DNA of 64,000 bases from Crossaster papposus (Eukaryota; Echinodermata; Asteroidea; Velatida; Solasteridae): the NCBI GenBank assembly GCA_037893245.1, contig JBAIAA010000093.1, positions 310,001-374,000 of the forward strand, given 5' to 3'. Below, in pieces: positions 1 to 64,000 of this stretch. A program made the translations under genes and the position numbers. Under the pieces are notes generated by a model. It did no database searches, was not told the origin of the DNA, and saw nothing but the letters and a program-made list of their open reading frames with translations. The stretch's first letter is position 1; every line of letters starts with the position of its first letter.

Positions 1-2310
1 ATTATCATGAATGAGTATATTTGGGGGGGGTTGTATTTATAGTAAATATCGTTTAACTGAGCTGTCCGAAGTTTTAGAATCATGGATGCCTAGAAAAGCA
101 CGAAAAACATTTTTTTTTCAACCGGCATCGAGCAGTTATTCTTATGTTATCTTTGTTTTTTCGCGCTCGCCGTCCGGCGATTCATTATAAAATTATATTT
201 TTCGGAAGAATTACAGGATATCTAGCGCAATCATTTTGCTGGATGCCCAGAATCAACATTTACTTTCAGATGAGTAAGATATTTCTTAATAATTCGGTAG
301 TAAATATTTTGGATATCTGCAAATGGTGTATACTACCTTTAAGACGACCTACATGTACAAAGAATTGAGAAAGTGTGCATGGAGAAGCCTGAAAAGCACT
401 TTTAAATGCAATCTCGTGTTGCACACACAAACGCACACACTGCTTCCTAACCCAATGGAATGACCCATATACTGTAGCTCTTTTTGAGTAACTGATCAAC
501 AATTTCTAAACCTTGTAATGAATGCACATATAAAGACATGTGAGACACCGAAAAGATTCTTCCTGAATAGTCATATATAATTCTGCTGATTTCTATCATT
601 CTGGTCATTTTTATCATCTACATTGTAAGTCAGTAGATTGGTCTTTGCAAATTTTTTTAAGTCTGCAGATTGATCATTTTATGAGTTAAACAGGACAGCA
701 TGGTTTCCTGAACTTTGATACATTACTGCAGCTATCGGTACATGTATGAGAATGTACACTTACAATTTATATGCCACTGAGTTCAGTGCACCAGTAATGC
801 AGGGATAAGCCTAGTTAACACCATGGATAATAATGGTTAGTTTTTCCTGTCATAAACCTTTCCTTGTCAAATGCTGAATTTCAAAAAAAATTGGACATTT
901 GCTTAATACCAAAATGCTGCAACCCAGTAGTGTTTTTCAATAATCAAATTGAAATATTTCGATCACCTGTAATGAAATTAACCCCAGCCATTGTTTTCAG
1001 TGTTTTGTGAAAAGACACAAGGAAGCACTGGTGTTGTTTGTTTTTCCCAAACATTTTCCCTTGTGATTTGAAATTCATTCGGCTGATGTTTTTTCACGTA
1101 CATGTCATGTAGTTCACTATGAACGTTCAGAGTTGTTAGAAGCTTTTTTTCTTTTTTTGCATTTTGCCTTCCATACGCTTTGCCTCTAGGGTTAGCCATG
1201 ATAACTTCCATAACGGGAAACAACCACCCCTGTTTTAAAATGGCATACCTTGTTTTTTATGGCTGGATACGTCATGGGGATAATTGGACTCAATTCTAAG
1301 GAGACAAGGAACTCAATAACTCTGTTTCCTCAACAACATGGAACATTTCTATTTGATAAACCTTAATGTAAATGTAATAAAGGATTCCTTCGTTAATATT
1401 TTGAGTCTAAAACATAATTTCTGTCTCTCACTCTCTTCAAAGCACCGTCTAAAAATCAACCTTGGAAACCACATTATTTATTCTAATTAACCCTCATAAA
1501 TATTCATAACTAATCCATTTCCTATGCATGAACAACTCAATTCTGTTTCACTCATTAATGTTCCTTTCGGCTTATTTGTAACCTAAGATTTTCGTTCATT
1601 TGAAAATTGCAAAACCTTGTGGCTTTTGTGTGATTTTTATTTGAGGCATACTTGTTATTAGTGTAAAGTGAATGTATTTATCAAAGTGTATATTTGTCTA
1701 ATAAACATTATTTAAGGAGAAGCATAGTTTATGCTTCGGAAAATAAAAGGAATTAGGAATTTTAGAAATGAAAAAATATATCATAATATTAAAGTTTACA
1801 CTTGACACTGAAATAAATTACAACCCAAACAGTTGATACTATGGGTTTACAAATTCTCACCCCATGTCTCCTTAAATAATAGAAATCTTGATTTAAAGGA
1901 TATACTTTGTATACAATTGTCCGTATATCAGTTTTGTTGATAGTCGTGATTTTTTTTTAAGTAAGGAAATCTTCCATGTTGTGTAGAAGAGACAGTATGG
2001 CATGAACTTGCTAAAGAATAAGCATGAAAAGTAGTAGATTGAAAGAAATTGGGAAGGAAATGGTGAAAAATGGGTCAACAAAAGGTGAAAGAACCAATGC
2101 ATGGCTAACCTTTTGGGCTCTTTTTTTGCATAAATTTGTTGGCTTCTTTTATTCCCCTTCTTTTTGTTTGTGTGTCCCGTATCGTGCATTGTTTGTTCTC
2201 TTTTCTATGTCACTATCTTTCCCCCCACACACCCTCATGATTCCCCCACTCCCTCTGCCCTCCCTTGTTTCCCCCCTTGTGTTTCCCCTTCCTTTGGCGC
2301 TGACTCGCAG
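1..2310. other. Intron (left edge of window), no exon recognised
   Basis: AT-rich sequence before the first visible MYPT exon. Apart from the interspersed element at 73-342, no coding segment was found. The minus-strand open frame at 978-1223 has no recognisable domain. The end, 2215-2300, is C/T-rich. Confidence 0.6.
73..342 (-). repeat. Interspersed element, family R1, copy 1
   Basis: Its reverse complement matches 46316-46605 along most of its length, and 18376-18530 over the first half. Shared words include CCATTTGCAGATATC, GAATTATTAAGAAAT, GGCATCCAGCAAAATGATTG and GGCATCCATGATTCTA. The element begins next to TTAA with AAAGGTAG and ends near CTACCTTT, suggesting short inverted termini and a TTAA target. 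Confidence 0.75.
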
Positions 2311-2428
2311 GTCTTCCGTTACACGCATTAGTGTTCCTGACCGAAACATGTTGCTGCATCAAGACATGGCTAAAGAACGAAGAGAGCTGGAGTTGAAGAT
2401 TCACGGCAAGGACAGTGAAAAGGAAAAG
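2311..2428 (+). CDS. PPP1R12A: MYPT exon 1 of window (phase 2 in, phase 0 out)
   Basis: The acceptor ends ctcgcag after a pyrimidine-rich stretch and the donor is gtaata. The exon gives one completing base plus 39 codons, including [11 protein letters not shown], then KERRELELK and a Lys/Glu-rich end. It corresponds to the region just after the ankyrin repeats in MYPT proteins, where human MYPT1 has a similar Asn-Ala-Ser-Arg-Ile-Glu stretch. The incoming phase requires an upstream exon ending after two bases of a codon, which is not in the window. Confidence 0.8.
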
Positions 2429-5400
2429 GTAATAAAATCATCTGTAGATTTCTCCTTGATCTTGCAGTTTTTTATTTAATAATACAACACGATTTCTCTT
2501 TGATCCTGCAGTTTCTTATTTAATAATGCCATTCAATACCACTTTAAATACCTGCGTTTCTGGTCCCAGATACTAGGACGTCCTGGTTTAACATTTGTTT
2601 GTGTTGTAAAGTTTTTTATTTTTTTTATTACACTCCTCGAGCTTTAATTATTGCCTGCAACATTTTTGTTAATCACTAAAAATCTGTACATTGTCAGTTT
2701 TTTCCCTCTATATTTGTCTTGCTTTTGCTGTTCTGAACACACAGAGATTCAATTTTCCTATTTATAATTATTTAGAGTGAATATCAGCACAATTCCCTGC
2801 TCAGTGTTGTATTTGCTTCTAAAATTGTCTTTCCCTTCTGCTTATATTCCTCAAATCATATTCACCCAGCCTACTTCACTCACCTCTTTAGCTTCAAGAA
2901 AATAATACCTACTACAAAATCCCCAGTGTAACACAAATCCTATACTACCTCTCACTAACTGTTCCATTTTATGTCTTTAAAATTCATAGTTGTTTCTGGT
3001 ACTCTGAGTTACAAGTAATTTGAATACATGTACATTGCCAGACTTCTGGATTTGAAGTTATATGTCAAGTCCAAAACGAGAAGAGAAAAAAGAAGGGAAA
3101 AAAACAACAACAAAACCAACAAACTATTGGTCACAGATGATGTTCCGAATGTTTTGATCATGGAAAACAAAATTCATTTTCACATGCACCTACATGTTGT
3201 ACATGTATACTTTCTCCTGGTTTACTCCTTTGTCTCAATGGCATGAGTTCCACATTATAAACATTTTTAAGATGAGAAAATGTGCAGAAAGAATACAGGA
3301 AGTGCAGAAAATAATAGCCAACCAGCACCCAATTATACTTATTGTCCCCTGTCAGAGTTGCCACAATTATCAACTGTGCTTGTTTTCTGCGTATTATTTC
3401 ATTTTTTAAACCCAATTCATGCATCCTTGACCCATTTCAATCTCCCTTATTAACACATTTCTCTGTGAATATTTGATTTCTTTCCTGCTTTCTGATCTTC
3501 ACTCCAATTGGATTTGACTAACATTTTCAGCCGGCCAGTAATACAAGAATGAAAGTACCGTCAGGCCCTAGTAGGGCACTCGGGGTAGGTGGTTGTACAT
3601 CTTAGCCAAGTCTGGTCCTTTCCTTAAATGTTGTGTTACTAGGAAGTTTTTGTAAACCCTCCGCTTGGAAAAGAAATATTCCGTGCAATATACACAACCC
3701 TTAAATATCTTCAGATGAAGGGTTGTTAATCGTTAGTATTAAACTGTGTCACACTGAGAGTCACTACACAAAACACTGTACCGTGTAGAACATTAACAGC
3801 TTACAATTGTTCATGTCTGCATAAAGGATTTGAAATGTTATCAACAGGCCACAGAAAAGTACAATGTACATACCTTCCAAAATGTGTAGGTATCGAGACT
3901 TGGTCTGCTGTATGTCAAGGCGAAATTTGAATGATTGGGGGGTGGGGGTGTGGTTAATGCACACGATAAAACAATTGTATGTGGTTTGGGTAATGTTAAT
4001 GTTTACGCTGTAGTAGCACCAGCAATTTGTTGGTTACTAGGGGGGGGGGGGGGGGGATATTTTTTACATTATAAATACATGTATATTGTGACTGTTTTAG
4101 GAATTAATAAATGTTGTTAAGGTCATTGTTTTTTTCAATTAACAAATCACAACTATCCATTGTTTTTCCTCCTTATTCTCGCATCTCGATCCCGTTACGT
4201 TTGTAGCAGACTGTTGTCGCAAAACGGAAGATTACCCCCTGGGTCGCACAAAGGCCCATTTTCCCTGATCTCGAAGATCGAGAACGCGAATGGGAACGGG
4301 TAGGTTGTTAAAATAAGAAAGGCTAATAGGGGTTTTGTGGGCTGTGTGTGCTGTGTAGCAAATGGTGTCGGGGTTTTGATTGTGTGCTTTCATTTGATCA
4401 TCACAACCCATTATCATACAGCTGTCAAGAGCAATCCGTTTAGCACAATTCCATTTTTGACATTTATATTATAATAATTTGGGGATAAAGTTTGTATTTG
4501 TCTTGTTTTGTTTTATTTTGCCCAGCAGATCATTGCTCTGGGATGGAATTTATGAACAATTTAAACTTTGGCCAATCTTTAGAAATGCTAATTCTTTTGT
4601 AGTTTTTTTTTTTTTTTTTGGGGGGGGGAAAGGGGAGGAAAAATTTTCCTTTTTAATGCAAGTTATTGCCCTCTTGTTTTACTTGTTGCTCAAGACCTCA
4701 CATTATGACGCAGAGTTTAAACAGTTTTTAAGTTTTGGGCACTGGAGAAATGTTGTTTGTGTGCAGCAAATTAGAATACAGGTACATGCTGGTTTGACCT
4801 AAGGGGTACATACAAGGGTGTCTCCATGTTAAGTGCACTCTGATGCCAGATAAGCACTGAAACTCTCAGCTCATTTGTATACAGTGTACAATGAAGTCTA
4901 CAATTGTGGAAACAAAATCTTACACTGAATTTGATGTCAAATGACATCAGTTGAGCAATGGAGGAACCCCATTTATAAATCATGAATATCTACCGACATT
5001 GTACATGTAGTTCCACAAGGTGTGAAACATTTGGATTTTTTGCTAGACCACATCAGCCTTGTATAGACATGCATATATTATCATCAGGGCAACCGATACC
5101 ATAGTTCCTGCAGAACAATGGTCATTACTGGGTCATGCCATGTTTATTCAACAATCTTCTGGACGTGACCCTCTTCGATTGAAATAATATTTTAGTGTTA
5201 TTATTGGGTTATATGAGAAACCCCCAGAACTATTTTTTTTTTTATTTGGCTCATTAGTTTTTGAGATACGAGTCCGAGAATATAAATATTTAAATTTAGA
5301 GGTCATGCTAATTATTCCAAAGGTTCACTGAAACGTATGCCAAAAACTAATGAGCCAAATTACCAAAACAAATCAGTTCGTTCAGTTTTTTTTGGTATAT

Positions 5401-8400
5401 ACTCCAATCATAACACCAAATATCATTTCAATCTGTGAGGGTCGGGTCCAATTTAAGCGAGTTGAATTGACACGGAATGACGCTACTGTGTAATCAGAGG
5501 GTGATATTGTACCAAACATTCTTGGATCAAAGTAAATTACTTGTTTGTATTATTTTTATAGCTTTAAATTACAAATTGTCACTTTTTTCCCAAAAGGAAA
5601 TGCATTAATGGCACAAATGTTGACTGAAATGTCGGGTGCCAGACCAAAATATCACACTCTGGTAATGGATGAGCAAAGCTATTCAATGCAAATGTACTCC
5701 ATGTTGTTCAAAAACCAGCAGGCCTGTTTAAGCATTTTTTTTTAAATTTCTGTTATTATTTAAAAACAAATCTAATCAGAACCGGCGGCTAATTTTGACC
5801 ATATTCTTGAACAAATAGGGTGCTGCATTTACAACATTCGGGGGCTTAATCAAAGTTTAGTTAATCAAAGATACATGTAGTTAATGCCAGTTTACACATT
5901 TCTGCTTCCTAAACAATAATTTTTTTAACAAACTTAACAAAAGTCATGTTGCTACATGTACTGTAGGTTGGTACACAGAAAATAACTTATTGAGATGGAT
6001 TATTGTGTTAAATGTGTCTGATGGTGTGAAGCATTTTGATTATACAACATGCATTGGCAAGAGGTTGTATTGAAGCATTATTACTGGTAAGCAGTATTAC
6101 TAGTATTATTGTATGGGTGAAGAAATTTGCCTTGTTACAATATGCCCATTTGGAGTAAGTCGCCCAGATAAATCTTTCCATTGTTTCACGTTTCAAGGTA
6201 AGTTGTTGTTTTACTGAAGTTAAGCTAGATGCATGTGAACCTGATGTAGGAAAAAGCAAACAAATTTTGCAAGCTGCAGTTTAAATTCTGGACTTAGTTT
6301 TTTGTTGTCTCCCATGTTTTGGTGATTAACAACTACATTTATGACATCTGATGTTGAGGAGGGTCCTTATAAATGTGTTAAAAAGACAAAGTTTGGGTGA
6401 GTAAATATAATGAGGCTGATAATAAGACAAAGGTGTTGGATTGAGACTTGGGAAAAGTATTGAAATACATGTGAAAACTACCAATTGTTTTGTTTTCTCC
6501 AGTGAGATTGAATGCTATGTTTGCTTGCATTAGATACGCAGATTGTCTAGTGGTTAGTGGTTAGGAAGATGAGAAGTGCACATTAACTGATGATTAGTAA
6601 TTTAGTGAAACCTGACCTGCTGGTAACAGTTGTTGAATAGTTGAACTGTGGAAGTCAAACATAAACTTCATGTTAAAAAGAGATAAATCATACCAAGTCC
6701 TGTGTTGCCATTTATATCTACAGGGTAGGACAGTTAAAGGAAGCCGTGTAGAAGGTCCCAGGCAATCCGACCGTTTCACCAAAATTGGCACATTGGTAAT
6801 CTTTAATGGTTCCCTGGCTTGTACAAAATAGATAATCTCTGCATATTTGTGATGTCATAACAGCTGTCTTAGCTTTTGATGGTGGTGGGTTTGCTGCAGT
6901 TGGGCAAGGCTGTACCCAATTGTAGTTTTCTGCCCAATTGCAAATTGTATAGTTGCCTGTGTTTTTTTAATTTTCATATTATTACATTTTCATGTAGTAA
7001 TTTGGAAGTTGCTTAATACTAATAAGGATTTTCAAGATAATTAACAGTGGGTAAAGCACTCCGCTACAATAACAAGACTCAATTGTCAACTTGTAGCATT
7101 ACTATACTATACCAATGCCAGAAAAGAAAGGTTTGTAGGTGTTTTGAAAAATGCTTAAGCAATATTTTGTTGTTTTCCAAACAACCAAACAAAAGTCAGA
7201 AAAGAGTGTTAAGGGTGAAGGTTCCTGTGCTAAGTGGCTGTTTTAGTAGAGGTGATAGTAGCCAAGGCTTGCTTACATGTATGATTGATCAATGTGGCTC
7301 ACTCCTTTTGCTTGAGGCATTGAATGAATCTAGGAGACAACAGGACAGTAGATTGTCATTTCTCCACAGGAATACACTGTAACTAATGCGGATTCACACA
7401 TGTACCTTCAGAATTGCGGGGAGTCCAACACTCTGGTAAACACACAAGCTCTCTAGACATTGTCTTTATGGTTTTTAGTTTTTCTTCCTGGGACAAGGGC
7501 TTTGCTTTGAGCGCATCTAAGGTTTGAGGACATTTCTGCAGAGTAGTCCGTTATTTTCCAATGTTGGAATTTGTTGTCATTGACCAAATGAGGATTGGTG
7601 CTGGTGAACCAGTGCCCAATTGCTTGGCTGTGCCTAATTAACGTACTGGGGTATGTGCTTATTAGCAAAATGTCTGTTGCAAGGTAAGTTGAAGTTAAGC
7701 TTGTGGCGTAACTATTGACTCATTTAGATTGAACTTAATATAATTGAACTTACTTTAACTTAATTACAAACTGATACTGCAGTGTGAGGGCCATTTACAT
7801 TTACATTTACATTTACATAAACATTTTACATTTTACATTTTACATTTTACATTTTACATTTACATTATACAAATTTACATTATGCCAGTGGAGAAATGTC
7901 TTCAAAGAATACTAACGAGATTTGTTTGTACATTTCAAAGTGAACAAAGAAATTAGCAAGGCGGGACTCGAACCTTCGACCTCCGGAATACTGGACCGGT
8001 GCTCTACCAACTGAGCTATCTTGCCCTGTGTTGGCAGTCTCCCAAATACAAGCATAATGAACAAAGATACTGACAATTTGGGAGATTGCTAACATAGGGC
8101 AAGATAGCTCAGTTGGTGGAGTGCCTGTCCGGTATTCCAGAGGTCGCAGGTTCAAGTCGCGCCATTCAAATTTCTCTGATTACATGTACTTTTGAATTTT
8201 TTTTTTTTTATTCAACATGCAAAGCCTCAAATCTTAATTTTTTGTTAACTCACAGATTAAAAAAAAAAATTTTTTTGTGCAGTCTGATTTTTACATTTTT
8301 TCTCAAAGGTAATGCTTTAGAAGGCTAGTAATATGCATTTTGTGGGTTTTTCCTACAGATACTCAATATAATTTAGTTTTATTTGATATTGTAGGTGCAT

Positions 8401-11400
8401 GTAACGTTAGAAATGCAGAAACAGAAAAGACAAAGTAGCAAATGATCTTGCAATAATCTGCTTTGACTTTTTGGCTACGGTGGTGGTTTTGTCATCTTGC
8501 TTTACAATGATATGTATTTAAAGTTAACAGGAAAAGCAAAAGCGATACAATGTATGATTGAGAATCCATCATTTACATGTAGAAGAATCTCAACTCGTAC
8601 CCACATTATTAGTGTTCATTGAGTTATACAGTAGTTGTAGTGCAGCCAATCAAAGAAATGCTAGATACACATATCCACTTAAATCATTGATGGAAAATAC
8701 ACTTTAGTTGTCTTTTTTTATGAATGAGGTAAGTACATAATTGCATTCTCTTCAGGTTTTAACCCATGTGTGCTATTCTGTGCAGCTTTTTAACGCAACT
8801 GGCAACATGACAGGCTTCCTGTAGTGTGAGACCTTGGATTTCTCTTTTTCAATGATGTGTGGATTGCAGAGTTTTTTCATTTTATTCAGAATTCAGAATG
8901 ATGTTGCAGGTCAATCATTCTAGAAGCTGTACTTATTAATCAATCTGTATTTTGGTTAAAAGAGCAAAATTTAACTAAAGAAAAGAACCTATAGAAGAAT
9001 CCAGCATTTTGGAAAGAGAAATTCAAGATGTTTAAGTTTTCAAGTCTTAATCCATCTTTTTTTCCTTACCATGGTAACAGGAGAAGAAGACAATGGAGTC
9101 ATCTAGCTCTAGTGAGAGTGAGAGCGAGAGTTCAGAAGACGACAGCAAGAACCGACCCACTAAGAACCGTGGCAGCCTCAACCATAACAAACCGGGTGAG
9201 GTTAACACAAGACAAGCCAACAGGACCCCAAACCTACCCCAAGCACCTGCTACACCGACAACGCCCCAAAAGAAAGAGGTAATGGTACTCTAGGGTTGAC
9301 TGCTTAAAGGGGTACTATGTCCTGAAATCCCCCAAAATATCATGTTTTGCATTGTATATTTAAATGTGTTTTTTTACACGCCCGCAAAAGGCGAACTTTT
9401 TTCGGCTGGAATTATGACTACACCATAAACAGCTCGAGTTTTTGGGGTCAGAAAAGTGACCCAGAAAAGGCCCAGTTTTTAAAGGAGTTGAGTGTTTATA
9501 TCCTACTTTAATATAATCGTTCTGATGAGCATCATTTCGTTCAAAACGTGTTTTGTAGCCCAATGTGGCGATTCCAGGATATAGTGTCCCTTTAAATATA
9601 TAAATGAAATTACCTAGTATTTGTTTGCATTGTCACTAACGCCTGACGCTCATTCCAAGATAATATGGCTTTCAGAATCAAGTTAGTCACCAGTACTTCA
9701 TGTGACATATGCAAGCAAGCCAGTACGCTCATGCTTAAAGGTGCTAGGGTGTAAGGAAGTCTGGCAGTGCCAAATCATAAGTACCACATCTCTTGATAAT
9801 TTTTTATATTTTGTTTTACCTCTTTAGGTTCCCAGCTTCTCCCCTAAACCCTTACAGCCACCAAGACAAGACTCCAAGGAAGAGGCTTCCCCGGCCTGGC
9901 GCCAGCAGGGCCTACGGAAGTCTGGCAGTGCCAGCGTAGTTCCCGAAACAGTCCAGAAACCAGACAAAGAGCCAGAGAAGCTACCCCGGTCATCCTCCAG
10001 CCCTAAACTGACTACTACAGAAGAGAGAGCCAAGGTACATGTAAGGCTGGTACAAACAAACAATCTCACACCTGTTGTAGTCTTGCATTTCGGAATCATG
10101 ACTAGTAGTCACTCATTGTATCAAATGTTGAACTTCATTCTAGTTAGAATAATTGAGCTTTTTGGGAGTCTGAAGGCCAAATATCTCTCACTGAGAGCCA
10201 CCTACAGATACTTTACAGTCCTTTGACTTCTGATGATGAAGGGTTGACTAAACTTGCAGAGTAATTGAAGATACGCAGCAGAAGAACTGGAAATGTAACA
10301 ACTCTGATGATCAGAACTCATGCATTTCTTAGGACCACCTATTCGCAAATTTATATCCCCAAATATATCTTTGTTCTCGTGTACAAAATGTTTGGACTGT
10401 CTAACAATTAACTTCAAAATGCTCCTATTTCAACCACGGTTAATTTCCTAGGTTGAAATTTGGACTAAATATAACCTAGATTATACGCTAACGCTAACGC
10501 TAACGCTAACCCTAACCCTAACCCTAAACCTAACCCAAGCTCGAACCCAAAAATTATAGTTTTGGAGTAAAATCCATGAATCTATTTTGTGAAAACTTTG
10601 TTGAGACCTATTCATCTATAGAAATCAATGTCCCCATTGTGTTCAGGTTTTTACTGGGTACCGAATTTAGAAACATCTGTCTTTATCGCTGCAAAAGGTG
10701 TATAGTTTGCAAATTTCTCTCAAGTTATTCTATTCAATGCCTTCAAACACATTTAGGGGCGGCCAAGTTAACTGTTTACTCAAGGACCAACACGGGACAC
10801 ACTGCACTGGCTTACAAAGTATGCAGAATTAATTTATTCTCAATGTGTACAAAGCCATAGCATATTTGCATGAGTGTACTAAGCAATTTGCTTATTATTT
10901 GCTTTGTTGCTGGTCTTTGTTGGAACTTTTCCTGAGCTTTGATTTTTCCATTTTCCATTAAGAATGTCCAACTGAATCAGAGCTATGTTTATTTATATTT
11001 CTAGCAATCGGCCAATGAGAGGCAGGACCGGCTAGGGCGGCTAACAGAAGGCAAGCAGGTTGAAACCAAACCAGCGCAACCTAAGACTGAGGATAAAACT
11101 GGCAGGTTAGTCTACTATAATGTTATCATTAGTGCAGTGATGTGTTGGTGTGATGTAACATTCTCATTACTTGTCATAAGAAATTGTTGAACATTTGTCA
11201 ATTCATCATTCAGATGGATGGTTCGTTGGTGTAATGAGGATGTAGTTAAGAAATGTTGCACATGAAATCTAGTGGTCTGTACACACTCGCTGTGATGAAT
11301 GTAAGTTACATGTAGAAAAGAGAACAGGAAGATTGAGGAATGTCTTGGAGAAAGAAAGGATTTGTTGCATCATTTCTGATAGATGGAACTCAAGTGCATG

Positions 11401-14400
11401 GACAGGATTACAAGTAGTCTTTCTGAATCACTTAGCTACACTACACATAGCTTGACGTACATGTACATGTAGAGTGCAGGCACTGTATGTAGAATCACGT
11501 ATTGCTATGCAGGGTTCTAGCCAGGGGGATTTAAGTAATCATTATAGCTAAGGTTAGGCGCAAACCTGTGTCTATTGTCCAATCCCTTTCCCGTGGTCTT
11601 TCGTCTGTCGGCCCAGTGATTGCGTGAGAGGGTGTTATTTTGGTAGTCTGCTTTCGGGCCTGGCGGTAGACTTCTGCTGAAACAGAACCTGCATTTCCGG
11701 CCGTAGAGGTTAGGTCGTTTACCAATATTGGCTGGGGTAGTCGTCCGAGGGCAGTAACGCCACAATATGAATAAAGTTCAAATGTTGGAGGCCTTTTGGG
11801 GTTTGGAACAAAAACCATTAAGTACGGTAATATTAAACAAAAGAGCATAAACTGAATATTTGATAGTAAATCTGCACATTTCCTGTGTTCTGTAATGCTA
11901 ATTCTCACTGCACAATGAAGGGGCTTTGCTTTGTTACTAAGCTGACAGAACTTGTGGACTGTCCGGGAAAACTGAAATTATTTCAGGAATTAAAAAAACA
12001 AAAAACAAACCTAGCTTTTGACAAAGACTCTTTTGTCTACATTTAAACACATGCATGGTTTTCCTTTGTCTTTTTCAAACCCAGGTGTTCTTTCTAATAT
12101 CTTTGTTTAATTAAATGCATGCTGCTTTATCCTTTATTACAATTATTTAATTTAATGGTGCATGAACCTCAGAACTTGTGGTCGGCCAAGTTTTATTGCA
12201 CATTTAACTCAAAAGTAAATTCTATGAAAAAGATTTCGGAGAAGTTTGTGAGGGAATGTTATTTTTAATCATTCTGCCAAATTTCAGAACATAAAAAAGC
12301 GAGATTATTGCTAAATGTTTCTCAATGTCACTGGTGTATAATATCTTGGCTAACTGGAAGTTTTGGTGCATAACAAAGTCGTTTCCGTGTGACATCGTCC
12401 TTCCTGTGTTTTTCCTTGTCCCTCGTTCTCTGTTTCTCCCCCTCCCCTACCCGTTCCTCCCTCCCCGTTCCTCCCCCCTTGTTTTCCCCCTCGTTTCCTT
12501 CTTCCCCACTCTTCATTTCCTCCCCATCCCCCCAATGCCCCCCCCCCCCCCATTTCCCCCCCCCCTCGTTCTCCCCTTTCCCCACCCCCTTCCATCTCGT
12601 CCACCATACCCCCCCCCCCCCCTTGTTCCCGTCCCCCTCCTTTTAACACCCTCGCAGGGAGTTGGGACTTTCCTCGCGAGGCGGCTCGTTCACGAGACGT
12701 CCCCGCATCATTGCCGACGTAACCACAGACCAGGACAAAGGCCCGGATACTGATCGGAATACCACCATAACCGCAACCATAACCACCACCACTACCCCTC
12801 CTGTAACCACGGCAACTACCACTGTTCCTACCACGGGGAGAAGGTAAAACCAAGAGGGGAGGGGCCATGATCAAAAAGTGGGCTGGGATTCCCCACTTGG
12901 TCTAAACATGGTTTCAATCTTCTTGTCGATCTGCCTTCTAATCTTTGTCTGTCTGTGTCTTTTGGACAAATATTGTTTGTTGGTTTTCTAAATGTGTACC
13001 TTCTAAATTTAGAAACTGGTTTAATTATTGCGGGCAACTTTTTTTCTTCCATTATTTTCTTCGCAATGTGGGACAGAATGGCTTCTATATTTGCATTGCT
13101 GCTTTTTCATTCAAAATGATGTACATACATGTATAAAGTCATATTTGTAAAGAAGAAATATTGAATGAAAATATCGTCCCTTTATGAAAAGAAAAATGGC
13201 TTGTATTATTGATCTTGTCCGAGGGTTTAGACAAATGATAGTTTACCAGTATGCGCCGTAGGACGTATATACCGTACACGCAAAGTTTTCCCCAGATTCA
13301 AAACAGATGACGCATAAGCGCGTCACAAGCAAGGCCGGTAATGCGTGGGTGTGCTTCCTGAACCCGCCTCGGATCGAGTTTTGTTAAAAATAATTCCGCG
13401 CCACGGATCAGCGATGTTATAATAATCCCGGCACGAAGTGGTTAACCAGTTTGTGGTTTAGACAAATGCTAGGCCTTGATCGAGACGTGTTTATCCGTCA
13501 TTCGTATTGAATTCCAGAGACGTTTTGTGTGTACATACACGTCATCCGACGTGAACTGGTTAACGAGGCTTTTCTAAATTTCTATTTTGTATTTGCTGTC
13601 ATTTGTTAACAGGAGAAATTTGGATGTTTGAAATTATTGTTATGAATCCAGTTGTGGAATTTGTTACGAGTTATCATGATTAACAGATTGTCTCCCTCTC
13701 AACCCAAAATATTTCTGTTGCATTTCTCCAATTTGCCATTTTTGGGTGATAACTTTTTTAATAACCATGCGTGATGTGATATTTATAAGAGTTTTTATGA
13801 TTGTTCCCCAGGTTTCTTGTTGTTTTCCTATTTTTCGCAGTAACATTTACCAAACTCCTAACAATGATATTACCCTTATTCATCAGTCTGTTCCCCTCTA
13901 CAGTTCTACACTATGGTCCACAGTAAGTCAATATTCTACTCCTCTTTTTTCAGGTCGTACATGACACCAGCCAAAGATGAAGAGTCAGAAACACAACGTA
14001 AAGTCCGAGCCAAGAGGGAAAGATCATCACGAAGATCAACTCAGGTATATATATATATATATATATAAAACACCAAAAACTATGAAGCTCCCATTGATTT
14101 TAAATTGATTATCATGTGGTATTGTTTATGAAGAGTTGATAAATGTTTCCATTGATCGACCCTTCATGAACAATACCGCACAGTATTAAATCAATTGTGC
14201 ACTGTGAATCGCTGAAAAGGTTGTCGTTTTGTTTTTCTAGTAGAACCAAAGCAAAACTTGATCGTAACGTGTTTATGCATCATCTGTTTTGAATCTGGGG
14301 AAAACTTTGCGTGTATTTACTTCCTCCGGTGCGAACTGGTAATCAGTAACACAGTGTTACTGTTTGTTTGCATCAATATTAGGGAGTGACAGCGGAAGAT

Positions 14401-17400
14401 TTAGAGGGTGCTAAGACTGCAATCCAGAAGAAAACAGATGTCAGGGAGAAAGATGATAAGAACGAACCCCAAAAGGTAAGAGATTGGCAGTTTGGTCTTA
14501 AGGTTAAAGCTTGGTGGGTTGCCTAACTCAAGGTGTTTGCTGGTGAAAGGGAAACTAAAGCTAAAAAAGGGGCCACTACAAAATGTATGCTGCATTGTTG
14601 CTTTCAAAGTGCAAATTCAATTAAAAGCTGGTTCATTCTTGGTGCGAAAGTTGTAATTTGTAATTTCAGGGCATTTTTTCGCACTGCAAATTTCCACATT
14701 TTCCACATTTCCAATATGGCAAATTAGTTTACGCCATGTACTAAATATACCCCTCCCACATTAAAGAAAGTGAATAGCAAAAAAAAATCAATTTGTGAGT
14801 GGTGTTTTGTGGTCTGCCTTGGATAGGACAATAAGAAAGAAGAGGAACCAGGAAGACCTGCAAGGAGAGTTGGGAGGGTATCACTTTCAAGTAACAAGGA
14901 GGTATGTCATTGGCCAATCATAAACCACACTGTGTTTTACAATTGTTACAGAACACACCCGTCCAATTGTTTCAGACCACACCCGTCCAATTGTTTCAGA
15001 CCTCACCCATTCAACTGTTTCAGACCACACCCGTCCAATTGTTTCAGACCACACCCGTCCAATTGTTTCAGACCACACCCGTCCAACTGTTTCAGACCTC
15101 ACCCATTTAACTGTTTCAGACCACACCCGTCCAATTGTTTCAGACCACACCCGTCTAATTGTTTCAGACCACACCTGCCAATTGTTACAGACCACATTTC
15201 CTTCACTTATTTCTTGCTTGCTGTGCTAATTGGTTTTAAGCTATGCTTGGCTTGTTTTAACCCACTATAAATAAGTATTCCAATACAACTATTTTGGAAG
15301 TAGGCAAAGATAATGTAGACAATAATTCATATAAACACATAAGTGTAGTGCCAGTCCCGTTCACTGTGCACATAAATGCAGAGTTGGGACCAGGGCTTTT
15401 TGTTTGCTATTACCCGAATTTGTATTAACATAGTTTGTATTAACAGAGTCAAATGTAGTCGGTTCTTTTCAATTTCATTAGGATAGTCTAGGCTCAGTCT
15501 GTAGTCTCCAAAACCAGGCATTTCTTTCTTCATTCTCTAGAGGATTAATCTGTGTTTCCAGTCAGTGTTTGCCAGTATTGTATCCTTGTAAGTTGTTAAT
15601 TGTTATTAATTGTTACTTTAATACACGTTCCTGTGTGATTTACTAATGAAACAACTGGTATTTGGCACTAAGTAGGGTCTCACTAAATCCTCTTAGATCT
15701 TTCAAACTCTAACCAGGAATTGACAAAGATTTTGTAGTCTAATCAGACTGGTCTTTTCTGTTTTGCAAAGCATCTCAGGTTCAGCAATTAATTGCATGAT
15801 AGATGTATCTATAAGTAACACCAAGAAACTAAATAGAACAGGGAACAACCCATGATTTGAACCCTTTCAATAAGCTAACCAAATTGACATTCTAATCATT
15901 CTCACCAGACAGCGCACAGTGATTAGTTTGTGTTACATAGTAATCAACTTCCTAAATAGCCTTTGCAGCTTGTTTGTCAATCATGCTACTAACACCATAC
16001 CACTTTTTCATTTTAAACAGTTGTGATCTTTCAAAACCGACTCAATTAAACGATGCCATTGAAGCGATTAAAAATTGAAAATCCGCATTTCAAGGAGTAA
16101 ATTAGTTTAACCCCCGGATACTGTTGCCACAATAGTGTGAGGTATCAACATATAAATTACTCAGGTGATTATTGACAATGCACTCATCTTCAATTACCCA
16201 GTAATTAACAAAGTCTTAAGTTAAATAGTAGATAATATTTTGTGGACATTTTACATGTGTAATAATTGTTTTGATTTTTATTAAATAATTCTTTTCATTT
16301 GTGCCACATCAATAAAAACACATACATTTGTACTTCAAGCATTTCCCCCACAAATGTTATGATAAATTTAGGTCCAAATAAAAGTTAAACAATATTCATG
16401 AAAATATCTTGTCGAAAATTACTGTACTGTACACAGTGAAGCTATTTTCACCTCATTTGCTGGTAACACTGCCTACTCACAACTAATGCACTCTGTGGTG
16501 TTCTTCAACCCATGTCTTGACATTGATGATGACATACTGCACACAAATGCTTCATTCTCAGCATCTTATCTTTTGATGCCTACCAACAAAAAGAAAGACC
16601 CTTTCACCCAACCTAATCCCTTATGATGCCAGATATTCTACCCTTCCCTTCCCGTCTTAACAAAAAGAGAAATGCACTTCCACAGTTCAACCTCCTCCGA
16701 ACGTTGCACTCTTCAATTCTGGCTACTCCGGCCAGATAATTCTGATAACACAACCAATTAAATCTGTCGAATTCACAAATGGCCCATTCTGTATTGCCTT
16801 TTCATGAATGATGCAGAATGCATGACATTTATCCCTGGCGCAGATGGAGAAATCACGTTTGATAATTAGCAGACACCTTGGAGTGTTTTCCTTTCCGTGG
16901 AAAGCAAAGCACCTCACTGCATGCAGAATTCCACTTGAATGCAAAATTGTTACAATCTTCATTCGATGTAATGATGGAGATTGGTTGTAGCTTTACTGCT
17001 ACCACAGTGCTCAGTGGTCTGTTTATAGATAAGAATTGTTTTATTGTGAAGTTTGCCACAAGTTAAACAAATTGTATTGGTTAATCAATACAATTGGTCA
17101 AAGAGAAGTCTTATTTTTCCCTTACTAAGTTGTTTCTTTATAAAAAAAGAAATTGAGAAAATACACTGTTTATATCAATCTTCATATAGATAATTGGGGG
17201 GAAAAAAGGAGGCTGAAACCCCAAAACTGTTTTTCTTGGAAGCAACATTTGTATTAATCTTGTGTCTTGCCTTGGTTGCAAAATGCCCATTTATTCTATG
17301 GTCGGGATCACATATCGGGAACAGTGTGATCCGGCTGTTGGTTAACAATCAAATCTCGCCTAATTGATGAAGTGAAGCGGCCGCTGGATCACTGATCGTG

Positions 17401-20400
17401 ATCCCTATCTGTGTGAAACTAACGGGTTTCTAGATTGATCTTGATTTAGATTTACACATCCAAACACAGAAATCATTACAACTCGTCATTAAGGCCACAG
17501 AAAGGATTCACAGATTAAGCTATTGCAGGATTGCCTCTTTAAGTCCAGATGAGACTGCTCCTTTAAGGGGTCTCTGTCTCATTGTCTTTGTCGTCAATCC
17601 CTGTTTAATTAACCAGTTGACATCTCTTGGCTCTTGGCCCCGCGGTGTGATGCACCAGCTGCTTGGCATGCCAGGCATACCCAACATGCCTCTCAGGGCA
17701 TTTTCCCACGGTACTGCCGTCTGCCTTGATTGGCTGAATACTTAATGACATGCTAATGAGGCACTTCAGTGCTGACGCATTATTACTAGTTTTTATTCTG
17801 CTTAATATCACTTTAGAGTCTTTAGTATTGCACAGTTACATGTGTACCTTTGATGTGATTTTCATGGAAAATTAGTCGGAGATAACTATGTTTTGAAAGC
17901 CTTTTTAATCTCCAAGCCTCAAAAGATGTGCAGCAGATTTTATAGACAGGTACCCATGCAGGACATGGAAGATGCTGAATGATCATTGAGGCATGTCAGT
18001 CTGAAAGAAGGGAGCACTCCCCCCCCCCCGACTCTGAATATTTGTATTTATCACTCTGTATACGTTTCCTTATCGTATATCTTTGTTTTACTACATTCAA
18101 TGTTTTTTGGGGGGGAAGGATTAATTTGTGCTTTCTTCAGGAAAAAGTCAAGTTGTCCAAATATTTCAACTTAACCAGTTTGCTTCAGATGACTTATATA
18201 AATGCAAAGTTTTTTTGAGATTCAAAACGGATTATGGATAAACACGTCTGTCAGCAGCAAGCGAGGCCGGAAATAACACTGATATTGGCCTTAATCCGCC
18301 TTGGATTGAGTTTCGTGAAAAAGAATCTCGCGCCTGAGCTCAGTCTCCTCTACAATAATTCTGGCGCTAACTGGTTAAAGGTAGGATAAACCATTTGCAG
18401 ATATCAAACATTTTTTACTACCGAATTATTAAGAAATGTCTTATTTGAAAGTAAATAATGATCCTAGGCATCTAGCAAAATAATTGTGCTAGAATTTTAT
18501 GAAGGAAGAAATCACAATTTTGGCCCCTTTATTCCACTCAATCCTTATTCCATCTCCATTTCCATCATCGTCTCATCTCGTCTCTCAAGAAAGCCCTCAT
18601 TTTCTCCTCGTTATCCCCCTTTCTTGACACCATCATCTTCCTCGCCTTAATTGCCACTTCTCTAGTCTCTCACTTTCCCCCAGCGTGCCAAATTCTCAGC
18701 ATTTTACCACCAGACGGATGTTTCTTCAATTCAAAGACAAATTCTGGTCTAGACAAAATGTGGACTCATCTGATTCACCCGACAAATGAGCGTCAATTCC
18801 TTGAATAATAAAGTAGTCTTACATTATTATCGGTATGGCTTGTCAATGAAGTGTGTGAAATTAATACCTTGTTTGTTATTTGTCTAGGGACCTCGTTATC
18901 AATTCAACTTCTACATTAAATTTAGATGTGGTGTGGGGAAACAAGGGATATATATACACTGTTTTGTTTGTAGAAACTGTACATAACAAAAGCACCCAAA
19001 AAAATTGTCCCCCCTACGTTACACTGGCCCCCTACGTTGCACTGGCCCCCTACGTTGCACTGGGCCCCCTACGTTGCACTGGCCCCCTACGTTGCACTGG
19101 GCCCCCTACGTTGCACTGGCCCCCTACGTTGCACTGGCCCCTACGTTGCACTGGCCCCTACGTTGCACTGGCCCCTACGTTGCACTGGCCCCTACGTTGC
19201 ACTGGCCCCTACGTTGCACTGGCCCCTACGTTGCACTGGCCCCTACGTTGCACTGGCCCCTACGTTGCACTGGGCCCCCTACCTTTCACTGGGCCCCCTA
19301 CCTTTCACTGGGCCCCCTACCTTTCACTGGGCTCTTGGCAATCCTCAAACGCTTGACTGATTATTTCAGAGATTTGCCACTTTCCTGAGTCTCAACTCTT
19401 TGATTTCCTTTCTCTTTTCACCGCTGAGGATGATCTTAGTGTCTTAATGAGACCAATCTGTGACAGTTTTCAGCACCATCCACTACGTGTTAAAATACTT
19501 GGTCTGGTTGATGTCAGAGATGATCGAATTGAAAATAAAATAAAGATGCCGCTGTCTGCTGGTGGAATACTTTACGTTGTTTTCCAGAATTTGTGGGACT
19601 GTTTCATTTTACAAAAACATATGTTAAAAGTTCCCCTTGTGAACTGGATGTCCAATATCTCAATGCTCATATCATTTGTTCTCACAATGTAGACTGTTTG
19701 TTTTTTATAGCATCTTTAGATATTTACACAATGTAATTCAAATTAAACTTTCTTTTGCAAGTGTTTTGTGAGTCGATGGGTTTTATTAGCAAGCATGGTC
19801 TTGTTACTAGAGCTGGCAGAGACATCAGTGCATTTTCAAAAGAATTGACATTTTGTTGCCTTGGTCATACCTGATCACAGACTAATTATTTGTTGTTGAA
19901 TGTCTAATTGATATTGTCCGATCAAAGACATGCACGAAAAGTAGGATTTTCTTTAAAGTCGTGTAGGCAGACTAATTTTCTCTGTCTCTGGCATTAAAAT
20001 GAAACCAAAGCGCTTCGGCTATGGCAAGATAGAAGTGGCTACTAACACCACTCCGCTTGGAAACGGTGCCTGCTATGACACTAGGTCAGTACACACTATA
20101 TTCACATTTTTATTAATTTTAATGTAATTTTTACTTCTCTAATGTCATAAGTTGCAACTCTCAAATCTCAAAACTGTCTAGAGTTTTGTACTTTTGTGCT
20201 TTTGGTAAAAGAATTTCTCCTCAGAACTGCAGAAAGAAACTAAAATTGTGTTACCTTGTGGATTGGGAAACAATAAAATGCCTTGACATTAATTCTTCAT
20301 TAACTCTCTTGGTAGCTGTGCTAATAACTTTGCATATGAAAATGAATAGCTTGTTTAGGTGATACATATGCATGACTAACACGTTGATTTCATTTCTTTC

Positions 20401-23400
20401 TATTCTTTTTAATCCATTCATCACTAATTAATCAGAGGAAGGGATGAAACAAAAACAACCACAACCAACAACTTCATTTACTAATTTCTGCAGTGAAGCT
20501 ATTCGCTGAACTACACTCTCTTTTTTTGAAAACCATTTTAATTTTCTTGTAAGATTATCATTTTATTTCCTTGGAATACAAACGTAGTTAGCCTCAAGTA
20601 TGGATTGACTTTTGTTTTGTTGTAGGAGTCGGAACCTGTTCAGCAGTTCTCTAGTCGCAGGGCTCCTCCAGATAACCAATCTAACACCACAGCAACGTTT
20701 ACAGCTCGACCAGGTCGTACTGGATCCACATCAACTGATGCCCCCGGTACCTCTATGCGTACAGCTAGACTTCCCTCCTCACAAGGTATTGGTGATAAGG
20801 CCCCCACTGTTCTCTAGATATTTCACTCCAGATCCACAGATTGACATTCGTTTTTGGAAGCTTGTGATACAAAAAGTTACAAAAAGTTCCAAGTTTTAGT
20901 AAATACTTATGTTGGATTGTATGTGTTCAGACTGTAGGTCCAATAGATAACCCACAGATATGGTTCTTATTTGTTACTTACTCCAACTTCTCACTCTCAG
21001 ACACGGATGAAGCAAAAGCAAAAGAGCGACGGCAGAACATCCGGAAAGAGCGTGAGCAGCAAGACCAGGAACGTCAGAAGGAGAAGGAACGTGAAAAAGA
21101 AAAAGAAAAAGACGATGATGATAAGTCGCCCAAGAAGAACACCTCGATTTCACGACGCCGTCCGCGTGAACGGCGACGTGCTACAGGCGTCATTTTCATT
21201 GATGAAGAGGTATGTGGTTGTAATGGTCTTGTTGCAGCTCGTCTTGGAAATTGTATGCCGTCCTTTTGTAAAGATGTAAACACTGGATACTTGGGCTGTT
21301 CTACTCTTATGAAGATAATTCATCATCTTGCTAATACTCGACCCATGACCTTTCACTTACCACTTCGCCACTGGGCTTACTGGAGTTGTTCAGTCTTTCA
21401 AACGTCACATATATGGTACTGCAGTCTATATGTGGTATGATCAAATTAAAAAAAACGTTCCCAGAATTACCTTAACATTACCTCATTGCTTTATTTGTTG
21501 CCAAAAGACACTATTACAAACAGGAATTGTAAAACTGAAAGTCCATCCACTTGGTGATAACACAAATTGTCACCACCCGCTTGTCAGATTTCAAGTGGGG
21601 TATTTAAAGTCACAGCAGTAAATGAGGGTCTCTGAATTACTTAGCTATGGCCATCAATTACACACACAGCACTGGTAGTAGCTAAATTCTCTTGCCCTAA
21701 ATGTGTGTTCCGCCAGCTATAGCCCACCTTCTTGAAGTGGCTACATTTTGAAGGATAGCACATCAATAACTTGAGAAACCCACAAGAAAGTATTTGTAAA
21801 AACAGCATGGTTAAAACTAAGCTATTGCAGCTTCAGGGAGCTATGGCTAGGCAGTGTCAGAAAAACAACTTGGAAGTATAACAAGAATTTTTCTTTTTCA
21901 TTTTTGATAGACCAGGGAAAAAGCCTCAGAAAAGACCAAAGCTTTAGTAATATATTTATGAACTTGAATGATGTAGTGAACTACATTATGCATTACTTGT
22001 TAGAGTTTAGCTCTAATGCTTTACTAACCTAGAACCAGTAACAATGAGCTACCCAGTTGTAGTAAGCAGAAATAATTTGCCTATTATTTTGTTCTCTGTT
22101 AGTGCTCTAGTGGCATGAAAATCAGCTAAGCATTTATAAGTTGTGCTTGCAAACATTGTCTTGTAATCTGATGCAAGTTCTGGAGGTTTAGACAGTACTA
22201 CATTTATACATGTTGTTCCTGAGTCATTTGGAAAATAGCCCGGCAACTTTGATTCATCAAGAGTTAGAAATTTAAGTAAACTTTGCAGCAAAAGTTATCT
22301 GTTATCTTCTGGACATGAGCTTGGTCCAGAGGGTAAATTATTCAGTCAGTACAAGCAATTAAGGGGAAACTCTACATGGATATCAAGGAGTTTGGGGATA
22401 TAATGTTCGTTTGTAATTTGATCAATAAAATGGCTGTGATAATCTGAAGTAATAAAAGATCTGCTTTTTGTGTGTCAATTTGTGCTTCTTTATAACACAT
22501 CTCTGTAATAATTTCCAGCTGCTTTGAAATAAACTCGTCAACGTCAGAAAAGCTGTTCTGTGTCTTGGCTCTTTCTTAACAGATTTGTGGCAATTAACAT
22601 TTATTCCCTTCTATTTTTAACAAAACCTGTTTTCCAGAAAAGGTTTATTGCACTTTCACTTGTTGTCCTAGCTGCTGTAGTTGTAGACATTGCATGCAAA
22701 CCATATGGTACACATCGACTGCTAAATAGTAGACCACATATTTTCGCACTTGTTATTGTTAGATGAATTGCCTCTTTTTTCATAGTAAATTTGTGTTGTG
22801 TTGAAATAGTCACAGTGTGTTTCTTTCATGAACATTCCTAGAATAGATAGACTTGTTAGTTTCGCAGCTTCTATGTACTTAAAGTAAAATCATCTAGAGG
22901 AGTCATCTTTATAAGCAGGATAACAGGGTTCTCTTGTAGGTCAAAATTCCTTCAAAGGTCTTGGTTATTTTTATTTGTACATGTTGTTTCTCAATGACAA
23001 ATGTCTAGTTTGACTAAAGTAGTGTCTCGATATGAATAAATTGACCGTTGACGTTGGTACACATTTGATCTCAACTTCAACCTAACTGCTCCACAAGGTA
23101 CTCGTATATAAAAACTGCTGTTATGCAGTTTTAGGTTTTACATTTAGTAGTTCACAAATTGGCAGTTTACATGCCAAAGTTAGGAGCCACTGCGCAAGAT
23201 TTAACCCTTCCACAGGGGTTAAACATATGGTAATGACCAATTATGACTAAGTAATGTTTCCACCTATCTGGGATATTTCAATTCAGTAGATTTGAAATCT
23301 GAATTTTGGCTAAAAATGTTAATTTTGTGTTGGTATTTTTGTTAGTTGGTTTTACTTCTAATTTTAAGAAATGTTTTTCTGCTTAGAATGAAGACGAATC

Positions 23401-26400
23401 GGAGGACTCTCAAGTCGAAGATAAAGATAAACTTTCTGAAAGGGTAAGTAAGAGTTTTTATATCAAGGTATGGATTCTTTGTTTAAGTATCGCCTCAACA
23501 GAGACAGACAGACAGAGAATGTACATTTAGGGGGGACACAACTGGGACAAGACGCCTGATGCTTACGCAACATGCTTGGGCTTTGTGCATGTGCTGAATA
23601 AGATTAGTTGCGCACACTTGGCACAGACAGGTAAACAACAACCTTGAAGTATTTCATATTGTATTGGTACTAAGCACCTCAATGATTCTACCTTCCATAT
23701 ATGATTGGCCTACAATGTATACCGGTAGCTCTGTTGCTACTGCACTACCACACCTTTTAATACATTTTTTCTCACCAGTTTGTTCAGAGAGTTGTTTTAC
23801 CTTTTGAAATTTGTTATAGGTTCCTTTTGTCAGACAGTTTTCTCACCTTTCAAAACCCTTCAGTCCTTGAAAGGTTTTGAAAGGTCTGACAATTCTATGG
23901 CAAATGCACTACATATAGGAGGGTTAATGAGTGTGTTGATATTTTAATGATTTGACCCCAATCGGAGCTCACAATGACACCAACATCTTGGCTGTTCTTA
24001 CACTGTATGGTGAACACCCTGCCTGTTCCATTATTTAGTGCTGGCGCCCTCTGTTGACAATACAATTTGATTTCCTCCAACTGCAGATATCCATTGTCTT
24101 TTCTAATTTGATGAGTATCATATCTCTTACATGTACATGTACATTTACATTGCATCGGCAACAAATTAACATAACTGTTGGACGATTGCCAAGTTTGGAG
24201 ATATTTCTTAGTTTTGAACATCACTTCATGTAACAGAAGCTGGGAAAGCCTGGCTTCTAGTTGCCATAGCAACCATGATGTCAGTTCCTTCTGGTATTTT
24301 CAGAATGTGTGCTTAGTAGCACATGTTGCCCAGTAACCAGTCTCTGCAATGTGCCATTAAAATTACATAAGATGAAATGGGTATGGGCAGAAAACAAGGA
24401 GCTGTAACATGGAGTATAAATATTCTGCAGAAGTATTCAAGTATATTTTGCCCCTATAGCTGATGAACATTTGTTCTTGTAATGAAAAGCAACAAAGATT
24501 CTCTATTACTTGAAAATGACGCTTGTCAAGTGTAGCATTACCGGAAAACTCTAATTGAGTTTGCCCAAATTCATTTTCAAAGAAATATTAAATGTGTTTT
24601 CATTTACATGTACCCTTAGCAGCACAAGTTTGCCTGTACAAGATCTAAGGTTTCATTTTCATCCCAAAAATGGGATACATAATGAAATCATTTTCAACCA
24701 CATTGTAGGGAACGGAGGATTTTTTGTATTTTCTTTTGTTTGTATTTTCTTTTATTTTTGTTTTGTATACATACATACATATATATATATATTATTTTTT
24801 TTGGGGGGTAGTTAATGCTTTTCAGTTTAAAGTAATATGGACAAATGTCATCATGTAAAGCCGAAAGCTAAAGTTGTGAGCCATGCGTAGACCCCTTATT
24901 ATGAATCCATGCTTGCAAGCCATATTGTATTAATGTATTCTTTATTTGGAGTATTCTCAATCACATGCTGCATTGCAATTCAATTGAATGGATCAACAAT
25001 ATTTCAAACACACCTGGCCTATTCCCAGTCTGTGATTTGTCCTGATGACTGAGTAAACACAATATCGCCAATACAAGACTGTGTTCTCACATACACACAT
25101 GACCCCTTCTGGATAACTTAGTGTATAGGAATTTATAATGCTAATGCATACTTCACTGCTGCCAGAGTGTTTAGAGACCCGAGGGTAATACACATCTGTC
25201 TATGACGTCATATACGGATTTAACCTGCTGTTGCTGGGAATTGTGCTTGGATAGTGTATGGAGTGATAAGAAGCATAGCAACATTAAACGAGATGAGGCT
25301 ACAGACATATTACATACTGTAGCTATGCATTGGTATGCATGTGTGTTATAAGCTTGTGTCTGTGTACTGCAACAATAAACACCAACAGCTGTCTGCTACT
25401 GTGTTACTTGTATCATAGATCACTTGTTGATACTCATTAACCCAATTAAAGGACCTGTTTCTGTCCTAAGTGGATAATGGCTCAACTGTACTGGCATTTG
25501 ATGGTTATATCATGGAGGTAGCACCGTCACGTTTGTTCATGGACGATTTAGAGTGTTGATTGTACAGCTTTATCTTTCTCCAACAGCTAATATCCACTTG
25601 GTACCCAGTAGTTTAACACTGGTGTTGGTGAAAAACGCACCCTACTTTTTTGTTTAAGTAAACAATTTTTTGGGTCAATATATTTAGAATATTTGTACAA
25701 ATTGCCGATTGTGTGGATTACAACAGTTGATTTGGACATGTGAAACTTATACAAAACTTAAATTGGGAGATCGCGGAGTAGTCAGAATTGAGCAACAGTG
25801 TGTAGGACAGTTCTGTTTTTGTTATCTTGTGTGTTGAGGATTACATGATATCTGTTGTGATAGTGGACCCAGAGTGCAAGCATCATTGGAATGAATGGAA
25901 TGCCGACTACTTGCATATAGATGCTACATCACAGCTAGGGTAGAGATTGACATGACTAGACGAAGGGAAGGAGAAATAAGAAGACTCCTTGATGACGCTC
26001 CCTGTCTTCAAAGCGTAAATGAAGTAACCCTCCAAGAAAAAAAGATGACCTATAACCCGGAGTGGATAACTGCCTGATCTGGATCGCTATACATCTATTA
26101 ACTGGGTAGTACTAAATGTGGATTAATAACTGGGGATAATCCAGTTTAAGCCAGCTTAACTTAGTCATCCTCCAACTTGCCAAGCAAGTGCTAAAACTCC
26201 TACTCTTCTGTGAAGATGTCTTATGGATCTCATGGACGCTATGGTAGTGGCAGTGGAAGTCCTTACTCTTCTTCCTTATCGAGTCCTTACTCAAGTTCTC
26301 GCTACGGAGGCTCTGGAAGTGCCCGGTTAGGATCAACAGGAACAGGAACAGGAACAGGGACAGGGGGCTACAGCAGTGTAAGGGAGAAGCACATGTACTT

Positions 26401-29400
26401 GTTCTTCTTTTCTGTTTCTTTTTTGTTTTATGTATTTACAATGTCGGCATTAGTGCATGATAAAAAAATGAAGAATGCAGTATCATTTTTTTCTCCCATA
26501 AATCTGACTAAACTTGTGTTATGTTTCTTTAGATGCAATAGGTTTGTGGGTTTTGGGGGGCTTTTATTTTTTAACCATTATGTAGAAAATTGTTTGTTTG
26601 TTGGGGTGTTTGTTTTTTGTTTTTAATGGGGGGGGGGGGGGGGGGAGGCTGTCTGAATTAGATGGTTTATTTAATATCAGTGCAGACAAAAGTTAGAAAT
26701 ACCTTTTTTCAATTCAAAGTGTTTTACACGTTCACTATTGGGAGCAACAAATTAAACAGAGTTCTCCAAGTTTTAATTATTTGTTATTTCCATTGGATTG
26801 ATTCTAGAAACGACCAGGTTTGAACTACACAGTTGCCCAAGCAACTTTAAATGGCATGGCAGCCATCTTTGTTTATCTTTTAAGCCAAAATGTTTTACCT
26901 GGATAAGGACCCCATGCACTTCAAATCGGGTCTTTACGGATCAGATAGTTTTGAATAGAAGAAGCGTATCACAAATTGAAATCTATTAATTGGTTGCACA
27001 AACGAGTGAGATAAGAGCCGTTAATATTTACTCGGCTTTTGGTCCTTCCAATTGTGTTTTTAGATTGTGTTTCTGCCGAAACTGTCATTGTCTCTTTGTC
27101 CTTTTATTTCATTTTTTTATCAGATTTAACAAGAATGCTTTTATTGACTTGGGCAAATATTATAGTTGACAGCAGAATAACTGGGTGAAAACATCATTCT
27201 GGTGATTATGAGTGGAACCCATTTCCTCATTGTGTTGTGAGAATGTACTGGCTGCACTTGTCGTAGCACCAGTCTATTGGTATGGTTGCATTGTTTACAA
27301 GAATTAATTGCAATCTATAATTAATAAATTGGTTTCTCCAATTGGCTGAAAGTTTCTAGTTTTTTGTAACAGTATCCGTAACTGTTACAACAAGTACAAG
27401 TATTTGAACAAGAATATGCATGAAATGGAGTAGTCTGGATAATGCACAAACTCTTTAAGCACAAATGGTTTCCAACCACAATAACAAGCCTGGGAAAGTG
27501 TACATATATGCTAAAGCTCGAGTCAGTAAAGATTACATGACATTCTCCATTGTGGGAGTCTAGGTGATGCACACGCTGCTAGAGGTCTCACCCCTGGAAT
27601 AAACAGTGGACAGCTTAAGTTTCTGGAAGCTGGATTGGGTTTATCAACAAACAAATTCCAGAAAGGAGCTTGATTTCATCAGGTTAATCATGAAAATGAC
27701 TAGAAACTTGCAACCCAAATTATAAACTTGTTAAATATAACACTTTTAGACGATGCACTTCAGTTTTCAAAAACAATGGTGGATTGCAGTCAGAAATAAA
27801 ACAATATTTTGTAGAGTAATATAGGTCTTTTGGAAATGAACAAAATAATGACAATTTTTTTTTGCAGAATATAGAAAGTGTCTGTAAACATTCTAGTTGT
27901 AGAGGTGTGTTCCAATGGTTACAGTGTTAAACTTATGTGATGGTATATGGGAATATTGTGGTTCTTGGGCAATACACTTTACTACAATTAACTCTCTTCA
28001 CCTCTCTTTATAAATGGGAACTGTGAGGGTAGAGACCAGACGCACTAATCTCGCCCTGCTACAAACTGGTCTCATGGCCTTATTGTGAAACACTTTGGTT
28101 TATAGCCCTCTATAAGCACATAAATAATATAAACACAGCAGCTCCTTCATTGAAAGAATTGTGTTGGTTGAAAAATAAGTTGCAAATTGAAAAATAACCA
28201 ATTATTTTGGTATCTTTGAAAATACCATTGCATTTTATTTCCTTGTTTTATTAAAGGCCACAGTACACAAAGCTTTGTCCATGCCCATATTTGGAAAACT
28301 GCTTTCAATCATAAAGCCCACCAATATTGAAATCACATTCAACCAATCTAATGGTATGATGAAGTCTAGCAATCTTGTTGATTGATATGGCATATGGATG
28401 GACCCCCTGGTAATGAATAGCCTAAGCATCTCCATACAAGGCAGCCCCCATGGCCAGGAATATGGGGGGACAAAACTCCAGGAATTCTGGCCGAAGCACG
28501 GACATCCGCCTCCAATTTTAAATGCCTAAATGAAGACTTGATCATGCAATTGTAATTCAACTTGGGTTTCATGAACTTTTGCCTTTTATAATATTTATTA
28601 GCTTTTTTTTTATTAGCAGTAGTATGGGAACCGGGTAACTGTAAAATAAGTTTTTTTCCAAACTGAAGATTAAATTCCCTCCTTTACCCTAACAAAACGT
28701 TGCAGTGTGAATATTGACCATGCTTTGTAGCTTTACGGTGTAAACTGCAACTTTTCATGAATGTAATCTGTCGCAAGTTAAAATACACATAAACATGAAA
28801 TCTGTTTTGGTTTTCTATGTAACCTGGTTTATAATTTGATAATTACCTGCAAATAGAATTCTAAACCTTTCTTTTGTATTGTTTAAGAAGTTGCTAAGTA
28901 GTTTATTAAGTTGGTTTCGGGTGCCCATATTTTGAAACTGGTTCGAGTTTGTCCAATTAAACTGAAAAGAAAGCACGCAGAGCACAATCTGAAAAGAAAC
29001 CTTCTTTCTTTCCTTCTAATGACCTTGCCATATTTTTTTGTATTGTTAGAAGTCTGGCCTTATCAAATCAAACTTGGGGCATGCTCCATTAGTTATCAGT
29101 TGATAAATGATACAAAGTTTATTGTGAAAGGCTTATTCCAAAAAGAATCCTGCTGCACTGTTCCTTTTGCTGTTATCTTGATTTGTTTCTGTGTTACAAC
29201 ATGGACAAAACATACAGCAAGGTGAAATCCTGGGTATAAAGTTGACTTACTGTGAAAGTAATATTATGTTGGCACAGTAACTTTTAGATCTTCATTGCAT
29301 TTTTGTAAGCCACAATTATCTGAACTTTTTGCCCCCAATAAATGTTTGGCTGTGAGCTTACCTGACTCATCCATGCAACCCGCTGGATTAACCATGGTAA

Positions 29401-32400
29401 CCATTTTATCTTGATACCCAAAGCAGGGACGAGCAGAACTATGTTCACGCAATCTTCTCTTAAGTTACATAGCACCAATAATGAGCATTTTCAAACCTTT
29501 TTACCTAGTTACGCCGCACTGGTTGGCAGACAGCCTTTGTGAAATGGCTAAACGTTTAAATGTTGGTGCGGTTTTTAAAACGTTCACAAAATTAAATGCA
29601 AAGTCACCTCTTATCTTTATTTTAGACATTGATTTTTCTTCATGAATTTGCTGCAGACAATCACATGTAAAGTATATTTCTGTAAACAGTGATCCACATA
29701 ATACATATATCCAGGTGCACATGTATGATTATGAAATAATTCAACAACTTTTCCAAATTCAATTTTCTTCTTTACGTGTTGTGTACATTTTACACCTTAG
29801 CTTGGACCAAAGTCATTGTAGGGTGTGTAGAATCCACATACCATACAAGGCATTCAGAGTATCATCAGCATCAATGTCTTCAGCCAAAAAAGAAGAATTT
29901 GTTTCTCCTCAATCAAATATTGTTATTCATATATATTTTATGAAAACGAGTATGCAAAATTTAAATCAAGACTGCCGTAAAACGTTAAGAGTTAGTTCTA
30001 CTGTTGAAGCAAGAGTTAGATTTTTGTCCTTTTATTTTGAGGCTGTCCCTGAAAAAGAAGATAATTTAGTTTTATTGGAACTTTGATTGATGCAATGCAA
30101 ATTAATTCATTTGCAACCAGTGACACATTTATTTGGTAATTGTGCAAGCTTTAACTTGCAAAATGGGAAAAAGGTTTAATATATATACATCGGAAACAAA
30201 GATCTGTGGTTGGAAAAATGACCATAGAAAAGTATGAAATGCAATTAGATTGAGTAAAACAGTAACTGTAAAAGTCATACTTTTATTCATCAAAATATTT
30301 TAATAATTTTTTAAAGGAAATCTCCCGTCACAAGGCCTAAGAGCCACTCAAAGATAGAGAAGATATCTAATTACATTTGTCTTTCTCTTGATATTGATTC
30401 ATTATTGATATTTTGCTGAGAAAGGGCAATATGACATGGTCTTTTCTTTAAGTTCACATTCAGTCAAACAGAGAAACAAATCATTTGTTTAAATTGTAAA
30501 ACTTGATTTCCTTAAAATAACACATTGGGAAACATTGATTAATTTTTTGCCAACAACTATCTGGTTCACAGAGGGATCCATACAACGCTATGAGTTAGAC
30601 CGGGTCTGAAACCGGACCGTTTAAGAATTCTTTCTGGCAGGTATTCAAGGAATGCTTTCACATTGAATTTTGTTAACCTTTTCTTGCCGACTTGAAATGC
30701 GTATACTTGCGTACAGTCGTCTCTGACAATTTCAGGTTTACTTTGGTACCTTTTGGGATTAGATTTAGTTTTAATGGAGGTTGCAGACCAGCTGACATTA
30801 TTTCTGGATTGAAGGGGGCTGTTGTCGAGATTTATACCCTGGGTATTCTGTGTGTGTTACTGAGTCACTGTTGAAAGCCTGACGTCAACTGGGCAGTCAG
30901 TCATGTATGGAAGGGTAAATAGAACCAGTGTGCTGTGATTTGCTGCTAGAAGTGCATGTACTGTACTGTACATGCTCTTGGTTTGCTGTGACTTCGAAAT
31001 TAGGAATTTAAGAATGCCAGCATATACATACATACATGTATGTCCATGCTTATCTTAAAAAACAAAAAAAATATATCATGTAGTGATTCTGTTTCTTCTT
31101 GAGAATTCATAAATAAATTAGTATTTTTCAAATGAAAACAGATTCCAATTACTGTATTCTGCACCCTATTTGATTTTTCCTTAACAAACAAATTGCTATG
31201 AGTGTCATACTCTCCACATGAGGATTGCAGTACACGCTCCCAACACAAAGTTTTTGTTGACTTGTTATGGGTCATATGAAAACTACAAACTTGACTATTA
31301 TTACATTAGAAATTAAACTGGAAGTATTTGGGGATGACACTTCTATAATGAATTGAAAAAAACCACAATATATCGATAGATCTTCTTTTGTTTTACTTTT
31401 GTTTTTTTGTTCTGCATTAAAATATCACATACAAATTAAACATTTACATAATAAGAGTTTTGGCTGAAAAATTGAGTTGCTTGCAGAAGAATGTTAGGAC
31501 ATGTTACAGTGGGCAATCTAGAGAATTCAACAAAAAGCAATCCTGATGAATTCAGGAAGACAAACTCATGACCAGTTGTTGGCAATAAAAATGAGCAGGA
31601 TTTATGGCAGGGCCTTGGGAAAATCAGACCCTCCTGTACTTGTTGAAGGTCATGAATATACAATGATAATCTGATGTCTTACAAGTAGTTGGCAGTAGGC
31701 ATGTCTCAGTGCAGGCAAATTAATCTGCTTTGGTTTATGAACCTTACATGGATTTTTTTCCCACTGAATGAGCTTTTATTATCGTTATTTGCCATCTTTG
31801 CAACATAAAATTATGCTCGTTTTTTTTCTCAGCTTAGTTTGTCATCTATAATAATAATAGGCATATATCACCCGTTGATCTGACAGTCTTTATATTAAAT
31901 ATTACCTAGCATCTTCTGAAGTCGACCAAGTCAACAATAAGCTACATGTACATGGTTTCTATTTTTCTCTTTCTTTAAACTTTGAGTCAGAATTGTTCCT
32001 TTGATATTTGTGGGTTTTTGTCTTTTGCAGACTGCAGATCGGTATGGCAGCAGACCACTTTCAACAAGCTCAATACCAAGCAGGTAGGATGGGATCAACG
32101 TAATATGCTTTATGCCTTGCCCACATGTAGTACCTTTAAATCATGCTGACAGTGATAGAAGAAAGCTAGATTTCTGCAGATGTGTGTCAAACAGAATCAT
32201 CATCATTTGGCAAAAGTTTGAAGTACTGAAAGGATTCCCTACAAGACACTCTCAGAAGACAGGTGGCCAATAAAATTAAAAGCATCCCCACCCCCTAAAA
32301 AAAGAAGTAATTTCACAGTGTTGAAAATGTTGCAATTACACACACACAAAACTTCTTCCATCTAAGTAAAACGTTGAAAATGTGTGAATAAGTTAAAGGG

Positions 32401-33872
32401 CATGGATAGAGCAACTTTCAAAGGAGAATATTGAAAGCCCCAATTTTTGCACCTACAGTAGATATGGTGACAGTACATCATCGCCATCCTCATCGGATCG
32501 CTATGCAAGTCGTACTGGGTCAGGCTCCTCTTATACTAGGGACAGGGACCGAGATCGGGAGAATGAAAAGACAGCCTCAGGAACACCCTGCCAGACCTGC
32601 AAAAAGGTAATAGTGTTGTAACTGTTGTTTTTGTTTTATTATAATGATGGGAATAACACTGCATTAGTACATCTGGCATTGTTAAACAAGTTCGCCCCAG
32701 CCCCGTCCCCGTTGTCTCCAGATTTGTCTCCAGGTCCGTCCCCAGGTCCATCACACCTGTCACAGTGACACCAGTATTCTTAGACCCCTATTTTAGTTTT
32801 GTTCATTGCACATTTAAGTGAACCATATACTTTGTTTGTTTGTCTTAGCTGTTTGATGAACAGAAGTCGCTGGTCACAAAGCTGCAGGACCAGGTAAAAG
32901 AGCGTGACCTTGAGGTCGCTGAGCTGAAGATGTCGATGGAAAAATCCCAGCAGAAGTCTGATCGCTTCGACACCAAGTCAGTCGATAATGAAAAGAGGGT
33001 AAGGACCAGCAGATTGGTTGAACTGTTCAACATTAATTGAGCCTGATAGCTTGTATTCAACGAGTTTCCTAGTTGATTTCATATTCCAGTCTCTAGTCTT
33101 CTCTATGTAAAGTATTATTGCATAATAGAAAAGAAATCTTCAGTCTCAGAATTGTACAATATTTATTAATAATTACAGGAGATTTTATTGTAATTAACCA
33201 TTTTGTACTTAGCTCTTACATAATTTTATATTGCTGTTTAACCCGAACAGTGTTGAATCCTCCAATTTTAGTATGAATTGGAGAAAAAGTGAAAGTTGAA
33301 ATAATGTTTTCATCCCTGTTTTTGGTTTACCTGTTTTATTTCAGGAGAGAAGGGCATTAGAAAGAAGGCTATCAGAATTGGAAGAGGAAATTAAGGTAAA
33401 AACTAATATTAAAATTAAGTATTTGGAATGGTCTTGTGCCAAAAAAAGTGCCACCAAACTGTTACATTTTAGCTTACTTTTGAGTGATCCTATATATCCT
33501 ATATCTGGCAATCGTGATTTTTTTTTTACAATTTATTTTTGTAAACATAAGAACCATTGCCCGATGCCATGGTTGTAAAACTTAAAGTTAAACGATATTT
33601 ACTATAAAATACAACCCTCCATGAAATCCACCCATTCATGATAATTCAAACAATTACCATTGGTGTATCCTACCTTTTAACAGGAGTGGTTTAAAATTTG
33701 TCTGTTAAGCAGGTGCATAACTGAAGCGATGGAAACATTAGGCTAATTCTTATTAGTCCAGTTTTGTTGTTTCTTATCTTTGCAGGCAATGGAGCAATTG
33801 AAGTCTGATAACCAGCGTCTTAAGGATGAGAATGGCGCTTTAGTACGAGTCATAAGCAAGCTATCCAAATGA
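2311..33872 (+). CDS. PPP1R12A: Myosin phosphatase targeting subunit (MYPT), C-terminal 17 exons; 5' end outside window
   Basis: Seventeen exons join in frame to give about 714 residues ending at TGA 33870-33872. The family targets the PP1 catalytic subunit to myosin and other substrates, and Rho kinase phosphorylation of two Thr sites inhibits the phosphatase. Seen here: an acidic Ser/Glu stretch (exon 2), GLRKSGS and SSSSPK blocks (exon 3), a Thr-rich linker (exon 5), RRSTQGV (exons 6-7), RRATGV (exon 10), Ser/Tyr/Gly-rich exons 12-14, a coiled coil (exons 15-16) and a last-exon leucine zipper ending ISKLSK. The length fits residues ~320-1030 of human MYPT1. The ankyrin repeats and RVxF-type PP1 docking motif are absent because the window starts inside an intron after them. 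Exons: 2311-2428, 9081-9278, 9828-10034, 11005-11105, 12658-12843, 13954-14044, 14383-14475, 14827-14901, 20626-20785, 21001-21209, 23387-23443, 26216-26377, 32031-32083, 32459-32606, 32849-32998, 33345-33395, 33786-33872. It could be the single invertebrate ancestor of PPP1R12A/B/C rather than a strict 12A ortholog. Confidence 0.93.
5160..5445. mobile_element. Foldback (long inverted repeat) element
   Basis: Arms of ~100 bp are imperfect reverse complements: 5160-5262 and 5342-5440. The inner 17 bases (TTGGCTCATTAGTTTTT and its complement) are exact, and the outer ends share GACCCTC, GATTGAAAT and GGTGTTAT-like words. No coding capacity. Likely a non-autonomous DNA element; class unknown. 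Confidence 0.7.
7795..7868. repeat. TTTACAT / TTACAT microsatellite
   Basis: About a dozen head-to-tail copies of a 6-7 base unit (TTTACA, TTTTACA), interrupted once. Confidence 0.9.
7953..8026 (-). repeat. tRNA-derived element, minus-strand copy
   Basis: The reverse complement reads like a tRNA: GGCAAGATAGCTCAGTTGGT with an intact A box and D arm, an anticodon-like arm, and a consensus B box GGTTCGAGTCC. Acceptor and T-stem pairing are poor, so it is probably a SINE head or decayed tRNA gene rather than a working tRNA. Confidence 0.7.
8096..8166 (+). repeat. tRNA-derived element, plus-strand copy
   Basis: Same family as 7953-8026 in opposite orientation: GGGCAAGATAGCTCAGTTGG, then a degraded B box GGTTCAAGTCG. 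The spacer 8027-8095 is itself an inverted repeat (CAGTCTCCCAAAT against ATTTGGGAGATTG), so the two copies form one long hairpin. Confidence 0.7.
9081..9278 (+). CDS. PPP1R12A: MYPT exon 2: acidic Ser/Glu stretch
   Basis: 66 codons, phase 0 to 0, acceptor gtaacag, donor gtaatg. It encodes a run of alternating Ser and Glu ([16 protein letters not shown]), then a polar linker ending in a Thr/Pro-rich piece ([12 protein letters not shown]). Human MYPT1 has the same layout after its ankyrin repeats: an acidic Ser/Glu/Asp tract followed by a Ser/Thr/Pro stretch ending in a Lys pair. It is expected to be disordered. Confidence 0.88.
9308..9591. mobile_element. piggyBac-like MITE with TTAA target duplication
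   Basis: 284 bp flanked on both sides by TTAA (9304-9307, 9592-9595). The termini AGGGGTACTATGTCCTGAAAT and the reverse complement of the right end, AGGGACACTATATCCTGGAAT, match at most positions. No transposase remains. TTAA duplication is the hallmark of piggyBac-type transposition; the superfamily call is inferred. Confidence 0.75.
9828..10034 (+). CDS. PPP1R12A: MYPT exon 3: GLRKSGS and SSSSPK phosphorylation blocks
   Basis: 69 codons, phase 0 to 0, acceptor ctctttag, donor gtacat. [14 protein letters not shown] matches the MYPT1 segment around Ser445 (SPATW...GLRKTGS). PRSSSSPKL matches the segment around Ser472/Ser473, which in vertebrates is used by NUAK kinases with 14-3-3 binding, and by CDK1 to create a PLK1 docking site. 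The residues are seen here; use of these sites in this animal is inferred. Confidence 0.92.
10486..10536. repeat. Interstitial telomere-like array (CGCTAA/CCCTAA)
   Basis: About eight hexamers in a row: CGCTAA copies, then CCCTAA copies, then one CCTAAA-type variant. It lies inside the intron between MYPT exons 3 and 4, so it is not a chromosome end. The rest of this intron and the next show no coding segment. Confidence 0.9.
11005..11105 (+). CDS. PPP1R12A: MYPT exon 4: polar linker
   Basis: 33 codons plus two bases, phase 0 in and 2 out, acceptor atttctag, donor gttagt. The product is charged and low in hydrophobic residues ([10 protein letters not shown], then a Lys/Glu/Pro-rich end). The assignment rests on reading phase, which joins exons 3 and 5 exactly, and on position. 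Confidence 0.75.
11106..12657. other. MYPT intron with long C/T-rich 3' end
   Basis: No exon recognised. A GC-richer patch at 11510-11770 looks like an old interspersed repeat but could not be classified. From about 12399 to 12650 the + strand is almost only C and T, with C-runs at 12540-12550 and 12610-12622. Confidence 0.65.
12658..12843 (+). CDS. PPP1R12A: MYPT exon 5: Thr-rich linker
   Basis: One base plus 61 codons plus two bases, phase 2 to 2, acceptor ctcgcag, donor gtaaaa. After [12 protein letters not shown] it encodes a long Thr-rich run with Pro, Val and Ala. Human MYPT1 has a comparable Thr-rich stretch immediately before its RRRSYLTPVRDEE segment, as here before exon 6. The acceptor follows ~250 bp of almost pure pyrimidine. 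Confidence 0.88.
13241..13445 (+). mobile_element. TTAACCAGTTCG MITE family R2, copy 1
   Basis: It starts TTTACCAGT.TGCGCCG and ends GGCACGAAGTGGTTAA, i.e. inverted termini. Interior words GCAAAGTTTTCCCCAGATTC, GGATCGAGTTT and ATAATAATCC recur in the copies at 18171-18378 and 63031-63249. No coding capacity. Confidence 0.8.
13443..13563 (-). mobile_element. MITE family R2, copy 2 (partial, inverted)
   Basis: Reverse complement begins TTAACCAGTTCACGTCGGAT and includes GACGGATAAACACGTCTCGA, matching the left half of the family. It shares its TTAACC boundary with copy 1, so the two abut tail to tail. Confidence 0.7.
13954..14044 (+). CDS. PPP1R12A: MYPT exon 6: first Rho-kinase inhibitory site
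   Basis: The exon completes Arg, then encodes [16 protein letters not shown], a basic stretch and RRSTQ. This is the best conserved MYPT segment (human SYLTPVRDEESESQRK...RRSTQGV). The Thr equals human Thr696, phosphorylated by ROCK, ZIPK and ILK to inhibit PP1. The preceding Ser equals Ser695, a PKA/PKG site that blocks Thr696 phosphorylation. Phase 2 in, 0 out. The donor runs straight into a TA microsatellite. Confidence 0.97.
14045..14066. repeat. TA microsatellite starting at the exon 6 donor
   Basis: The donor GT of MYPT exon 6 is the first dinucleotide of an uninterrupted GTATATAT... run of about 22 bases. Confidence 0.95.
14254..14343 (-). mobile_element. MITE family R2, copy 3 (left half, inverted)
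   Basis: Reverse complement reads TTACCAGTTCGCACCGGAGG, then GCAAAGTTTTCCCCAGATTC and GATGCATAAACACGTTACGA, as in the other copies. It lies 40 bp before MYPT exon 7. Confidence 0.75.
14383..14475 (+). CDS. PPP1R12A: MYPT exon 7: [10 protein letters not shown]
   Basis: 31 codons, phase 0 to 0, acceptor caatattag, donor gtaaga. [14 protein letters not shown] follows RRSTQ directly, as GVTLTDLQEAEKTI does in human MYPT1. The rest is Lys/Asp/Glu-rich. In vertebrates this segment makes up the PP1 inhibitory motif together with the phosphorylated Thr. Confidence 0.95.
14827..14901 (+). CDS. PPP1R12A: MYPT exon 8: charged linker
   Basis: 25 codons, phase 0 to 0, acceptor ttggatag, donor gtatgt. 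It encodes [20 protein letters not shown] and a short end. RRVGRVS is a basophilic kinase-type context. Supported by phase and splice sites; similarity to other MYPTs is weak here. Confidence 0.75.
14940..15195. repeat. 24-bp minisatellite, ~10.7 copies
   Basis: The unit is close to CCGTCCAATTGTTTCAGACC + ACAC. Because 24 is a multiple of three, frames stay open on both strands (for example repeated NCFRPHPS on +, VWSETIGR on -). These are by-products of the repeat, not genes. Confidence 0.95.
18171..18378 (+). mobile_element. MITE family R2, copy 4 (full length)
   Basis: Bounded by TTAACCAGTT at left and AACTGGTTAA at right. Interior GATTCAAAACGGAT, AAACACGTCTG, GAGGCCGG, TTGGATTGAGTTTCGT and CTCGCGCCTGAGCTC match the other copies. 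~208 bp, no coding capacity. Confidence 0.85.
18376..18530 (+). repeat. Interspersed element R1, copy 2 (truncated)
   Basis: It starts with the TTAA that ends the R2 copy, then AAAGGTAGGATAAACCATTTGC, continuing GAATTATTAAGAAATGTCTT. It matches the first half of the copies at 73-342 (minus) and 46316-46605 and then diverges. Confidence 0.75.
19009..19333. repeat. 17/18-bp minisatellite, ~18 copies
   Basis: The unit is CCCCCTACGTTGCACTGG (18) or the same with one C fewer (17); the last three copies carry CTTTCACTGGG. The mixture of 17- and 18-base units makes all three + frames open with the same peptide words ([16 protein letters not shown]). Not a gene. Confidence 0.95.
20626..20785 (+). 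CDS. PPP1R12A: MYPT exon 9: Ser/Thr-rich linker
   Basis: 53 codons plus one base, phase 0 in and 1 out, acceptor ttgttgtag, donor gtattg. It reads [18 protein letters not shown], followed by Thr/Ser/Pro-rich sequence. This frame joins exons 8 and 10. The long open frame printed through this exon in another phase (from 20612) is not the coding one. Confidence 0.8.
21001..21209 (+). CDS. PPP1R12A: MYPT exon 10: charged helix and second Rho-kinase site
   Basis: Two bases plus 69 codons, phase 1 in and 0 out, acceptor cactctcag, donor gtatgt. A long Lys/Glu/Arg-rich stretch, likely a single helix, precedes [16 protein letters not shown]. That matches human ERRRPREKRRSTGVSF, whose Thr853 is the second ROCK site and is widely used as a readout of MYPT phosphorylation. 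Here the Ser before the Thr is Ala. Confidence 0.96.
21210..26215. other. MYPT introns around exon 11
   Basis: 21210-23386 and 23444-26215. No further exon recognised. The second contains a TA/CATA microsatellite near 24769-24793. The last ~350 bp before exon 12 contains a 60-codon open frame (25895-26077) of no recognisable family, which could be 5' leader of an alternative transcript. Confidence 0.5.
23387..23443 (+). CDS. PPP1R12A: MYPT exon 11: short acidic exon
   Basis: 19 codons, phase 0 to 0, acceptor tgcttag, donor gtaagtaag (strong). The product [19 protein letters not shown] is acidic, like the Asp/Glu/Gln-rich segment after SFWTQ in human MYPT1. Being a small symmetrical exon, it could be skipped without loss of frame. 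Confidence 0.82.
26216..26377 (+). CDS. PPP1R12A: MYPT exon 12: Ser/Gly/Tyr-rich; possible alternative first exon
   Basis: 54 codons, phase 0 to 0, donor gtaagg. It starts exactly with ATG in a good context (A at -3) and encodes [10 protein letters not shown], Ser/Tyr/Gly repeats and a Thr-Gly run. As an internal exon it would use an AAG acceptor after a pyrimidine-rich stretch with a ctaaaac branch-like site. As a first coding exon it would start a ~216-residue short form containing the coiled coil and zipper, similar in size to the vertebrate small subunit M20/M21. The sequence does not decide between the two. Confidence 0.75.
26378..32030. other. MYPT intron, 5.65 kb
   Basis: AT-rich, with a ~19-base G-run near 26627-26645. 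No exon, RNA gene or clear mobile element was recognised. The open frame at 29715-30086 has no recognisable domain or coding-like composition. Confidence 0.55.
32031..32083 (+). CDS. PPP1R12A: MYPT exon 13
   Basis: 17 codons plus two bases, phase 0 in and 2 out, strong acceptor gtcttttgcag, donor gtagga. It encodes [17 protein letters not shown]. Arg-Tyr within a Ser-rich context resembles human MYPT1 around SAGDRYDSLLGRSGS. Confidence 0.87.
32459..32606 (+). CDS. PPP1R12A: MYPT exon 14, with tandem NAGNAG acceptor
   Basis: One base plus 49 codons from the first acceptor, phase 2 in and 0 out, donor gtaata. It encodes Ser-rich sequence ([18 protein letters not shown]) and ends TPCQTCKK, just before the coiled coil. 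The acceptor reads cagtag, so splicing three bases later (exon start 32462) would drop one Ser and keep frame. [10 protein letters not shown] resembles LGRSGSYSY of human MYPT1. Confidence 0.9.
32849..32998 (+). CDS. PPP1R12A: MYPT exon 15: coiled coil
   Basis: 50 codons, phase 0 to 0, acceptor gtcttag, donor gtaagg. [20 protein letters not shown] begins a heptad pattern of Leu/Val; the exon ends SVDNEKR. Human MYPT1 has KLYEQ...AENEKLKAQL...LLEMEKR in the same place. The stretch mediates dimerisation and partner binding in the family. Confidence 0.95.
33345..33395 (+). CDS. PPP1R12A: MYPT exon 16: [17 protein letters not shown]
   Basis: 17 codons, phase 0 to 0, acceptor atttcag, donor gtaaaa. 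The 17 residues are nearly identical to human MYPT1 [17 protein letters not shown]. The frame stays open about 61 codons into the following intron (to 33578), so intron retention would replace the zipper. Confidence 0.96.
33786..33872 (+). CDS. PPP1R12A: MYPT exon 17: C-terminal leucine zipper and stop
   Basis: 28 codons and TGA, acceptor tctttgcag. It encodes [20 protein letters not shown] followed by RVISKLSK, nearly identical to the last residues of human MYPT1. In vertebrates this zipper is required for activation through cGMP kinase I-alpha and is switched on or off by an alternative 31-base exon just upstream. No such exon was recognised in the 390-base intron here. Confidence 0.97.
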
Positions 33873-36800
33873 TGAAGATAATCCTTCTGATTAGTGTCCT
33901 TTAGTGTTTTCATTTTGTTGTTTGACGTCTTCATTCAGGGAAATGGGAAAAAAGGTTTGAGATGATGCTGAGGTAGTTCATCAGGCCTGGGAACATTTGC
34001 TTAAAACGCAGATATTTCCCATGTGTAGATGTACAATAATCCTCAAATAGAAATACACAATCTGTATCCCAAAACATGCAAAAGTCTTGTCGTACATTCT
34101 GTTCCCATTTACATTCGATAAATGAAAATTGTTTATTTCAACAAATGAAGCATCATCTTAAGCCTTTTAGAAATGAAGTAGTCAACTTGATTTGAGGATT
34201 GAGCATTGTGGTTTTAGAACAAGTTGTATGTGATGTACACAAACATAGTGTGGAGGCTGCTATTTGTTTAAACAACTTGGAAAACACTTAACACATCATC
34301 ACACTTTCAACATAAAACATACAATTCCATGAAGTATTCCTTTAACAATTGAATGTAAAAGAAAAGCATTATTAACTGACAGCATTCTCTACAAATGGCT
34401 GTTTTTTCCTTTGTCATAATGCACATTTATGAATTGGATACTTATTCAACCCGCGACTTCATGGAGAAACAAAATTGAGAAGCCTGGACACAACAGAATT
34501 TGGAAATGTGAAAGAACGTGTGTGTCACTGAACAGTGAACAAACAGTGTACACAACTTGACTTTAGTAAAAGCAGCTTAAAAATGGCAGCCTCCTTTAAG
34601 CTTCGCTGTCTAAAAGAATTTTACATCATAATTGATGGCGTGACATTGACAGCGAGCAAGCCCCTTCCCCACCTTCTCTCTTTCCTTATTCATTATGACA
34701 GTGAAGCAAACTTGGACTGTAAGGAACGGTGTTACCCCCGACCTTCTTCCTTTCAGGAAGTTGGATAATAAATTAGTCACACTCTTCAAGGCACTGTCTC
34801 AAAAATGCACAAGATGCAGATCTGTACCATGCATCGTCCCTCTGCGACTCTCTGAAAACAAATTTTCCAACCCTGCATAGGGGTTTTTTTCAGGTGGATT
34901 TCAGTGGTGCAGTGGTACATATTTCGCTAAGTGCAATCTGCACAAATTGAACCTTAACATTAGCAAAGCTAGCAGAGTACAAGCCATTCATTCTTAATGC
35001 GTGCGACGTCACAAAGCATGTGCAGCGAAAATTCTCTGAAGTTTTGTAAAATCGCAGCGTGAAATTCTGTCGTGATGTCACAAATTCGCATTTGCCTTCG
35101 CTTTGGTGCGAAGTATGAACCAGTCTTAACAGTATAAAGAGATACTCCAATGTATCCCAGTGCACAGACATTTACTGTTTTGAACAAACAATATGTCACC
35201 TATATCCACATAGTAGTATGTGGATGAAATGCAGCATGATATTAAGACAGCCCTTGTGAGTTGTGGAGTAATGCTTACCCTGAGCTCCTGATATCAGTGA
35301 CACTGCTGAAGCTACCATTCCTAGCATGACAGACCTTTGCTTCACTGCCAGATAACCACCCTGACCACCCCCTTGACGAATTCTAAAAGCCTATAAATTG
35401 TTGTGTTTTCCAACTTTTCATTAGAGCAGAGTGTTTTCGGTAGCAGTGTAGAATGTACATAACCCCTCAACCCCTGGAATCATGTTCAAGTAAACCCAAA
35501 TCATTTAAGATGCAATGGGGAAAAAATATAAAAAGAAAAAGTAAAAAAAAAAAAGTTTGAAGGAAACTTGAACAGAAGAACTTTCAACTGTTTATTTGTA
35601 AAGTGTACAGAAACAAAAATAATGTTTAGCCTTTTTGTGTAGGCAGGGAAGAGTAATGAGTTGAGACCTCAGGTGACGCCATATTGCAAGTAGACTAAGA
35701 CTGTTAGGGGGTGTTTGTTGAGAGAAAAATTGTAGAAGTTGAGGTTTTGAGAAGAATCTATGGAAGTTGTAACAAAGCAGAATTGTAACAGAACACATAA
35801 ATGACAAGTTGAGAATGTGTACTGAAACGCCTTGTCAGTGCCATGGCAGTTTTTGTCATTGTGTAGAACGTCATCTCTGCACACTGGTCTACATGAACTT
35901 TGACTTTTGATATGGAAAAGATAACATTGGTGGCAGAAGTGGGATCAGTGATCATGCAAAGAAGTGCTGGCAGTACGGTGTATTGAAGCCAAGTCTGCCA
36001 TAAATTGAAGTACAATTGTGCCTTAGTTTGATGCATTCCAGCTTCTCTTAATCTTCTCTTCATTTCTTCATCTCAAAAGAGTTTGCATTGCGTATTTTGT
36101 TGCAGTGGGCGATAAATCATTTTGTTTTGGTAAGGGACATACCGTATTTAGCTTGTGTGCAATATATGGCATCTGGATCTTCGTTAACAAAACATAGATT
36201 CTATTTATTGTAGTTGTTAATCCACATGCCACAATGATACAGTAAGTTTTGTTTTTTTCTCTCTAGCAAAGTTAGATAGGATATGAATGATGAGTTAACC
36301 TTCATAGAGACATATTAGTTGGTTTCTCTATGTTAAATTTTTCTTTCATCTGAAAGTTTTTGTAGTTGACTGATGGATGGAACTTTTAGATTTAGACGGC
36401 CACTCGAGTAAGAAACATGAGGAGAAATGCTGTCCTAACAAGCGTCACATCACAATTGAAAAATAACTGACCACTTTGTGTATCAGCAACAAACTAAAAA
36501 TAAAACCACCATTTCTGAAGGGATAGTTTTAAAGAATACTGTGGCCAACAGCACCACCTTATTACATTACCTACAATCTCTTTATTTATATCTATGCTGG
36601 TTCAAATATTGGTCTTATATGCCACAGATTACTGTCTGTTTTATTGACAGACTTCAAACATTTTTGTCCGTCTAAAGCTTATGCTGTATGGCAATAGTCC
36701 TTGCCTTTTTGTACTTTTGTATATTTGTATAAAAAACCAATAGATTGTATTTTAATAGGATTAATACTCCGTTCCCTTGCTAGCTTATTACTGGCTCTAT

Positions 36801-39800
36801 TGTTTTATAATGTTTATTTTGAACTGGCACCTTTACCCTGCATTCACAAGCTGTGTATTATTTGTATTCCCTGATTTGAAAGGGTGCGCTATCTGGAAAC
36901 ATTTTCTCTTGTCAAGGAACAGCTGTTAGGGTTATTTTTGCAAATATTAGTGTTTTTTTTGTGTTTATGTTGATCAGTTGATAGCCTTCTGATCTACATG
37001 ATCCTCCCACATACAAATAAGTGGACATTTTTTCAAAAGGTAATTTTCTGTTTGTCAACAAAAAAATACAAGGGAAAAAATGAATATATATATTTTCAAC
37101 TGAGTGAGCAAAACAGTGTCACCACTCTACGCATTAGAATGTTAACCAGGGCCGTTTTCCTAGAATCTGTCTACGACCTTTGGTGTTAAAGAAATGTGTA
37201 ACACCAAAGTGTAAATGTAACACCTTGCTCATTACTTCAGCTTTCTGTCATGGAGATTTTACGCCCCCAAACCTCCAGGCTTTAGCTGGCACATACATAC
37301 ACGGAAATCTTGTCTTTATAGCATTGCCATCTTGATCTGTCTGCATTGCATCAACAGAAAAATGATAGTAATGATGCTTTTCACAAACAAGTAAGATGGA
37401 AAAATGGCTAAAATACTACTGTTGACTTGTGATTAGTGTAGCTTTGGGGAAAACAACATACATAGAATTTGAAGGCATCAATTGGTGCAGCATTCTGGTA
37501 GCAACTTGTTGATTGCAACTACAGCAGATACAGTTCTGGAGCAAGAACCATTAGTCAACTAGTAGTTGATTTGTGACGTAACTTACATTTCTGCATTACA
37601 AGAAAGCTGCCAACCTCTCTGTCATTACAAAACTTAATCCTGGCTTCTTGCTGTAACCACACCCTTTGGTCTGGTTCCAAGTAGTATGCTCCTACCATTC
37701 TTTGTTGCGTTCAAGTTAAATTAGTTGAACTATTGTGACCAATAGTTCATGCCTAGTTTGTAGGTTGGCTCTCTTTTCATTCCCCACACACAAAAAGAAA
37801 AAGGCAAATTAATAAAACCTATTTAAAATAAAATTGAGCAGTTTTTTTTTGGTGTAGTTGCTGACATTGCTTCTAGTACTTGTCTTTCATTTCATAAATT
37901 TGTCAATTGTTGGACTTCCTGCTTCAGTGATTTTAAACAAACAATGCATCTTTATACACTTGAAAGTTTACACTCTGAAACTAGAAGCGTGCATCAAAAT
38001 TTGTAGGCATTAACAAGAAGAAAGGCCTTAAATACCTCCTTTTCTTTGTTTGGCCATACTTCATGTCTTCCAACAAACAAAACCAGTAGTAATTATTTGC
38101 ATGCACAAACCATTCTAATTAATTAATTACAACAGTTACCATTGTAATTTAAGTCTGTATTTTTTACCATATTTATTTATTGTAGACAGGACATCAGTAA
38201 CAACTTACGATTTCAGATAAATATTGATTGAGTGAAGTAACTCTATTGTACAAGCAGCTACAACATTTTAAATACATTGGTTGAGTGATTAGATTTTATG
38301 CTAGTCCTTTCTTGGGTGTTTTTGTTTAATATTGAGAGGACATGAAGTAGTATTATGAATATTATAATAGAATACCAGCTGGAATTGTTTCCTTAATACA
38401 AAAACTTTTGATTGCAATATCAGAGTGTTGATTACTATAGTTAAATTCTGATTGAAAAAAATAAAATAAAACAATAACTTGGAATTGGGCTGATGTTTTA
38501 GTAGAATGCACAAAATAGTTATCTGCTGATCCCGGAGTTTGAATCAGCATACTGCTGTTTGAGGCACAAATTTGTTTTTGGGGTAGTTCAGTTTCAAAAA
38601 TGTATACATTGTGGGCGGTTTGAAGTCACTTTCTTTGGGTATTATTCAGTAGTGCTTTTTGAGTAAACTTACACAAAATATTCCTGCTGTGGTGTGAGCT
38701 AATAATATAAAGGATTGATGTTAACAAGAAATACTGAGGTAGAGTTGTTGTTGACAAACAACCAATTTAGCTTCCACTGTTTGAGCGTTTACTGTAAATC
38801 TAAGATTGGTTAAATTTAGCCATTCCAGTTCTCAAACCGGTGTGATCAAACCAGTTTTATCTCATTGCCGGTTTTACCAGCATGTAGTGTTCATAAACTG
38901 TTAACAGTTACATAGAAGAAAAGAAAGGTTAAACGTGTAATCAGTTAAATGTCTCATCAATGTGTGACCTGGTATATGCACAAAGACCAGTGAGCAAAAT
39001 GTTAGTATTCATGATAGTATTTCACATTGAAGCTGTGGGAAAATGTGTAGGCTTGTTGTACATGGTGCCTTATCTTGAATTGTTATGCAACATGATTATG
39101 GTTTATCCAAGTAAAACGATTCAAAGTGAAATTGACATTACCATGAACGTTACCAAGAACATTACCATGGAATTTTACCATGGAACTTTACCATGGAACT
39201 TTACCATGGAACTTTACCATGGAACGTTACCATAAACTTACTCTAAAAATTTCACTCACTTCTGAAGCATCCAACACTATTGCATCTGCATTGAAAGTCT
39301 ACACAAGCTTTAAGATACCTGGGAAAAAGAACTGGGAAAAACGAATAGTCTACAGTATTCCTGAGTCTAGTTTTCTATGTTGTTGCATGCGTTCCGTAAT
39401 GTTACTATGTTTCAGACTGGTATCTGCTGAGGTTTTACTGCATTTTGATTGGCCCTTGTGTAATCAGTGAACAAATAATAGCATTGTGTTGTTTTTATGC
39501 TAAAGTTAAAGAAACCAAGCTGTCACTTTGGAATAATTTTCTGTACATTGATTTGGAGGTATGTGACTGAAAACTAGAGATCTAAATTTCTTCAATGCAA
39601 CATAAAAATTACCAGCCAGACATGACCACAACATGTGAAGAAAATTTCTATTTCTTTTGACAATTGACAAGGAACTCTGAACACTTTTGTGCCTTAGTGT
39701 TATTTTTCCAAGTCAACTTGACGATTGTAAATTGGTCTTGAAGTATTCAAAGAAGTGTTAATTGAGATTATTAATAATGTATATTAATTTATTTAACAAT

Positions 39801-40530
39801 TATATGATGCAACCGTCACTCATAACATCTGGCCTGAGATCAGTACATGGACTGTTTAAACTTCAATTCTTGCCTGTAATTGAATGCAAACGAATCCACT
39901 GTGTGTTTGCCAAACAAATTAAAAAATCTAGTGATTTCAAAGTGCAAAAAACGGTGCCAACATTGAAGAAAAAACTTAGTTAATGCAGAAAAAGCATTCA
40001 TGGCTGATCCAGTGCGCTTAGTATTCTTGCGTGACCTTTGACCTTAAGCCTGTAGCTTGCTTGTTACTACCTTTTATGTTCTTATTTTCTTTAACAAGTG
40101 GCTTCATGCAGGGGATACATCAGCACAGACCCACTGATTGTTTACTACTAAACAAACATGTTTGTTTCTATGAACTGTTTTTTCTCAATCATGTATGTTG
40201 GTTTTCCTTGTAGAGGAAACAAATATAAATAACACTTTAGGTAGATAAAACATGGAAATTTGCAGCTTAAAAATAAAATGTTTGTAATATGAGAAAGATT
40301 CCTTGTTCATTTTGTGAGTAACCACCAACTATGTGAGCTAGGAGTTCCCACGTAGTGAGAAGACAAAGGCCTATGAAATGAAGAATGCCAAAATATAAAT
40401 GGTAACTCCTTTCCCTCATCAAACATAAACGTTGAACTAAACATGCTGCATATAAACAAAAGTTATGCCCAATCCGTATTTCCAGGTTCTTTGACACGTT
40501 TTCACATTGTTTATTTCATCCCAAACTGAC
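33873..40530. other. MYPT 3' UTR and intergenic DNA
   Basis: AT-rich non-coding sequence. AATAAA-type signals occur (for example 34767-34772), but the real polyadenylation site cannot be chosen. A GC-richer patch at 34970-35125 looks like a decayed repeat. The only clear structure is the 13-bp CCATGG array at 39120-39235. Confidence 0.55.
39120..39235. repeat. 13-bp CCATGG-containing minisatellite
   Basis: The unit is close to ACCATGGAACTTT; four near-exact copies follow two or three degenerate ones (ACCATGAACGTT, ACCAAGAACATT). Each unit holds the palindrome CCATGG (NcoI site). Confidence 0.9.
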
Positions 40531-40536
40531 AAATGA

Positions 40537-40707
40537 AGCACGATATGTGGCAGAGAAAACCCCCCTCTTTTGTGTTGACCATTGTGTTCCCGGAATCTCA
40601 GGAATTCCTTTTAGGTTTCAAGGGGGATGGGTATAGGTTACAATAGTGTTGAGTGCGTGTAAAGTATAGGGATAAGAGGGGGGTACCCCTCTGCCACATA
40701 TCGTGCT
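40537..40707. mobile_element. Hairpin element R3, copy 1
   Basis: Exact 19-base inverted termini, AGCACGATATGTGGCAGAG at 40537-40555 and its complement at 40689-40707, followed by CCCCCCTCTTTTG and AGAGGGGGGT inside the arms. Related sequences lie at ~40750-40965 (inverted) and 41497-41702. Confidence 0.75.
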
Positions 40708-40749
40708 GGGTATACAAACTGACTTCATCCAGAGCTTCGCCCATTTTAG

Positions 40750-40965
40750 AGTCGGGTCCTTATATCACAGCTAGCTTTATACTCAGCATATTGAGACCCT
40801 TTATGTATGTTGAGAATAAGCGACTCCCCCTATGTTTCTTACCTCTATGGCCATACCACCTATACACTCTACTATTGAGAAATCGCAACATTCCCGCAAG
40901 CGCAAAAGAGGGGGTGGTTCAAAAGAGGGGGTGGTTCCCTCCGTCTCATTTTCGCTTCATTATGC
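40750..40965 (-). mobile_element. Hairpin element R3, copy 2 (diverged, inverted)
   Basis: Reverse complement begins GAAGCGAAAATGAGACGGAG, continues CCCCCTCTTTTG and GCTTGCGGGAATGTTGCG, and ends with GGGGGAGTCGCTTATT and CTGAGTATA. This matches the order of words in 41497-41702. Confidence 0.55.
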
Positions 40966-40974
40966 TAGCTCGTG

Positions 40975-41250
40975 TGGCCCACTGACCTCTATACATGGAC
41001 AGATCATCCATTGTTTCATTTTGAAGTCGGCATGCAGAGAAGTGCAACATGGCGTCACTGCTGTGAGCCAATGAAATGTCCAGGTGTAGAGTTCAGTTGG
41101 TTGGTAAACCCACTGACCTCTACAACTGGACATGTCATTGGCCCACAGCAGTGACGCCATGTTGCACTTCCAGTTCGCGCCGACTTCAAGTGTTAGCACA
41201 GCAGAATATGGACAATGATCTGTCCAGGTGTTGAGGTCAGTGGTGTGGCC
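40975..41250. mobile_element. Long palindrome (foldback) between R3 copies
   Basis: Arms 40975-41098 and 41110-41250 are imperfect reverse complements of ~125 bp. Shared blocks are CCACTGACCTC, GGACAGATCAT, TTGAAGTCGGC, AAGTGCAACATGGCGTCACT and GCCAATGA. No coding capacity. Confidence 0.85.
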
Positions 41251-41496
41251 CCCTCGGCATTTCCCATTTCCAATATTTCCGGAACTATGTTCTCCCCGTG
41301 GACATTGGGATAAAATGTTGTTATGGCTTGAGAAGCGCCAAGTTGTGGCCTTTATTTACAATCGGTTGATAACGCCGCACGACGGGGTCACGTCAGAAAG
41401 TTTTTGCAAATATTTAATAAAGCTGACCAAAAAAATGTGATGTTGGTTGCAACGAGTGCATTTAATTAGAGTCGTGATTGTACGATCGAACTCATA

Positions 41497-41702
41497 TGAA
41501 GCAATATGGGACGGAGACCCCCCACCCCCCTCCTTTGTGGTGGTCATTGTGCTTGCGAAATGTTGTGGGTTTTTTTGAGGTTTTTTTGTGGTGTTTTTTT
41601 TTTGGGGGGGGGGGGAGGGGGGGGTGCGTTACGTAACAATAGTCTATGGAGTGTATGTATGGGGGACTAAGGGGGGAGTCGCTCGGTCCCATAATGTTGC
41701 TG
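41497..41702 (+). mobile_element. Hairpin element R3, copy 3 (diverged)
   Basis: Starts GAAGCAATATGGGACGGAGA and ends TCGGTCCCATAATGTTGCTGG, imperfect inverted termini. Inside are G-runs (41604-41612 and onward) and GTTACGTAAC. It has the same layout as copy 1. Confidence 0.6.
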
Positions 41703-43122
41703 GGTATAATCAAACTCGCTACCCGTAAAATTAGAAGAGCGCCCTCTCTGCAATTGAATTAAAGATGTACCGAGTGGAGTGAGGGTTTTTTTGGTAAAAA
41801 AGTGAAAAACAATCAAACCGTGGCTGACACCAGGGGCGACTCTAACTTTTTTTTTTTTTTTGGGGGGGGGGACCATTTTGGCTTCTTCTGCAATTTGAGG
41901 CATCTTTTGGCATCTCCCCAACACTAAACTAGACTATGAACTTAAAAAACAAAATAAAAGTAGGCTTACTATTTCGGGTTCGTGTGAGGGCCGGTTGATA
42001 TGAGCTTGAATCCAGAGGCTCAGACACCGAGGTATTATACGGCGAAGGAGCGGAGTTAGAGAGAAACTGGAAGGAAACAGTCAAAATAGACCAATTAACT
42101 TGCCGCTTTTTATGTTTAAAAACTTAAAATAAATATTGATTGAATTCACATCACTCCAACGCAAACTTCTTGAGTCTGTTCCATTGTCGGTTGCTTTCAT
42201 TGTCGGTTGCATTATGCAAGGAGTCTGCAGGTTCGGGTATAATAGTACAAATCTGTATATACGCTGGGGACTGGGACAAAATCCACATAAATCGACAGTG
42301 ATGGTATTGGTGCTTTTAAGCTGAACTCCATTAAAGTTCAAGTTTAGTAAAAACAAAAAGTGGAATGGAACTCTTATCAGGACATTTTCTGCAATGCTCT
42401 TGCGTTTGTTAATCTTGTCTGCCTTTTTGTTGGTTTAGTGTGCTGATAAAGTGTACATTTGAAGTGCTTTTGAAATTCACCGACGACGTTTATTTAGTAA
42501 AACTGACAGGTCTGCGTCAGCCTGAGCTCAAGCTCTTTGCCGCCAAAAGCTGAGGCATCTCTGGGCAGACAATCAAGGCAGCAGGCCGATCACCGTCTTA
42601 AATATCCTTGAACTTCAGATTACATTGAAGAGACTACGTATGCGTATGATCGGGACGGTGGAATTTGGGTCACTAAACACATTGGAGGAATATTCATTAG
42701 TACCTTATCTCGGTTGTACACTCCCCCAGTGTTTACCGCGAAAAAAATTCTTTCACAAACTTTCTACACTGTAAAAAGTTGGGTAAACATAATTGGGCAC
42801 TGTTGTTCTGCCCAATATTAGTAAATTTCAGGTAAACATTGACTATAACTTTGGGAAATAATTTCAATTTATAGGCTGTCTAAAGAGTCATCAATGGGAA
42901 AACAATAGGATTGGCCTTTGATAAATTTTAAATCGTTTGCTATAATCATTGTCCGTTATATTTTTTTCCAGGAGAGCACATAAACATTGCCACCCAAATG
43001 AATCATCTTGTGTGTACTGCTGACTCCGATGGAAAATGGCGACACCGCAGTATTGTCGGGAAATACATTTTCACATCCGAAGTTCCCCCGGCCGACGGAA
43101 ATGTCCCGTTAGTATGTGTGGA

Positions 43123-43362
43123 TATAGACGATGTGCCCTCTGACGTCACGTGTTTACATCTGTATTCAAATGTGCCCGGCAGTGGTGCGCACCCATCGTG
43201 TTTTAATGTGCTTAAAGAGTGACGTCGCATGTCAGATCGCCTTTGAATTATGTGACCTCTGATGTCATCTCTAGTCCTAACCAAATTTATGTAAAACACG
43301 ATGCGTGCGCATATTGACGGGCACATTTAAATACAGATGTAAACAGAGGCACATCGTCTATA
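43123..43362. mobile_element. Foldback element with ~75-bp arms
   Basis: TATAGACGATGTGCC at 43124 and its reverse complement GGCACATCGTCTATA at 43348-43362 begin arms that also share GTTTACATCTGTATT, AAATGTGCCC and CATCGTGTTTTA. The left arm has a 10-base insertion containing TGACGTCACG. The frame at 42998-43222 crosses the left arm and is not credible as a gene. Confidence 0.8.
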
Positions 43363-44267
43363 AGAAGACGACAGCAAAAATGTCCTCTTGGGATCCAAGC
43401 CCTGTGACGTCACCAATCACAGCCCGTGATGTCGTGCTGCCGTGTATGCACTTTGTAATATTTGAAGATACAGCCAAGCAGGGCAACCAAGCATTTATTT
43501 TTGTATCACCGTTTTTAGTTCCGACGAGGATCTGTAATGCAAAATGTGTTGTAATAAACACGAGAAATTTGCTAAAACTTGAGACAGTTTACCTATTCCT
43601 ATTGGCCGAAAGTTCGTCACATGACCGGTATTAAACGGATGATAAAACACCGGAGTCGGGGCCGGTATCAAAGTACGTATAGAGTGCATCGCGCAGTTCA
43701 TACGCGGGACGCGCGCGTTAGGGCGCCAATGCCCACACTAGGGAGTTGGTCTATCTTCCAGACCACCGATCACGCGAACGAGGAACATACCATAATTGTT
43801 TCACAATATGACAATGTATGAAGTATAATTCTTCAACAAAAGCGTTGAAAACTTATGCTTTTCAACTTTGTGTTGATGTATTTTACCGAAACTTAATATG
43901 AATGAGAATAAATGTGGTTGGTCGGTATGAGCCTAGACATCGCAATCAAGTTCGGATCGGGCACCGAAGGCATTAACGCGTCCTGAAACATACGTATACG
44001 TTTAATACCTGCCAATCACATGTTTATTCTCGTATTAACAGTGACTCATTGAAAAGATATTAGTACATGTAATTTAAATGATGATCAGTTGTTTTTCATT
44101 AACAAAGAAAAACAACCGTTCGGCAAGTTTCTAAGTAAATGCAACTTTCCCCCGTATCCCCGTACAACTGGTTAACACATCTGATTCAAAATCTGATTCA
44201 CTAAAAGATTTTAAATACCAAATCTTTCAAATAATTTTTTTTTTTTCAGGTAAAGAATATATGCAAG

Positions 44268-44494
44268 TACGGAGCCCCTAAAGGGACATATGACGAATAC
44301 AAATCACTGTGACGAAATAATTTGAGTTTTTATTTCGTGCGCTCGAAATCATTTCGCGCCCACGAAATCATTTCGTGCACTCGAAATAACTTATTTCGTG
44401 AGCTCGAAATGATTTCGTGCACTCGAAATAAAAAACTCAAATTATTTCGTCACAGTGATTTGTATTCGTCATATGTCCCTTTAGGGGCTCCGTA
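44268..44494. mobile_element. MITE with ~70-bp near-perfect terminal inverted repeats and target duplication
   Basis: It begins TACGGAGCCCCTAAAGGGAC and ends with the exact complement GTCCCTTTAGGGGCTCCGTA. The arms stay complementary for ~70 bases through ATTTCGTC/GACGAAAT. The centre repeats TTTCGTGC-CTCGAAAT motifs. Direct repeats TGCAAG flank it at 44262-44267 and 44495-44500; the repeat can be read as 8 bases (TATGCAAG) if the terminal TA is counted as target. Little divergence suggests recent insertion. Confidence 0.92.
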
Positions 44495-45393
44495 TGCAAG
44501 AGGTAAACTTTGATAAACATTATTTTAAATAAAATTAATATCTTGTATTTTTCTACTTTCTGGCACACGTGGTAGGCTAATAGTTAGTTGAAAATTTATT
44601 AATTATAACAAGAAATATTCACCAGATGTAGCCAAAAGCAGTGCCATGGCATAGTACGCATAGTGTGAAAAAGTTCACTTCTTTTGGAGCCCAATTTTCT
44701 ATGTTGGTATTTTGATAGGGACGGTCATCACAACAAAATTCCAGAAAACCTTGGCGGTAAGGCTTAAGTAAACAATAACGACACAATACCAACATTCCGT
44801 TCAGGTTTCTGGGCATGTCACTGTTACTTTTGCAAACATAATACTTATAATTTTGCATTAGAAATAGAAGTTGTGTTGATTAGAATATACATGAACAACT
44901 CTAACTTTCGGAGTCGAGTATGAGCCAACAGATAACAGGGCCTACATCGAACATGTGCAACAACTTCACATCGAACGCATTAACACGAAACGTCTCGTCA
45001 AATAAAACCTCTTGATATTAGACTATTATCAAGTTCGATTGGTATTCAAAATAGAGACGTCTAGAAAGACGTGGGTGCAAAAGACGACAACAAGCCACCC
45101 GAAGAGTTTACCACCGCAAAACAGTTGGAAGTTTCCTGTTACGACATTAGGGTTACCCTGAAGTTGAACTGTGGTACAAAACTGGCAATAAATCGGAGGA
45201 CTTAGGTGATCAAAACTTTGGTTTTTCTGAGAACAAAGTCTGCAGGAGTTCAGCAACATTATGCGACTCCCGGTTGAATGCATTGCATGCGTGTACATGC
45301 AGCAGCTATGAACACGTACTGTACATGTACACAATGCATTGTACACTACACCATACACGTTCACAAGCGCTGAACTTTGGATCTAGAGTCGCC

Positions 45394-45403
45394 AATAAAT
45401 AAA
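45394..45403 (+). promoter_or_regulatory. Possible TATA-like box before the small MYPT-like gene
   Basis: AATAAATAAA lies 43-52 bases before the ATG, next to a GCCAAT word. It would leave a very short leader. Weak evidence; many animal promoters lack TATA. Confidence 0.2.
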
Positions 45404-45445
45404 CTAGTGAGAGAGTGAGACCGAGTGAAAAACTTTTGCGACAAA

Positions 45446-45784
45446 ATGGCGGATTACAGAGCCAGAAGGCGTGGTAGGGGTAGCCCCGACAATGGGGAAG
45501 CAGACGATATAGACACGTCGCCTGGGTCTTCGTCCAAGTTGGAAGTAGCTGGCGAGAGCAGGGTGGCTGCCCGGCGGAGGGAGCGAGCAGCAGCCGCTGG
45601 GAAAGACGCCAGTTCGCCCGGGGAAGCTGATGATGTAGACAGCCGCGGTGCGGCTGGTGCGGCCGCTGGTGGTGGAGGCCGGAGATTGAAGGACAAGAAA
45701 GACACCGAAACATCCAAAGCCAGCAGGTTTTCTCACAGGAAAACCCGAGAAAAAAGACGGGGCACGGGAGTGGTTGTGCTACAG
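45446..45784 (+). CDS. Small MYPT-like gene, exon 1
   Basis: 113 codons, phase 0 out, donor gtgtgt. MADYRARRRGRGSPDNGEAD starts an Arg/Ala/Gly-rich region, clearly GC-richer than its surroundings. Two imperfect copies of (S)PGEADD(I/V)D lie around residues 15-23 and 63-71. The exon ends KTREKRRGTGVVVLQ. The open frame continues upstream to a GTG at 45425, but the ATG context and the protein make 45446 the likely start. Confidence 0.85.
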
Positions 45785-48700
45785 GTGTGTATAGAAACCA
45801 ATCCAAATCAAAATTTCCAATAATATGCCGCAGTCATCATGGTCAAATAAGGAAGAGGTGTTTTTTTTTTGGGGGGGGGGGGGGGGGCGGAGTTGTTTTA
45901 AGACTTATTAAATTAAATGCTTCCAGAAAATACATTAAACGGTAAAGGAAAAGTGTTTGGTAAAATAGTACGGGTTATTTCATTTTACCTGTAAAGTTAC
46001 AATTTAAACTTTTTGTCTAAAAATCTACTAGTTTGCCATAAAACGGAACCAGCATGAACATGGTTGTCATATTCTAGAAGTATGTAAAACCGGAAGAGTC
46101 TGCGTCAAGTCTAGTCTCGGCCCTTTCCTCTTCCCTGTGACTTCCTTGATTGTGAGTCACTCCTACCTTGTATTTGGGTCTAGGACAAGATGTGACAGGG
46201 GACCTTTCCTGTTTAGGATAGACACAAAGCCTGGGGAGCAGAAAGTTTTCTTGTGTCCAAATTCTTGTGTTTTTTATTTCAATCCTGCCATTTGCCATAA
46301 TACGGGTACCTTCCTTAAAGGTTCATTTTAAAGGACATCATTTTGCCGATATCTAAAAAAAAATTACTGCTGAATTATTAAGAAATATCTTGCATATTTG
46401 AAAGTAAATAATGATTGTAGGCATCCAGCAAAATGATTGCGCTAAATATCCTGTAATTGTAACAAAAAATTGAATTTTATTAAGAAAATTAATAATCGCC
46501 GGGCGGTGATCGCGATTTAAAAAAACAAAAAAACAAGAACAACTGCCCTACGCCTGTTGGAAACAAATGCCGTTTTTTCTTGCTTTTTCTTGGCATCCAT
46601 GATTCTACCTTTGAATAATTCTACAAAATCTCACCAACCCACCTGATGAATTGAAGGATGTGGGTAAATATGTGTAAGCTTGCTATAAGAAATTGCACCG
46701 AAACAAGGAGGTCAGTTAACTCCATGCTTCAAGAAGACAATGGGTTGCCTTTTGTTTTTCCCCAGACTGATATGATTTGGCTTTCAGAAAATGTGTAGAT
46801 ATATTTGGGAAGTAGACGAAGTGTGACCATCCACCACAAAGGAGAGTCTGTAAAGTTGAATTTTACACTTCTTGAGGTAGATGTAAATTTGGAAAGACTT
46901 CTAAATTTACATTAACCAAACATTATTTTAGTTAACATTTTGACTTTACAGCCCCGTTGTGGCGGATACTCACAATTGTAGGTTTAGAGCAGATTTTGTA
47001 ATATAAAAAAGGAATCTCTCCTCCCTTTTGAGCCATTGTATGTAAACCAACCCCTGCCCATGCAGGCAGTATTCAAAGTTCCGCTTTATTAGGAACAGAT
47101 TTGTCCCATTGAATGCAACAAGGCATTTAATGACATGTCCACACAGTCTAGTATTGTGATTGGTTTCAATTGAAGCTGTAAACATAGTAACAAAAACTTT
47201 CAAGGATTAGAGCTATATGGGTAAATCTTGGGATGATGTGTTATGCACAGGTTAGTGTCAGGGGTGTAAAAGCATAGAGAAGGGACCCATGGATAAAAGT
47301 TAGGGTTAGGGTCAGGGTTAGGGAGTGTAAAGAGGAATGGGCCTCCTCATTGAGGGTTAGGGGTGTAAACAGTATGGTTAGGGTTAGGGTCAGGGTTATA
47401 TGTAGGGGGGTGTAAAGAGGGATAGGCCTCCCCTTGAGGGTCAGGGTTAGGGGGTGTAGAGAGGGCCCGGCCTCTTCATTTAGTGTTATGGTTAGGGGTT
47501 GGGGTTAGGGTTAGGGTTATTAGTGTAAAGAAGGATGGGCCTCCTCATCGAGGGTTAGGGGTGTAAACAGTATGGTTAGGGTTATAGGGGGGTGTAGAGA
47601 GGGATGGGCCTCCTCATTTAGGGTTAGGGTTAGGGTTAGGGGGTGTAGAGAGGGATGGGCCTCCTCATTTAGTGCTAGAGTTAGGGGTGTAAACGTTAGG
47701 ATCAGAGTTAGGATCAGAGTTAGTGTATAAAGAGGGATGGGTCTCCTCATTGAGGGGTTTTGGCAGATTGGCTTCACTAGTATTACATTTTTACTATTTG
47801 TTTTCTATACCCATGTACATCCATGTAGGATGACACCTTACTAAATCCATGCATCCTTCTGCATGAATTTCATCTATAACTTATTACTATAATTTTTTTG
47901 TTGGTGGTTAGATGTCAACATAAGCAGAATTTGTCAAGATTTGCAAAAAGAAAACAGACGGGTAGGGCATGTGTGTGCAAACATTACATACTGTCACAAG
48001 CAGAGACTAGACCAAGCATACAGTGCACTGCTGTGCTGGTATACGTGTGCAGCTTGATTTTACTCCATTTAAGGAAACAACTCAAAAGAGGACCTTCACA
48101 ATAGAAGGCAATAGTTATTCCTGACAAAAGGTTTGCATATTTAGAGAACAAAAGCTACAGTACAGTCAGGGACATTGTTGCCATTAAGTCGAAAGAGCAA
48201 ATTCCAAAGATCCGGGTTGTGTATCATATGGAATGTTGCATGCATAAAAACTTTTTTTTTAATCAAAGTTGTTTCAAGTTGGAGTTTATAAACGTTTTTT
48301 GTTTTCACCATGCACCTGCCATTACTCATCACTTATGATTGGCTGCTGGTGTACCACAAAGAATTGACATTAATTGGAACTACATTACAAGTGCATGTAG
48401 GGTACTATGTAAACATCATTCATATTTATTCCAAAGTTTGGCACATATTCGTTCCAAAAAACTCTGCACCATAAACAATGAACACTATTCATAAATTTAT
48501 CTTGGTCCAAAACAGGACAGCATGAACAATCCTAATGTGTGTGGCGAATCCTTTCTCTTTTTTCTTTCATTTTCTCCCCTTTGAAAATTGTCACTGCTTG
48601 TAAACAGACTATGAATACATTCAGTAACTAGCCAGAGAGGCTTTTGAGTAAATATGCTGACTGGCTTGTCAAAGGAAAATGTCCTTGGAAGTAAATCCTA

Positions 48701-51700
48701 TAGTGACACTGATACAAAGTACCAGTACTTATGGTTAGGCTCTGCTCTGGGAAGGTTAAAGCTAATGCACCTAATGCACAGTTCCAGGATTAATACAGTA
48801 TTCATAAAGACCTAAGACATGCAGTATACCCATCCATTGGTCGAGAGCCCGTTATGTGGCTGGTTTTAAACGAATGATAAAGACGTGGCTGGCTCTGGCT
48901 GGCAGGTTTTAAACACTTTTCCAGTTTCACATGAAATTTGGCCCACCTTGGCTTAAAATCTAGTTGTTTTCAACCGCTCGGTCATAACACGCTAAACAAA
49001 GGTTTTAATTTACTAATAAACTGTAGAAGACCATGTTTCACATACATGTAATGCTTCAGGACCAAATCTGTTTTTTAATTTAATGTGCACATGTGCATTC
49101 CTAAAACCTCACCTTGTCTCCATTATTTAGAGAGACTAATGGCACATTCTTTTGACTAGGATTTTCTTAATAGCGATGATGTTTGTTTTCCCCATTAACT
49201 AACAGGATGAAGATACTGCTAATGCTACAGCCAATGTCAAAAGCAACACAGATTACAATGAGGACATTGCAAAAAAAGCAGACGATCACAATGGAACAAC
49301 TAATTCTTATGAGGTAGGTTAAAATCAAAGTCAAACATTGTTTTTTTCTGTACTTTTAGACAAAATTATTCACAAGTAAAGTTTGTTTAACCCTAACCCT
49401 CCCAAATCCTCCAAATTCCTCATTGCAAAATGCAGGATTTTGCAGGATTGAGGTCACTTGGAGTTTGATGCATTGCAGGATTTTGCAGGATTGAGGTTAC
49501 TTGGGGTTTTACCCCTGCAGGAATATGGAGGATTCAGGTTATCAGGCTGAATGTGACACACAAGGATTTTGCAGGATTGAGGTCACTTGGAGTTTGATGC
49601 ATCGCAGGATTTTGCAGGATTGAGGTTACTTGGGTTTTTACTGACTGCAGCCAGGGCAAGACTGCAGGATTTTGCAGGATACAGGCTGTATGGTCACCAG
49701 TGACCAATATTGGAGGATTTTGCAGGATTCAGGTTACTTGGAGTTTTAACAATTTAGGAATTGGAGGATTTTGCAGGATTCAGGTTATGTGTAAGTAAAA
49801 ATGGGTAGGGAGTTAGGGTTAACTAACTGCATGTCACATGGTTAGAAAGATCAACACAAATCTGTTGACTCATCAGTACTCAACCAATTCTAAAACTGGT
49901 TGTCCAACTCGTCCAAATTATTGCTGGACATTGTAACAGTTTCCAGTTTTAAAAAAAGGAAATGGAATTTTGAAGTGAAATTTACTAGCTATAATGTTGC
50001 CCCATGGATGACCAATATTGCTAAACATTGCCGAAAAATAAAATATGTCTGATATACTGTTTGTAACCATTACAAACTGCTGTACATGTTCTTGTGTAAA
50101 ATTTATAACAGAGAGCAAATTTATAAAAGTGATTTCGAGCTGATCATCGACAGAATGTTTTTACCGTATGCTTGGATAGTCTCAGGAGTGGGAAAGTGAT
50201 ATTCAACTGGTCGTGGCATTTGAAGATTTGCTGTAGGCTTAAAAGTCTAGCCTCATGTAAACCATGTAAAAGTGTACGGCATACTGTACGGCTACTGAAA
50301 AAATTGTTCATGCCCTTGTTTCTTCCCGTTTAGATTTTTGTAATTCACTTCTTCACCAACTACCTAAAACTCAAATAGCTCGTCTGCAAAAATTGCAAAA
50401 TACAGCAGCTCGTATCATTACACTTACAAAACGTAGAACCCACATTACACCTGTTCTGCACTCTCTCCATTGGCTACCTGTTCATTTCCGTATTGTGTTT
50501 AAATTACTTTTACTTGAGTTTCATTGTATTCATGGTTCAGCTCCAACATATAATACTGATTTGATTGTGCATTATAATCCTCCTAGGCGCCTTCGTTCTT
50601 CAAATACTACCTTACTTGTTGTTCCTAAGTGTAATAATTCATGGGGTGATCGGTCATTCGCACATGCTGGTCCCTCACTCTGGAATAAGCTGCCACAGGA
50701 TATCCGCAGTATTTCCTCTGTTCAAAATTTCAAAATTGCTCTCAAAACTCACCTGTTCGAACTAGCTTTCATGTAAATCCAGACTTGTCGTTATGTTTGT
50801 CTTTTGTTTTTGTTTTTTCCTTCTTGCGCCTTGAGCATCTTATTAGATGGAATGGCGCATTATAAATACTCGTTATTATTATTATTATTATTATTATTAC
50901 CAGTACATGGTTATTTGATCTGAAAGGTGTACACGTGTACATGATCTATAATTGGACATCATGGCCAGGGTTTTTCGTTAACTTTTTTGTCAGCCAGTCA
51001 GATCGAGTGAAACAGGCTCTTTATAACTAATAACTAATCAGGCTTTTTCACTATTCCGCATTAAAGTTGCATGTCTGATGATCACAATAATTTGACCCAC
51101 CAGGCGGACTAACTCAGGGGATGGTTTTGACTATAGTCTGCTACCTCTTCAATTTTACTGGCATTTTGCTGGCAGACTAACGGATTACCACTAAGGTTTA
51201 CCCGGATTTAAACATGTATGCCTAGAAATTGAGTAGTTCGAAAAGATGGTTATAATGACGGATTGAATTGTACAAGCTGCATATGGCCCAGGGGGTTTAT
51301 TCACAACTTATTCAACATCTAAGATCCTGCTTCACAAAATGACAAGAGTAGCGGTGATCTGGAGGTACAGGCATTCCGGGCATTCAATAGTGTTATATTT
51401 TGATTTGTTGTCAATTAAGGAAGGTTCATAATGGCAAAGGTTCTTGGACATTGGGGGTAAGGGTTAAATAATTCACGATAAATGGGCTCTTCATAAATTT
51501 GGTTTTAAATATATATCCTGATTTGAGTATGGTTATAAATTTATATAAAACTGACAATTGTTTATAAATAGTTTTTGAAACCCCATCAAGATTGTTCTGG
51601 GCAGTTGCCCTGAATGCACTGGGCTGACAACGGGCGAATAATTTCCATCAACCAGCCCAACTGACCAAAGAATTTTTTGTTCAATAACAGCTGGTGGGTA

Positions 51701-54700
51701 TTCAAGATGTTTTCCTTTTGCAACACAGAGAGGGTTCGCTGCTAACAATGCCAAAGTGTCGGAGTTCACAAGCACATTCCTAGATTGTGCTCTAGATCTG
51801 CAATTTAGTTTATAAGACCATTAGACTGGGATGCTTTAGTTTATTATTGCCACATTGGCACAAATGGAACAAATAGTACCGGTACTGCAGAACATCCTTT
51901 GACGTCATAACTGTCATGTGATGGTCATCATCTGGGAGATGAGTCAAGATGTCTTAATGAGGTGGGGGGCGCAGCAGCAGCTTGTTGGTGAAAAGATGGT
52001 CTGTAGGATCTACACATGTATAGCAACTGTACACTCAATTTAGTTTGAGTTAGTTGAGTGTCAGTGAAATGCAAAAATACTTTTGTCATTTTGTAAAAAA
52101 ACACACCACACAAATTAACACAGTGAGCTCAGAAAGCTTTTGATAATTTGTACCAGCATGTCGTACATTTATGTACGGTACAATGTGCATTTCAACTGAG
52201 CCAGATACACTCTTGCTTCCTAGTCATTTCCAGACACACATGTACCGGTACCATGCAGCTGGCTTTAACATTTGGACAAATTGTTAAATACTGGTAGCAT
52301 TATATTTACCAGGGCCCCCTTGTGTAAGAAATCAGCTTAAGTATGTACAGTACATCTGTAGACCACTGTTGAAATGTTGTAAATTAAAATGGTTTTGGTT
52401 TGACCTTGTGTATAAGGTTTGTACTTTGCCCACCATGTCTGTGTAGATACAGGGTAGGCATTATTGATAATGTGTTAATGCTGCCCATCCTTGACCAGTA
52501 CATCCTTGTATATCAGGGGTGCAGCATTTTCTGGCTGAGCAATAAATTACATCAAACAGCTGTCCTGTATACCATGGCAACGTCACCTGTCTGTTACATC
52601 CAGGCAGGGGATTTCACAGCATCACTGAAGCACAACTCTCTGATTAGTAAGAAGAGTTCATAAGTTGGGTTATAAATAATATCATATTGGGATCACTGCA
52701 CTTTGATCCAATTTATGCTTTAAATGTTTCTCCTTAGTCTAACCGTTTTGAGGCAGGATAAACTAGTTAAAGTATCATATTCTGATACCAGATGTAAGCC
52801 ACAGCATGATTTTGTCAGGTTACTTTGCACCTTTAATTCCTGTTCACTCTGTCATCAGTAATCCTGCAATGACCACTGCATACCTAGCATTACTCTATGT
52901 AGTACCAACTGATATTGAAACTTGGTGTCTACTCTACATGTGAATATACTGGAACATGCACACAGTATATATGGCATGCACAGTTCACTTGATGCAGTAA
53001 AGCCAAGTTTCCCATATTAGGAGCTGTCCCTGAATCGCTTTTGCTCTGCAATATGAAGGGATCCCTCCATTAGTTTCTGCAGCCAGGTCAGGACCCTAAT
53101 CTTGTGTAGTGTTTCACCAAAGGTCATCTAGGGTCAGGTGAAGGTCAAGCAGTTATAGACAGGTTTAAGGGCAGATTAGCTGTGAAGACCTGGTAATATT
53201 GGCTGGTAATTAATACCAATATGACTGGCTGTAAGCATGATAGCCATGTCAGTGTGTCTGCTCATCTCTTGAGATGGCCTCAGGGTCTTTTGTTTAAGTG
53301 AATGTCAGCCAGGAGCCTGGCTAAAGTCAATAAATAAAAGTCTCTTCATCAAATTCATTGACACAACAAACAGGGATTATATAGGGCCTGGTGCTGTAAA
53401 TCATACAACCAGTATTGCATGTTTACAGACAATTATGTTATAAATAAATGGCCTGAAAAGACTACCATACTGGCATTAATGTCTGTATGTCCATTCCCAG
53501 ACATACTTGTACAACTGAGTCACCCTGCTCCTAGCTGATCACATTGTAAATGATATTGATTACCTCCCATCTCTCTCATTGTGGTAAAGCTGAGGAGAAT
53601 GGCAGAGGTCATCAGGGTCAATGAGTATTGTAATATGAGTCACTATATTATAGACTGAGCCTGGGTTAAAAGTTAAGGAAGTTTGGGCAAACATTTGGAA
53701 AATGAACTGTTGTGAAAAACCTGAAATCTTAGTCGCTTGATATTTTGATATAAAATACTCAATGTCTTCTTATGCAGGGTCGCCATCATGATTGAGTGTA
53801 CAGTTGAACTAAAGTAATGTTGCTCTTGAAAGTGTACATTCCTGAGCCATGCAAAAATCCAACATTTATGGCAACATTTATGACCAGGTCGACCCAATTA
53901 GAAAATGGTCAAATTGGTCTCTGACTTGGCTAGGCAAATCTTTCGTAATTTTTCCTTTTACCAGACCCTGGTATCGTTCCAAATCAAAGATTGTTTCAGT
54001 TCTAAGATTTATGTAGATTTACTGAATACCAGGGAAACATGTAATGCCATACTCTCCTAACTGTCTCGAATTTCAAACCTTTCGGAAAATTAGTTTTATA
54101 TCGTGATTCTTGAAATATGTGAGACTAAATTTCAATTATGTCTTTTCTCTTGGTAAAGTACATTGTAACTAAGTTGTAAAAAGTTGTAAATAGGACCAAC
54201 ACTAACACTGCATATTTAGCACAAACAAGTTGTTAGTGAAGTTCCATTATGATAGAAAGATGCTCCAAGGTGTGTTTGACCACCTGGTCATTGACCTAAG
54301 TTTATTACACAAATACATCAATCATAGTCCTTTATGTAAGATGTTTATCAAACATAAAATACAAATTCTTTCTGGAATCTGAAATTCATTTAAAATGCCC
54401 TCTAGGCTTTTCTTTATTTGGATAAACGAAATAATTGGTCTGTCTGCTTACTGTGATAACTCCATTGCTTTCATAGACATGCCTTTATTTTTTGAGGACC
54501 CGAGTGGCAACTTTTGTAAACTGGAGCTGACAGGCTGCTCGTTAGCTGCCTGGTGGTTTCTAATTCCCCACAGTTTGCCACAGCATGCCTTTTGTCATAT
54601 TTTTGTCCATCCAGGAATTCACCATTTTCTTTTTGAACTTATTTGTTTGCAGACCCCTACTCACAGACGGCAAGCCACACCTATCAGGGATGATGAATCG

Positions 54701-54798
54701 GCCAATGGCAGTAGTAGTGAAATCTCAAGGATACGCTCAAGAAGGTTCGCTTCAAGCCACCCTTAACATGAAGAAATACAAACATATCCATGCTCTAT

Positions 54799-54831
<33 letters not shown>

Positions 54832-56828
54832 TGGGGAGGCTAATCATCCTTACTCGTCAGTTCTTGATAATCTCGCTGTTCCAATATTTGCTATAGGTTT
54901 CATGTAAACATTATATTGGACTCTACTGTTTGCATGAATCCAGTGGTTAATCACTTTGGTCTGTCAAGTCTCTGTGTTCTCTTAACTTTATTCAGACAAC
55001 TGTACATACATTTTGATTAAAATGACATACATGTACTTAAAAACCAGTTCTATATCATCTTTTCTAATATCTGAGAACCCTCATTTCAACATCTGCCCAG
55101 TTCCGTCTCATTTTGCCAGAACTCCTTATATTTCTGGGCATTTCCTTTGTTTGTCCTAGGAGACATGCCAGGGAGAGAGAGGAAGGAAGCAATACAAACA
55201 GCCCCTCGTCTCCTCGGTCAATACTAAGAAGAGAGGTGGATGGTAGGTCAGCAGAAGAATGGAAGAGGGTGAGATAAAGAACATAAGCCCCCCCCCCCCC
55301 CCCCCCAATGTTATTCTTCTTTAAGCCTTATTGCCCAGGATGCTGAGAAAGCATGTACTTAGCATGCCCCTGGATACATGGAGATCCTACCCTTTGATGG
55401 TTCCTCCCCCTGGATGGTTCTTCCCCCTGGATGGTTCCTCTCCCTGGATGGTTCCTCCCCCCTTTCCTTTTGATGGATCCTTCCTTTGTTCAAAAACAAA
55501 TTATGTATCAACATTTATTATGATTTGGATTAAAACTGTCACTTACATTTGTGTGTAAATGGGAAACATGTACATGTGTAGTTAAGGTGAATGAACTTGT
55601 ATAAATATTTTTTTTTGAGGAGTTACAAACTGTGTTTAATAATGCGCCCTTGTTATTTCTACCTGTAGTCTTGCCTCAAGTCACTAACTTGTTTGTGTCA
55701 TATGTTTCCCCTTCCATCTTTTGCATGTTTTGCATGGTGTGTGGATAACTTTGCTGTACGTGTTTCTGTGTATAACCAGATGTATGAACGTGAACATCGG
55801 GAGAATCGGCGGCTGACCCGGAGACTACACGAGTCTGAAGAGAAAATAGCCCGCTTGGAAGATGAAATCCAAATACTGACAGAAGTACATACTAATGTTG
55901 CCTGAGTATTTTTGTACTTTATTTCAGAGTGATCATTTTGATGTTTTGTATCTTTTACAAGTTGAATGTTACTTTGCTTGATATCAATTTATATTGTCAT
56001 TTTTGTTTGCGGTTAATACAAGCCTTTGTTCATCAGCCCTCTCCATTCCTACATTTGTATTTCTTTTACTGACTCTTTTTGAATTGTGTTAAACAAGTTT
56101 GTGCAGGCGGTGGTCACTGGTCCCATTGCCCACAAGAAAATTGCTAATATTTCAAGTTGGCAGTTTTCAAGTAAAAGGATATAATCAAATAACTGTCTTG
56201 TTTTTACATTAGTAAAGTTTCAAACGTTGGTGTGCGACTATCAATCTCTAGTGCGCACATAATAGATAGGAAAACAATATTGGACGACCAAATACAGACT
56301 AATAGTGCAGATTTTATTCAGTGCTATTCATTCCCAAATAGTTTCCGTAAAAGGTTGTTGTTAAACAAAATTGTGGTTTTAGTGTATGCTGCTATACACC
56401 CTGACAGATGGACAAACAGTGTTGGAATATAAGCCATTTAATTCTATAATTATATCTACCAGTAGCCTTATCTTCCAATACTCCTAAAAAAGACAAGTTA
56501 ACGCAGCACAAATGATGTTGACACTATAAGGTCATCATTGGTACAGCATTCACAGCTGTTCCACGTACCTACACGTGTATAGCCAATGATGGCAAGGTCT
56601 CTGCAGGTTTGTTCATTCGGGCAGATATACCGGTACATGTACAGTGATATTAGTGAGTTTCTACCATCCCTAAATTTATTTTACAAGGAAGTCTTGTCTC
56701 CAGACTTCTGTTTATTTATTTCAATGTTTTTCCTATTGTAGGACCTAGAGGTAGTGGATGAGGAGCTGGACCGGTCTAGAGAAGAGAACCGTGCATTAAA
56801 CAAGGCAATGTCTCAACTACGAAGTTAA
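45446..56828 (+). CDS. Small MYPT C-terminal-like protein (279 aa), tandem truncated paralog
   Basis: Six exons join in frame: 45446-45784, 49206-49313, 54653-54744, 55160-55268, 55780-55884, 56742-56828. The start ATG has A at -3 and G at +4. The N-terminal third is low complexity (Arg, Ala, Gly, Asp) with an internal duplication of GEADDID/GEADDVD. It ends HRKTREKRRGTGV, matching the second Rho-kinase site of MYPT proteins. A polar middle follows, then a coiled coil from SAEEWKRMYEREHRENRRL to KAMSQLRS. Intron phases (0, 0, 2, 0, 0) repeat those of the last part of the MYPT gene upstream on the same strand. There are no ankyrin repeats and no RVxF-type PP1 motif, so it cannot target PP1 by the known route. 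By layout it resembles the vertebrate small subunit M20/M21; a dimerising partner or decoy of MYPT is possible. Function is inferred. An unrelated coiled-coil protein is the main alternative, but the RRGTGV block argues against it. Confidence 0.82.
46316..46605 (+). repeat. Interspersed element R1, copy 3
   Basis: TTAAAGG start, then CTGAATTATTAAGAAATATC, GAAAGTAAATAATGATT, GGCATCCAGCAAAATGATTG, ATCGCCGGGCGG, ACAACTGCCCTACGCC and GGCATCCATGATTCTACCTTT at the end. It matches the reverse complement of 73-342 in the same order. Confidence 0.8.
47299..47758. repeat. TTAGGG-rich minisatellite (compound, ~50-80 bp unit)
   Basis: Runs of TTAGGG, GTTAGGGTC and TAGGGG alternate with a second block close to GTGTAAAGAGGGATGGGCCT + CCTCATT, which occurs seven times (near 47335, 47419, 47460, 47533, 47601, 47653, 47736). 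Repeated NEEAHPSLH words on the minus strand are a by-product. Confidence 0.92.
49206..49313 (+). CDS. Small MYPT-like gene, exon 2
   Basis: 36 codons, phase 0 to 0, acceptor ctaacag, donor gtaggt. Product is polar and acidic (DEDTANATANVKSNTDYNED, then Lys/Asp/Asn-rich). It takes the place of the short acidic MYPT exon 11. Confidence 0.8.
49431..49790. repeat. Minisatellite with GCAGGATTTTGCAGGATT core
   Basis: GCAGGATTTTGCAGGATTGA followed by GGTCACTTGGAGTTT-type spacer recurs about six times with units of roughly 45-70 bases. Later copies replace the spacer. Confidence 0.9.
50300..50898 (+). mobile_element. 5'-truncated LINE (CR1/L2-like), reverse transcriptase 3' end
   Basis: The frame from about 50300 to TAA/TAG near 50776 encodes the familiar post-RT segment: KIVHALVSSRLDFCNSLL, LQNTAARI, HITPVLHSLHWLPVHFRIVF, WGDRSFAHAGPSLWNKLP and LKTHLFELAF. 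It is followed by a short 3' UTR and an ATT microsatellite tail (50872-50898), as in full 3' ends of these LINEs. The frame is intact over ~155 codons, suggesting a fairly recent insertion. Clade is inferred. Confidence 0.9.
54653..54744 (+). CDS. Small MYPT-like gene, exon 3
   Basis: 30 codons plus two bases, phase 0 in and 2 out, acceptor tttgcag, donor gttcgc (not the best match to consensus). It encodes TPTHRRQATPIRDDESANGS and a Ser/Arg-rich end. Same phase pattern as MYPT exon 13. Confidence 0.75.
54801..54830. repeat. TAA microsatellite
   Basis: About ten TAA units, 60 bases after exon 3 of the small MYPT-like gene. Confidence 0.9.
55160..55268 (+). CDS. Small MYPT-like gene, exon 4
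   Basis: One base plus 36 codons, phase 2 in and 0 out, acceptor tcctag, donor gtgaga. It encodes RHAREREEGSNTNSPSSPRS and ends RSAEEWKR just before the coiled coil, as MYPT exon 14 ends CQTCKK just before its coiled coil. Confidence 0.8.
55290..55307. repeat. C homopolymer
   Basis: About 18-20 consecutive C a few bases after the donor of exon 4 of the small MYPT-like gene. Confidence 0.9.
55396..55472. repeat. 18-19-bp GGATGGTTCCTCCCCCT tandem repeat
   Basis: Four copies of a unit close to CTGGATGGTTCCTCCCC, the first and last diverged. Confidence 0.85.
55780..55884 (+). CDS. Small MYPT-like gene, exon 5: coiled coil
   Basis: 35 codons, phase 0 to 0, acceptor ataaccag, donor gtacat. MYEREHRENRRLTRRLHESE followed by EKIARLEDEIQILTE has clear heptads of Leu/Ile. 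It aligns with LYEQILAENEKLKAQL in human MYPT1 and with exon 15 of the upstream gene. Confidence 0.88.
56742..56828 (+). CDS. Small MYPT-like gene, exon 6 and stop
   Basis: 28 codons and TAA, acceptor cctattgtag. DLEVVDEELDRSREENRALN then KAMSQLRS. The last ~20 residues resemble the MYPT zipper ([20 protein letters not shown]) in the spacing of Arg, Glu-Asn, Ala-Leu and the final Leu. A weak donor at 56824 could splice in frame to 58471. Confidence 0.82.
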   Translation, partial: DLEVVDEELDRSREENRALNKAMSQLRS

Positions 56829-58470
56829 TTCTTCTTGTTCATAACCAGCTTCACCTTTTTAGGTTGGTAATACATTTTCTCAGTCAAAGTGTATGTAGCT
56901 GACCACAATGTGTGACGTCAATGTATTTCAGTCTGACGCCATTAATGTCAGGGCTACTGAATATCACATTCATCACATGATATACGAGACTATTTTCCCT
57001 GGTTGTTGTCATACACACATTGCTCAGCAAAATGTCATGAGGTCCCAATTGCAAGGAAAACTTGAAGCCGCTAAAAAACAAAACTTGATACACACAAACC
57101 GGCAAGGCTAATTTTACACTTCTCTCATTTCCCCCCCTTTTTATACAGTTTTTACCCAAAAGAAAACAACAAATATATTGAAGAGCATAGATAGTACATC
57201 TTTTAAAGGATTTAAATGCTGCCGTTGTTACAAATTTATGAACGGTTTATTTGTAGTATCTGCTATGGACTGAACCGCATTGCAGATTTAGATCACCTAC
57301 AGTTATCTTGGATTCATAGCTTCTTATAAATAATCAAAAGGAAAGTCTTGTAATATTTAAGGAAGCTGCAAGGACTTTTGTTGCTGTTTGACTGCCAAAA
57401 AATAATCAGCTAATCAAGAATGTTGATTGCTTGAGAGCACGGAACATTACTTCACCTTTAGGTTGTGTTATAAATATACAGTAAGGCATTTGAATAAAAG
57501 ATGATTGGTATGAGAAGTTGGTAAGTAACTCACTCTCTGGATCCATTAGAAAGAAAGATGCTTCAAAACAAAAAAACATGATTAATACCAAAAAACAAAA
57601 AAACATGTTACCAACCAAAAAGCCATTAATTGTGATGGCTTTTACTATGGTTTTTGCTTGACAAATTATCTGTCTAAGATTTTATAATTTTTGCCTCGGA
57701 GTTCTCTCAAATTTGTGGAGGTTATTAAATTTGTCTCTCTGAACATTTTTTGACATTCTTCAAAACATTTTGAATGGTGTAACCAGTTATTCACAGTTTT
57801 GGCATAACTTTAATTTAATACATGTAGTTTATCAGCTTGCCCTCCTAAAGCTGTTTATATACATATGTACTATGTTTACATAATTCATATCTTGTCATCA
57901 TATCAACCAACTTGATTATTTTATACTTGAACTTTAATGATTACACAGCCCCAAATTGTTTATGCATCAATTATCCTATCCCATCATAACTGGTGCTCAC
58001 AGCTGGTTGAGCATTTAGAGATTTAAGATAAGACTTGACCTTATGACAGCGTACATTTTATGTGATTACATGTAACCTAACACATTGGAAGTCAAGCAGA
58101 GCTTAATTATTTCAAAGCCCATTTAATACATTCACAGATTCATTTCAATGGACAATATTTATTCAGTCAACAGAGGGCAGCATAAAACAAACTGCTTACT
58201 CAATGCCAAAAGAGGGCAGCATTTACTTTTGTACAGTTCTCTAGTCGTGTTTCTCTCTACTAATATTGTTTGGTCCCAGTTTTATAAAGCTGTACGGTAT
58301 GTTTAGCCTACAATTTCAATCAGAAAAGCTACATTACTCGCCATTACATGCATTGATCATATGCAAACTACTCGCCATTACATGCATTGATCATATATGC
58401 AAATTCAACACTTGATTTCAAGATTTCATTTTTCAAAATAAATTAATTGAACATCTGTGTTCTTCCCCAG

Positions 58471-58565
58471 GAAAAAAAAATGATGTAAATAACTTAAGCG
58501 AAAGGAGCGAGTTGGATGGATCTGGTATGGAGATTGGAGATAGTATAACCGTGCCTTCATTCTAG
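58471..58565 (+). CDS. Candidate alternative terminal exon of the small MYPT-like gene
   Basis: A strong acceptor (cttccccag) is followed by a frame open for 30 codons to TAG 58563-58565 when entered in phase 1, giving KKNDVNNLSERSELDGSGME and then IGDSITVPSF. The other two phases stop within a few codons. The only phase-1 donors seen in exon 6 are weak: A|GTTAAT at 56824 and C|GTGCAT. If used, the tail would replace the final Ser. It may be coincidence. Confidence 0.35.
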
Positions 58566-58974
58566 TTTTATGGACATTCATTCAAGACAAAAGTGCAGTT
58601 TGAGTTGAAGGTATCCAATTACGTTGTACATGTACCATGAACATTCAGTGAGAATGTATTCATATTTGTTTGGTAGTTTGAGCCTGATAGCAGTGACTTA
58701 GTCCTCAGCTGAATTACTTGTAGTAAGACTCATCTCTTTCATAGCCACACGTTCATTTGCAAACCATAGCAAATTTATGCGAACAGGGCATTAAGTTTGC
58801 CCTCAACTCTCATGAAGACCTAAATAAATTGATTTGATATATTGCAGATAGTCTGTTGTAAAGACTTCTGTTTATATCAAAGTAACGTTATTACAAAGAA
58901 AAGAAAAGAAGTGCCAGCCAGTAATGAAATGTTAAATAAAGCACAAATAGTGTTTACAAAATTGGTAACAGCAC

Positions 58975-59117
58975 TTTAATAATAATAATAATAATATCAG
59001 AGGAATTATATATAGCGCAAAGTATCTGGAGAACCATTCAAATGCGCCGATCACTGGAAATTACTGTGGTTCGTATGAAAGATTGAATAGATGAGTCTTC
59101 AGATGGCGTTTAGATAC
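58975..59117 (-). mobile_element. LINE 3' end fragment (minus strand)
   Basis: The reverse complement encodes SKRHLKTHLFNLSYEPQ and a stop (59117 down to 59061), the same C-terminal motif as the LINE at 50.3 kb. It is followed by GGCGCATTTGAATGG, GCGCTATATATAATTCC and an ATT tail (58978-58996). Only the last ~140 bp survive. Confidence 0.75.
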
Positions 59118-62100
59118 ATAACAAAAAAATGGCAATCTGTTGGGATAATTTCTCTTCTCAATTTTGTCATTTTTGTTTGTTTCTTAAGCTGAGCCCAAGT
59201 GACTGTGTCTTGGAGTTTGGGGCAGTTTGAGAAAAATAATAAATCAATGTAGGTTTGAAATTCTGAAGGTTGCGTTTCTCGCTGGTTTTTAGAAATGAGC
59301 TGACAAGAACGAGTTTGAGGTTTTATCAACACTAGTAGCAAGAACTTTTAAAAAGCCCTTTTCAATAAATAATACCTAAATGTTGGGTGTCTTTAGTTAT
59401 ACATTCAGTGCTTTCCACTTAACAGAATAAATGATCTGCCGTGTGTGTTCTGAAACATTTAAAGTATAACTGTTAGGGTTTCCAGTTTTTATGTACAACA
59501 CTAACATATCTTTTTATAGCTATATATTTTTCACCAATTCTTGGATTGTTGAAGTGAATTATAGGAATTAAAAAGGGTCCTGATATTTCAATTTCTAAAT
59601 AAAAATACAGAACAAAGTGCTAAAATATTACAATAAGTTATTAAGGAAACCAATGTTCAGTAGATAGGTACAGTACGGTATGTAATGTTGTGACCGCATT
59701 CATTGTTAGTTTCCTTTCTAGAAGGCAAGCCAACATTTTGGCAGGGTAAATGGTATCAGATTTTGGGTTCTGCCGAGTTTTTTCCTAAGACAGAATAAGG
59801 ATGAGTTAAATTCTTGGTCTACTGCCAGACAAACATTTACAACTAGCCAGGGGCCTAATGTTAAATGATACAAGAGTACAAGCTTGAGACAAGCCGTTGT
59901 TTCTGAAATGGCCAACATTAAGGAAATGAGCCATTTGATTTCTTTTTGAAGCGCTTTAAAGTCATTTTGTATAGTTTATTAAAATCCATTTAAACTAGTG
60001 AGGTTATCATAAAACACATAGCAATGTAAGGATGCATCTAATAACAACATAAATAATTTAACTTGCAATTGTTATCAACACAATCAGTAGCACGTCGTGT
60101 GTTCTCATAATATCCACAGCTTGAAAACTGGGTCATTTTATGAATATAGAACCCACCTTTGTAGGATTTGTATTATTCTGATGCACTCCTTACGTAGTCG
60201 TTCTCTAAGAGTGATTATGAATTTCAACTGATCATTTGAAGTAATTCTTAATTAGAAGCCATCCTTTTCTTAATTATGCTTGTTGAGAAGTTTTAAAATA
60301 CCAAGGTAAACAGGGGCAGGAAAATATTTTAGAACCTCAAATTATAGAATGACCTATGTATAAAGACCGGACATTCTTAATGACCGTAAACGTCTTTAAT
60401 TTGTAGATATCGGGCTTTTCCTTTCTCAAGTGATTGTGAAACGATATATTCCATGTAAAATAACATGTAAAATAACTCTAAATATATCAAAATCTCCAGC
60501 AAGTTGGACATCAGCTTATTCAGCATGATCATAAAAAAAATTAAGAGTACAATTTCGAATTGACAGTGAATTAAAAAATACCAAATAGTTTGTTGTTTTT
60601 AATTATCAGATTAGTTCTAAAATTAGTGATTTTCCACAGTCTTTAACATTTTACTACCTGGGATTATATTTTAAGTTTTTATTATATATTGCTGTAATGA
60701 ATTGAACTGAATTCCTTTATTTGTTGCAACATGTCAACTATTTCTTATGGGAGAATGGAGTTTTCCCATCTAAACAAGTTGTTTTAATGCAGTTAGTAGG
60801 TGTACTTATGTAGCTATGATTGCGTGGTTTTTACATCACAAGTAAGAAATTGATCATCCCTACGATTTGTGTGGTGCAAGTATTTTAGCCATTGTTCTTC
60901 ATTAATTAAATTTAGTAACAATGAATGCACAAAATGTTTACCTATGCCAATCCAAGTGATAAAGCAGTTGGTGTCACACACATTGGGAATGTAAATACTT
61001 AGTGTTGCTCTTAGCCTAGCTTGGAGCACAAGCCTGCCTTACCGCCTAATCCCTGCCTTACCGCCTAATCCCTGCCTTACCACCTAATCTGTGCCTTGCC
61101 GCATAAGGTATCGTTGTATTGCATTGTGCAAAGTTAAATTAATGGATTAAGTTATATAGAAACCCAGCAATTTTCTTTGCTGAGCTCCATTTGCAACCTT
61201 GCACTGATGTCATTTTCCTTTCCTAATGATTTCACAAGGTTGCTATTGCTAACTTTTAAAATCTCTGACTCGGGTACAAATCAACTTAATACATGTACAT
61301 CAGATCAAGTTGGTAAGCCGTGTTTTTATTACGAAGCGAAAAGTTTTTTCAAAGTGCATTTATGATTTATTTGTCAACTTTTGCCATTGCTGTGTATTCT
61401 GTTAATTATTATTCTGTAGGTATTTAATTTCCTTTGTCAGTTACCAAAGATTTTTTTGTGTTTCATCGAAATAAGTTTGTGCTTTCAGTTGTCGATTTTA
61501 ATCACTAATTTTGACAGTCATCTGAAATTCAATATTTTGCGGTTGTGGTTGTCTTTCTTTAATTCCTTTGAATAGTTTTAGACCATTTTCGTGCTCTCTG
61601 TTTTTCTCTAAAAGATCGTGTTTTTTTCATTTTGGTTTTTATTATCTGCTCTTAATATTGATTACAAATATTACCAGCATCCTATTGTTTTTTTACTTTT
61701 TAAATTGCTGCTGTCAAAAGGGAGATTATTTTTACATGCACAAGCAAACGCCTCACTAGGAGGTCAACTGTATAGAACATATAGATATTGTACAGTAGAT
61801 AAAGAGGTATATATTTTACTAGTTTGGAATACAAAACAACAAAACTGAATCAATTGCTGTTAACATTTAACTGTTTGCATCTTTTCAAATTGGTCATAAT
61901 GGTAAATATTGATTCTTTAAAAAACGACAAACTCCAGGGAATAGTATAACATGTTAATTATTTAAAAGTGAAATCATTTAGATTATTTTTGGGGTTTAAA
62001 ATGTTCCAGTAGCTCTATTTCCTATTTTGCAATTATTATGTAGCATAATACTCGCATTCTATCGCTGTAAGCTTTGGATCTGTGTAATTTATGTCTTGAA

Positions 62101-63030
62101 TATCGCCTAGTCAAATGTGAGTAAAATTGGCTGCAAAATCACCGATTGAAATTGTGCAAATTTAAAACCCAATTTGAAACTGTTGTAACGTTTGCCTTGT
62201 TAGGATGACACGTACGTATCTTCATAACAAAATAAAAGCAAATTGGTAACATCAATATTCATCTCGGTGTAATGAAATAAATAAACTGCACATATGGATA
62301 TTCTACAAATATAAGATCAAGCTAACAATGTGGACATAAGTTACATACATCAGTTATTTTAAAGCCATTTTTTTGCTGATTTTACTCTAATTTGACCAGG
62401 AGATGGCCAAGACATTATAACATTAGTCCAAAGCTTGGGACAATATACTATTCCTAAAAAGGAGTATATGCTCCTCAACAAAATGACACCTTGTAGAAAG
62501 ATCAATATACAAAATTGCTGGTCACTTGTTTTCAAGAGTAGAATTATACATTTGGGATTGTAATTATTTCTTTACAAAAAAATGTATTTAACTTAAGTGG
62601 TGCTGCAAGATATTTAACAAGAGGTGTTAACCAATGTAGTTTGGCTTGTTGGAGTAGAATGTTATCTTCTAGATGAAAAACACAAATTAAACTAAATTCA
62701 GAAATTCACTTGCAGGCATCATTTTTCTTGTTGTTTTTTTTAATCTGTTGTGTGTGTAATTTCCATTTGAAGTGGGTGGTTTTTGTTGGGGGGAGGAGGG
62801 GGGGTCCTATGAACACGCAACAAAAAAAACCCCAAAACTAAGCCATGACTTCATAACATTTTTAAACAAGCGACATGAGGCATTACATTAGTTATTCAAA
62901 CATAAACAAATCAAATGAGACAAGATAACGGCTGACATCTGGATCAATTCATCAATTAAGCTTTTTATTAAAAACTGCAGTTTTCATGAGGTTTTTTATC
63001 AAGGTGTATCAAGCTATTTTTTTAGACAAA
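59118..63030. other. Non-coding AT-rich sequence
   Basis: No exon, RNA gene or clear mobile element recognised apart from a short 20-bp array at 61031-61106 and a G-rich patch near 62790-62803. An AATAAA at 58935-58940 is a possible end for the small MYPT-like transcript. Confidence 0.5.
61031..61106. repeat. 20-bp tandem repeat, ~3.8 copies
   Basis: CTGCCTTACCGCCTAATCCC repeated; the last copies carry CACCTAATCTGTG and CTTGCCGCATAA variants. Confidence 0.9.
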
Positions 63031-63249
63031 TTAAACAGTTCGCGCCGGAGGACGTACATACATGCAAAGTTGCCCCCAGATTAAAAGCGGATGACTCATA
63101 AACACGTCGCGAGCCAGGCCAGAAATGGCTGAAAATGCATGGGTGGGCTTCCCAGTCATATCGGCCTGAACCTCGGATCGAGTTTCGTTAAAAGTACTCC
63201 CGCGCCTTAGCTCGATGATGTTAAAATAATCCTGGCGTGAACTGGTTAA
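63031..63249 (+). mobile_element. MITE family R2, copy 5
   Basis: TTAAACAGTTCGCGCCGGAG at left, GGCGTGAACTGGTTAA at right. Interior GCAAAGTTGCCCCCAGATT, AAACACGTCGCGAGC, CCTCGGATCGAGTTTCGTTA and GCGCCTTAGCTCGATGATGT agree with copies 1 and 4. ~219 bp. Confidence 0.88.
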
Positions 63250-64000
63250 AAAAGATGAACTATAAAAGGCAAACCATTACCAATTTTCCCAAATGATATT
63301 GCCATGGATGCTGCATAATGAATCATGAAACCAAACCAATACTGCGGCAACCCACGTCTCGTGCAAACAACTGTGGGTTCAAACAGCAAGTTGCCCTCAT
63401 AACACGTCTATTGTGGAACAATCTCCTATTAGAACTTCACTGTAAAATTTGTTCCTGTCTGCGTGTCTCGCAGTGCAATTATTATGTCCTAAAGTGTGGC
63501 TTACTGTGACGCTCGATCGATTGATCTGTTTTTGATCATGTTCCTGTTTTTCTCTTTTGGCCGCCCAGACGCAGAGAAACATCTAAATCCGAGACTAGAT
63601 TATCACAGCCTATAGCACCGCATCGAAGACAACTGCTATCAATTTTTATTTTTTGAAAAGTTAACGTGTGTAATTTGCCATATCCTGAACAGTTTACGAG
63701 CTTTAAATACGTGTAAAAAAAGGATAACAACTTGTTTCCCTTTTTTCCCTCAAGATGCTTTTTATTTTGGAGGGCCACACCCTGACACAGGGTTGTTGCT
63801 TCTTGAAAGCTGGAGATTGTGGGTAGTTAAATTAAACTTCTAAGATCTCTGTTCAAACATGCAACACGTAAACAAAAAAAGGAATTGCAAAAGACTTAAT
63901 TATGCGGCATTTTTAATTTTATAATTTCACGTGTTATACTAAAAAACAAAAACATCAGCTGATTTAGGAAACGCTTATTGCTACCAGGCAAAACCTTTAA
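63250..64000. other. Right end, nothing recognised
   Basis: AT-rich sequence without credible exon or repeat. Short open frames on both strands show no family similarity. Confidence 0.5.

Follow-up and report, generated by a model that had tools for sequence, protein, structure and literature searches.

The window analysed here comprises 64,000 nucleotides of Crossaster papposus (contig JBAIAA010000093.1, positions 310,001 to 374,000), and two genes on its forward strand are considered. The mitochondrial contig of the same genome is best translated with code 9. Its genes, named by eye, include COX1, then ND4L and COX2, while ND1 is encoded on the opposite strand; this agrees with an echinoderm of the sea-star or brittle-star type. 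The first gene of the window is a MYPT gene, whose ankyrin repeats and KVKF motif are encoded outside the window, in exons 3.3-15.5 kb before its start. The following MYPT exons within the window were modelled by visual inspection of splice sites and reading frames:

13952-14044 (+), exon with the first inhibitory site (SRRSTQ), without a counterpart in the small gene described below
21000-21209 (+), exon stretch with the second inhibitory site; the exon start is approximate, and the site ends at 21209
23387-23443 (+), acidic exon, phase 0, placed by eye
26216-26377 (+), Ser/Gly-rich exon, beginning with ATG and absent from the small gene, placed by eye
32031-32083 (+), exon with a phase-2 end, corresponding to exon 3 of the small gene
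32459-32606 (+), exon ending in CKK, counterpart of exon 4 of the small gene
32849-32998 (+), coiled-coil exon beginning with LFDEQKS
33345-33395 (+), second coiled-coil exon
33786-33875 (+), last exon with the C-terminal zipper (33786-33872) and the stop codon TGA; PF15898 match with E 2.0e-9

Behind the second inhibitory site, this model contains seven introns with the phases 0,0,0,2,0,0,0. The Ser/Gly-rich exon presumably has no counterpart in human MYPT1. The MYPT tail of the window scored 92.7 bits against the family PF15898 (cut-off 32.4), and this cut-off was exceeded at only one place in the 1.02-Gb genome.

The second gene is small and occupies positions 45446-56828 on the same strand. 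It begins 11,571 bases downstream of the MYPT stop codon (33873-33875), in agreement with the distance of 11.6 kb given in an earlier sequence-only reading of this DNA. Its predicted exons are:

45446-45784 (+), exon 1 of the small gene, which is best read as a PAWR ortholog; start codon, Arg/Ala-rich N-terminus and the phosphosite RKTREKRRGT(107)GVV; ends in phase 0
49206-49313 (+), exon 2; acidic linker, phase 0
54653-54744 (+), exon 3; Ser/Arg linker with a phase-2 end and a weaker donor (AAG/GTTCGC)
55160-55268 (+), exon 4; Ser-rich linker up to WKR, phase 0
55780-55884 (+), exon 5; first half of the coiled coil (MYEREHRENRRL...); matches PF15898 positions 2-39 with E 0.85 in the whole genome
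56742-56828 (+), exon 6; remainder of the coiled coil, then the stop codon TAA

In this model, the joined exons amount to 840 nt and encode 279 amino acids plus the stop codon, and all five introns are of the GT-AG type. The coordinates, the length of the protein and the exon borders proposed by the sequence-only reading were right. The motif KTREKRRGTGV is encoded in exon 1, and the coiled coil starts at the exon 4/5 border WKR/MYE, corresponding to CKK/LFD in MYPT, as had been claimed. When the small protein was searched against the whole 1.02-Gb genome with E up to 10, its own six exons were all six of the matches (17 candidates scored), and MYPT was not matched. As also claimed, parts of MYPT are lacking: no RVxF-type PP1-docking motif was found in the 279 residues, and no ankyrin match over 24 bits was obtained between the MYPT stop codon and the end of the small gene in a scan with MYPT1. 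Exon 1 is richer in GC (0.605) and in CpG (observed/expected 0.86) than the window (0.374 and 0.48, respectively), which is a weak sign of a promoter, as a MYPT coding exon reaches a CpG ratio of 1.52. Exon 3 encodes TPIRDDES; this resembles TPVRDEES, which we take to precede the first site of MYPT, although the order of the parts differs.

The two genes share much of their architecture. Motif, acidic stretch, Ser-rich linker, coiled coil and stop codon follow each other in the same order, and the two exons that flank the phase-2 intron together measure 201 nt in both genes (92+109 nt in the small gene, 53+148 nt in MYPT). This match could be due to chance, and the phase pattern is not a rare one. 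The phases 0,0,2,0,0 stated for the small gene by the sequence-only reading were found again; for MYPT, it had listed 0,0,0,2,0,0, which is one intron short of the present model. Its statement that only one exon is missing does not hold in this model either, in which two MYPT exons have no equivalent in the small gene, namely the Ser/Gly-rich one (26216-26377) and one coiled-coil exon. The difference is reduced to one exon if the Ser/Gly-rich exon is set aside as not always used. From the phosphothreonine to the end, the small protein has 172 residues, and the MYPT of the window has 243, or 189 without the extra exon; in human PAWR and human MYPT1 this distance is presumably 177 residues in both cases. 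Behind the exon border, the coiled coil comprises 63 residues in the small protein versus 95 in MYPT.

A degenerate DNA pattern wide enough to encode RE[K/R]RRxTGV was searched in the 1.02-Gb genome, with the backward pattern as a control. Seven matches were obtained, versus one for the control. Because five of the seven possess nearly identical flanks and short open reading frames (35-52 amino acids), they are copies of one interspersed repeat. The remaining two, separated by 24.6 kb, belong to MYPT and the small gene, so that the motif shared by these two genes is more than chance.

The identity of the small protein was examined with presumed sequences of human PAWR and MYPT1, and with PDB; all alignments and searches in this text with human PAWR, MYPT1 and SYT1 rest on presumed sequences of this kind. 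Among five PDB matches, the best was 5FIY, the PAWR coiled coil (presumably that of rat Par-4), with E 2.6e-8 and a gapless alignment over 83 residues; the next match had E 0.025. No MYPT chain was matched with E up to 10, though a MYPT1 chain of 48 residues (5HUZ) is present in PDB. With human PAWR added to the profile, the 5FIY chain was matched with E 6.5e-40, a value which arises partly by construction, as human PAWR is nearly identical to this chain; no MYPT chain was among the 16 matches listed. The coiled coil of the small protein aligned to that of Par-4 with a Smith-Waterman (SW) score of 130 (z 7.8), which was reached by none of 1000 heptad-preserving shuffles. The same coiled coil scored 70 against the MYPT of the window and 78 against human MYPT1, and these scores were reached by 52 and 8 of 1000 such shuffles, respectively. 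Over its full length, the small protein scored 177 against human PAWR (0 of 300 shuffles). At the phosphosite, 11 of 13 residues are identical to human PAWR, 9 of 13 to human MYPT1 and 8 of 13 to the MYPT of the window; T107 aligns with T163 of the KxREKRRSTGVV site in the human PAWR sequence. In the opposite direction, and as a point against PAWR, human PAWR found exon 1 as its top match in 264 kb around the pair with an E value of only 0.005, and the coiled-coil exons of the small gene were not among the matches with E up to 10. Judged from these comparisons, the small protein is best read as an ortholog of PAWR (Par-4) and not as an unnamed truncated copy of MYPT, and in itself the small gene is most likely an ordinary gene.

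It resembles PAWR in the phosphosite RKxREKRRxTGVV, in the gapless C-terminal coiled coil and in its place beside PPP1R12A. It differs in being shorter (279 versus 340 amino acids), in having Gly rather than Ser in front of the threonine and in a linker that can hardly be aligned. Neither the EEPD caspase site nor the VASA-like motif was found in the small protein, which also speaks against PAWR. Passages of one article report both for human Par-4 and call the caspase site conserved (PMC7790818); in our judgement, the caspase site and the VASA-like segment need not mark PAWR outside vertebrates.

The linkage of the two genes in this echinoderm can be compared with that in vertebrates. Human PPP1R12A is located at 12q21 on the same strand as PAWR and upstream of it. 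Human PAWR is placed at 12q21 in a passage of the same article (PMC7790818), and in the Nile tilapia PPP1R12A, PAWR and SYT1A are reported in a row, with a similar arrangement stated for teleosts in the part of that report consulted, where the human pair is not described (PMC11727018). With the SYT1 sequence as query (E up to 1), SYT1 was not found within 264 kb around the echinoderm pair. The pair is surrounded by long open reading frames, and the opposite strand shows ankyrin matches some 60-68 kb past the end of the window; named by eye, these look like receptors and an inversin-like gene.

As a whole, the locus is best explained by a PAWR ortholog that would have a Par-4-like role towards MYPT and probably originated from the MYPT tail; we assign a probability of about 0.8 to this reading. 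A tandem duplication limited to the 3' half of MYPT probably gave rise to PAWR before the split of echinoderms and vertebrates, as far as the sequence comparisons indicate. Duplication from MYPT is the likeliest deep origin of PAWR, on moderate evidence, because the motif is confined to the two genes, the parts occur in the same order, the intron phases are compatible, the genes are adjacent and a weak profile match exists. Common descent of PAWR and MYPT is considered probable; the complete course of events, with a tandem copy of the MYPT 3' half pre-dating the echinoderm/vertebrate split and both genes remaining neighbours since then, is favoured with more reserve. In the titles and abstract openings of the papers listed by searches of open-access literature, neither a MYPT origin of PAWR nor an invertebrate PAWR was stated.

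Several comparisons bear on this origin. The full small protein scored 112 (SW) against the C-terminal half of the MYPT of the window, a value that none of 300 shuffles reached, whichever kind of shuffle was used. For the parts of human PAWR outside the coiled coil, 0 of 1000 shuffles reached the score with the MYPT of the window, and again 0 of 1000 that with human MYPT1. A profile comparison yielded a probability of 83% over the last 50 columns, between thin profiles built from two sequences each. At E up to 10, PF15898 matched the genome six times: in two MYPT exons, in exon 5 of the small gene, where the match begins three codons before the exon border, and at three places elsewhere. Two of these last three scored slightly above exon 5. 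The sequence-only reading had recommended a profile search against MYPT families; in this check, 12 families were listed for the small protein and PF15898 did rank second among them, but with 16.5 bits it stayed below the cut-off of 32.4 and near unrelated coiled coils. The C-terminal end of human PAWR matched the final part of PF15898 (positions 71-101 of 101, 17.3 bits), and for this sequence ATG16 and two other families ranked higher.

The strongest alternative is that the small gene is a PAWR ortholog which was not derived from MYPT, so that the two genes would be neighbours by chance or for reasons of regulation and the kinase site and coiled coil would be convergent. We regard this as unlikely. 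In its favour is the coiled coil itself, since the scores in four comparisons with MYPT were reached by 52, 8, 94 and 18 of 1000 heptad-preserving shuffles, and generic coiled-coil families of Pfam score similarly or better. Shuffles equal the score too often for coiled-coil likeness alone to serve as proof of descent from MYPT, and it was rejected as such. However, convergence would also have to account for a motif pattern restricted to two adjacent genes within 1.02 Gb, for the same order of parts and compatible phases with equal 201-nt blocks, for parts outside the coiled coil that score above nearly all shuffles, and for the match of the human PAWR end to the PF15898 end.

A lineage-specific truncated duplicate of MYPT that is not PAWR is far less probable. 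Motif, adjacency and exon pattern would be the same in this case, and the linker scores better with MYPT than with PAWR: outside the coiled coil, the small protein scored 84 (SW; z 4.3; 2 of 1000 shuffles) with the MYPT of the window and 77 (z 3.8; 3 of 1000) with human MYPT1, versus 53 (z 2.4; 24 of 1000) with human PAWR. This MYPT-like linker counts against the PAWR reading; it would fit descent from MYPT, or it could reflect a shared low-complexity composition. In contrast, the coiled coil scores 130 with Par-4 versus 70 with the adjacent MYPT, the PDB search leads to Par-4 and to no MYPT chain, and the same neighbour pair is reported in a fish, according to the part of that report consulted (PMC11727018). 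Of the earlier description as a truncated MYPT paralog, an ancient MYPT duplication is thus kept as probable, whereas an unnamed copy specific to this lineage is given up in view of the coiled coil closer to Par-4. An unexpressed or decayed copy, to which the weak donor of exon 3 might point, is the least probable, given the open frame over six exons, the GT-AG introns and the CpG-rich exon 1.

An internal isoform of MYPT was rejected as well, since MYPT terminates at its own stop codon (33873-33875) and the small gene carries a separate set of coiled-coil exons. The model for such an isoform would be M20/M21 of PPP1R12B, which we take to be transcripts from inside a MYPT gene. The small gene likewise yields a short protein of the MYPT C-terminal type, but it is separate, with a first exon and coiled-coil exons that belong to it alone. 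With the C-terminal half of MYPT1/PPP1R12A it has in common the second-site motif, the Ser-rich linker with the phase-2 intron and a coiled coil that starts at the corresponding exon border; unlike MYPT1, it lacks the PP1-docking motif, the ankyrin repeats and the first site, has a shorter coiled coil and remains below the PF15898 cut-off. The proposal that a separate gene would be another route to the M20/M21 design was abandoned, since the gene is better read as a PAWR ortholog and a section of the tilapia report places the neighbour pair also in fish (PMC11727018).

A function can be proposed by analogy with Par-4. The threonines of the shared motif are presumably T853 in MYPT1 and T163 in Par-4. 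Binding of Par-4 to MYPT1 has been reported, and a review states, in the part consulted, that Par-4 covers the inhibitory sites of MYPT1 and that the phosphatase is then active (PMC4819215). Both T853 of MYPT1 and T163 of Par-4 are targets of Rho-kinase in arterial muscle cells of humans, and phosphorylated Par-4 is said to release MYPT1; passages of the same paper trace the shielding mechanism to cultured cells and mention that it has been questioned for vascular tissue (PMC6910671). The small protein would be an adaptor of 279 residues with a basic low-complexity N-terminus, one site for a basophilic kinase (T107) and a C-terminal coiled coil, and at the level of its predicted sequence it keeps both parts of the shielding model, the phosphosite and the coiled coil. 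Its coiled coil may bind the C-terminus of MYPT and shield the inhibitory sites, by which the myosin phosphatase would stay active, and the protein would detach from MYPT once Rho-kinase has phosphorylated T107. Binding, phosphorylation and the effect on the phosphatase are all inferred from work on vertebrates. The suggestion of the sequence-only reading that the protein is a partner of MYPT or a substrate of Rho-kinase agrees with Par-4 as published, with the difference that Par-4, in the published model, switches the phosphatase on by shielding its inhibitory sites (PMC6910671, PMC4819215). Zebrafish Par-4 was bound by rat ZIPK and not by human or zebrafish ZIPK, as stated in part of one study (PMC4139802); because this binding differs among species, ZIPK should not be assumed to be a partner of the echinoderm PAWR.

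What remains of interest is the origin of PAWR and the presence of a MYPT-PAWR pair in an invertebrate. Par-4 is a tumour suppressor with many partners, for which MYPT would now be a plausible parent gene, and its link to the myosin phosphatase may pre-date its role in cell death in vertebrates. If this is true, Par-4 would be a duplicated tail that binds and shields its parent MYPT, and Rho-kinase would govern both at the motif they inherited. The echinoderm pair would make this origin of Par-4 testable in a genome in which one place alone exceeds the cut-off for the MYPT tail.

The myosin phosphatase gene (MYPT), which lies upstream of the small gene on the same strand, contains the following exon:

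26216-26377, forward strand, MYPT exon with a Ser/Gly/Tyr-rich coding stretch and an ATG at its start

It may serve as a normal internal exon, or a short MYPT transcript could begin with it. The CpG observed/expected ratio around it is low (0.39).

Upstream of the small gene, at a distance of 1 kb (44268-44494), a perfect 64-nt inverted repeat flanks a 99-nt centre; the centre contains imperfect inverted repeats of its own, and the whole is like a short foldback (MITE-type) element. Within the small gene, intron 1 carries TTAGGG-rich tandem repeats (47406-47723), which are telomere-like in an internal position. Intron 2 contains an open stretch of 168 codons (50270-50776), which by eye looks like the final part of a non-LTR retrotransposon ORF; compared to Pfam, it matched no family at E values up to 1.

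Elsewhere in the genome, the phosphosite motif REKRRGTGV of the small gene's first exon was also read from the translation of an interspersed repeat (copies at loci L035, L038, L039, L040 and L041; REKRRCTGV in one copy). These readings sit in short ORFs of 35-52 aa and are probably due to chance.

Another contig of the assembly (C8, 5.3 Mb; loci L007 and L009) carries one COX1 match that is full-length and stop-free and, at a different place on it, two partial COX1 matches overlapping each other. The local GC content at these matches is 0.47-0.49. Contig C8 is perhaps a bacterial contig within the assembly.
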